Shown in pieces: positions 1 through 64,000 of a stretch of 64,000 bases of DNA. The notes under the pieces were generated by a model. It was not told where the DNA came from. It saw nothing but the letters and a program-made list of their open reading frames with translations, and made no database searches. Origin of the DNA: Schaalia vaccimaxillae DSM 15804. GTDB lineage: Bacteria > Actinomycetota > Actinomycetes > Actinomycetales > Actinomycetaceae. The stretch covers positions 1 to 64,000 of the forward strand of contig NZ_ATUX01000011.1 in the NCBI RefSeq assembly GCF_000420425.1, given 5' to 3'. The position numbers and the translations under genes were made by a program. Each line of letters starts with the position of its first letter. The first letter of the stretch is position 1.

Positions 1-72
1 GAGGTGCGTCCCTCGCGAGAAAGACGTGCGTCCCTCGACAAACTTATGGGCGTCCCTCGCAGGGAGGGAAGA
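1..72. repeat. 22-bp-period GCGTCCCTCG array, locus 1
   Basis: The 10-base core GCGTCCCTCG begins at 6, 28 and 50, so the period is exactly 22 bp. The 12-base spacers differ (one is GAGAAAGAC-like, another AAACTTATGG-like). The same core with the same 22-bp period recurs near 47.75, 52.29 and 58.17 kb. The array may extend past the left edge of the window. Its function is unknown; two helical turns per unit would suit a protein-binding array. Confidence 0.85.
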
Positions 73-138
73 ATGGGAGAGAAGCGGCAGGGATGCCCCA
101 GATCTGTTTCAACGTCAGCTTGAATGAGCGAAATGTTG

Positions 139-168
139 TTGACGAGTTTCGAAACTCATGAATATATT
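139..168 (+). promoter_or_regulatory. Promoter with embedded operator for the MFS gene
   Basis: A -35 hexamer TTGACG (139-144) and a -10 hexamer TATATT (163-168) are 18 bp apart. The spacer holds a perfect 14-bp palindrome GAGTTTCGAAACTC (144-157). A palindrome between -35 and -10 is the usual place for a repressor site. The regulator is not known; the GTTTCGAAAC core resembles the CGAAA/TTTCG half-sites beside the nearby LacI gene. Confidence 0.6.
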
Positions 169-232
169 AATCTGTGCAACAAAAAACATTGTTAGTTTTT
201 TTGAGGTTTTGTAACCCGGTCAAGGCAAGGAA

Positions 233-1522
233 ATGATGTCTTCGACTAATGGTCTGAGTGTCTATTTAGACCTCTTGCGGCGACCCCACATTGCAAGCTT
301 CCTCATCGGCGGAGTGATCATCCAATTTCCCTACGGAATGATCTCGATGGCGCTACTCATCGGAGCGCGCGACGGCTACGGGGACTATTCGAGCGCGGGA
401 ATAGCGGCAGCGGTCATGTCAATCGCCGGAGCTATTTTTGGACCACGAGTTGGCAGATTGATTGACCGATGGGGGCAGCGACGTATCAGTCTGATTGTCG
501 GAGCATTGTGGTGTGCGTCAATGGCGATCCTGGGGATCGTCCTCGTGACGAGGTCACCGTATTGGCTCCTCATTGGTGCGGTCATTCTTCTGGGAGTTTC
601 AGTTCCGGGGGGCTCGCTGATTCGCGCCCGCTGGCGTGTAGCTCTGAGTAATGAGCCGACAACAATGCCCAGCGCTCTGGCGCTGACATCCGTCCTTGAA
701 GAGTGCATGTGGGTTCTGTCTACTCCGATTGCAACCGCCTTAGCAACAGTTGTCTCACCCGTTGCAGCGCTCACTTTTGGTGTCGTTTCAGTCAGCCTTG
801 GCCTATGGCTGTTGTTTAGGGATCGGACTTTTGAGCCTGCGCCCACTCGACACCTCGATAGTCAGAACGAAGCTGAGTCTGCTCTTGATGGTCATTATGT
901 GGATGAAAAAGACCGTATTAGAGGGGGCGGGACGACTCCACGTCTATGGACGGGAGCTTTCGTTGCTCTTCTCCTTGTCCTCGTTGCTTACGGAGCATTT
1001 CAATCCACCACCGGTGTTGCCGTGGTGGCTTTCGCTGAGGAGTTGGGTGTGAGGCCGTGGGCTGGGCTCATTACGGCATGTTTCTCGGGCGGTTCGATGA
1101 TCGGCGCTCTTTTGTATGGCATGAAGTATTGGGTTAGCCCACTGTGGATTCGCTTCTATATTGGTTTGACGGTGTTGGCGTTAAGCTGTTCGGCTCTGGT
1201 GATGGTTGATTCGATGGTTCAGGCTGGCCTCGTCATGCTGGTGGCTGGTCTGTTCCAGGCTCCTACCATTGTCAATATCAACCAGATTTTCTTCGCTATT
1301 GTTCCATCATCGCGTTTCACTGAAGGCATGGCACTCCAAGGTTCGATGTGGGTGATTGGTATGTCCGTGTCGAACATTGTTGCGGGGAAGTTCATCGATT
1401 TGTATGGATCCGCAGGAGGGTTCGGTACGATCGTCGGTTTTGCTGCAATTGCTTTAACGATCGCGGTGGTGGGCATGGCTGCGGTGCGCAGGGCCTTACA
1501 GTGGGGCGGATCTGCTGCTTGA
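233..1522 (+). CDS. MFS transporter
   Basis: A 429-residue integral membrane protein with about 12 hydrophobic segments in two halves split by a polar loop near residues 200-235. An RIGRL/RW-like cytoplasmic signature (GRLIDRWGQRR) follows TM2, as in the major facilitator superfamily. Substrate cannot be read from the sequence; export of a sugar or drug, or uptake, are all possible. Two in-frame ATGs start the gene (233 and 236); the AAGG at 227-230 sits better with 236. It converges with the LacI gene and has its own promoter with an embedded palindrome, so it is probably a single-gene unit rather than part of the xylan operon. Confidence 0.8.
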   Translation: MMSSTNGLSVYLDLLRRPHIASFLIGGVIIQFPYGMISMALLIGARDGYGDYSSAGIAAAVMSIAGAIFGPRVGRLIDRWGQRRISLIVGALWCASMAILGIVLVTRSPYWLLIGAVILLGVSVPGGSLIRARWRVALSNEPTTMPSALALTSVLEECMWVLSTPIATALATVVSPVAALTFGVVSVSLGLWLLFRDRTFEPAPTRHLDSQNEAESALDGHYVDEKDRIRGGGTTPRLWTGAFVALLLVLVAYGAFQSTTGVAVVAFAEELGVRPWAGLITACFSGGSMIGALLYGMKYWVSPLWIRFYIGLTVLALSCSALVMVDSMVQAGLVMLVAGLFQAPTIVNINQIFFAIVPSSRFTEGMALQGSMWVIGMSVSNIVAGKFIDLYGSAGGFGTIVGFAAIALTIAVVGMAAVRRALQWGGSAA

Positions 1523-1543
1523 TGTATCAAGTATTGGCTGACC

Positions 1544-2596
1544 TTAGTTGCGTGGAGCCGCCGTTGAGTTCCTGATAATGAGAGCTGTGCTGAGCTGGAT
1601 GGGTGCGCCGTGCGTGCGTAAGTTTCCGTTGTTGATAGCGATGAGCGTTTCGACGGCTCGGGCTCCCATGTCGTGGAGTGGTTGGTGAACGGTTGTGAGT
1701 CGGGGTGTTGCCCAGTGGGCAAGGTTTGTGTCGTCGAAGCCGACAACGGACAGGTCTTCGGGGATTCGCAATCCGAGTTCGCGAGCGGCTTCGTAGACCC
1801 CGAGGGCTCCCATGTCGTTTGATGCAAAAATTGCGGTTGGTCGTTTGGCTGTAGGGAGTCGAAGTAGACGTTGAGCGACCGCGTGGCCGTTCTCGTAGGT
1901 GAAGTTGTCGCCGTCAACGAGGTCGGGATCGAAATGCAGATGGTGCATGCGCAGTGCTGAACGATATCCTTCGAAGCGTTCGCGTGAAGGAACTGAGTCG
2001 CTGGGGCCGCAAATGAAACCGATGCGTTTGTGTCCGAGCTCAATAAGGTGCTGGGTGGCTTCGACTCCACCGTTCCAGTTGGTCGCTCCGATGGATGCGC
2101 TGCCTGTTGGCGGTGGGGTGGCTGGGTCGATTGAAACGTGCGCGAGTCGGGCGTTGCGAAGTGTTTCGACGAGGCCGAGAGTCGTTGCGGTGGTCAGTGT
2201 AATGACACCAATACATCCGTTCTGTTGCTGTCCAAGAGCCCATTTGGGAGTTAATGGCTCAGCTTGAGGTTTATCTATCGCTGCATACGCCAGATGGGAA
2301 AGGTTGAGGTTGATGTTGGCCCTCATTGCGGCGTTCGTGGCACCTTTGAGGACTTCAAGGGAGTATGTCGTTGCCAGGTTGTCGGAGACGAGCGCGATCG
2401 AGCGTTGCTGCTGTGCGGTGTTGGATGTATGTCGGTAGCCAAGTTCTTCGCAGATGTTGAGGATGCGTGTGCGGGTTGAGTATGCGATGTCGCGGCGCCC
2501 ATTAAGGGCTTTTGAGACCGTTGCCTTCGAGACTTGTGCGGCTGCGGCGATGTCGTCGAGTGTCGGTTTTTTCGGGTATTCATTAGGTGTTGTCAT
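1544..2596 (-). CDS. LacI-family transcriptional regulator (xylo-oligosaccharide operon)
   Basis: A 350-residue LacI/GalR protein. The N-terminal HTH (TLDDIAAAAQVSKATVSKAL) is followed by a hinge and a periplasmic-binding-like sensor domain with FASNDMGALG and VVGFDD motifs. I place the start at the ATG at 2596 because GGAG lies 5 bases upstream; an ATG 15 bases further out would put that ribosome site inside the gene. It is divergent from the sugar-binding lipoprotein at 2764. Two CGAAA-NN-TTTCG palindromes lie in the shared intergenic region, so it likely represses that operon and itself. The inducer is inferred to be a xylose-containing oligosaccharide from the operon content. Confidence 0.9.
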   Translation of the reverse strand: MTTPNEYPKKPTLDDIAAAAQVSKATVSKALNGRRDIAYSTRTRILNICEELGYRHTSNTAQQQRSIALVSDNLATTYSLEVLKGATNAAMRANINLNLSHLAYAAIDKPQAEPLTPKWALGQQQNGCIGVITLTTATTLGLVETLRNARLAHVSIDPATPPPTGSASIGATNWNGGVEATQHLIELGHKRIGFICGPSDSVPSRERFEGYRSALRMHHLHFDPDLVDGDNFTYENGHAVAQRLLRLPTAKRPTAIFASNDMGALGVYEAARELGLRIPEDLSVVGFDDTNLAHWATPRLTTVHQPLHDMGARAVETLIAINNGNLRTHGAPIQLSTALIIRNSTAAPRN

Positions 2597-2618
2597 TTTT
2601 TCTCCAAGCACAGTGTAG

Positions 2619-2630
2619 CGAAATGTTTCG
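2619..2630. promoter_or_regulatory. LacI operator-like palindrome, copy 1
   Basis: CGAAATGTTTCG: 5-bp arms CGAAA/TTTCG around a 2-base centre. It lies 22 bp upstream of the LacI start. A matching site occurs at 2711-2722. Confidence 0.6.
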
Positions 2631-2660
2631 TTATTGTGTAGAGATTGTTATATTCAGCGC

Positions 2661-2695
2661 TTGACACAAATCTGCACATACTTAAACTAATTAGT
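2661..2695 (+). promoter_or_regulatory. Promoter of the xylo-oligosaccharide operon with ACTAA/TTAGT palindrome
   Basis: Consensus -35 TTGACA (2661-2666) and -10 TAAACT (2683-2688) with a 16-bp spacer. A perfect 10-bp palindrome ACTAATTAGT (2686-2695) overlaps the -10. Its half-site resembles the TTAGTTT half-site of ROK-family XylR operators, so a second regulator could act here besides LacI. Confidence 0.55.
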
Positions 2696-2710
2696 GTTTA
2701 GATTGATTCG

Positions 2711-2722
2711 CGAAAGGTTTCG
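2711..2722. promoter_or_regulatory. LacI operator-like palindrome, copy 2
   Basis: CGAAAGGTTTCG, the same CGAAA-NN-TTTCG architecture as 2619-2630. It lies just downstream of the predicted transcription start of the sugar-binding gene, a typical repressor position. The two sites are 92 bp apart, close enough for cooperative binding or a loop. Confidence 0.65.
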
Positions 2723-2763
2723 ATCAGTGGTGATCGGCGCGACAATCGATGGAGGTTTCAAAG

Positions 2764-4053
2764 TTGAAACGACACTCACGACTCATGGGAGCGGCCGCGC
2801 TGGCCGCTACCGCAGCATTGGCTCTCACCGCCTGCGGTGGAGGTTCCTCCGACTCGGGCAGTGGCGATGTCACCCTCGAGTTCTGGCATAACTCCACCAC
2901 CGGTGATGGAAAGGCCTTCTGGGACGGTGCAGCCGCGGACTTCATGGAGGCCAACCCTGGAGTCACCGTCAACGTCCAGGCTGTTCAGAACGAGGAGCTT
3001 GATGGCAAGCTTCAGACTGCCATGAACTCCGGTGACGCCCCCGAGATCTTCTTCTCGCGCGGCGGTGGCAAGCTCAACGACATGATCGCCGCAGGTCAGG
3101 TCAAGGACATCACGGACCTCATCACCGATGAGACCAAGAAGGCTGTTGGTGAAGGATCTTTGTCCTCTCTGATTGTCGACGGCAAGCTGTACGGCGTTCC
3201 CACGTCGGTTCTGCCTGGCGGCATCTACTACTCCGAAGAGCTCTTCGCCCAGGCCGGTATCACCGAGACACCCAAGACCATGGATGATCTGAGCGCCGCC
3301 ATCGACAAGCTCAAGGCCGTCGGCATCCAGCCCATCGCCTTGGGTGCCAAGGATGCCTGGCCGGCAGCCCACTGGTTCTATTTCTTCGCTCTGCGCGAGT
3401 GCCCGCAGGAGACCTTCATCAAGGACTCCGCCGTTGGCGACTTCTCCGATGACTGTTGGCTCAAGGCTGCTCAAGACCTCCAGGACTTCGCAGCAACCGA
3501 GCCCTTCAATGATGGATACCTGACCACCTCCGCCCAGCAGGGAGCCGGCTCGTCGGCCGGCCTGGTGGCCAACCACAAGGCAGCCATGGAACTTATGGGC
3601 GCTTGGAACGTTGGTGTCATCGCTGACCTCACGCCTGACAAGAAGCCTTTGGCAGACCTGCGCTGGTTCCCCTTCCCCGCAGTTGATGGTGGCAAGGGTG
3701 GAGAAGGTGCCCTCATGGGTGGTCTCGACGGCTTCTCTTGCGCTGCTGAAGCTCCCAAGGAATGTGCAGACTTCCTCAACTTCGTTCTGCAGAAGAAGTA
3801 CCAGGAACAGTACGCGGACGCCTTCCACACCATCCCGGCAAACCAGGAAGCCCAGGGTGTCGTCACTGAGCCTGCGCTCAAGGACATTCTTGCAGCCACC
3901 AATGAGGCGCCGTACATCTCCGTCTGGCTGGACACACTGCTAGGCCAGAACGTCGGCAACTCGCTGAACATCGGTGTCGTCGACATGCTCGCAGGAAAGT
4001 CGGATGCCGCGGGTGTTCTCAAGTCGGTCGAAGCGGCCGCCGCTAAGGAGTGA
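2764..4053 (+). CDS. Sugar ABC transporter substrate-binding lipoprotein (CUT1)
   Basis: A 429-residue extracellular solute-binding protein of family 1. A basic N-terminus (KRHSRLMG), a hydrophobic stretch and the lipobox LTAC|GGG mark it as a lipoprotein. I choose the TTG at 2764 as start: GGAGG at 2751-2755 stands 8 bases upstream, whereas the in-frame ATG at 2749 would bury that site in the coding region and add five non-signal residues. It is the first gene of an operon with two permeases, GH43, GH3, esterase and GH10, so xylo-oligosaccharides or decorated arabinoxylan fragments are the inferred ligand. No ATPase gene is linked. Confidence 0.9.
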   Translation: MKRHSRLMGAAALAATAALALTACGGGSSDSGSGDVTLEFWHNSTTGDGKAFWDGAAADFMEANPGVTVNVQAVQNEELDGKLQTAMNSGDAPEIFFSRGGGKLNDMIAAGQVKDITDLITDETKKAVGEGSLSSLIVDGKLYGVPTSVLPGGIYYSEELFAQAGITETPKTMDDLSAAIDKLKAVGIQPIALGAKDAWPAAHWFYFFALRECPQETFIKDSAVGDFSDDCWLKAAQDLQDFAATEPFNDGYLTTSAQQGAGSSAGLVANHKAAMELMGAWNVGVIADLTPDKKPLADLRWFPFPAVDGGKGGEGALMGGLDGFSCAAEAPKECADFLNFVLQKKYQEQYADAFHTIPANQEAQGVVTEPALKDILAATNEAPYISVWLDTLLGQNVGNSLNIGVVDMLAGKSDAAGVLKSVEAAAAKE

Positions 4054-4060
4054 CCCGGTC

Positions 4061-5053
4061 ATGACTACTGCCCCCGTCACTCGCGGGGGATCCAAGGCCG
4101 CGGGAGCTGCCTCGAAGCGCTCCCGCGGCCTTGGCCGTTCCACATCGGCGATCGGCGGGCGTGAACGCCTTGAGATCGCAGTGCTGTCCGGCCCGGCGAT
4201 CCTCCTATTCATCACCTTCGTCATCCTGCCCGTCGTCATGGCGGCCTACTACGGGTTCTTCAAATGGAAGGGCTTCGGCGTTCCCACTGACTTCGTCGGC
4301 CTGAAGAACTACATCACCATCCTTACTGACCCAGAGTTCCACGCAGTCCTAGGCCACAACGCAATCATCCTCGTCGCCTCGCTGCTGCTTCAGGGGCCCG
4401 CCGCACTCGGCCTTGCCCTGTTGCTCAATAAGAAGATGCGCGGACAATCCGTGATCCGCGTCCTCATTTTCGTTCCCTACGTCATTTCCGAAGTTATCGC
4501 AGGCACCGCATGGTCTCTGCTTTTACAAAGCCAGGGTGGCGTGAACCGCATTCTCGAGGACATTGGACTAGGAGCTCTTGCTTCTGACTGGATTGCTAAT
4601 CCAAAGATCGCCATGTTCACCCTCATGGGTATCCTCACATGGAAGTACGTGGGTTTCGCAGTCATTATCTTCCTCGCAGGAATGCAAGGCATCCCCACAG
4701 AACTGATCGAAGCGGCGAAGGTCGACGGCGCGTCCTCGTGGCAGATTCAACGACGGATCGTTATTCCGCTGCTGGGACCAACCATCCGTATGTGGGCGTT
4801 CCTGTCCATTATCGGATCGCTTCAACTCTTCGACCTCGTCTACATCATTTGGGGCCAGTACATCGCTTCGACCGCAGGAACATCGACAATGGCTAGCTAC
4901 ATGGTCATCAACGGTCGCCTTGCTGGGAATTACGGATACGGCAACGCCGTTGCCGTCGTCGTCTTCTTTATTTCTCTCATTATTGCGCTGTCGTACCAGC
5001 GCTTCGTCCTTCGCCGTGATACCGAAGGGGCCCTGACAGGAGGCACAAAATGA
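4061..5053 (+). CDS. Sugar ABC transporter permease (MalF/UgpA-like)
   Basis: A 330-residue inner-membrane permease of the CUT1 class. A polar, Arg-rich N-terminal tail of about 45 residues precedes six hydrophobic segments. The cytoplasmic EAA loop (EAAKVDGASSWQIQRRIVIP) that docks on the ATPase is intact. The start at 4061 has AAGGAG 10 bases upstream, overlapping the stop of the binding-protein gene; an earlier in-frame start would overlap that gene by 80 bases. It is coupled to the next gene by an ATGA overlap. Confidence 0.93.
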   Translation: MTTAPVTRGGSKAAGAASKRSRGLGRSTSAIGGRERLEIAVLSGPAILLFITFVILPVVMAAYYGFFKWKGFGVPTDFVGLKNYITILTDPEFHAVLGHNAIILVASLLLQGPAALGLALLLNKKMRGQSVIRVLIFVPYVISEVIAGTAWSLLLQSQGGVNRILEDIGLGALASDWIANPKIAMFTLMGILTWKYVGFAVIIFLAGMQGIPTELIEAAKVDGASSWQIQRRIVIPLLGPTIRMWAFLSIIGSLQLFDLVYIIWGQYIASTAGTSTMASYMVINGRLAGNYGYGNAVAVVVFFISLIIALSYQRFVLRRDTEGALTGGTK

Positions 5054-5913
5054 GCGCTGCCACCGTTGCGCGGGCAACACGCGCCAAAGAGCCGAAGCCC
5101 GAATGGGCCAACCCCGGCGTCTACTTCGTTGCTGCTGTCATTATCATCGCCATTCTCGCTCCCATCGCCTATGTCATCATTGGCGGCTTCAGGACGAACT
5201 CACAGATCACAGAGAATCCGGCTGGTATGCCCAACCCCTGGGTCATCGAGAATTACACCGAGGTTATGGCCTCTCCCGTGTTCTGGCGACAGATTCTCAA
5301 CTCGACAGTTGCCGCCACAGCAACCACCGTCGGTGTCGTCATCCTTGGCATGATGGCCTCTTTTGTCATCGCCCGCTATCCCTTCAAGGGCCGCGAAGCC
5401 ATGTACTCCTTATTCGCCGCTGGATTGATGTTCCCGATGACAGTTGCCATCACGCCGCTGTACATCCTCATTAAGAGCCTCGGCCTGACGAATAACCTCC
5501 TGGGAGTGATCCTGCCAGGCATTGCCTTCGCTCTGCCGACCACAGTCATCATTCTCGTGCCTTTCCTGCGCACAATCCCCAAGGAACTCGAAGAAGCAGC
5601 AGCCTTGGACGGCTGCGGGCGCCTCGGTTTCTTCTGGAAGATCGTCCTGCCACTGTCGGCTCCTGGCGTCATCACTACCGGAATCCTCGCTTTCATTGGT
5701 TCCTGGAACTCCTACATGCTTCCACTGTTCGTCCTGTCCGATGAGTCCTTGTTCACCCTGCCTTTGGGTGTCCAAGCGTTCGCCTCCCAATATTCGGTTG
5801 ATACCGCGAGGGTGTTGGCGTTCACCTCACTGTCGATGATCCCCGCCCTCGTGTTCTTCTCGATCTTTGAGAGGCGTATCGTGGGTGGCCTAACTGGGGC
5901 GGTCAAGGGATGA
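5050..5913 (+). CDS. Sugar ABC transporter permease (MalG/UgpE-like)
   Basis: A 287-residue CUT1 permease with six predicted membrane segments and the EAA loop EAAALDGCGRLGFFWKIVLP. Its ATG overlaps the stop of the previous permease (ATGA), with AGGAGG just upstream, so the two are translationally coupled. It pairs with the preceding permease to form the channel for the lipoprotein at 2764. The next gene, a GH43, also begins with an ATGA overlap. Confidence 0.93.
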   Translation: MSAATVARATRAKEPKPEWANPGVYFVAAVIIIAILAPIAYVIIGGFRTNSQITENPAGMPNPWVIENYTEVMASPVFWRQILNSTVAATATTVGVVILGMMASFVIARYPFKGREAMYSLFAAGLMFPMTVAITPLYILIKSLGLTNNLLGVILPGIAFALPTTVIILVPFLRTIPKELEEAAALDGCGRLGFFWKIVLPLSAPGVITTGILAFIGSWNSYMLPLFVLSDESLFTLPLGVQAFASQYSVDTARVLAFTSLSMIPALVFFSIFERRIVGGLTGAVKG

Positions 5914-7385
5914 CCGCGCGTAATCCGATCATTCCCGGCCTTGCGCCTGATCCCTCGGCCTGCCAGGTTGGGGACACCACCTACATCGTGAACTCCAGTT
6001 TCACATGGCTACCGGGTCTGCCGATTTTTGCTAGCACTGACCTGAGTTCCTGGGAACTCATCGGCCATGCTCTAACTGAAGACAACAGTGCGATCCTCGA
6101 CCTAAACCTTGGTCACGAGTCCCAGGGAATCTTTGCTCCGACCCTGCGCTACATCGGTGGTCGTTTTGTCCTGGTGTGTACAACCGTTGTTGGTACGACG
6201 GAACGTTCATTTGTCATGACAGCCGACCGCGCGGAAGGCCCGTGGTCCCAACCCCGATTCCTTGACGGAGCCGGTGGTATTGACCCCGACGTTTTCGAGG
6301 ACGAGGACGGCCAAGTCTGGTGGACAGGAACTCGCCTAGCCGCCGATCCCCTGTGGGAACAACAGACCGAGATATGGACCCGTCCTGTCGATCTAGACGC
6401 AGCTGTGTTCACAGGTGATGAGACGGTAATTTGGCACGGAGCTGTTGAGGGAGTTGTCTGGTCCGAAGGACCCCACATCTACCGCATCGGGGACTGGTAT
6501 TACCTTCTGACTGCCGAGGGAGGTACCGCCGAGGAACACTCCGTGTCCATCGCCCGCTCCCAGTCCATCACCGGTCCGTGGCAGGGATGCAAACGTAACC
6601 CTGTGTTCACGCACCGCAATCTTGGTCGCGGTTCGCAGATCCATAACATTGGACACGCTGACCTATTCCAGCGTCCCGATGGGTCGTGGTGGGCAGTGAT
6701 GCTTGGTGTACGTCTGCGAGACAACCACCATCTTCTTGGGCGTGAGACCTTCCTGTGCCCGGTGGCATGGGAGGACGGCTGGCCCGTTATCGCCCCCGGC
6801 CTTGGCCGTGTACCTGATGCTGTGGATGTGCGCGACGGTATCGATCCGTATACACGCAGCTTCGTTGATGTATGCCCGGATCGCGGTCCCAGTACCCATG
6901 AGATTGAGGTGGCTGACCTGTACAGAGGGTCGATTCGCCCTGTCGGAGCCGATTGGGCGCATGTGGATCGCGCAGATTTCTGCGGGGTTCCTGCCGCGCA
7001 CTGGAAGTGTGCGATGAGTGTGTCTGCCATCGATGCGGCTTCCTCCAATTTGGAAATCGGCATCGTCCAGGATGCCCGCAATTGGCTGCGTATCGGCGTT
7101 ACGGACGACGGTGCGATCCTGGCGACGGTGTGCCGCCAGGGTGAAACTGAAAAGTTCGCGGTTGCCGATACTGCGGATGAACGCGTGTGGTTGTGTCTTG
7201 ACGATGCTGTCGTCCATGTGGGCGTTGGCCCTCGCGACGGCCTCGGACAGGCTCGCACCCTAGACGCCCGTTGGCTATCGACTGAATCGGCTGGCGGATT
7301 CACCGGATGCCTTCTAGGCGCATGGGGACCTTCACCCGAAATAACCTTTCCCGTTCGACTCACGGGAGCCCGACTTCGCAGCTGA
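5910..7385 (+). CDS. GH43 beta-xylosidase / alpha-L-arabinofuranosidase
   Basis: A 491-residue glycoside hydrolase of family 43. The start (NPIIPGLAPDPSACQVGD) carries the general-base Asp14. The pKa-modulating Asp lies in GGIDPDVFEDEDG (about residues 122-134) and the acid Glu186 in VVWSEGPHIY. The C-terminal 180 residues look like the beta-sandwich attached to GH43 beta-xylosidases. There is no signal peptide, so it acts in the cytoplasm on imported oligosaccharides. It overlaps the upstream permease by ATGA, which ties its substrate to that transporter. Xylosidase versus arabinofuranosidase activity cannot be settled by reading; the family is often bifunctional. Confidence 0.9.
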   Translation: MTARNPIIPGLAPDPSACQVGDTTYIVNSSFTWLPGLPIFASTDLSSWELIGHALTEDNSAILDLNLGHESQGIFAPTLRYIGGRFVLVCTTVVGTTERSFVMTADRAEGPWSQPRFLDGAGGIDPDVFEDEDGQVWWTGTRLAADPLWEQQTEIWTRPVDLDAAVFTGDETVIWHGAVEGVVWSEGPHIYRIGDWYYLLTAEGGTAEEHSVSIARSQSITGPWQGCKRNPVFTHRNLGRGSQIHNIGHADLFQRPDGSWWAVMLGVRLRDNHHLLGRETFLCPVAWEDGWPVIAPGLGRVPDAVDVRDGIDPYTRSFVDVCPDRGPSTHEIEVADLYRGSIRPVGADWAHVDRADFCGVPAAHWKCAMSVSAIDAASSNLEIGIVQDARNWLRIGVTDDGAILATVCRQGETEKFAVADTADERVWLCLDDAVVHVGVGPRDGLGQARTLDARWLSTESAGGFTGCLLGAWGPSPEITFPVRLTGARLRS

Positions 7386-7402
7386 CGCTGCACGGAGACA
7401 TG

Positions 7403-9724
7403 ATGAACACCTGGAATAACCCCGACCTGCCCATTGATGAACGGGTCGACGCACTTATGGCTCGTATGAGCCTCGACGACAAGATCCACCAACTTGGCTC
7501 GTACTGGGCGCGCGATGAGGGCGAGGCCGTCCCCGCTCCCGAGCCCACCGACTCTGGGCACGAGGTTGCGCCCATGGAGAATGCTTTCAAAACGGATTCC
7601 CTCTCATGGGATGAGGCTGCTGGTGGTGGGCTGGGACACCTGACTCGTATTTGGGGCACGGATCCCCTCGAAGTTGCCGAGGGCGCAGAGAAGATGATCG
7701 CCACCCAGAAGGACGTCATGGCGCGCAACGCCTTCGGTATCCCCGCCATCGCCCACGAGGAGTGTTTGACTGGCTTCACCGCCTACCGAGCCACTGTGTA
7801 CCCCGCCGCCATTGCTTGGGGCGCCACGTGGAATCCGGAACTGATCGGACAGATGGCCACCAACATCGGCGAGGACATGCGGGCTGTTGGCGTCCATCAG
7901 GGCCTGTCGCCCCTGCTCGACGTCGTGCGTGACTACCGGTGGGGTCGTGTCGAGGAGACCTGCGGCGAGGACCCGTATCTGGTCGGCTCGATCGGCACCG
8001 CTTATGTCAAGGGCCTGCAGGGTGCCGGGGTCATGGCCACCCTCAAGCACTTCGTCGGCTACCCGGCGTCGCGCGGCGGCCGCAACCATGCGCCCGTGTC
8101 TATGGGTCCTCGCGAACTTGAGGACGTCATGCTGCCGCCCTTCGAGATGGCAGTGCGCGAGGGTGGCGTCGACTCAGTGATGAACTCCTACTCCGACATT
8201 GACGGGATGCCCGCAGCGGCTTCCTACCACCTGCTGACTGAGGTGCTGCGTGAACGCTGGGGCTTCGACGGCGCTGTTGTCTCCGACTACTGGTCGGTGC
8301 GCTTCCTAGAGAAGATGCACCGTGTTGCCGCTGATCCGGCTGCCGCTGGCGCCCTGGCACTGCGTGCGGGCCTGGACGTCGAACTGCCCGAAACCACGTG
8401 CTACCACTACCTTGCCCAGGCCGTCGAGCGCGGCCTGGTGACCACCGAGCACATCGATACGGCCGTGCGCCGCGTCCTCGTGCAGAAGGCGCGCCTCGGC
8501 CTGCTGGACGAGGGGTGGGAGCCCACCGTCGACGCCGAGCGCGACCTTGACTCTCCGTCTAACCGGCAGATCGCCGCTCAGATGGCCTGCGAGTCTGTGG
8601 TCCTGCTGAAGAACGACGGCGCCCTGCCCCTGGCGCCCTCCGCGCGCGTCGCAGTCGTGGGCCCAGTGTGGTCCGACGTGCGCTCCTTCATGGGCTGCTA
8701 CGCCTTCCCCAACCACGTGCTCTCCCGCTTCGAGGACCGGGGCACTGGCCTGCCCATTAAGGACCTGGCCGAGGCTCTGCGCGGGATCACGGCCGATCCC
8801 GTGTTCTGCCCGGGCACAGGTTTCATGGACGGCACCGACGAGGACCTGGCCGAGGCTGTTGAAGCTGCCCGCAACGCCGATCTGGCCCTGGTGACCATCG
8901 GCGATATCGCCGGCATGTTCGGCGGCGGCACCTCCGGTGAGGGCTGTGACGTCGCCGACCTGGGCCTGCCGGGCCGCCAGGGTGAGCTGCTTGACGCTGT
9001 CCTGGCCACAGGCACGCCCACCGTCGTCCTGCTTGTCACCGGTCGCCCCTATGCGATGGGCGAGTACGCGGACCGCTGCGCCGCCATTGTCCAGGCGTTC
9101 ATGCCGGGCGTCGAGGGTGCCGACGCAATCGCGCAGGTGCTGTCCGGTGAGGTCAACCCGTCGGGCAGACTGCCCATCGCCATCCCGAACACGCGTGGTG
9201 GACAGCCTGGCACTTACCTTGCGCCGCCGTTGGGCTGGGAGTCCGAGGGTATCTCGAACATCGATCCTAGGCCGCTGTTCCCCTTTGGCCACGGCCTGTC
9301 CTACACGACCGTTGAATACTCCGACTCCGAAGTGTCCACTAAATCCATGCCACTGGATGGCCGTGTGACCTACCGCGTCACCGTCACCAACACGGGGGAT
9401 CGTGCGGTTGACGAGGTGGTCCAGTTGTACGCCGCCGACCCGTGGGCTGAGGTGGTGCGCCCCCTCAAGCAGCTCATTGGTTTCGTCAAGATCCGCTTGG
9501 AAGCCGGACAGTCCAAGCGGGTGAGCTTCGACGTGCACGCCGACCGCTTCTCCTTCACGGGCGCGGACATGCGTCGTATCGTCGAGGGCGGTTCGATCGA
9601 GCTGTCCGCCGGACGTTCTTCTGAGGACCGCGTGGAGCCGCTGACGGTGACGCTGGACGAGGGGCGCCGGATCGTGGACGAGGGCCGCGTCCTCGTGACC
9701 CCGGTGACCGTCGAGTCCATCTGA
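7403..9724 (+). CDS. GH3 beta-glycosidase, probable beta-xylosidase
   Basis: A 773-residue cytoplasmic GH3 enzyme with the order N-terminal TIM barrel, C-terminal alpha/beta sandwich and FnIII-like domain. The KHF substrate motif (TLKHFVGYPAS) is present, and the nucleophile Asp about 295 lies in VVSDYW. The FnIII-like tail (YRVTVTNTGDRAVDEVVQLY) is complete. CGGAGA sits 5 bases before the ATG at 7403; ATG 7400 is also possible. There is no signal peptide. With GH43 and the xylanase downstream it probably releases xylose from xylo-oligosaccharide ends; beta-glucosidase activity is the main alternative. Confidence 0.88.
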   Translation: MNTWNNPDLPIDERVDALMARMSLDDKIHQLGSYWARDEGEAVPAPEPTDSGHEVAPMENAFKTDSLSWDEAAGGGLGHLTRIWGTDPLEVAEGAEKMIATQKDVMARNAFGIPAIAHEECLTGFTAYRATVYPAAIAWGATWNPELIGQMATNIGEDMRAVGVHQGLSPLLDVVRDYRWGRVEETCGEDPYLVGSIGTAYVKGLQGAGVMATLKHFVGYPASRGGRNHAPVSMGPRELEDVMLPPFEMAVREGGVDSVMNSYSDIDGMPAAASYHLLTEVLRERWGFDGAVVSDYWSVRFLEKMHRVAADPAAAGALALRAGLDVELPETTCYHYLAQAVERGLVTTEHIDTAVRRVLVQKARLGLLDEGWEPTVDAERDLDSPSNRQIAAQMACESVVLLKNDGALPLAPSARVAVVGPVWSDVRSFMGCYAFPNHVLSRFEDRGTGLPIKDLAEALRGITADPVFCPGTGFMDGTDEDLAEAVEAARNADLALVTIGDIAGMFGGGTSGEGCDVADLGLPGRQGELLDAVLATGTPTVVLLVTGRPYAMGEYADRCAAIVQAFMPGVEGADAIAQVLSGEVNPSGRLPIAIPNTRGGQPGTYLAPPLGWESEGISNIDPRPLFPFGHGLSYTTVEYSDSEVSTKSMPLDGRVTYRVTVTNTGDRAVDEVVQLYAADPWAEVVRPLKQLIGFVKIRLEAGQSKRVSFDVHADRFSFTGADMRRIVEGGSIELSAGRSSEDRVEPLTVTLDEGRRIVDEGRVLVTPVTVESI

Positions 9725-9734
9725 ATCCCCCCCC

Positions 9735-9764
9735 GCGGGGCCGAGGCGATGAGCCCGGCCCCGC
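9735..9764 (+). terminator. GC-rich stem-loop between GH3 and esterase genes
   Basis: GCGGGGCCG (9735-9743) pairs perfectly with CGGCCCCGC (9756-9764) around a 12-base loop. No T-run follows, so it may be a processing or stabilising hairpin rather than a true terminator inside the operon. Confidence 0.45.
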
Positions 9765-9846
9765 ATCTAGGGCGGTAGACCGAGCCGCGCCCCGAATGGG
9801 GGGCGACCGATGCCGTGAATCCACTGAGCATGACGAGGAGGTCATG

Positions 9847-10881
9847 ATGCCTAGATTCGACATGAGTCCCGAAGAACTGCGTGGCTACGCGCCTCACATT
9901 GCCGCTCCCGAGGACTTCGACTCTTTCTGGGAGCAGACCCTGGCCGATAACCCCTTTGACCCGTCCGGCGTGCGCGTCGAGAAGGCCGCGACGCCCTTGC
10001 GCACCCTTGACGTCTACGACGTCACCTTCCCGGGTTACGGCGGCCACCCGATCCGCGCCTGGCTGACGATCCCCGCGGGCTCCTCGGGCCCCCTGCCGAC
10101 CATCGTCCAATTCAACGGCTACGGCGGTGGGCGCGGCCTGCCCGTCGACCACCTGGACTGGGCGAGCGCCGGATACGCCCACCTCTTCATGGACACGCGC
10201 GGCCAGGGCGGCACCTGGGGCAACGGCGGCTCCACGGGCGACCCGGGTGCTTCGGGCAGTGCCGACCAGGGATTCATGACCCGCGGTATCGAGGACCCTC
10301 GCGACCACTACTACCGGCGCCTGTACGTCGACGCCCACCACTGCGTGGAGGCGGCCGCCTCGTTGGACGTCGTCGACGAAGCGCGGATCGGAGTCCAGGG
10401 GATCAGCCAGGGCGGGGCCTTGACCATTGCCGCGGCGGCGCTCAACCCCCGCGTGGCCGCGGCCATGCCGGACGTCCCCTTCATGTGCCACATCGACCGG
10501 GCGGTGACGATCTCCGCGGCCACACCCTACGAGGAGGTTGTGCGCTACCTGCACGTCTTCCGTGACCGCGAGGAGCTGGTGCTGGGCACCCTGTCCTACT
10601 TCGACTGCGCCCTGCTGGCCCGCCGCGCCTGCGCTCCCGCACTCTTCTCCACGGCGCTGCTGGACACGACGTGTCCGCCGTCCACCGTGTTCGCCGCCCG
10701 CAACGCGTGGGGCGCCAACGCCCCGGAGGTGGGTGCATGTGCGCGCCCGAGCGCCGATATCGAGGTCTACCCGTACAACGAGCACGAGGGCGGCGAGGCC
10801 TACCAGTGGCTGCGCCAGATCGCCTGGCTCGACGCCCTGGGCCTGGGGGCCGACGCGCCGACCGCGGGGGGAGCCCGATGA
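9847..10881 (+). CDS. axe1: Acetyl-xylan esterase (AXE1 / cephalosporin-C deacetylase family)
   Basis: A 344-residue alpha/beta hydrolase of the AXE1 family. The nucleophile Ser187 lies in GISQGG, Asp273 in LLDTTCPP and His313 in NEHEGGE, making a complete triad. It removes O-acetyl groups from xylose residues so the xylosidases can proceed. No signal peptide, so it acts on imported acetylated oligosaccharides. AGGAGG at 9836-9841 favours the ATG at 9847 over 9844. The stop overlaps the next start (ATGA), so it is co-translated with the Gfo/Idh/MocA-like gene. From here to 13.2 kb the GC content is visibly higher than in the flanking genes. Confidence 0.92.
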   Translation: MPRFDMSPEELRGYAPHIAAPEDFDSFWEQTLADNPFDPSGVRVEKAATPLRTLDVYDVTFPGYGGHPIRAWLTIPAGSSGPLPTIVQFNGYGGGRGLPVDHLDWASAGYAHLFMDTRGQGGTWGNGGSTGDPGASGSADQGFMTRGIEDPRDHYYRRLYVDAHHCVEAAASLDVVDEARIGVQGISQGGALTIAAAALNPRVAAAMPDVPFMCHIDRAVTISAATPYEEVVRYLHVFRDREELVLGTLSYFDCALLARRACAPALFSTALLDTTCPPSTVFAARNAWGANAPEVGACARPSADIEVYPYNEHEGGEAYQWLRQIAWLDALGLGADAPTAGGAR

Positions 10882-11951
10882 CCGGACCCGTGCGCTTCGC
10901 GATCATCGGAGCCGGCTGGCGCTCCGAGTTTTTCTTGCGCCTGGCCGCCGCCGCGCCCGACCGCCTCGAATGTGTTGGCGTGGTGGCCCGCCGCCCCCAG
11001 GTCGCCCAGCGACTGCGCACCGCGTGGGGCGCGCGTATCCTCGACGGCATCGACGAGGCCGTCGCCGCCCGCCCAGACTTCATCATCGCCGCCGTCTCCT
11101 GGGACTCGATGCCCGGCGTCGTCGCCGACCTGGCGGACCGGGGAGTGCGCGTCCTGGCCGAGACCCCGCCCGCCCCCGACGCCGACGGCCTTCGGGCCCT
11201 GTGGCAGCGGGTGGGGGACACCGGCCTCGTCCAGGTGGCCGAGCAGTACCTGCTGATGCCCGGGCACGCCGCGCGCAAGGCCGTCGTCGACTCCGGAGCG
11301 ATCGGCCCCGCATCATTCGCCGAGGTCGCCTCCACGCACATGTACCACGCGGTTTCCCTCATGCGCGGCCTGCTCGGCGCCGGCTTCGGTCCCGTGCGCG
11401 TGCGCGGCGACAGGCTGACCACGGACTTCCTCGACCCCCTCGGATTCGACGGATGGCGGCCCGACCCGAGGCCGCGCCCCACCGCCACCACCATCGGCAT
11501 CCTCGACTTCGGGGACGGGCGCGCCGGCCTCTACCAATTCGTCGACAACCAGTGGTGGAACCCCCTGCTGTCGCGCCGCATCCTCGTGCGCGGCACCCGC
11601 GGGGAGATCGTCGACAACACGGTCACCCGCATGACCGACGATGGGGTCGTTACCTCCGAGCTGTCCTACCGGCGCACCGGCATCGACATGAACCTTGAGG
11701 GCAACGAGCTGGTGTCCATCGCTTGGGAGGGCCGCGTCGTCTACCGCAACCGGTGGATCGGCACGCGTCTGTCTGAGGATGACCTGGCCGTCGCCGACTT
11801 CCTCGAAGCGGCGGGCGCATGGGCGCGCGACGAGGCGCCCGGCCCCTACCCGCTGGCCGACGCCTGCCAGGACCACCTGGTGGCCCTCGCCGTGGAGGAG
11901 GCGGCGGCGACCGGCGCCGAGATCATCACCGAACGCGAGGCCTGGGCCTGA
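10878..11951 (+). CDS. Gfo/Idh/MocA-family oxidoreductase-like protein
   Basis: A 357-residue protein with an N-terminal Rossmann domain (FAIIGAGWRSEFF, the GxGxxG dinucleotide site) and a C-terminal alpha/beta domain of the Gfo/Idh/MocA fold. In the usual EKP motif the cofactor-proximal lysine is replaced: the sequence reads VLAETPPAP. A histidine is retained in THMYHAVSLM. The changed motif means it may be a non-canonical dehydrogenase, a non-redox lyase/epimerase-like member, or a sensor. Its ATG overlaps the esterase stop, and the GH10 gene follows within 25 bases, so its substrate is probably a xylan-derived sugar. Not resolved further. Confidence 0.8.
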   Translation: MTGPVRFAIIGAGWRSEFFLRLAAAAPDRLECVGVVARRPQVAQRLRTAWGARILDGIDEAVAARPDFIIAAVSWDSMPGVVADLADRGVRVLAETPPAPDADGLRALWQRVGDTGLVQVAEQYLLMPGHAARKAVVDSGAIGPASFAEVASTHMYHAVSLMRGLLGAGFGPVRVRGDRLTTDFLDPLGFDGWRPDPRPRPTATTIGILDFGDGRAGLYQFVDNQWWNPLLSRRILVRGTRGEIVDNTVTRMTDDGVVTSELSYRRTGIDMNLEGNELVSIAWEGRVVYRNRWIGTRLSEDDLAVADFLEAAGAWARDEAPGPYPLADACQDHLVALAVEEAAATGAEIITEREAWA

Positions 11952-11974
11952 CCCGGCGGGAAGAGGAGCATCTG

Positions 11975-13261
11975 ATGCAGACCGTTTCACTGGAATGGAA
12001 GACCGCCTGTGCCCACCGCGACGCGGCCGCCACCGTGCAGATCACCGATCACGACGGGCTCCCCCTGGCCGACCGGGACGTCATCATCGAGCAGAAGAGC
12101 CACGCCTTCGGATTCGGCAACATCGGTTTCGACTTCATCGGCCTGGCCAATGACGAGGCCGACGCCGACACCCCCGTCTTCGGCGGGGCCTCGCCGCAGG
12201 TGGCTGCCGACCTGGTGGACCGTTTCTTCGACGTGTTCAACATGGCGACCCTGCCCTTCTACTGGGCGGGCTTCGAGCCCGAACGCGGCCGCCCGGACAC
12301 CGCCCGGTTCCTGCGTGCCGCCCGGTGGATCCGTGACTACGGCGCCACCCCGAAGGGTCACCCGCTGGCCTGGCACACTCTGGCTCCCGAGTGGCTGCTC
12401 GACCTGTCGGTGGATGAGATTGAGGCGGCGGTGCGCTCGCGGATCACGCGCGAGGTCACCGATTTCTCCGGGGTCGTCGACCTGTGGGATGCGATCAACG
12501 AGGTCGTCATCATGCCGGTCTTCGACAAGTACGACAACGGCTTGACCCGGCTGTGCCAGGCGCGCGGCCGCGTGGAGACCGTGCGCCTGGCCGTGCAGAC
12601 CGCCCGCGAGGCCAACCCCGGCGTGCAGCTGCTGCTCAACGACTTCAACATGTCGCCGGCGTACGAGCGGCTGATCGAGGAGTGCCTGGACGCGGGCATC
12701 GAGTTCGACGCCCTGGGCCTGCAGAGTCACATGCATCAGGGCTATTGGGGTGAGGAGAAGACCCTGGAGGTCCTCGAGCGCTTCGCCCGCTTCGGCCTGC
12801 CCCTGCACATGACGGAGACGACGCTGTTGTCGGGCGACCTCATGCCCGCCCACATCGAGGACCTCAACGACTACCAGGTGGAGTCGTGGCCGTCGACGCC
12901 CGAGGGCCTGGCCCGCCAGGCGGACGAGGTGGAGCGCCACTACCGCACGCTCGTGGGGCATCCCGCGGTTGACGCGGTGACCTATTGGGGATTCACGGAT
13001 GCGGGCGCGTGGTTGGGCGCTCCGGTGGGGCTGGTCGATGCGGCCGGCGAGCCCAAGCCGTCCTTCGACGCGCTGCGCCGCCTGGTCAAGGGGGAGTGGT
13101 GGGTGCCGCCGACTCGGGTGCGCACCGACGGGCACGGGTGCGTGCGGGTGTCGGGTTTCGCCGGGCAGTACGAGGCGCGGGGCGCGGATCGTGCTGATGG
13201 TGATGGTGTGGTCTTCGCATTGGATGGGACTGGCGAGGACGTACGCGTTGTTGTCGAGTGA
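11975..13261 (+). CDS. Cytoplasmic GH10 endo-beta-1,4-xylanase
   Basis: A 428-residue family 10 glycoside hydrolase. The acid/base Glu176 is in DLWDAINEVV and the nucleophile Glu281 in LHMTETTLL. A beta-rich N-terminal stretch (about 1-45) leads into the barrel, and about 50 extra residues follow it. No signal peptide or anchor is present, so it is intracellular and likely trims imported decorated xylo-oligosaccharides. GAGGAG at 11963-11968 supports the ATG at 11975; a longer reading would overlap the Gfo/Idh/MocA gene by 130 bases. It is the last gene of the operon that starts at 2764. Confidence 0.92.
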   Translation: MQTVSLEWKTACAHRDAAATVQITDHDGLPLADRDVIIEQKSHAFGFGNIGFDFIGLANDEADADTPVFGGASPQVAADLVDRFFDVFNMATLPFYWAGFEPERGRPDTARFLRAARWIRDYGATPKGHPLAWHTLAPEWLLDLSVDEIEAAVRSRITREVTDFSGVVDLWDAINEVVIMPVFDKYDNGLTRLCQARGRVETVRLAVQTAREANPGVQLLLNDFNMSPAYERLIEECLDAGIEFDALGLQSHMHQGYWGEEKTLEVLERFARFGLPLHMTETTLLSGDLMPAHIEDLNDYQVESWPSTPEGLARQADEVERHYRTLVGHPAVDAVTYWGFTDAGAWLGAPVGLVDAAGEPKPSFDALRRLVKGEWWVPPTRVRTDGHGCVRVSGFAGQYEARGADRADGDGVVFALDGTGEDVRVVVE

Positions 13262-13309
13262 TGGTGATGAAGGATGATCACGAGTCGAGGATCTTGAAGG
13301 TATCGGCAA

Positions 13310-13372
13310 AAAGTAGCAGCATTTAGGCGAGATAGCCTGGATTTGTTGTCCAAGCAAGCTTAGTGCTACTTT
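13310..13372. other. Inverted repeat in the convergent GH10/ROK intergenic region
   Basis: AAAGTAGCA (13310-13318) pairs with TGCTACTTT (13364-13372) around a 45-base interior. It is placed where both convergent genes need termination and could act for both. The rest of 13262-13524 shows nothing else I can support. Confidence 0.4.
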
Positions 13373-13524
13373 GATGATTCAGTGCTTCGTTGTGCGGGTC
13401 AAAAGATGTTTTTGTCGTTGTGGTTGTAAGCGATTCTCGATGAGTTCAAGAGAGCCCATGTCTTAAGGAAGTGACACGCATGAGACGGTGTGGGTGTGGT
13501 CGTTTCGACGGGCTGAATACGCTC

Positions 13525-14799
13525 TCAGTCCGCTTCCACGTCCATCCACCTCAGTGGATCGTCGACGAGTTGTTGGAGGACCCGGTGGGCGGCGCCGGTT
13601 ACCGGCAGTGTTGAAGAGTCCGATAGGGTCTGTATCTGCGGGTTCGACCAGCTTGAATGCAGGACACGTGTCCTGATTTCTGCTGTTGCTGGCTCAATGA
13701 GTGCTTCGGATAACTGGGCAACATGCCCACCCAGCAAAACCAAGTGGATATCGACGGAGTTAATGACTGCTGATAGTGCTCTGCCCAGTGCGGTTCCGGC
13801 CTCGGTGAGGGCCCTTTGCGCAGTGATCGAACCGTTATGTGCAGCGTCGAGGATCTGCTGGGGCGGTACTTGCGGGCCGAGGCCAGATCGTCTACCCAGG
13901 GCGCGCGTGCCGAGGAAGGTTTCGAGACATCCTGTAGCTCCGCATGAGCAGGTGGGACCGAGGGGGTCGACGCAAATATGCCCGATTTCGCCAGACCATC
14001 CGGCGGCGCCAATAAGAGGTTGGTGATTGACGAAGATTCCCGCACCGACGCCGACATCTCCGGAAACGTAGATGAAAGTGCCTGGTCCGGAAGGGACTCC
14101 GGGTTTAGGGGTGGCGACAGCAGACCCTGCTAGGTCGGCTTCGTTAGCAACCACTTGTGGGTTGAGATCAGCAATAGGTTCGAGCAGTTCGGATAGAGGG
14201 AGATCGCGCCAGCCAAGGTTGGGTGCGAGGGCAAGAGAGTCTTCAGAGACGAGGCCTGGCAAGCTGATGCCTGAACCCAGGAAGATGGCGTTCTCGGGTA
14301 GGTGAGTTTCCAGGAGTTCGCGACCCATGTTACCCAGGCGTTCAACCGTCGCATGGGGGTCGCTTCCTGCAAGATCGTCGTTGATCTGTGCTACAGCCAA
14401 GACATTTCCTGTCAGATCGACGGCTATCGCACTGAGTGAACCGACTTTGATATCTAGGCCGAGGGCAACTGCCTTTCCGGGGGCCGGAATCAGCCGGTTA
14501 GCGGGCCTGCCTCTTCCTGTTGCAGCAACGGGTTCGATCTCGAGGACGAACCCGCAGTCGATGAGTTCGTCGACGAGGCGCGAGATTGTTGCACGAGTAA
14601 TGCCAGTGTTGGAGGAGATTGCAGCGCGCGTGATATCTCCGGCCTCGGTGAGAACTTGGCGTAGAACCACGGATAGGTTCATTTGGCGTAGGCTTTCGGC
14701 GCGCACGCCAACATTGTCGCCCGAGGCTGAGCGTGACGGGTAGCTGCCGTTGCATTGATTCCTCACGGGCGATGGATGTCGACGACTATTTTTCTGCAT
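13525..14799 (-). CDS. xylR: ROK-family transcriptional repressor, XylR-like
   Basis: A 424-residue ROK regulator. An N-terminal winged HTH (ITRAAISSNTGITRATISRL) is followed by a sugar-kinase-like domain with the ROK zinc cluster in PTCSCGATGCLETF. It is divergent from xylA with an 80-bp gap containing an inverted repeat next to the xylA ribosome site, so it is the likely xylose-responsive repressor. No ribosome site stands before the ATG at 14799, and the first about 30 residues look unstructured; a start nearer the RAESLRQMN motif (for example GTG at 14706) is possible. Assignment to xylose rests on position and family, not on a specific residue. Confidence 0.87.
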   Translation of the reverse strand: MQKNSRRHPSPVRNQCNGSYPSRSASGDNVGVRAESLRQMNLSVVLRQVLTEAGDITRAAISSNTGITRATISRLVDELIDCGFVLEIEPVAATGRGRPANRLIPAPGKAVALGLDIKVGSLSAIAVDLTGNVLAVAQINDDLAGSDPHATVERLGNMGRELLETHLPENAIFLGSGISLPGLVSEDSLALAPNLGWRDLPLSELLEPIADLNPQVVANEADLAGSAVATPKPGVPSGPGTFIYVSGDVGVGAGIFVNHQPLIGAAGWSGEIGHICVDPLGPTCSCGATGCLETFLGTRALGRRSGLGPQVPPQQILDAAHNGSITAQRALTEAGTALGRALSAVINSVDIHLVLLGGHVAQLSEALIEPATAEIRTRVLHSSWSNPQIQTLSDSSTLPVTGAAHRVLQQLVDDPLRWMDVEAD

Positions 14800-14802
14800 G
14801 GG

Positions 14803-14860
14803 TTGACTATATCGTTAAACCCCTGTAAGTTTTATAGCAAAACAAATTGCCAGATTTGTT
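14803..14860 (+). promoter_or_regulatory. xylA promoter region and operator-like inverted repeat
   Basis: TTGACT (14803-14808) and TAAGTT (14826-14831) are 17 bp apart and may be the promoter. Downstream, AACAAAT (14841-14847) and ATTTGTT (14854-14860) form a 7-bp inverted repeat with a 6-bp centre, ending 21 bp before xylA. This resembles the AT-rich dyads bound by ROK-type XylR proteins. Confidence 0.55.
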
Positions 14861-14881
14861 CGTTCAACGAGGAGAGACAAC

Positions 14882-16228
14882 ATGGCAGACCTTTGGAACG
14901 TCGACAAGATCGAATATGTCGGCACCGATTCACTCGAGCAGGGCCTCGGCTTCCGCTACTACGACGCTGACCGGGTCGTTGCTGGCAAGAAGATGAAGGA
15001 CTGGCTGCGTTTTGGTGTTGCTTATTGGCACACCTTCCAGGCTCGCCTTGTTGACCCCTTTGGCGACGGCACGGCTGTTCGTCCCTTCGATCGTTACACC
15101 GATCCGATGGATCTGGCTCTAGCCAAGGTTGAGTACGCTTTCGAATTCTTTGAGAAGCTGGGTGTCGAGTACTTCTGCTTCCACGACCGTGATATTGCCC
15201 CCGAGGGCGACACCCTGCGTGAGACCAACGCCAATCTGGACAAGGTCGTTGAGCGCATTGAAGAGTTCCAGAAGACCTCCAACGCGAAGCTTCTATGGAA
15301 CACGTCCTCGCTGTTCACTAACCCCCGTTTCGTTTCCGGTGCCGCCACTTCGCCATTCGCCGACATCTTTGCTTACGCGGGCGGTCAGGTGAAGCACTCG
15401 CTGGAGATCGCTAAGCGTCTGGGAGCTGAAAACTACGTATTCTGGGGTGGCCGCGAAGGTTACGAGAACCTGTGGAACACAGATCTTAAGCGCGAGCAGG
15501 ATCATATCGCCCGCTTCTTCCACATGGCATGTGATTACGCCGAAGAAATCGGCTTGGACGCTCAGTTCATGCTTGAGCCCAAGCCGAAGGAGCCCACAAG
15601 CCACCAGTACGACTTCGACGCTGCCACCACGATCGCCTTCCTACAGACCTACGATCTGGCTGATAAGTTCAAGCTCAACCTGGAAGGCAACCACGCCAAC
15701 CTAGCTGGCCACACTTACCAACATGAGATCCGTGTTGCTCGCGAGGCAGGCATGCTTGGTTCGCTCGATGCCAACCAGGGTGACAAGCTTATCGGTTGGG
15801 ACATTGACGAGTTCCCGTCGGATCTGTACGAGACCACCGCGGTCATGTGGGAGGTTCTGGCAGAAGGACAGATCGGCCCCCATGGCGGCCTAAACTTCGA
15901 CGCTAAGCCGCGTCGCACCTCCTTCACGGAAGAGGACCTGTTCCGCGCCCACATCGTTGGTATGGACTCCTACGCTGCCGGTCTGCTGGTAGCCGCTCGT
16001 CTCCACGAAGAGGGTTACATCAACAACCTTGTTGCCGAGCGTTACAGTTCCTTCGACTCGGGTATCGGCGCAACAGTCGAGGATGGCACCGCCACTCTTG
16101 CCTCCCTTGAAGAGTACGCTCTGGACAAGACCCAGCAAGAGCTGTGGGATGCGACCAAGTCCGACCACCTCGAGTCTGTCAAGGCCACGCTCAATAACTA
16201 CATCGTCGATACCCTGGCCAAGGCCTGA
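14882..16228 (+). CDS. xylA: Xylose isomerase
   Basis: A 448-residue class II xylose isomerase that interconverts D-xylose and D-xylulose in the cytoplasm. Family signatures are intact: [12 protein letters not shown] with the catalytic His, the metal-binding [17 protein letters not shown], and GSLDANQGD with further metal ligands. Length and N-terminus are normal for class II enzymes. A strong AGGAGAGA precedes the ATG. It is divergent from the ROK regulator and followed by xylB, so it feeds the xylose released by the neighbouring hydrolases into the pentose phosphate pathway. Confidence 0.98.
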
Positions 16229-16306
16229 AAGATTGACGTGAGTCGCCCTCATACCGAGAGGTCTGAGGAAGATCAATGCTTGACCAGCTGACCTGATCAG
16301 CTTGAT

Positions 16307-16344
16307 GAACCGGGCCAGGAACACGCGTGTCCCTGGCCCGGTTC
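16307..16344 (+). terminator. Strong stem-loop between xylA and xylB
   Basis: GAACCGGGCCAGG (16307-16319) pairs perfectly with CCTGGCCCGGTTC (16332-16344) around a 12-base loop. A short T-containing stretch follows (TCACAATCTTT). It may attenuate read-through from xylA to xylB or protect the xylA 3' end. Confidence 0.6.
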
Positions 16345-16405
16345 TCACAATCTTTAATTAATTAAGACCCCACGAAACCTCAAAGAAGAAGTTCCGGAGC
16401 TGACC

Positions 16406-17767
16406 ATGAGCGCGAATCGTCCCTACGTCGCAGGTGTCGACACATCCACCCAATCTTGCAAGGTCGTTATCTACGATCCCAAGACTTCAACTATCGTCCG
16501 TCAAGGCAAAGCCTCACATCCCGACGGCACCGAGGTCGATCCCCAGGCATGGTGGAATGCATTCGAAGAAGCTCTCGCCCAGGCAGGCGGCCTCGATGAT
16601 GTGTCGGCACTGTCGGTCGGCGGCCAGCAACATGGAATGGTCTGCCTCGATAAGGAAGGCAATGTTATCCGCCCGGCATTGCTTTGGAATGACACCCGAT
16701 CCGCCCAAGCTGCGCGCGACCTGATCCGTGAGCGCGGCACCGATGGTCTCGATTCGTCTGGTTCCGAGGGCGCTGCATGGTGGGCCGAGGCCACCGGTTC
16801 TGTTCCTGTCGCGTCGTTGACAGTGACCAAACTGCGTTGGCTTGCAGACAATGAGCCGGAAAATGCAGCCCGAATTGCCGCCATTTGCCTGCCCCACGAC
16901 TACCTGACCTGGCGAATCATGGGATCGCCCTCGTTAGAAGCGCTGGCCACCGATCGTTCCGATGCATCAGGCACCGGATACATGGCCCGCGAAACCCCCA
17001 CCTACCGCCGCGATATCTTGGCGGATGCTCTTCACATTGACGAGGCCGCCGCAGAAAACATCGTGTTGCCGAAGATTTACGGCCCATGGGACGTGGTCGG
17101 CCATGGTGACCCCGCGCGAGGCTGGGATGAAATCGTCGTGGGCCCGGGTGCCGGTGACAACGCTGCGTCTGCCCTAGGCGTTGACCTTGAGCCAGGATCT
17201 GCTCTGCTATCCCTGGGTACTTCGGGCGTCGTGGCCGCAGTGTCCGCCACCTCGGTTGCTGACCCGTCCGGTCTGGTCACAGGATTCTCCGACGCCTCGG
17301 GCAACTGGCTGCCCCTGGCCTGCACCCTCAACGCATCGCGCATTGTTGATGCCATGATGCGAGTGACGGGCCTGGACTACGCCGAGTTTGACGAAGCAGC
17401 CCTTTCTGTCGAAGATGCCGCAGGCCTCAAGCTCGTTCCATACTTCGAGGGCGAACGCACCCCCAACCTGCCGGACGCGACCGCTGAGCTGACCGGTATG
17501 ACGCTGGCGAATTCTGATCGGGCACATGTTGCTCGCGCCACCGTTGAGGGTTTGCTCGATCTGATGCGTTACGCTCTGGACGCTGTTCGGGCCCTCGGTG
17601 TGCCGCTGGACCGCGTGCTCATGGTCGGTGGTGGAGCCAAGTCTTCAGCTGTCCAAGCGTTGGCCGAAGAGCGTCTCGCAGCCAAGGTTGAGATGCCTGA
17701 GCCGGGCGAATACGTGGCTCTGGGCGCGGCCAAGCAGGCTGCGAAGGTTCTTTCCGAACGCGGCTGA
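16406..17767 (+). CDS. xylB: Xylulokinase
   Basis: A 453-residue FGGY-family kinase that phosphorylates D-xylulose to xylulose 5-phosphate. The N-terminal ATP-binding motif (AGVDTSTQSCKVVIYD), the LWNDTRSAQ substrate loop and the C-terminal adenosine motif (MVGGGAKSSAVQALAE) are visible. It is a little shorter than the E. coli enzyme but typical of actinobacterial XylB. It follows xylA in the same direction after 177 bp that contain a stem-loop and a TTAATTAATTAA palindrome (16354-16365), so it may also have its own promoter. Confidence 0.95.
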   Translation: MSANRPYVAGVDTSTQSCKVVIYDPKTSTIVRQGKASHPDGTEVDPQAWWNAFEEALAQAGGLDDVSALSVGGQQHGMVCLDKEGNVIRPALLWNDTRSAQAARDLIRERGTDGLDSSGSEGAAWWAEATGSVPVASLTVTKLRWLADNEPENAARIAAICLPHDYLTWRIMGSPSLEALATDRSDASGTGYMARETPTYRRDILADALHIDEAAAENIVLPKIYGPWDVVGHGDPARGWDEIVVGPGAGDNAASALGVDLEPGSALLSLGTSGVVAAVSATSVADPSGLVTGFSDASGNWLPLACTLNASRIVDAMMRVTGLDYAEFDEAALSVEDAAGLKLVPYFEGERTPNLPDATAELTGMTLANSDRAHVARATVEGLLDLMRYALDAVRALGVPLDRVLMVGGGAKSSAVQALAEERLAAKVEMPEPGEYVALGAAKQAAKVLSERG

Positions 17768-17870
17768 ACCCGGAGCATTCCAGAACAGTATCCCCCAATG
17801 GCACAGGGGCGGAAGGGCTGATGTCCCCCGCCCTGGTCTGACTGCGCTCTGATGCGCATATCCAAAACGT

Positions 17871-17897
17871 GTGCTGAGGGACCCCGTCCCTCAGCAC
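17871..17897 (+). terminator. Perfect 12-bp stem-loop after xylB
   Basis: GTGCTGAGGGAC (17871-17882), loop CCC, then GTCCCTCAGCAC (17886-17897). No T-run follows. It probably ends or processes the xylB message, 52 bp before the secreted xylanase start. Confidence 0.6.
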
Positions 17898-17948
17898 TAC
17901 TCCGGCGTCCATGGCGGCCGTCGGACAATCCCAATTGAAAGGAAACTC

Positions 17949-20900
17949 ATGGGGAAGACACTCCTCCCGTGGTGTGCCGCGAGACGCGTCGGTGTCGGTT
18001 TGGCTGCTGCTGTCATCTCCCTGACCGGCTTGACAGCCCCCGTTGTTCATGCTGCTGATGCGCCTGGCGCTGACCCGGCAGCAAACGCACAGGATGAAGG
18101 CGCAGTCGTCAATACTACTTTTGAAGATGGCACCACCGGTCCGTGGAATGCGCGTGGCTCTGCTTCGCTGAAAGTCTCTGCACAAGCTGCCCGTACGGGC
18201 GAACGTGGCCTGGTCGTGTCAGGTCGTACAGCCAACTGGCACGGTGTTGAAATGCCGATCATCGGGAACTTGATTCCTGGACAGAGTTACCGTGTGTCCG
18301 GATGGGTGCGTTTGGCTCCTGGTACTCCCGCCACCGATGTGTTCATCACTGCGGGTGAGAACAATGAGAACTACGTTCGTGTTGCTCAGGTTTCAGCCAA
18401 TGACGGCTGGATGGAACTCAGTGGAACGTACACCGTCGGCGCGGGGGTCACATCTGGTTCCCTGTACTTCGAAGCTGCGTCCGAAACTGCCTCGTTTGAC
18501 CTCGATGATGTTCGAGTGACCGGTGCAGTGGCTGGGGATCAAACTGACGAAGATGGCGATAATGATGGCGCAGATACCGGGAACACCGGTGACTGCCCGG
18601 CGGCACAAGCTTCGACAAAGCCGGTTGGCGTTGATCTCACGCAGTCCTTGTACAAGTCTCTGCCCTTCCCATTGGGCGCTGCCGTGTCTTCGTACGCGGT
18701 GAACGAGGCGCAGGCGCGTGCTGCTCTCGACCACAACTTCAACCAAGTGACTCCCGAGAACTTTATGAAGGTTGAGACCTGGTATGACGAGCCGTGGAAG
18801 TTCGTCACGAACAATGCTGAGGCCAACGCTCTCATGGACTGGGGAGCCCAGACTGGTAACCGTGTGTACGGGCACGTCCTCGTATGGCATTCCCAGACTC
18901 CGGACTGGTTCTTCCAGGATGACCAAGGCAAATTCTTAACCAATTCGCCCGAGCACCAGCAGATTGCGCGTGACCGGATGCGTACCCATATCAACAATGT
19001 TGCTCAGTACCTGTCAGATCGTTACGGCAAATTTGGATCTGATACGAACCCCCTCGTTGCCTTCGATGTCGTCAATGAGGTCATTGCTGACGGTGCGAAC
19101 CCTCAGTCGAACGGCCTACGCACCTCCTACTGGTACCAGATTCTCGGTGAAGAGTTCATTGACCTGGCGTTCCGTTACGCTGATGAGGCTTTCAACTCTA
19201 CCTACGCTGCCCCCGAATCGGACCGCCCGGTCACTCTGTTCATCAACGAGTACAACACGGAGAACGGTACAGGCACGGGTACGAAGACACAGCGCTATCG
19301 TGCCCTCGTTGAACGCCTACTGGCCCGCGGCGTCCCCGTTGATGGCGTCGGACACCAGTTCCACGCTTCGCTGTCGACCAATGTCGCCAATCTGGGTGCT
19401 GCACTTGACTACTTCGATTCACTGCCGGTCGTCCAGGCAGTGACCGAAATGGATGTTCCAACCGGTTCTCCCGTCACAGAGGATGTTTTGCGTCGTCAGG
19501 GTGCCTTCTACCGGTCAGCTTTCGACATCTTCCGGGCTCAGCAGGCCGAGAATGGAAACCTTTTCTCGGTGACCGTCTGGGGTTTGGCAGATAACAAGTC
19601 GTGGCGCACTTGCTCGGGTGCACCCTTGCTTTTCGACAATGATTACGACGGCAAGTGGGCCTATATTGGTGTTCTCGGTGGCAATATCCCACGTGAATCC
19701 CAATCTTTGACAGTGTTTGGGGCGGCGGATGCAGCCGATGCCACATCAGGTACTTGGAAGCTGATGCGTGCAACGAAGATTTCCGATTCGGCTTCTTTCC
19801 AGGCACGTTGGAACTCGTCGGGTGTCGTTGTGCGCGTTGATATCACTGATGCAGATGCCGGTAGTGCTGATGCTGTGACGCTTTCAAGTAAGGATCGTTC
19901 TTTCGTCATCTCCCGCAACGGTGGCTCTGTCGAAGGTTTGGAAGGTGTCCGCGTTGAATCCGATGACCGTGGATGGTACGCGGTGGCGACAATTCCGATG
20001 ACAGGACTCAAGGTTGGGGACCAAGTACCTTTCGAAGTGTCAGTCGCGGGTAGTGACGCCGATGGCGGTTGGAACGGTGCAGGTGCTCAAGGCGCGCTTA
20101 TTCTTGCAGAAGACCTGAAGTCAGCCGCAGCCCCCAAGACTGAGACCGCTCCGGTCCTCGATGGTGTTATCGATGCCGAGTGGGATAGGGCTTTGCGTTT
20201 GTCCACCGATCAGCAGATCGAGGGCGAATCGGGAGCCTCCGCCGATGTGCGGGCGATGTGGTCGCAGAACGGCGAGTCATCAACGCTCCACCTGCTCTTC
20301 GAGGTCGCTGATTCAACCCCCGACGTATCCTCCTCCGAAGTTCACGAGCAGGACTCCGTTGAAGTTTTCCTCGACCTGGGTAACCTTAAGGCTCAGTCCT
20401 ACCAGGACACAGATATGCAGTTGCGGGTCAACTCCGACAACGTGACGACTTTCGGCACTGGCGATGTCGGCGCCCAGCAGAAGCGTGTGACATCCGCGGT
20501 CGTCAAGAATGACTCGGGATACGTTGTTGAGATTGCCATTGACCTGCTCGACCGAGGTGGTGACGGTACCGTTCATGGCTTCGATGTCCAGGTCAATGAC
20601 GGTGTATCCGGAAAGCGTGGTTCGGTACGCAATTGGGCCGATCCGACGGGCAACTCCTGGCGATCGCCGTCCCATTGGGGTGTCCTGGAACTAGCGGCTA
20701 GCGAGGTCGACGTGGCTGTGCCGACAGTCGTCGTAGACGATACTGAGGTTGAGCACGGTCAGACGATCACCATCACTGGAACGGCTTTCGCTCCAGGGCA
20801 AGATGTTGTGGCAACCTTCCACTCTGATCCTGTTGTGATCGGCACGGCAGCCGCTGATGAGACTGGACGGGTTGTCTTCACCTTCGTGATTCCGGCTGAT

Positions 20901-21143
20901 GCGGCTATTGGTGGGCACAGGGTTGTCCTAGTTCAGGATGGATCGGGACTGAGCGCGGAGACAGGTCTGACGGTCGTTAAGGCCTCGTTGGCAGGTGCTC
21001 CTGGCGAAGCTGGGTCAGACCTGGATCGGGGCCGTTCGCTGGCGGCGACCGGTGCTAATGCGGCGGGTGCGGTGCTATTCGGGGTGGTGCTTGCGGCCTT
21101 GGGTGGTGCTCTGGTGGTAGGACATCGTCGCATGCGCGCGTAA
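17949..21143 (+). CDS. Secreted, wall-anchored multidomain GH10 endo-xylanase
   Basis: A 1064-residue exported enzyme. Signal peptide 1-35 (basic start, hydrophobic core, VVHA|A). About 52-195 is a CBM4/9/22-like carbohydrate-binding module. About 215-575 is the GH10 barrel with acid/base Glu377 (FDVVNE) and nucleophile Glu500 (VTEMDV). About 590-915 holds CBM9-like xylan-binding modules (APVLDGVIDAEWDRA). About 920-1010 is a TIG/IPT-like module shared with the GH3 at 47980. The C-terminus has LAATG at 1031, a hydrophobic span and RRMRA, a sorting signal of the class E sortase type. AAAGGAAA precedes the ATG at 17949. It cuts polymeric xylan at the cell surface and supplies the importer at 2764. 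Confidence 0.95.
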   Translation: MGKTLLPWCAARRVGVGLAAAVISLTGLTAPVVHAADAPGADPAANAQDEGAVVNTTFEDGTTGPWNARGSASLKVSAQAARTGERGLVVSGRTANWHGVEMPIIGNLIPGQSYRVSGWVRLAPGTPATDVFITAGENNENYVRVAQVSANDGWMELSGTYTVGAGVTSGSLYFEAASETASFDLDDVRVTGAVAGDQTDEDGDNDGADTGNTGDCPAAQASTKPVGVDLTQSLYKSLPFPLGAAVSSYAVNEAQARAALDHNFNQVTPENFMKVETWYDEPWKFVTNNAEANALMDWGAQTGNRVYGHVLVWHSQTPDWFFQDDQGKFLTNSPEHQQIARDRMRTHINNVAQYLSDRYGKFGSDTNPLVAFDVVNEVIADGANPQSNGLRTSYWYQILGEEFIDLAFRYADEAFNSTYAAPESDRPVTLFINEYNTENGTGTGTKTQRYRALVERLLARGVPVDGVGHQFHASLSTNVANLGAALDYFDSLPVVQAVTEMDVPTGSPVTEDVLRRQGAFYRSAFDIFRAQQAENGNLFSVTVWGLADNKSWRTCSGAPLLFDNDYDGKWAYIGVLGGNIPRESQSLTVFGAADAADATSGTWKLMRATKISDSASFQARWNSSGVVVRVDITDADAGSADAVTLSSKDRSFVISRNGGSVEGLEGVRVESDDRGWYAVATIPMTGLKVGDQVPFEVSVAGSDADGGWNGAGAQGALILAEDLKSAAAPKTETAPVLDGVIDAEWDRALRLSTDQQIEGESGASADVRAMWSQNGESSTLHLLFEVADSTPDVSSSEVHEQDSVEVFLDLGNLKAQSYQDTDMQLRVNSDNVTTFGTGDVGAQQKRVTSAVVKNDSGYVVEIAIDLLDRGGDGTVHGFDVQVNDGVSGKRGSVRNWADPTGNSWRSPSHWGVLELAASEVDVAVPTVVVDDTEVEHGQTITITGTAFAPGQDVVATFHSDPVVIGTAAADETGRVVFTFVIPADAAIGGHRVVLVQDGSGLSAETGLTVVKASLAGAPGEAGSDLDRGRSLAATGANAAGAVLFGVVLAALGGALVVGHRRMRA

Positions 21144-21193
21144 ATTCCGGTTGATAGCGCTGTTGGGCTGAGATTCCGGAGCGTGAATGCGTT

Positions 21194-21230
21194 GGGGCGG
21201 GTGGATGCCGTGGAGGCATCTACCCGCCCC
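21194..21230 (+). terminator. Terminator of the secreted GH10 gene
   Basis: GGGGCGGGTGGATGCC (21194-21209) pairs with GGCATCTACCCGCCCC (21215-21230) with one G-U pair and a 5-base loop. It lies 51 bp past the stop, between convergent genes. Confidence 0.7.
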
Positions 21231-21368
21231 AGGTGTTTCCTGCTCGACAGTGTTCTGCAGAAGAGTTGTTTTCGGCAGGGGTTGGTCTCGAGGATCCGCA
21301 TGTGCACTAGATCGCAGTCGCTTAACAATGGGCGCTTTGGTTTCTGCTGATTGATCTGAGGAAGGAAC

Positions 21369-22145
21369 CTACACCAATACGACCTCTGGCACTACTGCAC
21401 GAAGAGCCTCTATTTGCGCCCCCGGTAGCGATGTTTCAGTAATGACAACATCGATATTCTTCAATGAATGAAAATGATGCAGTGCACTCTTCGTGAACTT
21501 GGATCGATCTACCAGCACGATGCGTTGACGTGATGACATCAACATCTGTCTTTTGATGGCTGCCATCATGGGATCAGGATGGGCCAGCTGCCCATCCATG
21601 ACAGCTGTCGACGACATTATGCACAGATCTGGATGCAATTCCGCCATTGCGGTCACCGTTCCCGGCCCCGAAAACGCATCCGCCCAGCGCACATAATTCC
21701 CGCCCAGCGCAATCAACTCCAGCTTTGAATAACGAATAACTTCATCCGCAAGTAAACGCGAATTTGTCACCACTGTTAGTGGCGCTAAATTATTAATTTC
21801 GGGAAACAAGTGCATCAATGTCGTCGAGTCATCTAATGCGATTGACATCCCTGAATGGACATAGTCGAGGGCTGCGGCAGCTAATCGCGACTTTGCTGAA
21901 TTGTGTCGGCCAGATCGCATCAATGCCGATGATTCGGCCAGAGTGTAGGCCGTGACCTGTACACTGCCATGTTCGCGTCGAACTAAGCCTGTGGACTCAA
22001 GAAAAGTGATATCCCGGTAAATCGTCATTACTGAAACTCCGAGTTCATCAGCTAACAACTCTGCTGATGAATTTCCGTTTTCGGAGATGTAGTCAACGAG
22101 GGCCTGGTGTCGTTTTTCTCGCGCCGTGGCGGAATTTTTCCCCAT
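21369..22145 (-). CDS. DeoR-family transcriptional regulator
   Basis: A 258-residue DeoR/GlpR-type regulator. The N-terminal HTH (SAELLADELGVSVMTIYRDI) precedes a sugar-phosphate sensor domain with ALDDSTT and VVTNS motifs of the DeoR C-terminal fold. AAGGAAG stands before the ATG. It lies just downstream of the GpsA-like dehydrogenase and the FGGY kinase on the same strand, so it most likely controls them in response to a phosphorylated intermediate of their pathway, as DeoR-family sensors usually do. Confidence 0.9.
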   Translation of the reverse strand: MGKNSATAREKRHQALVDYISENGNSSAELLADELGVSVMTIYRDITFLESTGLVRREHGSVQVTAYTLAESSALMRSGRHNSAKSRLAAAALDYVHSGMSIALDDSTTLMHLFPEINNLAPLTVVTNSRLLADEVIRYSKLELIALGGNYVRWADAFSGPGTVTAMAELHPDLCIMSSTAVMDGQLAHPDPMMAAIKRQMLMSSRQRIVLVDRSKFTKSALHHFHSLKNIDVVITETSLPGAQIEALRAVVPEVVLV

Positions 22146-22165
22146 GATCTTCCTTCGTTGAGAGA

Positions 22166-22223
22166 GCGAACGGTGGGCACAGGTGTCGCCAATGGGCGGA
22201 AAACTCCTGTGCCCACCCTTCGC
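22166..22223 (-). terminator. Stem-loop between the GpsA-like gene and the DeoR gene
   Basis: GCGAACGGTGGGCACAGG (22166-22183) pairs with CCTGTGCCCACCCTTCGC (22206-22223), interrupted by one mismatch. It lies past the stop of the dehydrogenase gene and before the DeoR start. Confidence 0.6.
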
Positions 22224-22258
22224 ATTTCACGTGCAGAGTAGCAGTTTTCTCGAATACC

Positions 22259-23308
22259 TCACCTTGTCCGGGGTAGTACGGCTCGAGAAACGATGTCCTT
22301 GACTTTTTCCTTGCTGTCTCCGCGAACAATCTGGTGGACGGCCTTAAGCAGTGGGAAGTCGTCGAGTGTGATCCCCTTGGTTTGTTCAACGAGCTTGAGG
22401 GCAAGGGGCAAGGCAGATGCCCCCTCGACGGTTTGTTCTAGTCGACCCATTTCTGCCAGAGCATCTGTCGGGGCTTCCCCTCGACCGATTCGCACGCCGA
22501 AAACCTTATTGCGTCCGGATAGGCCCGTGACTTCCAGATCGCCGACGCCTGGCAAACCGAATGCTGTCTGCGGCTTTGCTCCAAGGGCGGTTCCAAGTCG
22601 GGACATTTCTGCGACGGCCTGAGTGAAAGTAGCAGCTTTGAGGTTGTGGTGGGGGATACCGGTGGATTCTTCCAACCCGTCGGCGATGCCCAGTGCAATC
22701 GCGTAGACGTTTTTCATAGGTGCGCACACTTCGACGCCGATCTCGTCGTCGGTAGAGGCGACGGCATAGTGCGACGTTGTGGTTGCTGCGGCGTACTTTG
22801 CTGCTGTTTCGCCATCGATGCATCCGAAAATAGTGGCTGTTGGCATACCCTCGGCGCATTCATTCGCCTTAACCGGTCCTGCGATAGCGACGATGGGCGG
22901 AATGGGGGTGCCATTGCGAGTAGCGATGGTCCGGATCGCATCGGGGAGCAGGCTGATTCGCCCGGCTTCGTCCTCGTAGAAACCCTTGGATGTCAGCCAG
23001 AGCGCCTCTGCCTGTGAAATGCTATCGAGAGCGAGTTCAGTGACACGCTGAACTCCGACGGAGGCAACGGACATGACCACTACTGTTGCCCCGTCAAGCG
23101 CGTCTTTCAGTGCGTAGGAGCGGTACAGCGTGACCTCTTTTGGCACGATTGCGCCAGTTCGTGGGTGTGGATCGCCGTTTTCAACGGTTTCAAGGAGATG
23201 GTCGTCGAGCCATGTGCCCCACAGCCTCACTTCCCAACCCGAATCCACGAGGGGACGGCACAGGGCGGAACCCATCGCTCCTGCTCCAAGAACTGTAATG
23301 ACTGCCAT
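22259..23308 (-). CDS. NAD(P)-dependent glycerol-3-phosphate dehydrogenase-like protein
   Basis: A 349-residue GpsA-fold protein: Rossmann motif VLGAGAMGSAL at the N-terminus, then the catalytic-domain lysine region CAPMKNVYAIALGIADGLEE and the C-terminal GVGDLEVTGLSGRNKVFG. Being placed between an FGGY kinase and a DeoR regulator, it is unlikely to be the housekeeping lipid-precursor enzyme. A role oxidising a polyol phosphate made by the kinase, or reducing a ketose phosphate, is inferred. GAGGAAGG precedes the ATG. The housekeeping gpsA is expected elsewhere in the genome. Confidence 0.85.
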   Translation of the reverse strand: MAVITVLGAGAMGSALCRPLVDSGWEVRLWGTWLDDHLLETVENGDPHPRTGAIVPKEVTLYRSYALKDALDGATVVVMSVASVGVQRVTELALDSISQAEALWLTSKGFYEDEAGRISLLPDAIRTIATRNGTPIPPIVAIAGPVKANECAEGMPTATIFGCIDGETAAKYAAATTTSHYAVASTDDEIGVEVCAPMKNVYAIALGIADGLEESTGIPHHNLKAATFTQAVAEMSRLGTALGAKPQTAFGLPGVGDLEVTGLSGRNKVFGVRIGRGEAPTDALAEMGRLEQTVEGASALPLALKLVEQTKGITLDDFPLLKAVHQIVRGDSKEKVKDIVSRAVLPRTR

Positions 23309-23441
23309 TCCTTATCCTTCCTCGATATTCCTTGGGATATCTGGGTCCTCTTTGCTGCCCGCACTAGGACAGCACCTAAGTTCCCTCATCCATGGTTCTT
23401 TTTGTTTCGCGAGGGCGGCCCCCTCGCATGTCACGCAGGTA

Positions 23442-23483
23442 AGGCCCGGCTGTGCCACAAATATTAGAGGCGCAGCCGGGCCT
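23442..23483 (-). terminator. Stem-loop between the FGGY kinase and GpsA-like genes
   Basis: AGGCCCGGCTGTGCC (23442-23456) pairs with GGCGCAGCCGGGCCT (23469-23483), one G-U pair, 12-base loop. It is 11 bp past the kinase stop on the minus strand. Confidence 0.65.
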
Positions 23484-23493
23484 CACAGTCTTA

Positions 23494-25050
23494 TTAGCTC
23501 TTGCGAACGATGGTGTCGAGTTCTGCAAAAAGTTCCTTCAGCGCGGGGTATAGGCGTGCCTGAACGGCGCCGATCTGACGGTAGGTTTCCGCATGCTCGG
23601 TATTCGGCTCGATAGTTTCACCGAAGGTGGCCATTGCCTTTGCTGAAGCAGCCACATCTGAAGATCCATCAGGCAGTTTACCGGCGTGCACATCAACTCC
23701 AGCCATGGCCAGAACCGCCGCGCCCAAGGCAGACACTTCGTCAGCGATACAGACGGTCAAGGGTAGGCCCACAATGTCAGCCATCATCTGACGCCATAGT
23801 GGTGAGCGTGTGCCCCCACCCATAATTCGTAGTTCGGTGATGGGCACACCTGATGCGTTTTCGATCGTGTCCAGGTTGCGACGCATTTCAAAGCAGATGG
23901 ATTCCATGACGGAGCGGTACAAATGCGAGCGTCCGTGGACGCCACGCCAACCGATGATGGCACCACGGGCCATGGCGTCCCAGTAAGGCGACTGGACCGC
24001 GTTCCAATAAGGCAGAGTCACCAGGCCTTCTGCGCCGGGGGCTACCTGTGAAGCTGCTTCGTTGTCCCAGGCCACGTCGGCATTGGGGTTCTCCGGGTCA
24101 ATGAAGGTAGAGCGCGTCCAGTCAGCGAGGTACGAGCCCGAGGATTGGAGGACTTCCAGCACGTAGTTGCCAGGGATACCGGAGACGTGAGTGCGGAAAG
24201 CGGGGTCATAAATGTAGCTGGTAGATTCGACGCCAGCATTGACGGCAGTTCCCATATTCAGGTAGCCAACGCCCGGATCAACGGCTGCAGCGCCGATTCC
24301 CGCGGCTTGCCCGTCACCGAGTCCCGCAATAATGGGGATATCTCGGGTCAGATGCCACTCTTCGCGCAGCTCTTTGCGCAGAATGGACATAGGTGTTGCC
24401 GGTGCGATGAGGGTAGACATTTGTTCTTCGCGAACCCCGGCAATGTCGAGTAATTCAGGTGACCAGGTGCGGTTATTGACGTCAAAGAGGCCGAGGGAGT
24501 CGGCTGCTGCTGTGGATGAGAGCCATTCGCCTGTCAGGTTAAAGACGATATATCCCAAGACATCAACGATTTTGTCGGCTTTTTCAAAGCGTTCGGGCTT
24601 GTTCTTTGCAACCCAAGCCATTTTGTAGATTGCTGGGGTGACACCTGCGGGTTTGCCGGAGAGCTTGTGGATGTGGGCGCTGCCGTATTTTGCGATTTGG
24701 TCCACTGCACGACCGTCAAGCCAGAGAATACCGGGACCTAAGGGTTGGCCGTCTGCAGTGAAGGGAGCGAAGCTCTCGCGTTGGTGGGTTAGGCCGATGG
24801 CCTCGACGCGGTCTCGGTCTTTCTGGGTCAGGGTGGCGAGGACCTCGCCGATCGTATCGTGGGTGGTTTCCCACCAGAGTCTTGGGTCGTGTTCGTAGAA
24901 GTCCATTGCGGGGGTTTGTAGCGGAATCGGGCGTTTCGCCATAGCCCAGATGGTGCCCGAAGCATCGACAATGATTGCTTTTGTGGACTGGGTGGATGAG
25001 TCTACGGCCACCACGAGCGGGCCGGATTCCAACTTTCTTGGAGCGGTCAT
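23494..25050 (-). CDS. FGGY-family carbohydrate kinase
   Basis: A 518-residue FGGY kinase. The N-terminal motif VVAVDSSTQSTKAIIVD binds ATP, LTHQRESF and LWLDGRAVDQI line the substrate cleft, and MGGGTRSPLWRQMMAD is the C-terminal adenosine-binding segment. The set of residues differs from the xylulokinase at 16406, so a different ketose or polyol is likely. GAGGAG lies 7 bases before the ATG at 25050; the ATG 21 bases earlier would include that ribosome site. It is divergent from an MFS permease and followed by the GpsA-like dehydrogenase. Substrate not identified; D-ribulose, L-xylulose, glycerol-like or tetritol substrates are all possible. Confidence 0.88.
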   Translation of the reverse strand: MTAPRKLESGPLVVAVDSSTQSTKAIIVDASGTIWAMAKRPIPLQTPAMDFYEHDPRLWWETTHDTIGEVLATLTQKDRDRVEAIGLTHQRESFAPFTADGQPLGPGILWLDGRAVDQIAKYGSAHIHKLSGKPAGVTPAIYKMAWVAKNKPERFEKADKIVDVLGYIVFNLTGEWLSSTAAADSLGLFDVNNRTWSPELLDIAGVREEQMSTLIAPATPMSILRKELREEWHLTRDIPIIAGLGDGQAAGIGAAAVDPGVGYLNMGTAVNAGVESTSYIYDPAFRTHVSGIPGNYVLEVLQSSGSYLADWTRSTFIDPENPNADVAWDNEAASQVAPGAEGLVTLPYWNAVQSPYWDAMARGAIIGWRGVHGRSHLYRSVMESICFEMRRNLDTIENASGVPITELRIMGGGTRSPLWRQMMADIVGLPLTVCIADEVSALGAAVLAMAGVDVHAGKLPDGSSDVAASAKAMATFGETIEPNTEHAETYRQIGAVQARLYPALKELFAELDTIVRKS

Positions 25051-25065
25051 GGCGTTTCTCCTCAA

Positions 25066-25089
25066 GATCATCGTTGATCATCGATCATC
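25066..25089. promoter_or_regulatory. Triple GATCATC repeat upstream of the FGGY kinase
   Basis: GATCATC occurs at 25066, 25076 and 25083, 16-40 bp ahead of the kinase start. Tandem short direct repeats are a common DeoR-family binding pattern, so this could be the operator of the regulator at 21369. The remainder of the 286-bp divergent gap shows no feature I can call. Confidence 0.3.
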
Positions 25090-25336
25090 TGCCGGTGTTG
25101 ACATTCGCAGAAGAATAACAGAAAAAGTGGTTGAATCAACATATTTCATGAGAATTTTGAAGAGATTTCTTGGAATCTTAGAAAGGAAAGCTTTCGGTTA
25201 AGCGTGAGTAATCTGAAGGCTTAACGTCTGATCGGCAATACCTGCCGCGATAAAAGGCCAAATCTGCCGTTGAGGATTTGTAATATGCAGTGACCAGCGT
25301 TTAGAAGCGACGACCATCAACCGGAGAATTTGTTTC

Positions 25337-26611
25337 ATGCCCAACATTCGCACACGCGTGCGTCGGGCGAGGATTGCAGTATTTGTCCTCTTTCTGACGA
25401 ACGGAGCGCTTTTCGCCAATCTGGTCCCTAGGTATCCTGAAGTCAAAGATATTTTCGGTTTGTCCGATCCTATTTACGGTTTAACCATTGCATGCTTCCC
25501 TGCGGGTGCGATGACGGCAGGACCCCTTGCTGGGTGGGTCATCCGACGGATTGGTTCGGCTAGGACTGCGGCATGGGGGACTACCGGCATTGGCCTCATG
25601 CTGATCCTTGTGGGAATTATGACGGCATGGCGTCACAGCATAGGTGCCGACACTGGAACAACTGGAGTTGCCGTTGCCGCACAGGCACTCTTCATGCTTG
25701 GTTTCTTCTGCGCTGGAGGCGCAGATGCCGTTACCGATGTCGGCCAGAACGCCCATGGTCTGCGCGTCCAACGGGTCATCGGTAGACCAGTCATTAACTC
25801 CTTCCATGCGGGATGGTCGATTGGGTGCGTCATGGGTGGACTTATCGGTTCCGCGGCAACTGCTCTCGCAATCCCCTTGCAGTGGCACCTGATCGCAGCC
25901 GCCCTCGTCTTCATGGTCGTTGGACAGGTCGCGCTACGTTTTTGCCTGCCTGGGAACGATCCTGCCGATGGCCAACCCGATCCTGTGACCGTGATGGCCG
26001 GAGCTGGCTCCGCACCTACCGCAGAAGTAATCGACATCCGAGTAAGGACTGCAAGAATCCAGCCCATTTTCGTCGTCACAGCGTTGACTCTGCTGACTAT
26101 CGCTGGGATGCTCGTCGAGGACGGTGCCCAGACGTGGGCGACGTTGTATATGCGTGATGCCCTTGGTGCGGTTGGTGGCGTGGCAGGGTCGGCGTACGTC
26201 CTCGCGCTTGCGTCCCAGGCAGTAGGCAGGCTGACGGCGGATCGAATGATGGAGGCGATCGGTGCCCGTAACACATTGTTCGTTGGCGGTGGTCTGATCA
26301 CCGTGGGTATGGGTTTGGCGGTGCTTGTTCAGACGGTACCGACCACACTCATCGGTTTTGCCATGGCAGGTTTCGGCTGTGCGTCGACTGTACCGATCGC
26401 GATGAATGCAGCTGATGATATTCCGGGCTTGAAACCGGGTCAGGGATTAACGATTGTTAGCTGGCTGGGGCGTCTGGCGTTCCTGTGTGCGCCGCCTGTC
26501 GTTGGTTTCCTTGTGGAGAGAACGTCGTTGATCTCCGCCCTTGTGGTACTGCCGATAGCGGGTATGTTGGCGTTGGTCACGGCGACGGTAGTTGCTAAAC
26601 GCTCTGACTGA
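25337..26611 (+). CDS. MFS transporter
   Basis: A 424-residue major facilitator protein with about 12 membrane segments. A loop motif after TM2 (GWVIRRIGSARTAAWG) and a long central loop near 200-235 are visible. GGAG lies 10 bases before the ATG. It is divergent from the FGGY kinase, which together with the DeoR regulator suggests it imports the substrate of that kinase, but nothing in the sequence names the sugar. Its C-terminus is close to a 68-bp inverted-end element. Confidence 0.83.
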   Translation: MPNIRTRVRRARIAVFVLFLTNGALFANLVPRYPEVKDIFGLSDPIYGLTIACFPAGAMTAGPLAGWVIRRIGSARTAAWGTTGIGLMLILVGIMTAWRHSIGADTGTTGVAVAAQALFMLGFFCAGGADAVTDVGQNAHGLRVQRVIGRPVINSFHAGWSIGCVMGGLIGSAATALAIPLQWHLIAAALVFMVVGQVALRFCLPGNDPADGQPDPVTVMAGAGSAPTAEVIDIRVRTARIQPIFVVTALTLLTIAGMLVEDGAQTWATLYMRDALGAVGGVAGSAYVLALASQAVGRLTADRMMEAIGARNTLFVGGGLITVGMGLAVLVQTVPTTLIGFAMAGFGCASTVPIAMNAADDIPGLKPGQGLTIVSWLGRLAFLCAPPVVGFLVERTSLISALVVLPIAGMLALVTATVVAKRSD

Positions 26612-26647
26612 GCCTTGCTGGATGCTTCGACCGCCTTTTCTCATCGC

Positions 26648-26715
26648 CGAGAGCAGACCTTATGGTTATTTTAAGCCCATTTTTAACTGATTTTTGCGCA
26701 TAAGGTCTGCTCTCG
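26648..26715. repeat. 68-bp element with 17-bp perfect inverted ends, copy 1
   Basis: CGAGAGCAGACCTTATG (26648-26664) is the exact reverse complement of 26699-26715. The 34-base AT-rich interior carries CCCATTTTT and TGATTTTTG. A second copy of identical length is at 33056-33123. Both lie between convergent genes, so a bidirectional terminator or a small mobile/REP-like element are both possible. Confidence 0.85.
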
Positions 26716-26770
26716 ACGCAAAGGGGGGACAGAGTGAAACCGAGAGCGACTGGCTGCTTGGTTGGACTGA

Positions 26771-27784
26771 CTAATCAGGTTGGCGCAGGGTTGTACCTTC
26801 GTGGAAGGCTGGGGCGATGAGGTGGTAGCTGGGTTCTTGTGGTGCGGGTGAGTCCAAGCGCTCAAGCAGTAGGTCGATCGCACGTGCTGTCAACGCCTCG
26901 GGCCTCATGTCAAAGTGGGTGGGTTGATCGATACTGTGGGAGCGAACCTTGTCCCACGAACTGGCGATGACGGATACATCTTGGCCGGGTATGAGGCCGC
27001 GGCTGCGCAGGGCATTGCACCAGTCATCAACGGGGACGAGCGGAGCCAGGAGTAGGGAGTCGCCGATGTCTGGGGAGAGGGTTTTGAGGCTGTCCATGAT
27101 ATGTCGGTAGGACACATCAACTGTGTGCTCCACCAGATCGATACCGTGCAGCTCCGCTTGTTCATGTACGGCGTTGGCAAAGCGGACGAGAAAATTCAGG
27201 TCGGTGAGTGACGAATCGCCCGGACGTAGGAAGGTGATGCGCTTGTGTCCGGTGTGGGTTAGGGCGTTAACGGCTTCACGGGCGGCGAAGGAGTAGTCCG
27301 AGTCGACGGCAATAACGGGATCGTCATTGCCGGGTAGTCCGATGAAGACAGCAGGCGTGTTGGACTGGCAGACGACCGCCGTGCGTGGGTCATCCTGGGT
27401 AACCTCCATGATGAGAAGGCCATCGCACAGAGCTGTATCAATGACGCGGCGTAGTCCTGCGGTGCCTTCGTCTGCGGTGACCAGGAGAAGGTCGTAGTCG
27501 TGCGCACGTGCGCGGGCGGCGAGGGAAACGATGAAGCGATGCTGAGCGGCCGGGTCTGCTCCGGCATGGTAGGGCACGGCGATCGCAATGAGATTGGAAC
27601 GATTGGATCGTAGGGCACGTGCTCCGGAGTTCGGCTGGTATCCGAGTTCGGTCATAGCGTCGAGGACGCGTCTTTCGGTTTCGGGGGCGACGCTGCGTCG
27701 ACCGCTCATCACGTATGAGACGGTCGTTTGGGAGACGCCAGCAAGTCTGGCGACGTCGTGGCTGGTGGGTTTTCGTGCTGGCAT
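26771..27784 (-). CDS. LacI-family regulator of the GH31 locus
   Basis: A 337-residue LacI/GalR protein with HTH TSHDVARLAGVSQTTVSYVM and a complete sensor domain. It is divergent from the GH31 gene. The 14-bp palindrome CGCATACGTATGCG, with the central CG step typical of LacI operators, sits at 27876 upstream of GH31 and again at 28102 inside it. It likely represses the GH31-importer operon until an alpha-xyloside or related sugar is present. Confidence 0.9.
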   Translation of the reverse strand: MPARKPTSHDVARLAGVSQTTVSYVMSGRRSVAPETERRVLDAMTELGYQPNSGARALRSNRSNLIAIAVPYHAGADPAAQHRFIVSLAARARAHDYDLLLVTADEGTAGLRRVIDTALCDGLLIMEVTQDDPRTAVVCQSNTPAVFIGLPGNDDPVIAVDSDYSFAAREAVNALTHTGHKRITFLRPGDSSLTDLNFLVRFANAVHEQAELHGIDLVEHTVDVSYRHIMDSLKTLSPDIGDSLLLAPLVPVDDWCNALRSRGLIPGQDVSVIASSWDKVRSHSIDQPTHFDMRPEALTARAIDLLLERLDSPAPQEPSYHLIAPAFHEGTTLRQPD

Positions 27785-27875
27785 GGTCCGGTATCGTTGA
27801 CTGCTCGACGAGGATCGTCTTATTCTAATCGCGTTCTCCCGATTTCAGGCAGTGTTGCCAAGTCGTTCGCTAATG

Positions 27876-27889
27876 CGCATACGTATGCG
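27876..27889. promoter_or_regulatory. LacI operator upstream of GH31 (O1)
   Basis: CGCATACGTATGCG, a perfect 14-bp palindrome, 23 bp before the GH31 start codon. The identical 14-mer recurs at 28102-28115 within the coding sequence. Confidence 0.75.
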
Positions 27890-27912
27890 TTTATCTGCTG
27901 AGGAGTTTGTCG

Positions 27913-29904
27913 ATGCGTGATGTCACCATCTGCGAAACCGGATTCGAGGTGCGCTTTGAGCATCAAATTATGCGGGTTGAGACATGGGGGGCCGACGCGG
28001 TGCGCGTTCGCGTCTCACGCCATACTCTCGATCGGCCCGATCATGGAGCTCTTGTTGATCGGCCTCATCCTGTTGCGGTGGAGATTGAACAATCAACAGA
28101 TCGCATACGTATGCGCGCTGGGAGAGTTGGAGTCGATCTCATTCTTGACTCAGGTGCGGGTAATCCTCGTACACACCTGACCTTCCTGCGGGATGGAAAT
28201 CCTGTCCTCACCGAGGCTCCTGAGCACTTCTGGTGGCCCGGCTCCCACGGCGTCTACCCGAGCGGCTCGGGTGGAGTCGAAGTCCACCAGGTCTTTGCCT
28301 CTGATCCCGACGAACGCTTCTACGGCCTCGGTCAGCACGCCCACGAACATCTCGACCACAAGGGTCTCGTCCTCGACCTCATTCAGCGCAACGGAGAAGT
28401 CTCGATTCCCTTTGTTCTCTCCGACCGCGGATACGGATTGCTGTGGAACAATCCGGCGGTCGGTCGCGTCGAGTTCTCGAAGGATTCGACGCGATGGGTC
28501 GGCCAGGGAACCGAACTCATTGACTACTGGGTATGTCTGGCCCCAACACCGCGCGATATTCTCTCCCGCTATACGGATGTTGTTGGGCATGCGCCTGTAC
28601 TTCCCCACTGGGCCACGGGATTCTGGCAGTCCCGTCTGCGCTACATGTCCCAAGAGGAACTCCTCGACGTCGCTCGACGTTACCGCGACCTCGACCTGCC
28701 CCTTTCTGTTATTGTCACAGACTTTATCCATTGGCCTGCTATGGGTGACTTCCGCTTCGACGAGGCCGAGTATCCCGACCCCAAGGCGATGATTACTGAA
28801 CTCGACGAGATGGGCACACGCCTGATGGTTTCTGTCTGGCCCACCGTTTCACCCCTGTCGGAGAACTATGACGAACTGCGTGAACGTGGTTACCTCGTCG
28901 CTACCGAGAACGGCGTTGAGTTCCACCAGAAGTTCAAAGACAAGGGGATGCCAACCCCACTTCCGGTTGCTTTCTACGACGCGACTAACCCCGATGCCCG
29001 CGCCTATGTCTGGGACAAGATCAAACGTAACTACCATGACCTAGGTGTACGTGTGTTCTGGCTTGATGCCTGCGAGCCGGAACTTAACCCTGGCCACCCT
29101 GGGAATCTCTCCTACTGGGCTGGTCCAGGCCTGGCTGTCAACAACACATATCCACGCGACAATGCCAAAGGATTCTTCGAAGGAATGCGCCAGGCTGGCA
29201 CTCCTGAAACTGTTCTGCTGTGCCGCTCTGCATGGGCTGGTCAGGCCCGCTACGGCGCCGCCGTCTGGTCTGGGGACATCGCCCCCACTTGGGAGGCGCT
29301 GCGTCAACAAGTGACCGCCGGGCAATCTATTGCTATCTCCGGTATTCCGTGGTGGACCTCTGATATTGGAGGTTTCCATGGAGGTGACCCTGAGGACCCC
29401 GCTTACCAGGAGTTGTTCATTCGGTGGTTTGAATTCGGGACCTTCTGCCCTCTATTCCGCCTGCATGGGCATCGTGAGCCGCGCGAGGCCGAAGGTGCTG
29501 TCAGCCCCGGTGGCCCCAATGAGATCTGGTCCTACGGGGATACGGCTTTCGAAATCGCCGCCGATTACATCCGCCTGCGTGAACGTCTACGCCCCTATAT
29601 CGACTCCCTCATGGAAGAAGCCGCTCGCACTGGCATCCCTCCGATGCGGCCACTCTTCGTCGAATATCCAGACGATCCTCGCGCGTGGAATACCCCGGAC
29701 CAATACCTCTTTGGACCTGACCTCTTGGTGCGCCCGATCACTCGCGCCGGGCAGGTTGAAGCTGAGGTCTACCTGCCCGCAGGTTCCTCCTGGCGTGACC
29801 CTGTAACCGGCCTCGTCCATGAAGGCGGGCAGACGATCACCGTTGACGCTCCCCTCGAACGGATTCCAGTGCTCGTACGCACCGGTTCCAACATCCCCAT
29901 GTGA
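27913..29904 (+). CDS. GH31 glycosidase, probable alpha-xylosidase
   Basis: A 663-residue family 31 glycoside hydrolase with an N-terminal beta-sandwich, a TIM barrel and C-terminal beta domains. The nucleophile Asp385 is in VFWLDACEPE; the DAxEPE form and the RWFEFGTFCPLFRLHGHR segment are typical of the alpha-xylosidase branch. No signal peptide, so it acts on imported oligosaccharides such as xyloglucan fragments or isoprimeverose; alpha-glucosidase activity is the alternative. GAGGAG at 27899-27904 sets the start at the ATG 27913 rather than the TTG two codons earlier. A CUT1 importer follows 63 bp downstream. Confidence 0.9.
   Translation: MRDVTICETGFEVRFEHQIMRVETWGADAVRVRVSRHTLDRPDHGALVDRPHPVAVEIEQSTDRIRMRAGRVGVDLILDSGAGNPRTHLTFLRDGNPVLTEAPEHFWWPGSHGVYPSGSGGVEVHQVFASDPDERFYGLGQHAHEHLDHKGLVLDLIQRNGEVSIPFVLSDRGYGLLWNNPAVGRVEFSKDSTRWVGQGTELIDYWVCLAPTPRDILSRYTDVVGHAPVLPHWATGFWQSRLRYMSQEELLDVARRYRDLDLPLSVIVTDFIHWPAMGDFRFDEAEYPDPKAMITELDEMGTRLMVSVWPTVSPLSENYDELRERGYLVATENGVEFHQKFKDKGMPTPLPVAFYDATNPDARAYVWDKIKRNYHDLGVRVFWLDACEPELNPGHPGNLSYWAGPGLAVNNTYPRDNAKGFFEGMRQAGTPETVLLCRSAWAGQARYGAAVWSGDIAPTWEALRQQVTAGQSIAISGIPWWTSDIGGFHGGDPEDPAYQELFIRWFEFGTFCPLFRLHGHREPREAEGAVSPGGPNEIWSYGDTAFEIAADYIRLRERLRPYIDSLMEEAARTGIPPMRPLFVEYPDDPRAWNTPDQYLFGPDLLVRPITRAGQVEAEVYLPAGSSWRDPVTGLVHEGGQTITVDAPLERIPVLVRTGSNIPM
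28102..28115. promoter_or_regulatory. Second copy of the LacI operator inside the GH31 gene (O2)
   Basis: CGCATACGTATGCG, identical to 27876-27889 and 226 bp away, about codons 64-68 of the GH31 gene. An intragenic auxiliary operator would allow repression by looping, as lacO2 does in E. coli. Confidence 0.65.
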
Positions 29905-29967
29905 GGACTGCATCAATCGCGTTTGAACCCTGCAATATCACCATCACAACTACGAAGGAGTAGACAC

Positions 29968-31221
29968 ATGTCCACCACTATTCACCGAGGCTTCAAGGGT
30001 GTTACCGCCCTCGGAGCTATCACCGCCCTCGCTCTTGGTATGAGTGCGTGCTCAGGCGGATCCACCGATCCGTCAACCTCCGCCGACGGTGGCACTGTGA
30101 CCATCCAGATGTGGGACTATCTGGGGCAGGGAGTCTCCAACACCGCGATGGAGGCTGCTGTTGCGGCATTTGAGAAGGCCAACCCCGGATACGAGGTCAA
30201 GCGCACGTCCTTCGCGTACGGTGATCTCGCTAAATCGATCGTGCAGGGTGGCGTTGGCGGTGAGGTTCCTGATCTTGCTGTTGTCGATGTCGTTGATAAC
30301 CAGAACTTCGCTGCCCTCGGATTGCTCAAAGACATGACCGATGTTGCCGGAAATGAGGCCAAACAGTTCCACCCTGGTCCGTGGACATCAACCCAGATGG
30401 ATGGTAAGACCTATGGGTTGCCTCTGAACTCGAACAACCTCGGCCTTTTCTACAATAAGACCCTCCTGGACGCAGCGGGCGTCAAGATTCCTACGACCTG
30501 GGATGAATTAGCTGCGACTGCCAAGGCTACCGCCTCCGGTGACGTATCTGGTCTAGCAATCTCCGCGGTTAAGAATGAGCAGGGAACCTTCCAGGTTCTG
30601 CCCTTCGTTTGGCAGACCGGGGGTGATCTTACCGACTACGAGGCCTCCGGTGCCGAGGCTCTGACCTACCTCAAATCGATGATTGACGATGGGGCGATGT
30701 CCTCTGCAGTCACAAATTACTCGCAAGAAGATGCTCGCACTCAGTTCACCGCCGGCAAGGTGGCAATGATGATGAACGGCCCGTGGGAGCTGCAGAACCT
30801 GTCCGATGTTGACTTTGAATGGGGTGTCGCCCCGCTGCCCAAGGGTGTCGAGGCAGCCACCGGCCTGGGTGGCGAGAACGTCGTCGTCATGGAGCAGGCC
30901 AAGCACTCCGAGGGCGCGATCAAGCTCGCCCAGTTCCTCACCAGCGCCGAGGGCGCAAAAATCTACTGCGACGAATCCGGCCAGCTATCCGCCCGCCCAG
31001 ATCTGGCTGGCAAGCTCAAGCTCTCCGCTGATCCCAATCTCAAAGTCTTTGAAGATCAACTAGCTGTCGCCCACGCGCGCGCCTACGGCAAAGAGTATGC
31101 GAAGGTGTCCGAGGCCGTTCAGCTGTCTGTCCAGGAAGCTTTAACCGGCGCGTCCACTCCCGCCGAAGCCGCAAAGAAGGCCGCCGCGACGATTGCGCCG
31201 CTGCTGGAGTCAGACAAGTGA
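29968..31221 (+). CDS. Sugar ABC transporter substrate-binding lipoprotein (CUT1)
   Basis: A 417-residue family-1 solute-binding protein. The signal peptide ends in the lipobox MSAC|SGG at about residue 27. GAAGGAG 8 bases upstream fixes the ATG at 29968. It lies 63 bp after the GH31 gene and overlaps the next permease start (GTGA). The genetic link to GH31 and its LacI regulator suggests an alpha-xylosyl oligosaccharide ligand, for example from xyloglucan. No ATPase is linked. Confidence 0.92.
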   Translation: MSTTIHRGFKGVTALGAITALALGMSACSGGSTDPSTSADGGTVTIQMWDYLGQGVSNTAMEAAVAAFEKANPGYEVKRTSFAYGDLAKSIVQGGVGGEVPDLAVVDVVDNQNFAALGLLKDMTDVAGNEAKQFHPGPWTSTQMDGKTYGLPLNSNNLGLFYNKTLLDAAGVKIPTTWDELAATAKATASGDVSGLAISAVKNEQGTFQVLPFVWQTGGDLTDYEASGAEALTYLKSMIDDGAMSSAVTNYSQEDARTQFTAGKVAMMMNGPWELQNLSDVDFEWGVAPLPKGVEAATGLGGENVVVMEQAKHSEGAIKLAQFLTSAEGAKIYCDESGQLSARPDLAGKLKLSADPNLKVFEDQLAVAHARAYGKEYAKVSEAVQLSVQEALTGASTPAEAAKKAAATIAPLLESDK

Positions 31222-32135
31222 GTCGCACGTGCAATGGGGCCTGGGATTCGGGAGCGCAGCGTCGCGCCCGGATCCTGGGCCTCGCCCTGTCCGCCCCGGC
31301 GCTGGTGTATATCTGCGTGTTCCTGCTCGCCCCGCTGGTCTACAACGTGTGGATCTCGCTGAGCGAAGCCAATGGGGCGAATCTCATTTCAGGTGACTTT
31401 TCGCCCTCGGGCATCGATAACTATCGGGCTGTGGTCGCCGATCCAGAGTTCTGGAACGGTGTGCGCCTGTCGGTTGTGTTTACAGTTTCCTGCCTGGTGT
31501 TGCAATTCGTTATCGGCTATGCGCTGGCCTTGTTCTTCCGCAAGCCCTTCCCCGGCAACGGCGTCATCAGAGCGCTACTACTGGTTGGTTGGATTCTGCC
31601 GCCGGTGGTTACCGGCACGATCTTCAAATGGATCTTCGATTCTGATTACGGCGTGCTCAACCACTTCCTCATGCTCGCGGGGATTGTGGATGCGCCCGTG
31701 ACGTGGCTGACCGGGTCGGTGACGTCGATGGTTGCGGTGATCATCGCGAACCTGTGGGTCGGCATCCCCTTCAACATGCTCCTGCTGCTATCGGGCCTGC
31801 ACACCATTGATGAGTCGTTGTATGAGGCCGCCCAGGTGGACGGTGCGGGCTGGTGGCGCCAGTTTACGTCGATCACGTGCCCGCTGATGCGCCCGGTTAT
31901 CGTGTCTGTGCTGTTGCTGGGCGTCATCAACACGTACAAGGTGTTCGACTTGATCTATACGATGACTAAGGGCGGGCCAGTGTCGGCCACGACTACCCTG
32001 CCGGTCTACACCTACCTGGAGACCTTCAAAGTCTTCGAGTTTGGCAACGGTGCTGCCGCTTCGACGTTGACGCTCGTGCTGCCGCTGATCCTGTCGTGGT
32101 TCTACGTGCGCAGCTTGAAGGAGGAGGACCGATGA
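31218..32135 (+). CDS. Sugar ABC transporter permease (MalF-like)
   Basis: A 305-residue CUT1 permease with six membrane spans and the EAA loop EAAQVDGAGWWRQFTSITCP. It starts with GTG at 31218, overlapping the stop of the binding-protein gene by four bases, with TGGAG upstream. The next permease begins inside its last codons (ATGA overlap), so all three are translationally coupled. Confidence 0.92.
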   Translation: MSRTCNGAWDSGAQRRARILGLALSAPALVYICVFLLAPLVYNVWISLSEANGANLISGDFSPSGIDNYRAVVADPEFWNGVRLSVVFTVSCLVLQFVIGYALALFFRKPFPGNGVIRALLLVGWILPPVVTGTIFKWIFDSDYGVLNHFLMLAGIVDAPVTWLTGSVTSMVAVIIANLWVGIPFNMLLLLSGLHTIDESLYEAAQVDGAGWWRQFTSITCPLMRPVIVSVLLLGVINTYKVFDLIYTMTKGGPVSATTTLPVYTYLETFKVFEFGNGAAASTLTLVLPLILSWFYVRSLKEEDR

Positions 32136-33031
32136 GCGTTGCCCAGACCCGTAAGCGAGACGCATCGACGCGCCCGACACTTGCTCTGTCGGCTCGGGAG
32201 AAGCGTGAACGGAGCACCCGCATGGTCAAGTCGGGTTTCGCCTGGTTGATAGCGGCGGTCTATCTGTTCCCTGTCTACTGGATGGTGACAACGTCGCTCA
32301 AAGATAGGGCGGAGACCTTCGCGAGCCCGCCTCATTTGGTGCCGCACTCGGTGGCCCTCGATTCATACCGGTCGGCGTTCTCGCTCGAGTACGGCGTGTG
32401 GACGGCCTTGGGTAACTCTTTTGTCATTGCTTTGGGGACGCTGGTGCTGACCCTTGTTGTCGCTGTACCTGCGGCGTACGCTGTCGCTCGTTTCCGTGAT
32501 GTTGTGTCGACGTCGATGATGGTGTTGCTGACGGTGGTTCAATTGCTTCCGGCGATCGCTATCTCGATCCCAATGTTCGTGATGTTCCGTCAGATGGAGC
32601 TCATCAACACCTACGTGTCGATCATCATTGCGGACCTATCGGTGACATTACCCTTCGCAGTGATCCTCTTGCGCCCGTACTTCAAGCAGTTTCCCTATGA
32701 GGTGGAGGAAGCGGCCAAACTTGACGGCCTAGGCTCTATCAGTACGATTATCCGGATCATCATTCCGACGATCCGCCCGGGTGTTGTGATGATCGGGTCG
32801 TTTGCGTTTCTTATGGCGTGGGGTGAGTTTACTTTTGCCCTCACCCTGTCGACGCAGCAGGAAATTCAGCCGTTGACTGTGGCGCTTAACCGCTTGATTG
32901 GGCAGTATGGGACGAATTGGAACCAGTTGATGGCAGTGGCGACGCTGATTGCTACGCCGGTGCTGGCGATTTTCATCGCTCTGCAGCGTTACATTGTTGC
33001 GGGCCTGGCGGGTGGGGCCACCAAGGGGTGA
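32132..33031 (+). CDS. Sugar ABC transporter permease (MalG-like)
   Basis: A 299-residue CUT1 permease with the EAA loop EAAKLDGLGSISTIIRIIIP and six predicted spans. GAGGAGGA precedes the ATG at 32132, which overlaps the stop of the partner permease. It is the last gene of the GH31 operon; a 68-bp inverted-end element follows 24 bp after its stop. Confidence 0.93.
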   Translation: MSVAQTRKRDASTRPTLALSAREKRERSTRMVKSGFAWLIAAVYLFPVYWMVTTSLKDRAETFASPPHLVPHSVALDSYRSAFSLEYGVWTALGNSFVIALGTLVLTLVVAVPAAYAVARFRDVVSTSMMVLLTVVQLLPAIAISIPMFVMFRQMELINTYVSIIIADLSVTLPFAVILLRPYFKQFPYEVEEAAKLDGLGSISTIIRIIIPTIRPGVVMIGSFAFLMAWGEFTFALTLSTQQEIQPLTVALNRLIGQYGTNWNQLMAVATLIATPVLAIFIALQRYIVAGLAGGATKG

Positions 33032-33055
33032 GGTGTGGGGTGCCTCTACCTTCGC

Positions 33056-33123
33056 CGAGAGCAGACCTTATGGTCATTTCAGGCCCATTTTTGGCTGATT
33101 TTTGTGCATAAGGTCTGCTCTCG
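33056..33123. repeat. 68-bp element with 17-bp perfect inverted ends, copy 2
   Basis: The same 17-bp arms as 26648-26715 (CGAGAGCAGACCTTATG and its complement), extended here by one more pair (33055/33124). The interior differs at only a few of 34 bases. It lies between the convergent permease and MtlD-like genes. The two copies bracket the LacI-GH31-importer cassette. Confidence 0.85.
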
Positions 33124-33181
33124 GTGGAGAAACTAAAGGAAGCCAGGCCATTTTAGGTTTTGCTGCGCAAAAAATGTGGTC

Positions 33182-34441
33182 TTAGATAATGTCGCCGCGC
33201 AAAGGTGAGGCGTCAATCAGTTCCATTTGTCGATCCCAGTCCAAGCCCTTGGCTAGTGCCGATACCTGATCGTGGTACAGAGTGCGGGCCGCCTCGGCGT
33301 AATTCATCGACGAGGCTTCGACCTTGCCCTCTGCTGTCGGAGCCTGGTTCCCGATTCCTCCGAAGAGTATTTCCTCGACGTATGCCGTGGCCCTGTCGAG
33401 GCCCCACCCGTCCTCGCTAGCCAGTTTGCGCGTGCCCAGCGCTGCAGCCAAAGACAGGTACTCCAATGGCGTGCCCTCCGACTGCGCGAGCCGGTAGGCG
33501 CCCAATAGACGGTCATCCGCTGCAAGTTTACGGATTGGGTCGCGTCCCACGCGCTCAGTGGTATCGCCGAGTTCCCTGTTACCAAAACGAGCTAGAAGAT
33601 CATCGATATGCAGTTCAACTGCCGTTCGATCAGCTGAATAACGGGCAGCGAGGGCGAGGGCGGACTGTCCCATCGCAGCTTTGACAATTGAACGAATCCG
33701 AGGGTCTGCAATGGCCTGCCAGATGTACTCATACCCCAGGATTTCACCCAGATAGGCGCAGGTGCAGTGGCCCATGTTATGGATGAACAGTTTGCGATCG
33801 GTGTAAAAGTCGAAAGGAATGTCACGCACGGGATGCAACCCGTGAACCTGAGGTTCGGCGGCGCGCAGCGCAGTCGCGTCGTATGGGAGCTGACGGTACG
33901 GCTCCACTCGGATCAAAGTGGCTGGCTGCCCGTTGAGAGGGAGCGTCGCTGGGATCATCCGACCAATGGAGGTTTCGGCAAGCCCCAGCCGAACATCAAT
34001 ATCGGCATGGAAATTTTTGGGCAGATGTTCAAGTAGCAGGTCACGCACGATTCCAGCGGCCCCATGCAGGTTCTCGCACAGAAGGATGTCGATGGGTCCC
34101 TTACCGGCTTGCCAGCGTGCAGCCAGTCCGAGGGCTAGTGCCGGTGCAATGAGAGCCAGGACCCGCGCACCAACCGAGGTGGTAATGAAGTCTGCGTCGG
34201 TGATCAGCTGATCTACCGCATCCTGGTCATTTGAATACCGGGCATCAACACCCGTGATGGTGCGTGACACGACGCCATCATTGGAAACAGTTTCGTGAAT
34301 ATACGAGCCTTCGGAGTGCAGCGAATCAACAATTGCGGGGGCGACATCTAGGAATGTGATTCGCCATCCTGATCCCGCAAAAATGTCACCGATGAACCCG
34401 CGACCAACGTTACCCGCGCCAAAGGAAACAACATGCGGCAT
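33182..34441 (-). CDS. Mannitol-1-phosphate 5-dehydrogenase-like protein
   Basis: A 419-residue member of the mannitol dehydrogenase family. The N-terminal Rossmann segment VVSFGAGNVGRGFIGDIF closely matches MtlD, and TTSVGARVLALIAPALA continues the match. It is about 35 residues longer than E. coli MtlD. A GAGGAG inside the end of the PfkB gene precedes its start, and the two genes are 3 bp apart, so they work together. Oxidation of a hexitol phosphate or reduction of a ketose phosphate is inferred. There is no mannitol PTS nearby, so the physiological substrate is open. Confidence 0.85.
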   Translation of the reverse strand: MPHVVSFGAGNVGRGFIGDIFAGSGWRITFLDVAPAIVDSLHSEGSYIHETVSNDGVVSRTITGVDARYSNDQDAVDQLITDADFITTSVGARVLALIAPALALGLAARWQAGKGPIDILLCENLHGAAGIVRDLLLEHLPKNFHADIDVRLGLAETSIGRMIPATLPLNGQPATLIRVEPYRQLPYDATALRAAEPQVHGLHPVRDIPFDFYTDRKLFIHNMGHCTCAYLGEILGYEYIWQAIADPRIRSIVKAAMGQSALALAARYSADRTAVELHIDDLLARFGNRELGDTTERVGRDPIRKLAADDRLLGAYRLAQSEGTPLEYLSLAAALGTRKLASEDGWGLDRATAYVEEILFGGIGNQAPTAEGKVEASSMNYAEAARTLYHDQVSALAKGLDWDRQMELIDASPLRGDII

Positions 34442-34444
34442 CTT

Positions 34445-35458
34445 TTAGAACTCCTCGATATCAATATTCATCGGCTGTCGGATGAGCTTGCGAGCCACAA
34501 CATGGGAGGCGTAAGCGACTGCCTGATGTGCGGACGCTCGCTTGGTCAGTGCCACGAGGAATGCGGCTTTGAAAGTGTCGCCTGCGCCGTTGGTGTCCAA
34601 AGCGTCACTCGTGTTTTTTTCAACGGGCACGGCCTCGTGCCAAACAGTTTGGTTGGCCCATTCCTTGGCATCAATTCCAGTCAATTTAGCCAGAGCTTGG
34701 AGTCGTTGGTTTGATCCGGTGGCCAAGTAGGCTCCGTTTTTTCCGACGGTGATCAGGACAATGCCAGCGCCCATGTTGAGGAATTGGTGTGCTTGGGCTT
34801 CGATTCTTGCAGGATCAAAGGAGGCGTCTACCTTGGGTATGCACGAGGCAATGTCGTCCCATGATGGACAGAAGACATCGGTTTGTGGCAGGCAGTGGGT
34901 AAAGAGAGCGGCCCAGTCAATCTTTTGAAGGGGAGAGTTTTCTGCAAGGTAAGCCAAGTCAAGGGAGGTTGCACAGCCCGCCGCGTGCGCCCTCGTAAAG
35001 AGATCAACAATGGGGGAGCCGTCGTCCTCGCACATTCCTGGGCAAAGAGTGGGGTAGCCGAAGTGGAGGATCGTTTCGGGTTGGACGGTGGTTTCGCCGC
35101 GGAATTCGTCGTTTGCTCCCGTGTGGTGCCAGAAAGAACGGTCCAGTCCGGGAGGACGGACCACCACCGAGTACGAGGTCGCCGCCGTTGGATGGATGGC
35201 GAGTTCGACGTGGCCGGGGTGTTCCTGGTCTAACTTGTTGCGACAGATACTGCCAAGTTCGTCGTTACCGACCATGCCTGAGAGGAAGACTTCGGTGTCC
35301 AGGGCCTTGACTGCGCGTGCACAGTTGGAGAGGGTGCCGCCGGTTCGGATTTCGATGGGCCCGACTTCTGTGAGCTCGCCCGGTACGCCGAAGCGATCCG
35401 AGTGAAGCTGGGGGGTGAGATCGACACAGACGTGACCTGCGACCTGAATGGAAACCAC
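34445..35458 (-). CDS. PfkB-family carbohydrate kinase
   Basis: A 337-residue ribokinase-like kinase. The N-terminal sugar-binding GGTLSNCARA segment and the C-terminal ALDTNGAGDTFKAAFLVAL anion hole with its catalytic Asp are present. The start is GTG with GAAAGG 7 bases upstream. It precedes the MtlD-like dehydrogenase by 3 bp and follows an AGE-family isomerase. A fructokinase-like step is plausible but not demonstrated by any residue I can see. Confidence 0.87.
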   Translation of the reverse strand: MVSIQVAGHVCVDLTPQLHSDRFGVPGELTEVGPIEIRTGGTLSNCARAVKALDTEVFLSGMVGNDELGSICRNKLDQEHPGHVELAIHPTAATSYSVVVRPPGLDRSFWHHTGANDEFRGETTVQPETILHFGYPTLCPGMCEDDGSPIVDLFTRAHAAGCATSLDLAYLAENSPLQKIDWAALFTHCLPQTDVFCPSWDDIASCIPKVDASFDPARIEAQAHQFLNMGAGIVLITVGKNGAYLATGSNQRLQALAKLTGIDAKEWANQTVWHEAVPVEKNTSDALDTNGAGDTFKAAFLVALTKRASAHQAVAYASHVVARKLIRQPMNIDIEEF

Positions 35459-35516
35459 GGTGTGACCTTTCGAGGGACAAGTATTTATGTCCTATCGTAG
35501 TGCAAAAAGATGGGGA

Positions 35517-35556
35517 GGGGTGCCTTTCAGTTCCGTCGCGGATCGAAAGGCACCCC
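35517..35556 (-). terminator. Intrinsic terminator after the AGE-family gene
   Basis: Read on the minus strand, GGGGTGCCTTTC (complement of 35545-35556) pairs with GAAAGGCACCCC (complement of 35517-35528), followed by CCATCTTTTTGC. It is 9 bp past the stop of the AGE gene and would partly separate it from the PfkB gene. Confidence 0.75.
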
Positions 35557-35564
35557 GTTAGGTT

Positions 35565-36809
35565 TTAGCTCTGCTGCGTTTTTGCCCACGCCGCAATCCC
35601 AAGATGCGCGGGCATTTCGGCATACATTGTGGCCTGGAAAGCGTGATACAAATCCGGCTTACCCTCCCACGTAATCGACACCGGCTCATTAGCGGCATTC
35701 AACTCGGGGAACCATGAACCACCCTGAAGATCCCTGAAATGATCAGCGGCGTACTGCCAGATTGTCCGGTAGTCGTCGGCGTAAGAGCAATCGCCTGTCG
35801 CCGCGTACAAGAAACGGGCAGCGCCTACGCCCTCGGCCGGCTCCCAGAAGAATCGTTCCTCAACGATAGGAGCGCCGTCCCAGCCCACGGTGTATACGAA
35901 TCCGCCCCCGGGCTGCCAGCCTTCCACCATGGCTCCCTTAAACAGGTTTGCAGCCGCCGGTAGCAACCAGTCGACATCGACACCCAGGCCCCTCATCTGC
36001 ATCATGAGCTTGGCCCACTCCAGCCAGTGTCCTGGCTGAGATCCGTAGGGGCGGAAGGGGTGACGTGGATCGTCAACGTTGTACTCCAGTAGTGGCGTCC
36101 AGTCTTCGGCGAAGTGCTCACACAGGCGCCAGGCCCCGTCCTCGTTGGCGGCCGCATCACCGGCGATGTGCTCGCCAATGCGCACAGCTCGCTCCAATAA
36201 AACCTCGTCGCCCGTTGCCTCGTACGCTGCCAAGAAGGCTTCGGTTAAATGCATATTGGCGTTCTGGCCGCGATAGGGGTCCAACTCGGTAAAAGTCCGG
36301 TCGAAAGCCTCGACGCAGCGGCCCTCTGCATCGCGCCAATAGTGCCGATTGATCACGTCCAAGGCAGCGTCAATGAGCTCTCGTCCTCGTTCGAAACCCG
36401 CCTGAAGCGCCGAGGACGCAGCGAGCAGCACATGAGCTTGTCCGTAAAGTTCCTTGCGATCTGAGGGATTGCGACCACCCACAGTGGCAAACCAGCCACC
36501 GTACTTATGATCGCGGCCAACCCCAGTCAGGAAATAGTCCAGACCATGTTCGACGATCCGGGCAGCGCCCTCGCGCCCGAGCATGTGTGCCAGCGAGAAA
36601 CAGTGGAGCATTCGGGCACTGGTCCACAGTTGCTTGCCCTGATCAGCAAGGGGTTCACCCGTGGCGTCGAGGTAGTTGTAGCCACCTTCAGGATCGCAAA
36701 CGTTGGGTTGATAGAAATCCAGCAGGCGCCTGCGTTCCTCCCGAAGCCATTCAATGTGGGCGTCATCCTTAATGAGGTTGGAACCAGGAGTTCCGATCAG
36801 CGAGTTCAT
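35565..36809 (-). CDS. AGE-family sugar isomerase/epimerase
   Basis: A 414-residue protein of the N-acylglucosamine 2-epimerase family, an (alpha/alpha)6 barrel. Family features include KQLWTSARMLHCFSLA, KYGGWFATVGG, KELYGQAHVLLAASS with the catalytic-face His, and EPAEGVGAARFLYAATG. Members interconvert aldoses and ketoses (mannose/fructose) or epimerise at C2. AAGGAG 6 bases upstream supports the ATG at 36809, just after the permease stop. Being in an operon with an RbsABC-type importer and upstream of a PfkB kinase, an aldose-to-ketose conversion feeding the kinase is inferred. Confidence 0.85.
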   Translation of the reverse strand: MNSLIGTPGSNLIKDDAHIEWLREERRRLLDFYQPNVCDPEGGYNYLDATGEPLADQGKQLWTSARMLHCFSLAHMLGREGAARIVEHGLDYFLTGVGRDHKYGGWFATVGGRNPSDRKELYGQAHVLLAASSALQAGFERGRELIDAALDVINRHYWRDAEGRCVEAFDRTFTELDPYRGQNANMHLTEAFLAAYEATGDEVLLERAVRIGEHIAGDAAANEDGAWRLCEHFAEDWTPLLEYNVDDPRHPFRPYGSQPGHWLEWAKLMMQMRGLGVDVDWLLPAAANLFKGAMVEGWQPGGGFVYTVGWDGAPIVEERFFWEPAEGVGAARFLYAATGDCSYADDYRTIWQYAADHFRDLQGGSWFPELNAANEPVSITWEGKPDLYHAFQATMYAEMPAHLGIAAWAKTQQS

Positions 36810-36823
36810 GGTTGTCTCCTTGA

Positions 36824-37837
36824 TCAAGCTTTGGCGTTGCGACGTGAACGGATCGTGTTGAACATGACTGCAAACAGGACCAAGCCTCCACGCACAACCT
36901 GTTGCCAGTAGGTATTCATTCCCAGCAACACCATGCCGTTGAGCAGGATTGCCACGAAAAGTACACCGAAGAGCGTGCCGACCACTGACCCCTTGCCACC
37001 TGACATTGCGGTGCCACCGATGACTGCGGCAGCGATGGCGTCGAATTCAAGACCAACAGTGATGGTGGAGTTACCCGATGAAAGCTGAGCTGTTTGAAGC
37101 AGGCCGGTAATGGCTGCAGCAAATCCAGAAAAGCCCATGACAGCAATTCGCACTCGCATGACGTTGATACCCGAAACCTCGGAGGCTTTTGCGTTACCGC
37201 CGATGGCGTACACCGAACGACCGAAGACGGTAGAGCGCGCGATGTAGGCAACGATCACGAAGGCGATGACGAAGTAGATCGCAGCAACGGGAATGGTGCC
37301 AAAGATCTTGCCTGAACCCCAGTAGAAGAATTCGCCGGAGTCCAGCGGGATGGGGAATGTGTTGGTGATGAGGTAAGCAGCACCGCGAAGCGACAGATAC
37401 AGGGCGAGGGTCCCGATGAAAGTGGGCACATTGAATACGTGGCGGATCCATCCGACGAAAGCTCCGAAAAAGATCGCAACGACGATGGCAACCAGGCATG
37501 CTGCCCACATGGGGATTCCCATGTTCGCCACCATATACCCAACGATCGATGATGTGAGAGCAGCCTGAGAACCGACCGACACGTCGATCTCTCCTGACAC
37601 GATCACGAGGGTCATTGTGAAAGCAACGATGCCGAAGAATGCAGCCTGCTGAAGAATGTTGAGCAGGTTGGAGGCTGTCAGGAAGTTATCGGCGAACACA
37701 GAAAGCAGAATGAACGCGATCGCGATGACCGCAAGTAGCCCGGTCTCCTCCCAGTGCAGGAAGCGCTTGAAGGCAGAGCCTTTAGATGCGTAGCGTTCGT
37801 CTGCTGGGGAAATAGGGTTGGTCTTTGTCTCAGTCAT
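36824..37837 (-). CDS. Ribose/xylose-type ABC transporter permease (RbsC-like)
   Basis: A 337-residue CUT2 permease with 8-10 hydrophobic segments and the family signature VYAIGGNAKASEVSGINVMRV. I place the start at ATG 37837, which overlaps the end of the ATPase gene by 8 bases; a start further upstream would run 40 codons into that gene. It forms the channel with the ATPase at 37830 and the binding protein at 39436. Confidence 0.93.
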   Translation of the reverse strand: MTETKTNPISPADERYASKGSAFKRFLHWEETGLLAVIAIAFILLSVFADNFLTASNLLNILQQAAFFGIVAFTMTLVIVSGEIDVSVGSQAALTSSIVGYMVANMGIPMWAACLVAIVVAIFFGAFVGWIRHVFNVPTFIGTLALYLSLRGAAYLITNTFPIPLDSGEFFYWGSGKIFGTIPVAAIYFVIAFVIVAYIARSTVFGRSVYAIGGNAKASEVSGINVMRVRIAVMGFSGFAAAITGLLQTAQLSSGNSTITVGLEFDAIAAAVIGGTAMSGGKGSVVGTLFGVLFVAILLNGMVLLGMNTYWQQVVRGGLVLFAVMFNTIRSRRNAKA

Positions 37838-39353
37838 TTTGGTTGCTTTCTGTTCCCTGCATGGCGCGGGCGAGAAGCCTCTCGCTGGTCGCTTCGGTTC
37901 CGTTGATTTCTTCGCAGATGCGTCCATCTCGAATGACGAGGACGCGGTCGCATACTTGTGCAAGTTCTTCGAGTTCAGATGACACGAAGATGGAGGACAC
38001 GCCTTGGGAGGCCAGCTCGCGAATCAGTGCGTAGATCTGGCGTTTGGCGTCAATATCAACTCCGCGAGTTGGCTCGTCCAGAAGCAGAATCTTCATCTGC
38101 CCAGCTAGGCAACGCCCAATAACGCCCTTTTGTTGGTTACCGCCCGACAGAGTTCCAATTGCCTGCTGTCCGCCTGCGGTGGCAATGCGAAGTTTGGCGA
38201 TCATGTCGTTGATGACGCGCGCCTCGTCCTTTTTCTTAATGAAAGGACCGGGCAGGACCCGTTTGCGCGCCGAGAGCATGAGGTTTTCTCCCACCCCAAG
38301 TAAAGGAATAATTCCGGCCGCTTTGCGGTCCTCTGAGGTGTAGGCAACTCCCGCATCGAGCATGGTGCGCGGATTACGTTTCGTCATGGCTTTGCCGTTG
38401 ACGATAACTTTTCCGATTGAGTCTTTGCGCAGGCCAAATACAGATTGAAGTAGTTCGGTTCGTCCCGAGCCCAGGAGGCCTGCGAGACCTAGAACTTCTC
38501 CCTTGTGAAGCTGGATGGAAATATCTTCCAGAATGTCGGGGATGCTGAGGTTTTCAATTGCTAAGACTTCGGGTCCATCAATGTTGCCTCTATTGGCAAA
38601 AATTCCAGCACTTGGGGTAGCTGTTGATGATCCTGAAATGAGGGCTGCAACCTCGTCTGTAGTGACTTCGTCAACCCGGTGAGTTGCTACCTCTTTGCCG
38701 TCGCGCAGAACTGTCAAGGTATCCGCAACGATAGGTATTTCTCGCATGCGGTGGGAAACGTAAATGATCGCAACCCCCTCAGCCGCCAAGGATTTCACGA
38801 GGGTGAGTAGACGGTCCACCTCAGTTGTATTCAACGCGGATGTAGGTTCGTCAAGAATGAGAACCTGGGGTTGATCCAGTAGCGCCTTCGAGATCTCGAC
38901 AAGCTGTTGTTGTGCAGTCGAAAGTCTTGACACCGGTGTTGACAGAGGTAGGTCAAGCTTCATGCGAGAGGTTGCTTGTCCTGCAAGACTGTACATTTCC
39001 TTACGATCGATGCGGCCTTGCTTCTTAGGCCATCTGCCCAATGTGATGTTTTCAGCGATTGACAGCTCAGGAACGAGCGAAAACTCTTGGTGTACGACCG
39101 CGACTCCACCCTTCTGGGCTTCGTGGGTGTTTGCCCATGACACCTCTTTGCCGTCCAGAAGCATTTTGCCGTTATCGTCGGGACGTTCAATACCCGCAAT
39201 GAGTTTGACGAGGGTGGATTTGCCCGCGCCGTTCTTACCTAGGAGTGCGCGGATCTCGCCTCGTCGAACTGTCATTGAGACCTGCTGGAGGGCTCGGACT
39301 TGTGGGTAGGTCTTTGAAAGGGAGATGCACTCCAGAATGGGGGGCTCAGTCAT
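37830..39353 (-). CDS. Sugar ABC transporter ATPase (RbsA-like)
   Basis: A 507-residue tandem ATPase of the CUT2 class. The first half has Walker A ([15 protein letters not shown]), the signature region LSTAQQQLVEISKAL and Walker B ([11 protein letters not shown]). The second half has a degenerate P-loop (GLLGSGRTELLQS) but an intact signature [15 protein letters not shown] and LLLDEPTRGVD, the usual asymmetry for RbsA/MglA. It overlaps the permease by 8 bases. The substrate is set by the binding protein upstream. Confidence 0.95.
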   Translation of the reverse strand: MTEPPILECISLSKTYPQVRALQQVSMTVRRGEIRALLGKNGAGKSTLVKLIAGIERPDDNGKMLLDGKEVSWANTHEAQKGGVAVVHQEFSLVPELSIAENITLGRWPKKQGRIDRKEMYSLAGQATSRMKLDLPLSTPVSRLSTAQQQLVEISKALLDQPQVLILDEPTSALNTTEVDRLLTLVKSLAAEGVAIIYVSHRMREIPIVADTLTVLRDGKEVATHRVDEVTTDEVAALISGSSTATPSAGIFANRGNIDGPEVLAIENLSIPDILEDISIQLHKGEVLGLAGLLGSGRTELLQSVFGLRKDSIGKVIVNGKAMTKRNPRTMLDAGVAYTSEDRKAAGIIPLLGVGENLMLSARKRVLPGPFIKKKDEARVINDMIAKLRIATAGGQQAIGTLSGGNQQKGVIGRCLAGQMKILLLDEPTRGVDIDAKRQIYALIRELASQGVSSIFVSSELEELAQVCDRVLVIRDGRICEEINGTEATSERLLARAMQGTESNQND

Positions 39354-39391
39354 AGAGGGTCACCTGTTTTCTGCTTTGACTTTTGAGCATC

Positions 39392-39427
39392 GGTGGCCCG
39401 GTGCTTGCTTAGGGAGCCCGGGCCACC
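39392..39427 (-). terminator. Stem-loop between binding-protein and ATPase genes
   Basis: GGTGGCCCGG (39392-39401) pairs with CCGGGCCACC (39418-39427) around a 16-base loop. Such a hairpin after a binding-protein gene commonly raises its share of the message by protecting the 3' end. Confidence 0.55.
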
Positions 39428-39435
39428 TCACGATG

Positions 39436-40449
39436 TCACTTCTTCGACGCCAGGTACTGGTCGATGGTTGTTAGATCTTTGGAGTCGTAGGTGATACCTG
39501 GAATGAGAATCTCGAAGGGATCGTTTTGCATGCCCGCGATGGCGTTCTTAGCTAGCTCATAGGCCTTGGCGGCGGTACCTTGGGGGTCCTGACCGGTAGC
39601 GGCTTTGAGTGCACCGTTCTTGACGAAACCTGCCAATTGTTCGGTCATATCTGTACCGAATACCGCGATTTCACGACCGGACTGGCCGACCGCTGTTACG
39701 AGGCCGACGGTTCCGCCCTCGTTTGATGCCCAGACGAGGTTGATATCGGCATTCGAGGACAGCATGTTGGTGCCAGTGGTAGTGGCCTTGTCAGCTAGGT
39801 ATCCCTCTTGGTCGGCAACAAACTCAACATCGAGGCCTTCTGCTTCGATCGTTTCGATAAATCCAGCTTTACGCAGTTTGCAGGTCTCGGCTGCTGTGTC
39901 GCAGTTGAGGATGCCGATCTTAGCTTTGCCGCCCATTTCATCTTTGATGTATTGGGCTGCGAGTTCGCCCGTCTGGACGCCCAAGGCCGTATTGTCGGAC
40001 TGGACAACACCGTCGACAAGGTCAGGAGAGGTGGCGGCGTCGGTGCAGTTGCCGTAGCACACCAATGCAATGCCTGCGTCTTTCACTTGTCGCATTGTGG
40101 CGATGGAGGAATCGGCTGCGACCGGCTGGATGAGGATGGCGTCAACGTCGGACTGGATAAGGTTTTGGACAACCTGTGCCTCAGTGCCAGGATCGTTGTT
40201 GGAATTTACGGCAACGACTTTGCCACCGTCAGTCTTAACGGCTTCGGTTAAGCCCAGTTCGATGTTGTGGAAGTATTCATCACCGTGGATCATGACTAGG
40301 CCGACGGTGTAGCCATCACTGGTACCTGCATCGCCTGAGGCGGTGGTTGCCCCTGATGAAGTTGTTTCCGTGTTGTTTGAGCATCCTGCGAGGGCGAGTG
40401 TGCCGATAGCAATGAAAGCGGCAGCGGTACGCGTCAGGTTGGTGTTCAC
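39436..40449 (-). CDS. Ribose/galactose-type sugar-binding lipoprotein (RbsB-like)
   Basis: A 337-residue periplasmic-binding-protein type-1 lipoprotein with signal NLTRTAAAFIAIGTLALAGC|SNN. I choose the GTG at 40449: AAGGAGA stands 5 bases upstream, and the in-frame ATG 18 bases earlier would place that ribosome site inside the gene. It is the first gene of the importer operon and is preceded by two identical-pattern operators (40516, 40573). Ligand unknown; a hexose, hexitol or similar is inferred from AGE, PfkB and MtlD-like genes downstream. Confidence 0.92.
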   Translation of the reverse strand: MNTNLTRTAAAFIAIGTLALAGCSNNTETTSSGATTASGDAGTSDGYTVGLVMIHGDEYFHNIELGLTEAVKTDGGKVVAVNSNNDPGTEAQVVQNLIQSDVDAILIQPVAADSSIATMRQVKDAGIALVCYGNCTDAATSPDLVDGVVQSDNTALGVQTGELAAQYIKDEMGGKAKIGILNCDTAAETCKLRKAGFIETIEAEGLDVEFVADQEGYLADKATTTGTNMLSSNADINLVWASNEGGTVGLVTAVGQSGREIAVFGTDMTEQLAGFVKNGALKAATGQDPQGTAAKAYELAKNAIAGMQNDPFEILIPGITYDSKDLTTIDQYLASKK

Positions 40450-40515
40450 GGGTGTCTCCTTTGACATGTTTGGAACCAACGTTCGCTGCATGACAGTAGT
40501 TGGTTTAACCATAAA

Positions 40516-40586
40516 AGACAACGATGTCTCATTTAGGTTGTCAAACTGTTATCAAAAATTATTCTGATTTAAAGACAGCGTTGTCT
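40516..40586. promoter_or_regulatory. Paired LacI operators of the RbsBAC-type operon
   Basis: AGACAACGATGTCT (40516-40529) and AGACAGCGTTGTCT (40573-40586) fit one near-palindrome with AGACA/TGTCT arms around a central CG. They are 57 bp apart, between the LacI gene and the binding-protein start, and are the likely targets of the LacI regulator at 40666. Confidence 0.7.
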
Positions 40587-40665
40587 AGGAACTTATATTA
40601 AAATCCACTTCTACGGGCTGTAACCCGACTCAGATATGGAACTGAAACTGTTGGGTCTAAAACCT

Positions 40666-41676
40666 TCAACTGCCGAGGTTCCAGTTACCTCCACGAACAA
40701 GGACCTGTGTCGGGATCACGATTGACTGGACAGCTTCACTAGATCCATCGAGACGAGCAAAGATGCGCTCAGCCGCAGCCTTGCCGATTGCGTGAGGATC
40801 TTGAGCGATACATGTGATCGGAAAAGGGAGAATTTCAGAGTATTCAGCATCATCAAAGGCCACCAACTCAACACGACGATTCATGAAACACATTGCAGTC
40901 AAACATCCCAGCGACAAGCGGTTGTTTGTGCAGAGAAGGGCTGTTGGCGGCTCGGCCAGCGAAAGTAGGCGTCGGGCTCCGCCCTCGGCCCCCTGGGGTT
41001 CATTGACATCAGAAACAAACAGCTCGGATGCCGGTTCGATACCGGCATCGCGCAGACCGTCGACGATGCCGCGCAGCCTTTCGTGATGGGTGTACAACGA
41101 CTTCGAACCCACAAGGATGCCGATACGACGATGTCCGTGTGACAAGACAATGGATGCCATACGTCGTCCCAGGGAGTAGTTATCAACCAGGACACAGTCA
41201 GCTTCAATCCCAGTGCCAGGTCTGTCGACGAACACGACTCCCAAACCGCGACGAATCTCCGGTTCTAAATAAGACTGATCTTGTCCTGTTGGCACAATGA
41301 CAAGCCCGGCGACTTGGCGGCGACATAGGTCTAAAGCAATATTGCGTTCATTGAGCGGGCTTTCGTTTGAACCCGTAGTGATTAACTGGTACCCGCGAAT
41401 GCGGGCGACCTCATCAATCGCGGCTGCGACTGTTCCGTAGAACGGGTTGGCTAGATCCGTCGAGATGAAACCGATGAGTTTAGAAGATGAATGTGCTCGA
41501 AGGTCGGCAGCAATGAGGTTGCGCTGGTAGCCCAGATCGTCAATCGCCTGTTGTACTCGTCGGACAAGTTCAGGGTCGACTGACTCGACACCGTTGACGA
41601 CGCGCGACACAGTTTTCAAACTCACCTTCGCGCTTTGTGCGACATCAACCATCGTTGGTCGTTTGGAAGATTTCAT
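40666..41676 (-). CDS. LacI-family regulator of the RbsBAC-type operon
   Basis: A 336-residue LacI/GalR protein with HTH TMVDVAQSAKVSLKTVSRVV and a full sensor domain. GGGGGAG precedes the ATG. It sits immediately upstream of the importer operon on the same strand, with two AGACA/TGTCT operators between them, so local repression is the simplest reading. The sugar sensed is unknown. Confidence 0.9.
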   Translation of the reverse strand: MKSSKRPTMVDVAQSAKVSLKTVSRVVNGVESVDPELVRRVQQAIDDLGYQRNLIAADLRAHSSSKLIGFISTDLANPFYGTVAAAIDEVARIRGYQLITTGSNESPLNERNIALDLCRRQVAGLVIVPTGQDQSYLEPEIRRGLGVVFVDRPGTGIEADCVLVDNYSLGRRMASIVLSHGHRRIGILVGSKSLYTHHERLRGIVDGLRDAGIEPASELFVSDVNEPQGAEGGARRLLSLAEPPTALLCTNNRLSLGCLTAMCFMNRRVELVAFDDAEYSEILPFPITCIAQDPHAIGKAAAERIFARLDGSSEAVQSIVIPTQVLVRGGNWNLGS

Positions 41677-41712
41677 GCTACTCCCCCGATCTGGAGATGA
41701 AAACTGTGTGGA

Positions 41713-42963
41713 TCATGAATAAAGATCCCCTTGCCTATCGAGCCATGTTGCTGGATCTGAAATTATCGAGTGGAGCATTTCAAATGCTCCGCCTGTACAT
41801 GCAGGAGAACTGATATTTGGACCCCGGACTAATTCGATCCCTCGGTTAGCGAAACCAATAACCCGCTTGGACAAATCCTTTTCGATGTGAGGTAGAAGCC
41901 AGGGCAGAATTGCACCTAGCGATGTGCCGAAGACAACTCGCGAGATGTCGAGGATATTGACGACGTCGGAAATCGCCAGCGCGAGAGCCCACCCTGCGCG
42001 CTCTGCCACGGCTAGCGCTTTTTCGTCTTTTTGCGCAAGTAATGCGACCAGGTCGCTCGATGTTGAGGTTGGAGTTAGACCGGAGGCCGCAAGCACAGCC
42101 GACTGTCCGGCAAAAGCTTCTAGACAGCCCTGAGATCCGCACGAGCATTTAGGTCCAGTGGGATCTACTGTTACATGGCCGATCTCGCCAGCCCACCCGT
42201 GGTCTCCTCGCGTTGGCCGACCATTGACGACGAGGGCGCCGCCGATGCCAATATCGCCAGCGATATAAAGGAAAGAGTCGTTCTCTTGAGCTTTTCCGGG
42301 GCGGCTGTACACACCAGTTAAACTCTGCATATCCGCGTCATTACGGGTTGAAATCGGAATCTCTAAGGCTGCCCAGCGTTGACCGAGGGCGTCAATGGGG
42401 CTGAAAGAACTCCAACCCAAATTGGGTGCGATGAGAAGTTCTCCGTCTGCTGCGTTGACCAGTCCAGGTATCGACAGTGTTGCACCTACAAATTTCACGC
42501 CTGTGGCAATCAGACTTGACACCATTGCCGCCGCCGAATCGCCAAGTAACCGAAGCGCCTGCACAGAATTGGCAACGGAGTCCAGGCCATCCAGTCGAAA
42601 TTCACCCAGAGTTGTTCCGGCGAGGTCGATTGCACGCCCGGCAACGAAATCGACGTTTATTTCGAGGCCGATGCCTGCGATTGTTCGTTCTGCTGGGGCG
42701 AGGGGAGTGCCAGGGCGTCCTCGAGTGGCGGTGTCCTCGGGTTCTTTTTCACAAACAATGCCTCCCATGATCAGTTCTTGGACGAGCCGTGACACTGTTG
42801 CTCTGCCCAGTCCAGTCTGGGCGGCTAGACCCGCTCGGCTTGGAGGAGAATCGGACGAGAAGATGATCTCTGCGAGCAACGCCAGGTTCTGCTGTCGGAC
42901 GTCGGCTTGGCTGGCAGCCTTGCGCCTACCGGACCTGTGCCGAGGGGAACTGTCTGAGGGCAT
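41713..42963 (-). CDS. ROK-family transcriptional regulator
   Basis: A 416-residue ROK regulator with HTH SRAGLAAQTGLGRATVSRLV, a sugar-kinase-like domain and the zinc cluster PKCSCGSQGCLEAF. It is divergent from the chvE-like importer across a 486-bp gap with two 12-bp palindromes, so it probably controls that importer. It resembles the regulator at 13525 in architecture, suggesting the two may share or split a xylose/monosaccharide regulon. The N-terminal 15 residues are basic and Ser-rich; no clear ribosome site confirms the start. Confidence 0.87.
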   Translation of the reverse strand: MPSDSSPRHRSGRRKAASQADVRQQNLALLAEIIFSSDSPPSRAGLAAQTGLGRATVSRLVQELIMGGIVCEKEPEDTATRGRPGTPLAPAERTIAGIGLEINVDFVAGRAIDLAGTTLGEFRLDGLDSVANSVQALRLLGDSAAAMVSSLIATGVKFVGATLSIPGLVNAADGELLIAPNLGWSSFSPIDALGQRWAALEIPISTRNDADMQSLTGVYSRPGKAQENDSFLYIAGDIGIGGALVVNGRPTRGDHGWAGEIGHVTVDPTGPKCSCGSQGCLEAFAGQSAVLAASGLTPTSTSSDLVALLAQKDEKALAVAERAGWALALAISDVVNILDISRVVFGTSLGAILPWLLPHIEKDLSKRVIGFANRGIELVRGPNISSPACTGGAFEMLHSIISDPATWLDRQGDLYS

Positions 42964-43129
42964 GGCCCGAGCCTATCCCAAGGCAAGGTTATAGCTCTGA
43001 GTCTTTTCCTTCTTCCTTCGGCCAGATTAAGTTGCTCATTGGTAACGATTACGGCACCAGCAATGGGTGTCGATCTCAATGTCAACACCGTGCGTTTACC
43101 CATGTTTCGATGAGGCTCGAAGCTTTGGG

Positions 43130-43163
43130 AAAACCGGTTTTACATGGTCAAACTAACGTTAGT
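43130..43163. promoter_or_regulatory. Two adjacent 12-bp palindromes in the ROK/chvE intergenic region
   Basis: AAAACCGGTTTT (43130-43141) and ACTAACGTTAGT (43152-43163) are both perfect palindromes separated by 10 bp. The second has ACTAA/TTAGT arms like those at 2686 and 47852. The remaining gap (42964-43449) also holds a small hairpin TCCGGC-AGT-GCCGGA (43303-43317) in the likely leader. Confidence 0.55.
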
Positions 43164-43449
43164 AGGCATAGCTTTGATCAGCCGATCTGGGATCGATGAA
43201 TTCGTCGCAAAAGAAAGTCGCAAAGGTATGGGCGTGTGTATTTTTAAACCTCATAGACAAGTTTGGCTCCCATTTTGTTCATTGATGTGATTTAATCAAG
43301 TGTCCGGCAGTGCCGGAGACCACATATCTGAATCCGTTTCAGAACGAACGCGATGCGCTCAGCCGCGGCTGAGCGCAAAGCAGTCCGCAATATGTCGACA
43401 GGAACACTGCAGTTCCAAACGGCAATGGCAACGAAGCCAGGAGAAAAAT

Positions 43450-44577
43450 ATGAAGACCACGAAATTCATCGTCGGCGCGTCCGCCTTTGCGCTGGCCGCT
43501 GCAGGCCTGACAGCCTGCTCATCGGAGCGCACGGTCGACACCGGTTCAGCTGAATCTGGATCCACCGCCTCCACTTCGGACACCCTCGTCGGCATCGCAA
43601 TGCCGACCAAGTCCCTCGAGCGCTGGAATCGCGACGGCTCCCACCTCGAAAGCCTCCTCAAGGACGCCGGATACCAGACCTCCCTCCAGTACGCGGACAA
43701 CAAGGTCGATCAGCAGATCACCCAGATCGAAAACATGATCACCCAGGGCGCGGACGTCCTCGTTGTCGCCTCGATTGACGGTACCGCACTTGATCCGGTC
43801 CTGAGCAAGGCTGCTGCGCAGAAGATTCCGGTCATCGCATACGACCGTCTTCTCAACGAAACCGACGCAGTCGACTACTACGTCACCTTCGACAACTACA
43901 AGGTTGGCCAGATCCAGGGTGAGTTCATCAAGGAAAAGATTGGTGACCTCAAAGCTCCTATCTACCTCGAACCCTTTGCTGGATCTCCCGACGACAACAA
44001 CGCCCGATACTTCTTCTCCGGTGCGTGGGACGTTCTGCAGCCCCTCGTTCAAGACGGCACCCTCGAGGTTCGCTCGGGAAAGGCTCCCAAGAGCAATGAA
44101 GAGTGGCAGTCCATCGGCATCCTCGGCTGGGACTCCGCCGACGCACAGTCCGAAATGGAAAACCGTCTGAACTCCTTCTACACCGACGGTGAAAAGGTCG
44201 ACATCATCCTCTCCCCGAACGACTCCCTCGCGCTGGGTATCGCCCAGGCTCTCGAGGGCGCCGGTTACACACCTGGCGATGCCTACCCAGTCCTGACCGG
44301 CCAGGACTGCGACGCAGCCAACGTCAAGAATCTCCTTGCAGGCAAGCAGTCAATGTGTGTCTTTAAGAATACGGAAAAGCTTGGTGATCAGGTTGCCAAG
44401 ATGGTTGACCAGGTCGTTAAGGGTGAGGAACCCGAGATCAATGACACCGAGACCTATGACAACGGTCGTAAGGTTGTCCCGACCTACTTGCTGACCCCTG
44501 AGACGGTCACCGCTGATACCTACCAGAAGGTTCTCATCGATTCCGGCTACTACACCGCAGCCGACCTCGGTCTCTGA
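43450..44577 (+). CDS. chvE: Multiple-monosaccharide ABC transporter binding lipoprotein (ChvE-like)
   Basis: A 375-residue ChvE/XylF-type binding protein with signal and lipobox LTAC|SSE at about residue 24. Family segments are clear: LVGIAMPTKSLERWNRDG at the mature start, VASIDGTALDPVLSKA, and QSMCVFKNTEKLGDQVAKMV near the end. CAGGAGAA precedes the ATG at 43450. With the ATPase and permease that follow, it imports monosaccharides such as xylose, arabinose, glucose or galactose; the exact ligand is not readable. A strong stem-loop separates it from the ATPase. Confidence 0.92.
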   Translation: MKTTKFIVGASAFALAAAGLTACSSERTVDTGSAESGSTASTSDTLVGIAMPTKSLERWNRDGSHLESLLKDAGYQTSLQYADNKVDQQITQIENMITQGADVLVVASIDGTALDPVLSKAAAQKIPVIAYDRLLNETDAVDYYVTFDNYKVGQIQGEFIKEKIGDLKAPIYLEPFAGSPDDNNARYFFSGAWDVLQPLVQDGTLEVRSGKAPKSNEEWQSIGILGWDSADAQSEMENRLNSFYTDGEKVDIILSPNDSLALGIAQALEGAGYTPGDAYPVLTGQDCDAANVKNLLAGKQSMCVFKNTEKLGDQVAKMVDQVVKGEEPEINDTETYDNGRKVVPTYLLTPETVTADTYQKVLIDSGYYTAADLGL

Positions 44578-44595
44578 CATCTTCCAGTGACCACA

Positions 44596-44629
44596 GGGTT
44601 GGGGCGCCCAGTTATGGGCGCCCCAACCC
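44596..44629 (+). terminator. Strong stem-loop after the chvE-like gene
   Basis: GGGTTGGGGCGCCCA (44596-44610), loop GTTA, then its exact 15-bp complement (44615-44629). No T-run. It likely stabilises the binding-protein message and reduces read-through to the ATPase gene. Confidence 0.7.
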
Positions 44630-44659
44630 GAAGGCCGATCATTCGAGAAGGGGTGCTAG

Positions 44660-46201
44660 ATGGCACAGCAAGCGCAACCCCGGGTCATCCTTGAGATGGA
44701 CTCGATTACGAAGACATTCCCAGGCGTCAAAGCCCTCTCAGACGTCACCTTCGACATCCGAGAGAACGAAATTCACGCAATCTGCGGTGAAAACGGTGCA
44801 GGCAAATCGACTCTGATGAAAGTCCTCTCGGGCGTTCACCCGCACGGCTCATATACCGGCAGAATCGTCCTCGACGGCAAAGAAGCCACCTACAAGAACG
44901 TCAAGGAGTCTGAAAAAGACGGCATCGTCGTCATCCAGCAGGAGCTCGCGCTGAGCCCCTACCTGTCAATCGCAGAAAACATCTTCCTCGGGAACGAACG
45001 TAAGAAGCACGGTGTCATTGACTGGCACGAGACGAATGCACAGGCCAAAGCCCTCATGGACAAGGTTGGCCTGGATGAAAATCCAAACACAATTGTCTCC
45101 AACATTGGTGTTGGCAAGCAGCAGCTCGTTGAAATTGCCAAAGCACTAGGAAAGGACGTGCGCGTCCTCATCCTGGATGAACCCACTGCGGCACTTAACG
45201 ACGATGACTCCCAGCAACTCCTTGACCTTATTGTGGGGCTGAAAGAATCAGGAATTTCCTGCGTCATTATCAGCCACAAACTCTCTGAGATTCGTCAGAT
45301 TGCCGACCGCGTCACCGTCATTCGTGATGGTCAAACTATTGTCACTCATGAGATGCACGGCGACCTTGAGATCACCGAAAATCTGCTGATCAAAGACATG
45401 GTCGGACGCTCGATGGACAATCGCTTCCCCGAGCATGAGTCCCACATCGGAGAAGAAGTCATGCGCGTCGAAAACTGGGCTGTCACCAGTCCCGTTACCG
45501 GCAGGCGAGCCTTGCATGATGTCAGCTTCAATGTTCGTTCGGGGGAAATCGTTGGTATCGCGGGTCTAATGGGTGCTGGACGGACCGAACTTGCCATGAG
45601 CCTCTTCGGAAAGTCTTGGGGCACCTACGAACATGGAGACCTCTATCTCAAGGGAAAAAAGGTCGAACTCAACTCGGTTCGCGCGGCGATTGACGCTGGC
45701 CTCGCCTACGCATCCGAAGACCGCAAACGCTACGGACTCAATCTCATCGGCCCAATCAAGCACAACATGACGGCTGCGTCGATGAAACGCATCACCAAGG
45801 GTGGTGTTATCTCGGAGATCACCGAGTACGAACTCGCCGAGGATCAGCGCAAGAAAATGCGCACCAAAGCCAAGTCCGTAGACATCCCGGTTGGAACCCT
45901 ATCGGGTGGTAACCAGCAGAAGGTTGTTCTGGCAAAGTGGTTGCTCACTGAACCTGATGTTTTGATCCTTGATGAACCGACGCGAGGCATTGACGTTGGT
46001 GCCAAATATGAGATCTATCAGCTCATTAACGAGCTAGCTGACCAAGGCAAAGCCGTCGTCGTCATCTCTTCGGAGCTCGTGGAGCTTCTTGGTCTATGTG
46101 ACCGCATTTACACACTCAGCTTCGGACACATCACAGGCGAGGTTCCCAGAGCGGAAGCCACGCAGGAAGTGCTGATGTCCTACATGATGCAAGAGAACTG
46201 A
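44660..46201 (+). CDS. gguA: Multiple-monosaccharide ABC transporter ATPase (GguA/MmsA-like)
   Basis: A 513-residue tandem CUT2 ATPase. First half: Walker A ([14 protein letters not shown]), signature [15 protein letters not shown], Walker B ([12 protein letters not shown]). Second half: [28 protein letters not shown] and [14 protein letters not shown]. The pattern and neighbours match the GguA group that partners with ChvE. Ribosome site GAAGGGG. It ends 14 bp before the permease. Confidence 0.94.
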
Positions 46202-46215
46202 AGGAGAGACCTGCA

Positions 46216-47427
46216 GTGAGTACTCAAGAAATTGCCGCAGGCGAGAAGAAGCCCGCAGGGAAATCATCGTGGATGAAGCGTATTGACTTCGGTCAATACG
46301 GCATCATGCTGGCACTGGTTGTTGTCGTGATCTTCTTCCAAGTCATGACTCAGGGACGTCTGCTTCGCCCCGATAACGTTGCCTCGCTCATTCAACAGAA
46401 TGCGTACGTGATCATTATGGCGCTGGGTATGCTAATGATTATTGTTGCGGGACACATTGACCTGTCCGTTGGCTCGCTCATCGCATTCATCGGTGGTGTT
46501 CTTGGCATCGCGATGACTCAATGGAATATGCCGTGGCCGCTCGCTGTTCTCCTGGCCTTGGCTATTGGTGGTGTAGTGGGGGCCTGGCAGGGATTCTGGG
46601 TGGCCTTCGTGGGTATTCCAGGCTTCATTGTGACGTTGGCAGGCATGCTGCTCTTCCGAGGTCTGGCAATTGTCATCGTTCCTGGGACCATCGCGTCGCT
46701 GCCCTCTGGTTTCGTTAAAATTTCTAACGGTGGCATCCTCGGGCCGCTCGGGTTTGCGGGTGTCTATGATGTTTTCACACTGGTTATCGGACTGGTTTTG
46801 GCCGCGATTTTCGTGTTCTCGCAGTTCCGTTCGCGTCGCGCCCTGATTAAGCATGGTCTAGAACCTGAGCCCATGTGGTTGGCGCTGGCCAAGTCGGCAG
46901 TGATCGCAGGATTCATCGTCTTCTTCGCTTTCATCCTGTCTGGTGCCACGATTGGTTTGCCCTTTGTCCTCGTCATTTGCGGCGTTCTGGTGTTGATCTA
47001 CCAGTTTGTCCTGACCAAGACGACCTTTGGTCGGTACATCTACGCAGTTGGTGGTAACCGAGAAGCTGCGCGTCTGTCTGGTATTTCGGTCCGCTCCGTG
47101 AATTTCTGGATGTTCGTCAACATGGGGTTGCTTTCGGCAATTGGTGCCATCGTGACAACATCACGCGCTGGGGCGGCGGTTTCGGCAGCCGGCCAGAACT
47201 ACGAGCTCGATATCATCGCGGCGTGCTTCATTGGTGGTGCAGCAGTGTGGGGTGGCGTCGGTCGAATCTCCGGTACGATCATCGGTGCTCTCTTCATGGG
47301 TGTGCTCAACATGGGTCTGTCGATTATGTCTGTCGACTCAGCTTGGCAACAGGCCATTAAGGGTCTGGTGTTGCTGCTGGCGGTCACCTTCGACCAGATC
47401 AACAAGTCTCGTGCTTCGAAAGGTTAG
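46216..47427 (+). CDS. gguB: Multiple-monosaccharide ABC transporter permease (GguB/MmsB-like)
   Basis: A 403-residue CUT2 permease with about 10 membrane segments. Its length, the long internal loop near residue 210 and the motif YAVGGNREAARLSGISVRSVN match the GguB/XylH group rather than the shorter RbsC group. It starts with GTG at 46216 after AAGGAGAG. A near-ideal terminator follows 22 bp past its stop. Confidence 0.93.
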   Translation: MSTQEIAAGEKKPAGKSSWMKRIDFGQYGIMLALVVVVIFFQVMTQGRLLRPDNVASLIQQNAYVIIMALGMLMIIVAGHIDLSVGSLIAFIGGVLGIAMTQWNMPWPLAVLLALAIGGVVGAWQGFWVAFVGIPGFIVTLAGMLLFRGLAIVIVPGTIASLPSGFVKISNGGILGPLGFAGVYDVFTLVIGLVLAAIFVFSQFRSRRALIKHGLEPEPMWLALAKSAVIAGFIVFFAFILSGATIGLPFVLVICGVLVLIYQFVLTKTTFGRYIYAVGGNREAARLSGISVRSVNFWMFVNMGLLSAIGAIVTTSRAGAAVSAAGQNYELDIIAACFIGGAAVWGGVGRISGTIIGALFMGVLNMGLSIMSVDSAWQQAIKGLVLLLAVTFDQINKSRASKG

Positions 47428-47448
47428 CCGTCGGCTTGACTGACTCCG

Positions 47449-47483
47449 AATGCCCCCATCTGGCTCAGCCAGATGGGGGCATT
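47449..47483 (+). terminator. Terminator of the chvE-gguA-gguB operon
   Basis: AATGCCCCCATCTGGC (47449-47464), loop TCA, then its perfect 16-bp complement (47468-47483), then TGTGTTG. It closes the importer operon. Confidence 0.85.
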
Positions 47484-47564
47484 TGTGTTGATAGTGGTGT
47501 GGATTCCGGTTCTCAGACATATTGCTGACTCTGAAAGAGCGGGACTCAGTGGTTTCTGGCCCTT

Positions 47565-47700
47565 ACCCGCAAAAATAGACACAGTCGTTTGATAAGGCTG
47601 AAAGCCCTATTTTTATTTGTGCAGGTCAGGCTGAAGTCGCTCTTTTTCTTGCTTGGCTTGAGGGTCGCCAAAGTCGACGACTGTGTCTATTTTTGCGGGT
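47565..47700. mobile_element. 136-bp MITE-like element, copy A
   Basis: A non-coding element whose ends are perfect inverted repeats of 24 bp (ACCCGCAAAAATAGAC... and its complement), extendable by one T/A pair outward. It has no room for a transposase. A second copy of the same 136-bp length lies at 52102-52237 with roughly 85-90% identity by eye. No clear target duplication is visible. Copies A and B stand on both sides of the large GH3 gene in the same orientation. Confidence 0.75.
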
Positions 47701-47747
47701 AAACCTGTAGAGAGCCAAGGATCGAGGGGACCCGACTCTGAACTTGG

Positions 47748-47779
47748 GCGTCCCTCGTGAGAAAGATGGGCGTCCCTCG
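47748..47779. repeat. 22-bp-period GCGTCCCTCG array, locus 2
   Basis: Cores begin at 47748 and 47770, spacing exactly 22 bp, with spacer TGAGAAAGATGG. It begins 47 bp after the end of MITE-like copy A, the same distance as at locus 3. The remaining 47780-47850 shows nothing I can call. Confidence 0.85.
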
Positions 47780-47850
47780 GGAAGAGAAGTTAGGGGAAAA
47801 TGCTTACTCGTAAAGTCGTTGACGGACATTTGAAGCGTGTTCTGGGCTTG

Positions 47851-47892
47851 CAACTAAATTAGTTGACGTTCAAAACAAAACTAATTTATGGG
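47851..47892 (+). promoter_or_regulatory. Possible promoter and operator of the wall-anchored GH3
   Basis: CAACTAAATTAGTTG (47851-47865) is a perfect inverted repeat with 7-bp arms. It overlaps a -35-like TTGACG (47863-47868); TATGGG (47887-47892) stands 18 bp downstream. The arms match the ACTAA/TTAGT sites at 2686 and 43152. Confidence 0.5.
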
Positions 47893-47979
47893 ATGGCGTA
47901 TGCATCGCTACCCTCCCCATGAGCCCGATTTCACTGTCGAAAAACGAGCTCGATTCCAATGCACAGCGACTGAAAGCGA

Positions 47980-50900
47980 ATGACGATGAAGTCCACTCGT
48001 AGTCGACGGCGAACCCGTGCAGCGGCCGTATCTGGCGCTGTACTCCTGACGTTTGCCCTGACCACACCCGCCGTACTTGCGGCGGAAACGAATACGCCAG
48101 GCGCCATCAATGCAGCCTCCGAGCTGCCCGCCTACAAGAACACAGCTCTCCCCTTCGAGGTCCGTGCAGCCGACCTCGTGTCACGTATGACGCGAGCCGA
48201 AAAGATCGAACAATTCCGCGCAGAACGCCAGCAGAACTCGACGATTGCGCCTGCAATTGATCGGCTTGGAGTTCCTGCATACAACTACTGGAACGAAGCG
48301 CTTCACGGCATCGCTCGCGCCGACGAAAGCAATAAAGGCCTCAACAACGGTGGCGAAGCAACGGAGTTCCCCACGGGTCTAGGAATCGCTGCCACGTGGA
48401 ACCCTGACCTCGTCAAAGCCATGGCGTCAGCAGCGTCAGACGAAGCACGTGCCATGCACAATTTTGAATCAGCAGGTGTCGCCGCCGCGCATAAAGGCCT
48501 GACCTACTGGTCGCCCACCATCAATATGCTCAAAGATCCCCGTTGGGGCCGAGCAGAAGAGACCTACGGTGAAGACCCCTTCCTGACCTCCGTCATCGGC
48601 GGCCAGTTCGTCGACGGTCTGCAAGGAGATCACGAAACCTACCTCAAGACCGCAGCAACCCCCAAGCACTACCTGGCTAACAGCTCGGAAACCAACCGTC
48701 ACACCGGTTCTTCAAACCTCACCGAGGCTGAACTGCGCGAGTACTACACGCCCGCCTTTGCCGACCTCGTCGGCAAGCACGGAGCTGGCTCCCTCATGAC
48801 CTCCTACAACGCCGTCAACGGAACCCCCGTGTCGGCCTCGAAGGAATACGTTGAAACGCTCGCCCGCCGCACCTTCGGCTTCAACGGCACCGTCACCTCA
48901 GACTGCGACGCCGTCCGCGACGTCTGGCAGCCTCAGAACCACAACTGGGGCCCCGACGGCACACCGCTGACCGCACCGCAGGCCGTCGCATGGACCCTCA
49001 AGACAGGCGTCGACCTGGACTGCATGGATGGTGACTACCCCAAGTACCTCGAGACCTCCTTCCAAGAAGGCAACGTCACCGAGGCCGACATGGAAGCCTC
49101 CCTCGTCCGAACCTTCACCATCCGCATGCGCACAGGTGAATTCGACGGAGCAGGTGCCACGCCATGGGACAACTACACCCTCGACTCCGAGATCTCGGCA
49201 GACGACCATCTCGCCACATCCCGCCAGATGAGCGACGAGGCCGCCGTCCTGCTGCGCAACGAGCAGATGGAAACGGGCAGCAAGCTGCTCCCCTTCGACG
49301 CCACCAAGACCGACAGCGTCGTCGTTGTAGGACCGCTTGCCACCACTGAGGTGCACGGTGACTACTCGCCCAGCGCCATCGCTGAGCGTTCGAACGCCCT
49401 CCAGGGAATCGAAAAGGCTGTTGCCGCTGCGAACCCCAACGCCAAGGTCACCTACATTCCTGGGATGAACAAGAGCGGCCTGGAGAACAAGCGCAAGCCT
49501 CAGATCGGTGCGAGTGTCGAAGGCTCGCCCGCCGCGGTGCGCTTCCTCGACGCTGCCGGTAATGAGCTCGGCCGTGTCGCCCCCGAAACAATCCTGCGCA
49601 ACGAAAGCTACTCCGGATGGCGGTCCATCCAGCCGTGGTGGCCCATCACCGATCGCCTCGTCACCCAGGGAGCCTGGGGCGGATGGTTCTCCGTGACCAC
49701 CAACGTGCCCGAAGGCACCGCCCACGTCGAGGTCGTCCAGCAGGGCGCCGACACCACCCTCGAAGAAGGCCGCTTCGATATTCGAATCGGCGCCAAGAAC
49801 GCTGAAGCCATTGGCTCCGTTGAAGCACTCGGTAGCACCGCCTCCACCGACTACACCGGTCCCACCGGCGAGCAGACCATCTTCTTCACCTACGAGAACG
49901 ACTCCTTCGTGCCTCTGCTGAGCGAAGAAGAACAGCAAACCATCGAGAATGCTGACGCTGTCGTCGCCTATGTTGGCACCATCGCGGGCAACAACTCTAC
50001 CTACCCGCTCATCGAAGGCAACCCCTCCGACTCCTCCGAGGACGAAGACCGGGATAACATCGACCTGCCTCGTGGCCAGGACAAACTCATCAACACCGTG
50101 TCGGAAATGAACCCGAACACCGTTGCATGGATCCAAGCCATTAGCCAGATCGACGTCGAATCCTTCAAGGACTCAGTGGCCGGCCTCGTGTGGACCACCT
50201 ACAACGGCATGTACCAGGGCGACACCGTTGGCCGCGTGCTCTTCGGCCAGGCCAACCCGTCAGCCAAGCTGCCGTTCACCCAGTACAGCGATATCGACCA
50301 GCTGGCCGATCCTCGCAACTACACCATGACCCCGACCGACGGGCTTCTGGGCCGCAGCTACCAGTACTTCACTGGCGACGTGACCTACCCCTTCGGCTTC
50401 GGCCTGTCCTACTCGACCTTCGAGTACTCCAACCTTGCACTGGCGTCGACCTCGGTTGATGTCAATGGTGAGCTAACCGCAACAGTTGATGTCACCAACA
50501 CCTCCGATGTTGATGGCGCTGAGGTTGTCCAGCTCTACGTGTCCTCGCCGTCGGCGGCAGACCCGTATCGCCCTGACTCCCAGCTCAAGGCCTTCAAGAA
50601 GGTCAACATTGCAGCTGGTGCCACTGAAAAGGTCGAGCTCAAGGTCAAGGCCTCCGACCTGTGGTTCTGGGATACTGACAACGCGCGCAAGACCTACGAG
50701 AATGGCACTTGGCAGATCTGGGTGGGCCCGTCCTCGGCAAAGGACACCGCCCTGGCTAGCTCCTTCGAGCTGACCGGCTCGCTGACCCCTGCTATCGGAG
50801 TTGTTGCAGTCGTTCCCGACGGCGTTGCACTCAACACCGCGGTCAAGGGCAACGCGATCCACGCGAACCTGTCTGCTACACGCAACGATGATTCCTTCTA

Positions 50901-51936
50901 CGACCTGTCTGATCCTGCGGTCAAGGTGACCTACACGTCGTCTGATCCCAAGATTGCCGTTGTTGATGCGCAGGGTACTGTCACTCCGGTTGCTGAGGGC
51001 GTCGCCCAGATCACCGCAACTGTTGCTGCTGACGGCACTGAGAAGTCCGCAACCTTCCCGGTGATCGTTCGTAACGGAGCCGTGACCGACGGTGACGTGA
51101 CAATCAACGATTTCCTCGTCGACTTTGCTGACCAGGAGATCTTGGTTGAGGACGCTCAGAAGGGTGTTCGCCTGAACGCTGAGCTGACTCCTTCGGGTAA
51201 CAAGGTGGCCTACACCTACCGTGTTGCTCTCAACGAGGAAAACAGCGCTGGGGCGACGGTGACCGCTGACGGCATTCTGACGGCGTCAAAGCCTGGAACT
51301 GTTCGTGTCACAGTGCTGGCTGACTCCGAAGGGATGTTCTACTCGCACACCGCGACCGTCAAGGTTGTGGAGAAGAAGACCGAGCCGGTTGTTCCGCCGG
51401 TAGATGACGATGACAGTGACAAGCCTGGCGATGACTCCGATGTCACATACCAGCCGGCCGTTGTCGTTGATGACGAGGTTGTGGTCCATGGTCAGAAGAT
51501 CACGATCACTGGCTCCGGTTTTGTCGCGGACAAGCAGATTGATGCGACTTTCCATTCTGATCCTGTCACGATTGGAAGCGCCCAGGCTGACGGCAAGGGA
51601 GGCGTGGTTTTCACCTTCACGATTCCTGAGAACGCCGAGCTTGGTGCTCACGAGATTCGTCTGGTTCAGCCGGAAAGTGGTTTGACTGCAAAGGTCGACC
51701 TTCAGGTGGTGCGTGCAGATGATCCAGCTGCCTCCGATGACAAGCTGGACAAGTCTGATAAGGCGGATAAGTCCGACAGCAAGGGACAGTCCGGTAAGGC
51801 TGGCAAGTCGGGCAAGGGTAAAGGAAAGGGCTTGGCAGTAACCGGTGCAAATGCTTCGGCTGTGCTGCTCGTTTCCTTCCTTCTCTCCGCTGTTGGTCTA
51901 GGTGCTGTTGCTCTGCGGCGTCGCCTACGTGACTGA
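47980..51936 (+). CDS. Large secreted, wall-anchored GH3 beta-xylosidase/beta-glucosidase
   Basis: A 1318-residue exported enzyme. Signal peptide about 1-35 (RSRRRTR, hydrophobic core, VLA|AE). GH3 N-terminal barrel about 45-370 with KHYLANSSE and nucleophile Asp308 in VTSDCDAV; GH3 C-terminal domain about 400-830 with an extra, unassigned beta-rich insert near 505-620; FnIII-like domain about 845-930; two Ig-like (Big_2-type) domains about 945-1140; a TIG-like module about 1157-1240 shared with the GH10 at 17949; a Lys/Ser/Gly-rich linker; LAVTG at 1285, a hydrophobic span and RRRLRD. No good ribosome site stands before ATG 47980 or 47986. The WNEALHGIARAD motif favours the beta-xylosidase branch. 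It is flanked by two MITE-like elements. Confidence 0.93.
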   Translation: MTMKSTRSRRRTRAAAVSGAVLLTFALTTPAVLAAETNTPGAINAASELPAYKNTALPFEVRAADLVSRMTRAEKIEQFRAERQQNSTIAPAIDRLGVPAYNYWNEALHGIARADESNKGLNNGGEATEFPTGLGIAATWNPDLVKAMASAASDEARAMHNFESAGVAAAHKGLTYWSPTINMLKDPRWGRAEETYGEDPFLTSVIGGQFVDGLQGDHETYLKTAATPKHYLANSSETNRHTGSSNLTEAELREYYTPAFADLVGKHGAGSLMTSYNAVNGTPVSASKEYVETLARRTFGFNGTVTSDCDAVRDVWQPQNHNWGPDGTPLTAPQAVAWTLKTGVDLDCMDGDYPKYLETSFQEGNVTEADMEASLVRTFTIRMRTGEFDGAGATPWDNYTLDSEISADDHLATSRQMSDEAAVLLRNEQMETGSKLLPFDATKTDSVVVVGPLATTEVHGDYSPSAIAERSNALQGIEKAVAAANPNAKVTYIPGMNKSGLENKRKPQIGASVEGSPAAVRFLDAAGNELGRVAPETILRNESYSGWRSIQPWWPITDRLVTQGAWGGWFSVTTNVPEGTAHVEVVQQGADTTLEEGRFDIRIGAKNAEAIGSVEALGSTASTDYTGPTGEQTIFFTYENDSFVPLLSEEEQQTIENADAVVAYVGTIAGNNSTYPLIEGNPSDSSEDEDRDNIDLPRGQDKLINTVSEMNPNTVAWIQAISQIDVESFKDSVAGLVWTTYNGMYQGDTVGRVLFGQANPSAKLPFTQYSDIDQLADPRNYTMTPTDGLLGRSYQYFTGDVTYPFGFGLSYSTFEYSNLALASTSVDVNGELTATVDVTNTSDVDGAEVVQLYVSSPSAADPYRPDSQLKAFKKVNIAAGATEKVELKVKASDLWFWDTDNARKTYENGTWQIWVGPSSAKDTALASSFELTGSLTPAIGVVAVVPDGVALNTAVKGNAIHANLSATRNDDSFYDLSDPAVKVTYTSSDPKIAVVDAQGTVTPVAEGVAQITATVAADGTEKSATFPVIVRNGAVTDGDVTINDFLVDFADQEILVEDAQKGVRLNAELTPSGNKVAYTYRVALNEENSAGATVTADGILTASKPGTVRVTVLADSEGMFYSHTATVKVVEKKTEPVVPPVDDDDSDKPGDDSDVTYQPAVVVDDEVVVHGQKITITGSGFVADKQIDATFHSDPVTIGSAQADGKGGVVFTFTIPENAELGAHEIRLVQPESGLTAKVDLQVVRADDPAASDDKLDKSDKADKSDSKGQSGKAGKSGKGKGKGLAVTGANASAVLLVSFLLSAVGLGAVALRRRLRD

Positions 51937-52006
51937 CCGGTGTACGCCACTCAGTCAGAGCTGATGATCCAAATAAGGTGATAGCTCTGAAATTGAGTCA
52001 CTGACA

Positions 52007-52048
52007 ATCGGGCTCTTGACCTCCGATTCCGGAGGCCAGGAGCCCGAT
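52007..52048 (+). terminator. Terminator of the wall-anchored GH3
   Basis: ATCGGGCTC...CCTCCG (52007-52025) pairs with CGGAGG...GAGCCCGAT (52030-52048), with a small internal loop, followed by CTGTTGTTGG. Confidence 0.7.
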
Positions 52049-52101
52049 CTGTTGTTGGAGAAGATCGTGGCTGCCTTAAAACGGGCAGGCTGGTCTTTAT
52101 G

Positions 52102-52237
52102 ACCCACAAAAATAGACACAGTCGTTTGACAAGGCTGAAAGCGCTATTTGTATTTATACAGGTCAGACCGAAGTTGCTTTTAATCTTGCTTGGCTTGTGA
52201 ATCGCCAAAACCAACGACTGTGTCTAATTTTGCGGGT
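52102..52237. mobile_element. 136-bp MITE-like element, copy B
   Basis: The second copy of the element at 47565-47700, equal in length and orientation. The inverted ends (ACCCACAAAAATAGAC... and complement) carry a few mismatches here, so copy A is the better preserved. It has no coding capacity. Confidence 0.75.
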
Positions 52238-52284
52238 GAACCTGTATAGAGCCGATACCCCAATGGGTGCAGGACTGAACTTGT

Positions 52285-52360
52285 GCGTCCTTCGCGGGGG
52301 TTTTGTGCGTCCTTCGGCAGACTTTTGTGCGTCCCTCGAGAGAAAGATGGGCGTCCTTCG
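52285..52360. repeat. 22-bp-period GCGTCCYTCG array, locus 3
   Basis: Cores begin at 52285, 52307, 52329 and 52351: four units at exactly 22 bp. Three read GCGTCCTTCG and one GCGTCCCTCG. The array starts 47 bp after MITE-like copy B, as at locus 2. It lies between the convergent GH3 and epimerase genes. Confidence 0.88.
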
Positions 52361-52384
52361 GGGGCAAGCAAAGGGGGCCGGGAC

Positions 52385-53356
52385 TTAGAGCAGCGACCCG
52401 ACAAGCCGATGCTTAATCTCGTACCGCTGGCCGGCCTTGAGGTCTACGGCCGTGGCCACACCAGCGTCAGACAGCGGATTCTCGCTGGCTGAAACGCCCA
52501 CGCCGAAGTCAAATGCCGAAGTCACAGGTTCAATACCCAGGCACACATTGGTGCCGCCCCAAGGCTCAAACTTGCGCCCACGGTTCGAGAACCACAGCAA
52601 CACAGAGCTCAAATACTCCCGCTCCCATTCAACGGCGACGCGGTATCCCTCGTCTTCATTATCCAAAGACACAACTCCCTGCTTCGGATTGGCCGCAAGG
52701 ACAATCTCATCCACGTCATCAGCCAAAGGCAGGCGCGTCAGATCAACCGTTCCTCCGCCGGATAGGGGAGCGGCGCTCAGGTCTGAAAACTGGGCTCCAA
52801 TTTCCAACTTGGTCGTTCCCGAATCGACGGGCAGCACGTGGTAGCTGTCAACCTCGGGCATCCTTAACTGCGCACCTCCGGTGCTTTCGGGCAGACGTAG
52901 GATCGGATGCAAGCCGAGTGGTAGGCGGGCGTCTTCGCGCATAATGATGGCATCGACAAACTCCACGGCGCCCTCGACGCAGGTGACGCGTCTCTCCACA
53001 CGAGCAACAGCTGAATCTGCATAGTCGAGGGCGAGGACGGCTTCGTTTTCACTTTGGCTGACTACCGTCCATGTGCCATTAGCGGAGTATCCGTGCGCCC
53101 ACTGACCCGGGCCTGTGTAGCCTTCACGCCACTCTTTGGGGAGATCTTCGGCACTCGCGGGGGCTGCGCCGAAGGGAACGCACAGGAAGTCCCCGCGCAG
53201 TTTGTCGAGCAAAGGTACCTCAGCAAAACCATCCCATTGAGCGGTGTAGGTGGGGGTGAAAGCGTGGTTGGTATCGGCTTCAAAAGTCGCTGTGACCATG
53301 GCTGCCTGCAGCTGGATGGCTGCACGTACCTTGCTGGTGCCGATGGTGATTTCCAT
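52385..53356 (-). CDS. Aldose 1-epimerase-like protein (GalM fold)
   Basis: A 323-residue protein resembling the aldose 1-epimerase/galactose mutarotase superfamily. HPILRLPESTGG and the WGGTNVCLGIEPVTSAFDFG region (the conserved Glu near the C-terminus of mutarotases) are visible. It would interconvert sugar anomers in the cytoplasm. It is divergent from the fucosidase importer operon, so L-fucose or xylose could be the substrate. The N-terminal half is less typical, hence moderate certainty. Confidence 0.75.
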   Translation of the reverse strand: MEITIGTSKVRAAIQLQAAMVTATFEADTNHAFTPTYTAQWDGFAEVPLLDKLRGDFLCVPFGAAPASAEDLPKEWREGYTGPGQWAHGYSANGTWTVVSQSENEAVLALDYADSAVARVERRVTCVEGAVEFVDAIIMREDARLPLGLHPILRLPESTGGAQLRMPEVDSYHVLPVDSGTTKLEIGAQFSDLSAAPLSGGGTVDLTRLPLADDVDEIVLAANPKQGVVSLDNEDEGYRVAVEWEREYLSSVLLWFSNRGRKFEPWGGTNVCLGIEPVTSAFDFGVGVSASENPLSDAGVATAVDLKAGQRYEIKHRLVGSLL

Positions 53357-53706
53357 GATGATCGCTCCTTTGTTATGTCAGGGTGAGAGGTTAGGGGAGG
53401 TTGTTTTCCTCTGAAATCTACTTGTTATCAGGTCGTAATTTTGTTGACTATGAGTGGTATTTCATTGGAAATTCAGCCTTTTTGCTCCTTCGAGAAAAGC
53501 TTGAAGCATAAAAGCGTTGTTCCATTGACATTGTCCTGATACTGTTTGCTTTGTCATATTCAAAGATGAAACGTGGCAACAATGTCAGGTGTTTTCGATT
53601 GGTCGGCACTCCGGTGTGTCGAAGCAACCGTGCCGAGCTTACACCCGTACATAGGCTCCGACCTTTTGGGTTGGTGCCCGTCCATTTCAGGAATGAGGCT
53701 GAATCA
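53357..53706. promoter_or_regulatory. Divergent intergenic region, epimerase-like / fucosidase operon
   Basis: This 350-bp AT-richer gap must hold promoters for both directions. TTGACA occurs at 53525-53530 and an extended -10-like TGATACTGT at about 53537-53545, but they are not properly spaced with each other. I see no convincing palindromic operator and no gene. Confidence 0.4.
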
Positions 53707-54957
53707 ATGCGCAATTTCAAGAAAGCGGCCATCGTCGCTACAGCGATCCTTCCAATGGTCGCCCTCGCAGCATGCTCCGGCGGATCGGGCGCTGAATCCG
53801 ACTCCGGCGAGGCATCGGCACGCACCACCCAGATGTACGCGTGGGTGTCCGCAGAATCTGACCGCCAGCAGTGGCAGGCATTCGTTGACGCCGCCAAAGA
53901 GGTCAACCCCGAATTCGAATTAACCTTCGACGGCCCGGCCTTCACCGACTACTTCACGAAGGTTAAAACCCGCATGATGGCGGATGACGCACCATGCATC
54001 TTGACGACGCAGGCGGCGCGAGCCCAAGAACTTCGGGGAATCCTCACCCCTTTGGATGATCTGATGAAGGCTAACGGTATCGAAGCCTCGACCTACAACG
54101 AAGCCATGATGACGGGTATGACTATCGACGGTAAGGTCGTTGCTTTACCGTATGATGCTGAACCGGATGTCCTTTACTACAATCGCGCGCTATTTAAGGA
54201 AGCAGGGCTGACAGAACCGGGTACCGATTACACAACCAACCAGTTCCTTTCTGACGCCAAGGCTCTGACCAAGGACGGTAAGTGGGGCCTGGCCGTCAAG
54301 CCCTCTTTCATGGATAACGCCCCCGGCGTCTTCGCCTACTCCTTCGGTGGCGCCGTGTCCGCAGACGGTAAGCCCACGATGACCGATCCTAAGGTCGTCG
54401 AGGGCGTCCAATTCGCTTTCGATCTCATCGGCAAAGAAAAGGTTGCTCAAGCCCCCAACGCAGCCGATGGTGATGGTCCTTCCCAGGGTGCCTTCACTTC
54501 GGGTACTGCCGCCATGCTTTTCGATGGTCCCTGGATGTACTCGACTTTCGAAGCAGAACTTGGTGAAAATCTTGGCGTCGCAGTCATTCCCACACCGGAT
54601 GGCAAAGCTCAGGGCGTCGTCCAGGGATCCGGATTTGGTATCGCCGAAAGTTGTCCAGACAAGGACGCGGCTTTTAAGGTCCTTATGCAGCTGGTGACAC
54701 CGGAGGTTGTCGGTAAGGTTGCTGCTACCCGTGGCACCGTTCCTTCGATTGATTCGGTCATCGACCAGTGGGCTGAGGGTAAGCCTGCGGATTCGGTGGC
54801 AGCTATTGAAGCCATGCTGGCAAACGGTACTCCGCTGGTGACCACCACTGAGTGGAACCAGATTTCGACCTCGTTCATCCAGTACAGCCCTGAAGGCTTC
54901 CGCGGAACCCGCACAGCCGAAGACATCCTCACCTCAATTGAGGGTTCGGCAGGCTGA
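53707..54957 (+). CDS. Sugar ABC transporter substrate-binding lipoprotein (CUT1, fucosidase locus)
   Basis: A 416-residue family-1 solute-binding protein with signal FKKAAIVATAILPMVALAAC|SGG. GAGG lies 8 bases before the ATG at 53707. It heads an operon with two permeases and a GH29 alpha-L-fucosidase, so a fucosylated oligosaccharide is the likely ligand (xyloglucan side-chain fragments or host glycans). No ATPase and no local regulator are linked. Confidence 0.92.
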   Translation: MRNFKKAAIVATAILPMVALAACSGGSGAESDSGEASARTTQMYAWVSAESDRQQWQAFVDAAKEVNPEFELTFDGPAFTDYFTKVKTRMMADDAPCILTTQAARAQELRGILTPLDDLMKANGIEASTYNEAMMTGMTIDGKVVALPYDAEPDVLYYNRALFKEAGLTEPGTDYTTNQFLSDAKALTKDGKWGLAVKPSFMDNAPGVFAYSFGGAVSADGKPTMTDPKVVEGVQFAFDLIGKEKVAQAPNAADGDGPSQGAFTSGTAAMLFDGPWMYSTFEAELGENLGVAVIPTPDGKAQGVVQGSGFGIAESCPDKDAAFKVLMQLVTPEVVGKVAATRGTVPSIDSVIDQWAEGKPADSVAAIEAMLANGTPLVTTTEWNQISTSFIQYSPEGFRGTRTAEDILTSIEGSAG

Positions 54958-54987
54958 CTTTCTTTTCCACGAACGGACGGACGACAC

Positions 54988-55956
54988 GTGAGCACCTCAG
55001 TGACAACCCACGAGGTCGCCACCAAACCCACCCATCAAGCGCGCGGAGCCGACAAGAATGCCGGCTCCGCCGCCCGGGTCGGACGTGGTGACGGTCTGAG
55101 AGCATCGATCTACCTGGCCCCCGGGATGTTGGGCTTCCTCTGCTTCATCATCATCCCGCTTATCGCATCGTTCATCATTAGCTTCTTTGACTGGTCCCTT
55201 TACGGAGGAGCAACCTTCGTTGGGCTCGGTAACTTCCAGCGGATGCTCAGCGGCGAAGACCCGGCTTTCTCGACGATCATGCGCAACACGGTCGTCTTTG
55301 CGTTCTCCTACACAATCCTCAACCTTGTAATCTCCACAGGCCTAAGCTATTGGCTTCAGCAGATTCCCGAATTCTGGTCACGAGTCCTCCGAGTCATTTT
55401 CTTCATTCCGGTCGTCACCCCGATGGCCGGTAACGCATTGATTTGGCGCCTTCTGCTCTCTGATCAAGGCGTCGTTAATTCGTGGCTCGACAAAATTGGT
55501 ATCGGCCCCATTTCTTTCCTCAATGAACCTGCTCTGGCGATGGGATCACTCCTTGTGATGTCGCTGTGGCAGGGTTTGGGATACAACATTGTGGTCCTGA
55601 CGGCGGGGCTCAACGGTGTCAATACATCGGTTCTAGAAGCTGCTGAAATCGACGGTGTCAACGCCTGGCAGAAGTTCTTCAAGGTTGTTTTCCCAATGAT
55701 TTCCCCAACGGTCTTTTTCTGCACAATCATGACCGTCATCGGAGCCTTCAAGGTCTTCGCTCAGCCTTACTTCCTGACTATGGGCGGACCGGGCGAAGCC
55801 ACTAACACCATGGTCTTGGCTCTCTACCGCAACGGTTTTGCCTTCGACAAGCTGGGTTACGCATCAGCTCTGGCGTGGGTACTTTTCGTGATCGTTATGG
55901 TCCTGACCGCACTGCAGTTCAGCCAACAGAAGAGGTGGGTGAATTACGATGCCTGA
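54988..55956 (+). CDS. Sugar ABC transporter permease (MalF-like)
   Basis: A 322-residue CUT1 permease with a 35-residue polar tail, six membrane spans and the EAA loop EAAEIDGVNAWQKFFKVVFP. It begins with GTG at 54988; the ribosome site is weak (ACGGACGGA). It overlaps the next permease by 8 bases. Confidence 0.92.
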   Translation: MSTSVTTHEVATKPTHQARGADKNAGSAARVGRGDGLRASIYLAPGMLGFLCFIIIPLIASFIISFFDWSLYGGATFVGLGNFQRMLSGEDPAFSTIMRNTVVFAFSYTILNLVISTGLSYWLQQIPEFWSRVLRVIFFIPVVTPMAGNALIWRLLLSDQGVVNSWLDKIGIGPISFLNEPALAMGSLLVMSLWQGLGYNIVVLTAGLNGVNTSVLEAAEIDGVNAWQKFFKVVFPMISPTVFFCTIMTVIGAFKVFAQPYFLTMGGPGEATNTMVLALYRNGFAFDKLGYASALAWVLFVIVMVLTALQFSQQKRWVNYDA

Positions 55957-56803
55957 CACCAAGCTCGCGCGTCGGTCCACGCGAAAGAAAACCTTTACGA
56001 TTGTTAGCTCTGTATGCTTGACAATCCTGGCGATCCTTTTCCTCTTCCCCTTCTTCTGGATGCTCGTTACCTCTTTGAAGCCAACATCCGAAGTCTTTTC
56101 CGCAGGTTCTTCGCTGGTGGGTTCGCGGCTGGAGTGGTCAAACTACCCATCCGCCCTGTCGTCGATTCCTTTCGCCCGTGTCATCCTGAACTCGATCATC
56201 GTTTCGGTAAGCGGGTCGCTCCTGGCAATGCTTGTGTCGCTGCTGTCCGCCTACGCTTTTGCCAGGTTACGTTTCAAGTTCCGCGATCATCTCTTCTTGC
56301 TGTTCATCGGTACCCTCGTGCTACCCCAAGAGGTTTTGGTTATTCCATTGTTCTTAGGTTTGAACAAGCTTGGTCTGACAAACTCGTATTTCTCGCTGAT
56401 CGTGCCTTTCGCATTCGGAGCTTTCGGAGCGTTCCTCATTCGGCAATTCCTCATGCAGCTGCCCTTGGAGTTCGAGGAGGCCGCCCGGATTGACGGATGC
56501 AATGACTGGCGCATCATGACCCAGATCCTGCTTCCGCTACTCAAAGCGCCGATCCTTGTGGTCGGAGTCTTCGCCTTCATCGACTACTGGTCGACATTCC
56601 TATGGCCTCTCATCGTGATCAACGATCAGTCGATGGCGACAATCCCACTGGGCCTGCAGATGTTCTCAGGTGAACGCGGCACCGACTGGGGTCCAATGAT
56701 GGCAGCCGTCGCCATGACAACTATTCCCTCATTCCTCATCGTCGTCTTCCTCCAGAAACAACTGGAGAAGGGCGTCGCCCTCGGCGCATTTGGAGGTCGC
56801 TAA
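55949..56803 (+). CDS. Sugar ABC transporter permease (MalG-like)
   Basis: A 284-residue CUT1 permease with the EAA loop EAARIDGCNDWRIMTQILLP and six predicted spans. Its ATG lies inside the end of the preceding permease gene, with AGAGG upstream. It carries the ribosome site of the fucosidase gene in its last codons. Confidence 0.93.
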   Translation: MPDTKLARRSTRKKTFTIVSSVCLTILAILFLFPFFWMLVTSLKPTSEVFSAGSSLVGSRLEWSNYPSALSSIPFARVILNSIIVSVSGSLLAMLVSLLSAYAFARLRFKFRDHLFLLFIGTLVLPQEVLVIPLFLGLNKLGLTNSYFSLIVPFAFGAFGAFLIRQFLMQLPLEFEEAARIDGCNDWRIMTQILLPLLKAPILVVGVFAFIDYWSTFLWPLIVINDQSMATIPLGLQMFSGERGTDWGPMMAAVAMTTIPSFLIVVFLQKQLEKGVALGAFGGR

Positions 56804-56804
56804 C

Positions 56805-58133
56805 ATGGAATTTACACCGAAGAACCTGACCTACTCGGCAACCGACTGGGTTGACATCAAACGTCCGACCCCGCAGTGGTACAAGGACACGCCCCTGGGA
56901 TTCTTCATTCACTGGGGTGCTTATTCTGTGCCGGCGTGGGCTGAGGACCATGGTGAGCTCGGTACAGAAGCGGATTGGGCTGCCTGGTTCACCCATAACT
57001 CCTATGCCGAGTGGTACTACAACACGATCCGCATCGAAGGGTCGCCTGCCCAGCGACGCCACCGAGATATTTACGGGTCCCTGGACTACGACTCCTTCTT
57101 GGATATGTGGGATGCGTCGGAGTGGAATCCTGATGACTGGACGAACCTTTTTAAGAATGCGGGTGCCGATTATGCGGTGCTGACAACCAAGCACCACGAC
57201 GGCATCGCTTTGTGGGATGCCCCAGAGACCGGCAATCGCAATACCGTTCGGCGGGGGCCACGGCGCAATATCGTCGAAGAGTTCTGCGATTCGACGAGGG
57301 CGGCTGGCCTTCATGTCGGCTTGTACTATTCGGGTGGCCTGGACTGGCACTACCGTCCTTTCCCGCCCATCATGGCTGATGAGGAGTGCAACGATCTGTA
57401 CCGTCCCAAGGATGCGGAGTACGCGCGTTACGTTTTTGTCCACTCGAAGGACCTGATTGACCGCTACCGGCCCGATGTGTATTGGAATGACATTAACTGG
57501 CCGGATGAGGGTAAGAACTTCGGTGAGTTCGGCTTGGGTCGACTGATGGATCACTTCTATCAGGTGTGTCCCGAGGGGGTAACGAATGACCGCTACGGCG
57601 GTGTCCATTCAGACTTCCTGACCAGTGAGTACCAACATTTTGGTGCAGCCGAGGACGCTGCCATGTGGGAGAACTGCCGCGGAGTCGGTTTGTCCTTTGG
57701 GTACAACCGCAACGAGGGGCCGGAGCAGTATTTGTCGGGTCCCGATGCGGTGCGCCACCTGATCAATGTGGTGACTAAGGGTGGGCGCCTACTGCTTGAT
57801 GTGGGCCCCAAAGCTGATGGCTCTCTACCCACTGAGCAGTTGGCGGCTTTGGCTGGGTTGGCTGAGTTTATGGGCCCCCATAAGCCTGAGTTGGTGGCGG
57901 GGCAGGTCATTGAGCGTGAGGTGTCGTCCCCAGGTTGGGCCAGGGCGATTGCTCATGATGATCATGTTGCTGTGTTTGTCGATGAGACATCGAAGACCGT
58001 AGCCAACCTGCCTGAAGGGTTTGATTGGTCGCGGGTGTCGATCGCAAAGGGCAGCGTGTCTTTCGGTGATGGTGAGCTGTCGGTAGAGGTGCCCGAGGGC
58101 GTTCCCACTGTGGTGACGGCGCCAAGGAACTGA
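56805..58133 (+). CDS. GH29 alpha-L-fucosidase
   Basis: A 442-residue family 29 glycoside hydrolase. WYKDTPLGFFIHWGAYSVP begins the barrel, AVLTTKHHDGIALW carries the conserved His pair, and the nucleophile Asp229 is in VYWNDINWP. A C-terminal beta-sandwich of about 90 residues follows. No signal peptide, so it works in the cytoplasm on imported fucosides. GGAGG 8 bases upstream selects the ATG at 56805. It starts one base after the permease stop, which ties it to that importer. Confidence 0.93.
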   Translation: MEFTPKNLTYSATDWVDIKRPTPQWYKDTPLGFFIHWGAYSVPAWAEDHGELGTEADWAAWFTHNSYAEWYYNTIRIEGSPAQRRHRDIYGSLDYDSFLDMWDASEWNPDDWTNLFKNAGADYAVLTTKHHDGIALWDAPETGNRNTVRRGPRRNIVEEFCDSTRAAGLHVGLYYSGGLDWHYRPFPPIMADEECNDLYRPKDAEYARYVFVHSKDLIDRYRPDVYWNDINWPDEGKNFGEFGLGRLMDHFYQVCPEGVTNDRYGGVHSDFLTSEYQHFGAAEDAAMWENCRGVGLSFGYNRNEGPEQYLSGPDAVRHLINVVTKGGRLLLDVGPKADGSLPTEQLAALAGLAEFMGPHKPELVAGQVIEREVSSPGWARAIAHDDHVAVFVDETSKTVANLPEGFDWSRVSIAKGSVSFGDGELSVEVPEGVPTVVTAPRN

Positions 58134-58167
58134 CGTTACTCGTCCTCGTTAGCTCTTTCATTGCCTG

Positions 58168-58257
58168 CGAGGGACGCCCAAAACTGCGCCGAGGGACGCA
58201 CAGAGATAGCCACTGGCAATCTTGTGCGTCCCTCGTGAAACTTTTGGGCGTCCCTCG
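58168..58257. repeat. 22-bp-period array, locus 4, arranged as a large inverted repeat
   Basis: Two reverse cores (58168, 58190) and two forward cores (58226, 58248), each pair spaced 22 bp. The two 34-bp arms (58168-58201 and 58224-58257) are inverted copies matching at most positions, separated by 22 bp. Placed between the convergent fucosidase and GntR genes, the structure could fold as a long hairpin and serve both as terminator. Confidence 0.85.
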
Positions 58258-58293
58258 GGGGTGGGGCGGGGGTGTGTTGGGAAGGTTGGCGAC

Positions 58294-59067
58294 TTAGTTG
58301 GTGGCATTCCCGTCGGTCAAGGTCAACCTGAAAGAGTACAGTTCAGCGTTGTAAATGTGCGTGCCATATTCGATGACGGTGCCCTCTGAATCGTATGCAG
58401 TACGCGTCATTGTCAGGACTGGATCTCCAACTCGCATAGCCATTGGCTCTGCTTCGCTGGGTCGTAGAATCCGCGCGCCAATCTCCTGGTGAGCAGAAAC
58501 CGGTCGAATTCCTTTCTCCGCAAGACAGGCATACAGGCCTTTCGAATTGAGGTCAGTTAGGCGCGGTGCATGTGCGGCAGCTAGAACGTTGGTCATCAAA
58601 GCCAATGGTTGGTCGTCAACCAGACGTCGCCGCACAATGTGGATCACTTCGGTTCCAGGGGCGCAGCTCAAGTGTGAGGCAGCTTCTTCATCAGCAAGCT
58701 TGACGGAGTAAGAGACCACCTCAGTTGTCGGCGTAAAACCAGCTTTAAGTAGGTCTTCGTTGAGGGATGTTAAGGACAGCGGGCGGCGAACATGGGTGGG
58801 GGTTACACGTGTTCCAGCTCCCCGACGTCGGGTGAGCAGCCCGCGTGATACAAGGTCTTGAAGAGCTCGCCGTGCGGTGGGCCGAGATACCTCAAGGCGA
58901 TTCGCCATGGAAACTTCGTCTTCGATTAATTGTCCGGGCAACAAAGCACCAGTTGTAATCATCTGCCCGAGCGGTTCGGCAATCTGATTGTAAAGAGGAA
59001 CTGTGCTTTCGCGGTCCAGGCTGATGTTCGGAGCAAAGGGGACTTCGAGATTTGATGGGGTGGGCAT
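58294..59067 (-). CDS. iolR: GntR/HutC-family regulator of inositol catabolism
   Basis: A 257-residue GntR-type regulator. The N-terminal winged HTH (MANRLEVSRPTARRALQDLV) is followed by a UTRA ligand-binding domain of the HutC subfamily. It is divergent from iolC, with overlapping promoters and a TTTGT/ACAAA dyad between them, so it is the probable repressor of the iol operon and of itself. The name iolR is by position, not by orthology to the Bacillus DeoR-type IolR. Confidence 0.85.
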   Translation of the reverse strand: MPTPSNLEVPFAPNISLDRESTVPLYNQIAEPLGQMITTGALLPGQLIEDEVSMANRLEVSRPTARRALQDLVSRGLLTRRRGAGTRVTPTHVRRPLSLTSLNEDLLKAGFTPTTEVVSYSVKLADEEAASHLSCAPGTEVIHIVRRRLVDDQPLALMTNVLAAAHAPRLTDLNSKGLYACLAEKGIRPVSAHQEIGARILRPSEAEPMAMRVGDPVLTMTRTAYDSEGTVIEYGTHIYNAELYSFRLTLTDGNATN

Positions 59068-59109
59068 GTTGCGCTCCTAGCCGATGGAGACAAGATTCTG
59101 TCACCTGAC

Positions 59110-59138
59110 ATTCTATTTGTATGCACAAAGATTGACAA
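59110..59138 (-). promoter_or_regulatory. iolR promoter with operator dyad, overlapping the divergent iol promoter
   Basis: On the minus strand, -35 TTGTCA (complement of 59133-59138) and -10 TAGAAT (complement of 59110-59115) are 17 bp apart. The spacer contains TTTGT-ATGC-ACAAA (59116-59129), a dyad suited to a GntR dimer. A plus-strand TTGACA (59132-59137) overlaps this -35 and may drive iolC. Confidence 0.6.
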
Positions 59139-59209
59139 TGCCTTCGTCTACTGCAAACATTATTGAAATCCAATACCCCAAATCCTTCATGGAAAAGTGG
59201 AGAAGCCCC

Positions 59210-60187
59210 ATGGATTCAACGAAGAATCTCGATCTGCTAACTATTGGCCGCAGCGGAGTTGACATTTATCCGCTGGACATCGGAGTTGGCCTAGAAGATG
59301 TGTGCTCCTTCGGCAAGTTTCTGGGCGGTTCTCCAATGAACGTGGCCGTGGCCGCGGCTCGAATGGGACACGACTGCGCCATTCTGACCGGAGTCGGCAA
59401 CGATCCATTTGGTCGCTACGTTCGCAAAGAGATGCGTCGCCTGGGAGTTGATGATCAGTACGTTGTCGTCAACTCTGAACTGAACACGCCTGTCACCTTC
59501 TGCGAGATCTTCCCGCCTGACGACTTCCCCCTCTACTTCTACCGACAGCCAAGCGCCCCCGACCTGCAAATCAGCCCCGAAGACGTACCCACCCGGGCCG
59601 TACGCAACGCCAAAATCCTCTGGCTATCGGTCACCGGCCTATCTGAAGAGCCTTCACGATCAACCCATCACAAGGCCATCGCAGACCGAGCAGGCGGGCT
59701 GACCATCCTCGACCTCGACTACCGCCCCATGTTCTGGACTAACGAGGAAAGCGCACACATCGAAGTCGACCGAGCCCTTGAGGCCACGACAATCGCCATC
59801 GGCAACAAGGAAGAATGTCGGATCGCGGTTGGAGAGACGGACCCGGACCGCGCCGCCGACGCGCTGTTGGAACGTGGCGTTGAAATAGCCGTCGTTAAAC
59901 AAGGCCCCCTGGGAACCCTGGCAAAAACAGCAGAAGAACGCATTATCGTTCCCGTCACCCCCGTCCAAACCTATAACGGTCTTGGAGCCGGAGACTCCTT
60001 TGGTGGCTCGTTCTGCCACGGCATCCTCCAAGGATGGGACCTGGGGCGAATTATCCAATTTGCTTCCACAGCAGGCGCCATCGTTGCCACCCGCCTCGAA
60101 TGCTCCACGGCTATGCCCACGGAAAACGAAGTCCATCAGCTAATAGCCCAACATCCCAATACCGCCCCTATCGTCGAAAGCCTGTGA
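59210..60187 (+). CDS. iolC: 5-dehydro-2-deoxygluconokinase
   Basis: A 325-residue PfkB-family kinase that phosphorylates 5-dehydro-2-deoxy-D-gluconate in myo-inositol breakdown. LLTIGRSGVDIYPLDIGVGL and KFLGGSPMNVAVAAARMG match IolC, and NGLGAGDSFGGSF is the catalytic anion-hole motif. GGAG 7 bases upstream sets the start at ATG 59210; earlier in-frame ATGs would include the promoter region. The next gene begins 2 bp after its stop. Confidence 0.93.
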   Translation: MDSTKNLDLLTIGRSGVDIYPLDIGVGLEDVCSFGKFLGGSPMNVAVAAARMGHDCAILTGVGNDPFGRYVRKEMRRLGVDDQYVVVNSELNTPVTFCEIFPPDDFPLYFYRQPSAPDLQISPEDVPTRAVRNAKILWLSVTGLSEEPSRSTHHKAIADRAGGLTILDLDYRPMFWTNEESAHIEVDRALEATTIAIGNKEECRIAVGETDPDRAADALLERGVEIAVVKQGPLGTLAKTAEERIIVPVTPVQTYNGLGAGDSFGGSFCHGILQGWDLGRIIQFASTAGAIVATRLECSTAMPTENEVHQLIAQHPNTAPIVESL

Positions 60188-60189
60188 TC

Positions 60190-61062
60190 ATGGGCCTCAT
60201 CGAAGAACTCAGCCACATCCGTGCCACCGAACCCGAACGTATCGGGCAAGCTCTTGCAGCCAGACCCCGACCTAAGGTTGACCCCTCGGATAATTGCGCC
60301 AAACATATGGTTATTGCCTGTGACCATCCAGCTCGCGGAGCCCTGGGAGCTGGACGACGCCCCTGCGCAATGGCTAACCGCGAAGATCTTCTAGGTCGTA
60401 TCGTCACAGCTTTGGATAGACCCGGCGTCACAGGATTCCTTGGAACAGCAGACCTAATTGAGGACCTCGCCCTTTTAGGTGCCCTCGACGGTAAAAACGT
60501 CTGGGGCTCCATGAACCGCGGTGGGCTTCAAGGAGCCACCTTTGAAATCGACGACCGATTCACCGGCTACAACGCTGAAGGAATCGAAGCGTCGGGCCTA
60601 GACGGCGGCAAAATGCTAGTGCGCATTGACTATTCAGACCCTGCTACAGCAGACCTCCTCGAATCGGTGGGAGCAGCTGTGGACGACCTAGCGGACCGAA
60701 ACCTAGGTGCAATGGTAGAGCCTTTCATTTCCACTCGATCCGGCTCAACAGTCACCAATGACCTGACGCCAGATGCGGTCATGAAGTCCATCGCCATTGC
60801 TCAAGGACTTGGATCGACATCAGCGCGCACCTGGCTCAAACTTCCCTGCGTTGACAACATGGAACGCGTTATGAGCGCAACCACGTTACCCAGCCTCATC
60901 CTTGGCGGTGAAGTATCCGATGATGCAGACGATGCGAGAGCTTCATGGGCTCGAGCGTTGGAACTTCCAAACGTCCGAGGTCTCGTGATTGGACGATCCC
61001 TTCTATATCCAGCCGACGACGATGTTGCCGGTGCAGTCGACAGAGCGGTGGAACTGCTATGA
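60190..61062 (+). CDS. Cgl0158-family aldolase-like protein of inositol catabolism
   Basis: A 290-residue (beta/alpha)8-barrel protein of the group found in actinobacterial iol operons (Cgl0158 family). KHMVIACDHPARGALGAG, SMNRGGLQGATFEIDDRFTG and RTWLKLPCVDNMERVM are recognisable. The likely reaction is cleavage of 2-deoxy-5-keto-gluconate 6-phosphate to dihydroxyacetone phosphate and malonate semialdehyde, taking the place of IolJ; the invariant lysine in WLKLP would suit a Schiff-base mechanism, which is inference. Its stop overlaps the iolB start (ATGA). Confidence 0.85.
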   Translation: MGLIEELSHIRATEPERIGQALAARPRPKVDPSDNCAKHMVIACDHPARGALGAGRRPCAMANREDLLGRIVTALDRPGVTGFLGTADLIEDLALLGALDGKNVWGSMNRGGLQGATFEIDDRFTGYNAEGIEASGLDGGKMLVRIDYSDPATADLLESVGAAVDDLADRNLGAMVEPFISTRSGSTVTNDLTPDAVMKSIAIAQGLGSTSARTWLKLPCVDNMERVMSATTLPSLILGGEVSDDADDARASWARALELPNVRGLVIGRSLLYPADDDVAGAVDRAVELL

Positions 61063-61934
61063 ATGACGAGAAATACACCATCCGAGCCGGAGCTAGCGGA
61101 CACGGTTCCTACACGGTTGACCTCAGCCCCGAACAAGCTGGATGGGACTGGTCAGGCTTACGCGTACTCGTCCTCGAAGCGGGACAACATATCGATATCT
61201 CCGGCGGTGAAGCGGAATTCCTCGTCCTACCGCTGACTGGTGGATGCGTTGTCACCATTGGCGTAGACAGCCACCAAATCAATGGACGTGAATCGGTATT
61301 TACCGACATCACCGACTACCTGTATGTTCCGCGGCGTACCGACATTTCCATCCAATCTGCCGAGGGTGGCCGCTTCGCCCTGCCCTCAGCAGTGGCCACA
61401 GCTGACCTTCCGGTGCGTTACTGTCCACGCAGTGAAGTTGGTACCGGCCTGCGCGGAGCAGGCCCGGCCTCGCGCCAAGTCAACAACTACGCGCTGGGTA
61501 ACGCCGTAGAAACCAGCCACCTGCTGGCCTGTGAGGTTCTGACACCGGGCGGCAACTGGTCGTCCTACCCGCCCCACAAGCACGACGAACACAGCGACAT
61601 CGAACGCATCCTTGAAGAGATCTACTATTACGAGATTCGGCCGGGTGCTGACGACGTCCCCGGTTTTGCTCTACAACGCATCTATCCGTCGCCAGGACAC
61701 GATATCGATGTGTGCACCGAAGTTCACGACGGCGACATCATCACCATGCCGCACGGTTACCACGGACCCACCGTTGCCGCCCCCGGCTACGACCTCTACT
61801 ACCTCAACGTTATGGCAGGCCCCGCAGAAGATGCCGTCTGGCTCATGACAGACGACCCCCACCACACGTGGGTGCGCCAAACATGGGAAGACCAAGACGT
61901 TGACCCACGCCTACCAATGACGCCGATGAACTGA
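61059..61934 (+). CDS. iolB: 5-deoxy-glucuronate isomerase
   Basis: A 291-residue bicupin enzyme of inositol catabolism converting 5-deoxy-glucuronate to 5-dehydro-2-deoxygluconate. The metal-binding cupin motif PPHKHDEHSDIERILEEIYY and the second HxH-like segment MPHGYHGPTVAAPGYDLYYL are intact. The ATG overlaps the stop of the aldolase gene. Confidence 0.95.
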   Translation: MNDEKYTIRAGASGHGSYTVDLSPEQAGWDWSGLRVLVLEAGQHIDISGGEAEFLVLPLTGGCVVTIGVDSHQINGRESVFTDITDYLYVPRRTDISIQSAEGGRFALPSAVATADLPVRYCPRSEVGTGLRGAGPASRQVNNYALGNAVETSHLLACEVLTPGGNWSSYPPHKHDEHSDIERILEEIYYYEIRPGADDVPGFALQRIYPSPGHDIDVCTEVHDGDIITMPHGYHGPTVAAPGYDLYYLNVMAGPAEDAVWLMTDDPHHTWVRQTWEDQDVDPRLPMTPMN

Positions 61935-61998
61935 AGAAACAGACTCGCCCTCGTCGCCCGCAATCCCAACCAGGAACACGATTCAGAACAGAGCCCCC

Positions 61999-63891
61999 AT
62001 GTCCACGATCAAACTGACCGTCGCCCAAGCAACCATTCGATTCCTTATCAACCAATACTCCGAGATGGACGGTGTTGAACACCGCCTCGTGTCCGGAGCT
62101 TTCGGTATCTTCGGCCATGGCAACGTCGCAGGTATTGGCCAGGCCCTTTTGCAAAACGAAATTGACCCAACCCCAGACGGCGGCGAAATGCCATACATTA
62201 TGCCGCGTAACGAGCAGGGAATGGTTCATGCGGCCGCCGCATACGCCAAAGCCACTAACCGGCTTCAAACCAAAATGTGTACGGCCTCCATTGGTCCAGG
62301 ATCGTTGAATATGGTTGTTGGAGCTGCCCTGGCCACCACTAACCGACTACCAGTGCTTCTCTTCCCATCCGACCAATTCGCCACCCGCTACCCAGACCCG
62401 GTACTGCAACAGATCGAGAATGCTCAGACACTGGACATCACCTGCAATGATGCCTTCCGTTCAGTGTCGGCCTTCTTTGATCGGATTAACCGGCCCGAAC
62501 AGCTTCTGCCCAGCCTCATGCAGGCTATGCGGACGCTGACCGACCCCGCTGATACGGGAGCCGTCGTCATTGCCATGCCTCAAGATGTCCAAGCCGAGGC
62601 CTTCGACTTCCCTGAAGAAATGTTTAGGAAGCGGGTCTGGCACGTGCGCAGGACTCCCGTCGATCAGGCGAGCTTGGATCGTGCTGTCAGCCTCATCAAA
62701 TCAGCAAAGCGTCCTTTATTGATCGCCGGTGGTGGAGCCATCTATTCTCAGGCATCGCAAGAGCTACGCGAATTTGCTGCTGCCACGGGCATCCCGGTTG
62801 CCGATACTCAAGCAGGCAAAGGGGCCATTAACTTTGATCATCCCCAATCCGTTGGAGGAGTTGGGTCTACCGGTGGGGACGCAGCCAATCATTTAGCCGA
62901 CAAAGCCGACCTGATCATCGGGGTGGGAACCCGCTACTCAGATTTCACCACTGCATCACGCACCCAATTTAAAAACCCCGACGTACGTTTCATCAATATC
63001 AATATCAAAGCATTTGATGCTGTAAAGAATGGCGCCGAAATGCTGGTGGCTGACGCGCGTGAAACCCTTACCGCCCTGACGCGAGAGCTTGAAGGCTGGC
63101 AAGTCTCATCCCACTACCATGACGAGGTCGCCGCCGAGAAGTCGGCATGGGAATCCAAAGTCTACGAATGCACCCACTTGGGCCACGGACCTTTGCCTGC
63201 ACAGACAGAAATCTTTGGAGCACTGAACGAGCTGATGAGCGACGAGGATGTTGTCATCAACGCTGCCGGATCAATGCCTGGTGATCTTCAAGCTTTGTGG
63301 CAGGCCCGGACCCCCGTTCAATACCACGTGGAATATGCCTTCTCCTGCATGGGCTATGAGATCCCGGCAGCTATGGGCGTCAAAATGGCCCTGCCAAATT
63401 CCGAAGTTGTTGCCATTGTTGGTGACGGAACCTACCAAATGCTGCCGATGGAACTGGCAACTGTTGCCCAAGAAGACATCAAAGTCATCTATGTCCTTTT
63501 GCAGAACTACGGTTTCGCTTCCATTGGTGCACTGTCTGAATCGCGCGGATCGCAGCGTTTTGGCACGAGGTATCGGGCCGGTGGGGCTGGGACTGACCAC
63601 ACTGAGGATGGGGTCAAGCTCGACGTTGATATTGCGGCTAACGCCAGGTCGTGGGGTATTGACGTAATTGAAGTCCGCACGATTGAAGAATTCAAAGCTG
63701 CGTACGAGCAAGCTGTGACTGCAGATCATGCGGTCATGATCCACATCGAAACGGACCTGTATGGGCCTAATCCGCCCTCGTCGTCGTGGTGGGACGTGCC
63801 CGTATCGCAAGTGTCACGGATCGAATCGACCGCCACCGCCTACCGCGACTATGTCTGCGACCGTGCACCCCAACGCCACTACCTGAACTGA
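61999..63891 (+). CDS. iolD: 3D-(3,5/4)-trihydroxycyclohexane-1,2-dione hydrolase
   Basis: A 630-residue thiamine-diphosphate enzyme that opens the ring of the inositol-derived dione. The N-terminal Glu-containing segment FGIFGHGNVAGIGQAL, the acetolactate-synthase-like middle domain (LLIAGGGAIYSQASQEL) and the TPP/Mg motif IVGDGTYQMLPMELATVAQE are present. Length matches IolD. The ribosome site is weak. It follows iolB by 64 bp. Confidence 0.95.
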   Translation: MSTIKLTVAQATIRFLINQYSEMDGVEHRLVSGAFGIFGHGNVAGIGQALLQNEIDPTPDGGEMPYIMPRNEQGMVHAAAAYAKATNRLQTKMCTASIGPGSLNMVVGAALATTNRLPVLLFPSDQFATRYPDPVLQQIENAQTLDITCNDAFRSVSAFFDRINRPEQLLPSLMQAMRTLTDPADTGAVVIAMPQDVQAEAFDFPEEMFRKRVWHVRRTPVDQASLDRAVSLIKSAKRPLLIAGGGAIYSQASQELREFAAATGIPVADTQAGKGAINFDHPQSVGGVGSTGGDAANHLADKADLIIGVGTRYSDFTTASRTQFKNPDVRFININIKAFDAVKNGAEMLVADARETLTALTRELEGWQVSSHYHDEVAAEKSAWESKVYECTHLGHGPLPAQTEIFGALNELMSDEDVVINAAGSMPGDLQALWQARTPVQYHVEYAFSCMGYEIPAAMGVKMALPNSEVVAIVGDGTYQMLPMELATVAQEDIKVIYVLLQNYGFASIGALSESRGSQRFGTRYRAGGAGTDHTEDGVKLDVDIAANARSWGIDVIEVRTIEEFKAAYEQAVTADHAVMIHIETDLYGPNPPSSSWWDVPVSQVSRIESTATAYRDYVCDRAPQRHYLN

Positions 63892-63949
63892 TAACCCAGG
63901 CGAGCCAGTTGGCCTCGCGCCCTTTCATGACCTCTTAGATAAGGATTCA

Positions 63950-64000
63950 ATGATGAAGACTATTCCCCACTGGATCAACGGCAAAGAATACGAAGGAACG
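63950..64000 (+). CDS. iolA: Methylmalonate-semialdehyde dehydrogenase, 5' end only
   Basis: Seventeen codons are visible before the window ends (ATG at 63950 or 63953, with AAGG upstream). The residues KTIPHWINGKEYEGT match the start of the IolA/MmsA aldehyde dehydrogenase group, which would convert malonate semialdehyde to acetyl-CoA at the end of this pathway. The call rests on 17 residues plus position after iolD. Confidence 0.75.
   Translation, partial: MMKTIPHWINGKEYEGT

What the first reader, a model, noticed from the sequence alone, without database searches (positions are those of the whole stretch)
47565..52360. Duplicated MITE-plus-array modules flank the wall-anchored GH3 gene
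Seen: two 136-bp elements with about 24-bp inverted ends (47565-47700 and 52102-52237), same orientation, each followed after exactly 47 bp by a 22-bp-period array. The linkers share ACCTGTA(G/T)AGAGCC and CTGAACTTG. The pair encloses one gene, a 1318-residue surface GH3. Inference: the MITE, linker and array are one composite unit of about 220-260 bp, and the direct repeats could recombine to delete or mobilise the GH3 gene.
Basis: partly seen in the sequence, partly recalled or inferred. Interest (0 to 1): 0.72.

Follow-up and report, generated by a model that had tools for sequence, protein, structure and literature searches.

The report
Paired DNA-loop sites across a genome
The two "mini-transposons" beside a sugar-enzyme gene belong to a family of 29 short elements in this genome that look like paired protein-docking sites set whole DNA-helix turns apart, and several related species carry the same layout built from a different docking sequence.

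Summary
The reading as a MITE-plus-array module is only partly right. The genome holds 29 such elements (26 without an array unit within 250 bp) and 144 array-unit pairs. Ends are conserved (84% pairwise in the 126-bp class), inner arms are at chance (26%), and the middle is conserved again. Lengths (103/114/125/136/148) step by about 11 bp (p<=2e-4). No consistent target-site duplication and no longer element with these ends was found. 34 congeners lack both sequences, but of seven sampled, four (G009, G014, G017, G032) clearly carry the same layout with other ends: in G017 facing arrays with an inner gap of exactly 99 in 16 of 17, in G009 60-61 or 82-83, around a shared CAGGTCA core. Best reading: helically phased nucleoprotein loop sites, working like the GalR-HU gal loop or IHF-centred BIME-1, with a species-specific end-binding protein. 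The window pair is one duplicated copy. GH3 deletion or mobilisation could not be tested. The binding protein and the biological output are unknown; a transposase origin remains a serious rival.

The parts
47565..47700 (+). Element 1 (136 bp): inverted ends 47565-47588 and 47677-47700, central core GCAGGTCA at 47621-47628
52102..52237 (+). Element 2 (136 bp): inverted ends 52102-52125 and 52214-52237, core ACAGGTCA (1 mismatch) at 52158-52165
47701..47747 (+). 47-bp linker 1, alike at both ends to linker 2
52238..52284 (+). 47-bp linker 2
47748..47779 (+). 22-bp-period array, 2 units of GCGTCCYTCG
52285..52360 (+). 22-bp-period array, 4 units; ends 24 nt from the stop codon of the convergent gene 52385-53356(-)
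47980..51936 (+). GH3 family surface protein gene enclosed by the two modules (1318 aa; GH3, GH3_C, Fn3-like, Big_2)
47449..47483 (+). GC-rich hairpin (17-bp arms, 1-nt loop) after the permease gene, upstream of element 1; terminator-like by eye
   Evidence: not called by the terminator scan
52007..52048 (+). GC-rich hairpin (19-bp arms, 89% paired) after the GH3 gene, upstream of element 2; terminator-like by eye
   Evidence: not called by the terminator scan
6..59 (+). Stand-alone array, 3 units, no element beside it within the window
58168..58199 (-). Array, 2 units, 34 nt after the stop of ORF 56790-58133(+); left half of a facing pair
58226..58257 (+). Array, 2 units, 36 nt after the stop of ORF 58294-59067(-); right half of the facing pair

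Best explanation
Each element is a nucleoprotein loop site. SHOWN: two inverted, strongly conserved ends, a conserved middle (a GCAGGTCA core or a palindrome-like sequence), unconstrained arms whose length moves in steps of about one helical turn, and the same layout with different ends in the congeners G009, G014, G017 and G032. INFERRED: a species-specific DNA-binding protein occupies both ends on one face of the helix and bridges them, closing a loop of about 100-150 bp; the core or palindrome marks the apex, where a conserved protein bends the DNA. Neighbouring arrays are extra phased sites for such a protein (in G017 and G009 the arrays are the ends; in the window genome the 22-bp array motif is a second, separate family). 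The loop would act as a barrier or domain marker between transcription units. The elements spread by copying in the past and are now held by selection on sites and spacing. The two window modules are one such copy duplicated together with an adjacent array, and the GH3 gene between them is incidental.
For: 29 elements in 2.34 Mb. In the 13 elements of 126 bp, mean pairwise identity is 84% in the ends, 51% in the centre, 26% in both arms. Lengths 103, 114-115, 123-126, 135-137, 148: best period 11.0-11.1 bp, 0 of 5000 null sets reach it on distinct values, p=0.0002 for the 9 elements outside the main class. Core with at most 1 mismatch at 55-56 or 65-67 bp from one end in 12 of 29 elements, at most 2 mismatches in 14. 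G017: 66 units (reversed control 0), unit period 30-31, innermost facing gap exactly 99 in 16 of 17 elements and 130, one period more, in the other; in the 13 checked for it the core (at most 1 mismatch, either orientation) is always at the same offset. G009: 70 units (control 1), 15 of 15 multi-unit elements face inwards, unit spacing 32-33 (36 of 51) or 43-44 (13 of 51), inner gap 60-61 (8) or 82-83 (7); CAGGTCA with at most 1 mismatch in 7 of 7 of the latter (6 exact), exact in 0 of 8 of the former. Around the core pattern in seven congeners 34 of 68 boxes are flanked by a 14-bp inverted repeat against 9 of 318 random centres. Precedent: gal repression is optimal at operator distances 103, 113, 123, 133 bp with HU at the loop apex (PMC4693257, passages seen).
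Against: No end-binding or core-binding protein was identified and there are no binding data. About half of the G000 elements have no clear core. The two ends of an element differ from each other more than random pairs do, with 23 of 29 pairing one end of each of two types (14.2 expected, p=0.0008), which suits a transposon's distinct left and right ends. G017 has four near-identical dispersed copies, and arrays or elements lie inside ORFs, both more natural for mobile DNA. Flanking gene arrangements are mixed, so no single regulatory position stands out (rough gene calls). Two of the eight core-less G009 gaps have a 1-mismatch match to the 7-base core.
Confidence: 0.52

Rival explanations
1. 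They are non-autonomous mobile elements: the ends are transposase-binding sites of a species-specific transposon, the core a host-factor site used to fold a very short transpososome (so phasing follows from synapsis), and the unrelated interiors come from age or abortive gap repair, as in eukaryotic Mutator-like families that share ends only (recalled).
For: Near-identical dispersed copies in G017; 86% window pair; left and right ends of two types; species-limited ends; presence inside ORFs.
Against: No target duplication of 5-10 bp in 29 elements, one 4-bp match; no longer element with these ends; arms at chance identity while ends stay at 84%; conserved bases continue 1, 2 and 5 bp outside the ends.
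Confidence: 0.3
2. REPIN/BIME-like elements spread by a RAYT (Y1 transposase) through single-stranded hairpins.
For: Inverted doublets, species-specific, sometimes tandem; BIME-1 has a central IHF-binding region (PMC2817692 passage).
Against: Of four units folded as single strands, the G000 end and the G017 unit form no hairpin and the other two only weak ones; no GTAG tag by eye; no matched pairing between the two ends: within-element mismatches 4.03 exceed between-element 3.46.
Confidence: 0.06
3. The elements and arrays are terminators or structured 3' UTR RNAs.
For: 20 of 46 arrays with a same-strand upstream gene lie 21-39 nt after its stop codon (rough gene calls). The terminator scan has one match inside the 52285 array (52280-52298) and one just upstream of element 2 (52071-52088), but 3 in all against 5.7 expected by chance.
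Against: No Rfam match at the gathering score in window 45000-54000; permease and GH3 genes have their own hairpins; the ends do not covary as a stem; facing arrays are often unequal in unit number.
Confidence: 0.05
4. One reading: MITE + linker + array is one composite mobile module whose direct repeats delete or mobilise the GH3 gene.
For: Two copies at the same 47-bp spacing flank one gene; GH3 position differs between congeners.
Against: 26 of 29 elements have no array unit within 250 bp, and of 93 fetched arrays only three lie that close to an element; no site with one module left behind was seen (no sister strain available).
Confidence: 0.05

Closest known systems
GalR-HU gal repressosome (E. 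coli)
   Same: Two operators and a central HU site at the loop apex; the loop works at whole-turn distances 103/113/123/133 bp (PMC4693257 passages), close to the 103/114/125/136/148 seen here; GalR can also bridge distant sites (PMC4899725, start of abstract in listing).
   Different: One operon in the gal case; here 29 dispersed elements with no single gene arrangement; protein unknown; ends differ between species.
BIME-1 / RIB elements (two inverted REPs around an IHF-binding region, E. coli)
   Same: Inverted repeats around a central host-factor region (PMC2817692 passage); at 3' ends of transcription units (only from the title of Boccard and Prentki 1993 in reference lists).
   Different: REP units are palindromic and tagged; the end here forms no hairpin. 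The protein at the core is not known.
REPINs
   Same: Inverted doublets whose spacer is less conserved than the units (PMC3116915 passages); sometimes in clusters.
   Different: In REPINs spacer length and hairpin capacity matter and compensatory changes are common; here no pairing between the ends, longer spacers, helical steps, arrays and a conserved core.
MITEs
   Same: Short, inverted ends, no gene.
   Different: No consistent target duplication, no autonomous partner found, unrelated interiors with a conserved middle and quantised length.
TAACTGA intergenic direct-repeat sets of Beggiatoaceae
   Same: 169 sets of 2-6 short direct repeats in one genome (PMC4679880 abstract and outline).
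   Different: Heptamers mostly just upstream of start codons and found in other phyla; here 22-bp units, often after stop codons, absent from 34 congeners.

Membership tests
MITE | Terminal inverted repeats | tested here: met
   29 elements
MITE | Target-site duplication | tested here: not met
   Exact flank repeats: k=2 3 of 29 (1.4 expected), k=3 0, k=4 1, k=5-10 0; longer ones not tested
MITE | Related interior among copies | tested here: not met
   Arms 26% identity in the 126-bp class; exceptions are the window pair and one half-shared pair
MITE | Autonomous element with the same ends | tested here: not met
   53 of 54 half-sites pair within 103-148 bp; multi-copy elements lost at contig ends cannot be excluded
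REPIN / BIME-1 | Unit is a palindrome forming a hairpin, GTAG-type tag | tested here: not met
   MFE 0 for the G000 end and the G017 unit, -1.1 (G009 unit) and -2.9 kcal/mol (G000 array unit), none beyond shuffles at z below -1.2
REPIN / BIME-1 | RAYT gene in the genome | not tested
REPIN / BIME-1 | Two inverted units around a central protein site | tested here: inconclusive
   Layout present and core conserved; protein binding not testable
DNA-loop operator pair (gal type) | Two like sites at whole-turn spacing | tested here: met
DNA-loop operator pair (gal type) | Known bridging protein and regulated promoter | not testable with these tools

The most novel reading that the evidence does not exclude
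The loop elements are old, vertically kept chromosomal loci whose recognition sequence has been rewritten in concert at dozens of sites in each species, following a fast-changing DNA-binding protein, while core, geometry and partly the genomic position stay. Supporting: the interval beside one cold-shock-like gene (69 aa, named by eye) holds an element in G000, G009 and G032, each with different ends; overall 5 of 6 comparable intervals with a congener element also hold a G000 element or array, against 7 of 29 intervals without (p=0.012; G000 stretches were chosen around such features, so partly biased).
Probability: 0.2. Interest if true: 0.88.

Novelty: new variant of a known kind. Interest (0 to 1): 0.66.

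Why it matters
If right, helical phasing of protein sites, known from single operators such as gal, is written tens of times into one genome and can be read from sequence alone; the species-to-species swap of the end sequence around a constant core gives a natural system for asking how a DNA-binding protein and dozens of its sites change together. It also warns that short inverted-end repeats are easily misfiled as MITEs.

Tried and rejected
Rejected: (1) a full-length IS with the same ends in this genome. (2) RNA structure: no Rfam match in window 45000-54000, no end-to-end covariation. (3) Origin-proximal clustering as a chromosome-organising signal: by hand, G017 looked origin-biased against dnaA, but G009 did not, so I dropped it. 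(4) Viral source: 0 viral contigs with the end pattern, 0 with the array pattern, 8 core-like hits without inverted ends by eye. (5) Arrays as conserved sites: in the C5:19-31 kb region G000 has several arrays, while the aligned G009 and G017 intervals hold none of their own elements, a result against position sharing. (6) The core pattern (167 hits in 35 genomes against 12 reversed) overstates the case, because many hits, for example most of the 12 in G028, look coding (by eye); one search is the fairer test, and there G003 (0 of 5) and G022 (0 of 2) gave nothing. (7) Dropped or changed rows: one facing pair of 30 bp in L297 (a 4-mismatch unit) in the G009 gap list; the L299 gap is 60 with 4-mismatch units and 93 without; overlapping second pairings of C10:130177 and C13:497, and two long pairings of 279 and 368 bp. 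The length list was typed by hand (27 values: C13:497 left out, window pair entered once); the G009 spacing list was also typed by hand and slightly wrong, so I use the recount.
Full report
OBSERVATION. The modules are 86% identical over 152 nt; the linkers keep the same length and both ends. The enclosed ORF is a GH3 protein, closest to a xylosidase model of NCBIfam but below its cut-off, behind a ChvE/GguAB-type sugar transporter (ChvE and GguB above their cut-offs, GguA just below).

THE ARRAYS ARE A SEPARATE FAMILY. Two units at 22 bp occur 144 times in the genome, 0 times reversed, and exactly in 0 of 34 congeners. In the 490 kb I fetched there are 93 arrays of 2-5 units. With rough gene calls, 20 of the 46 arrays that have a same-strand upstream gene begin 21-39 nt after its stop, reading CGARGGACGC in the sense direction; 8 of 93 lie inside gene calls. 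One of these lies between the second ABC domain and the CbiQ domain of an 864-aa ECF-type transporter ORF; the corresponding linkers of 16 aligned congener loci show no array by eye.

THE 136-BP ELEMENTS ARE A FAMILY OF 29. 54 half-sites match the end within 3 mismatches, 0 reversed; no match in 34 congeners at 2 mismatches; the GTDB scan gave one half-site in an unrelated alphaproteobacterial MAG, about what I estimate for chance, own records being left out. They pair as 29 elements of 103-148 bp, two of them with one poorly matching end, plus one orphan half-site.

ANATOMY. In the 13 elements of 126 bp the ends are 84% identical pairwise, the centre 51%, the arms 26%, which is chance. The centre is either GCAGGTCA (12 of 29 with at most 1 mismatch at 55-56 or 65-67 bp from one end, 14 with at most 2) or, in the 126-bp class, a palindrome-like sequence (consensus). 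Lengths fall at 103, 114-115, 123-126, 135-137, 148; the best period is 11.0-11.1 bp. The conserved footprint runs on outside the ends (+1 G 28, +2 A 30, +5 C 37 of 58). Ends come in two types (A or T at position 11) and 23 of 29 elements have one of each. Two neighbouring inverted elements (C12:22272 and 23443) share one arm and the core, then diverge (by eye), as if arms had been exchanged next to the core. No consistent target duplication.

CONGENERS. At the element beside a cold-shock-like gene, G009 has in the same place an element with other ends but the same core. 34 of 68 boxes are flanked by a 14-bp inverted repeat against 9 of 318 random centres; by genome G014 10 of 10, G009 4 of 5, G017 7 of 10, G032 9 of 24, G028 4 of 12, G003 0 of 5, G022 0 of 2; the controls were only from G009 (7 of 96), G017 (0 of 136) and G032 (2 of 86). 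In G017 (one contig) the ends are arrays with a 30-31-bp period facing each other; the inner gap is exactly 99 in 16 of 17 elements and 130 in the other, and in the 13 checked for it the core lies at one fixed offset, in either orientation. In G009 all 15 multi-unit elements face inwards (five single units apart), unit spacing 32-33 or 43-44 in 49 of 51, inner gap 60-61 in 8 and 82-83 in 7; CAGGTCA is exact in 6 of the 7 and in none of the 8. G014 and G032 have tandem forms with box-to-box distances of 125/136 and 124/146 bp, one further G032 pair being 197 apart across a run of N. So spacing moves by about whole turns within and between species.

MECHANISM. Shown: sites, spacing, orientation, core, variable arms. 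Inferred: one protein on the ends, another at the centre, a loop. The gal operon is the best studied case with similar numbers: repression at 103, 113, 123 and 133 bp, lost at half-turns, HU at the apex (PMC4693257, passages). BIME-1 has the same order of parts with IHF in the middle (PMC2817692, passage; Boccard and Prentki 1993 seen only as a reference title). The permease and GH3 genes have their own hairpins, so the modules are not needed as terminators, although those hairpins lack the T tract that the scan asks for. What the loop does is open; a barrier between transcription units is my guess.

RIVAL. A transposase could use the same phased sites. In favour: dispersed near-identical copies in G017, two end types, elements inside ORFs (two in the 1828-aa DEAH-helicase/DUF3418 ORF, C12:27451-32937). 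Against: no consistent target duplication, no carrier element, arms at chance. I did not test for transposase genes.

POSITION SHARING. Comparing congener and G000 intergenic intervals, 5 of 6 intervals with a congener element hold a G000 element or array, against 7 of 29 without (Fisher p=0.012); the G000 stretches were picked around such features, so this is suggestive only, and one region counts against it (C5:19-31 kb, arrays in G000 only).

GH3. The only long match among those listed is in G011 (73%), divergent from the transporter operon; in G025 permease and the next gene are adjacent without GH3, that gene being on the other strand than in the window. This shows the gene's position varies, not that the repeats move it.

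LITERATURE. Searches for Actinomyces with miniature inverted-repeat (1 paper, listing only), for Actinomycetaceae with intergenic and tandem repeats (0 papers), and for intergenic repeats, Actinobacteria, inverted repeats, species-specific, helical (2 papers) showed no description of these elements in the open-access library; subscription papers were not seen. The organism's name is unknown to me, so a search by name was not possible; the family named in these searches is a guess.

CHECK.

Noticed in passing
G000 C12:28458-28560 and 29836-29971 (locus L124): Two elements lie inside an intact 1828-aa ORF of a DEAH helicase with DUF3418 (HrpA-like, name recalled).
   Followed up: partly
G000 C5:24479-24554 (locus L062): A 4-unit array sits in the linker between the second ABC domain and the CbiQ domain of an 864-aa ORF; the linker is hypervariable in congeners.
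   Followed up: partly
L236 (G009) and L237 (G003): A different repeat, CCTATGGGGCTCAAAATGAGCCCCATAG-like, beside GCAGGTCA boxes within or after a coding region, shared by two species.
   Followed up: no
L195 (G032): A further repeat (GTCGCCCTTTGCCCGTCTGGTG) on both sides of a loop element.
   Followed up: no
L223 and L234 (G009): Loop elements close to tRNA genes (Lys-like and Glu-like, named by eye; no tRNA scan run).
   Followed up: no
L141 (G003), next to the cold-shock-like gene: Two tandem 24-bp copies of GAGTCGCAATCGYCGCTCYGAA-like sequence at the position where G000 and G009 have loop elements.
   Followed up: no
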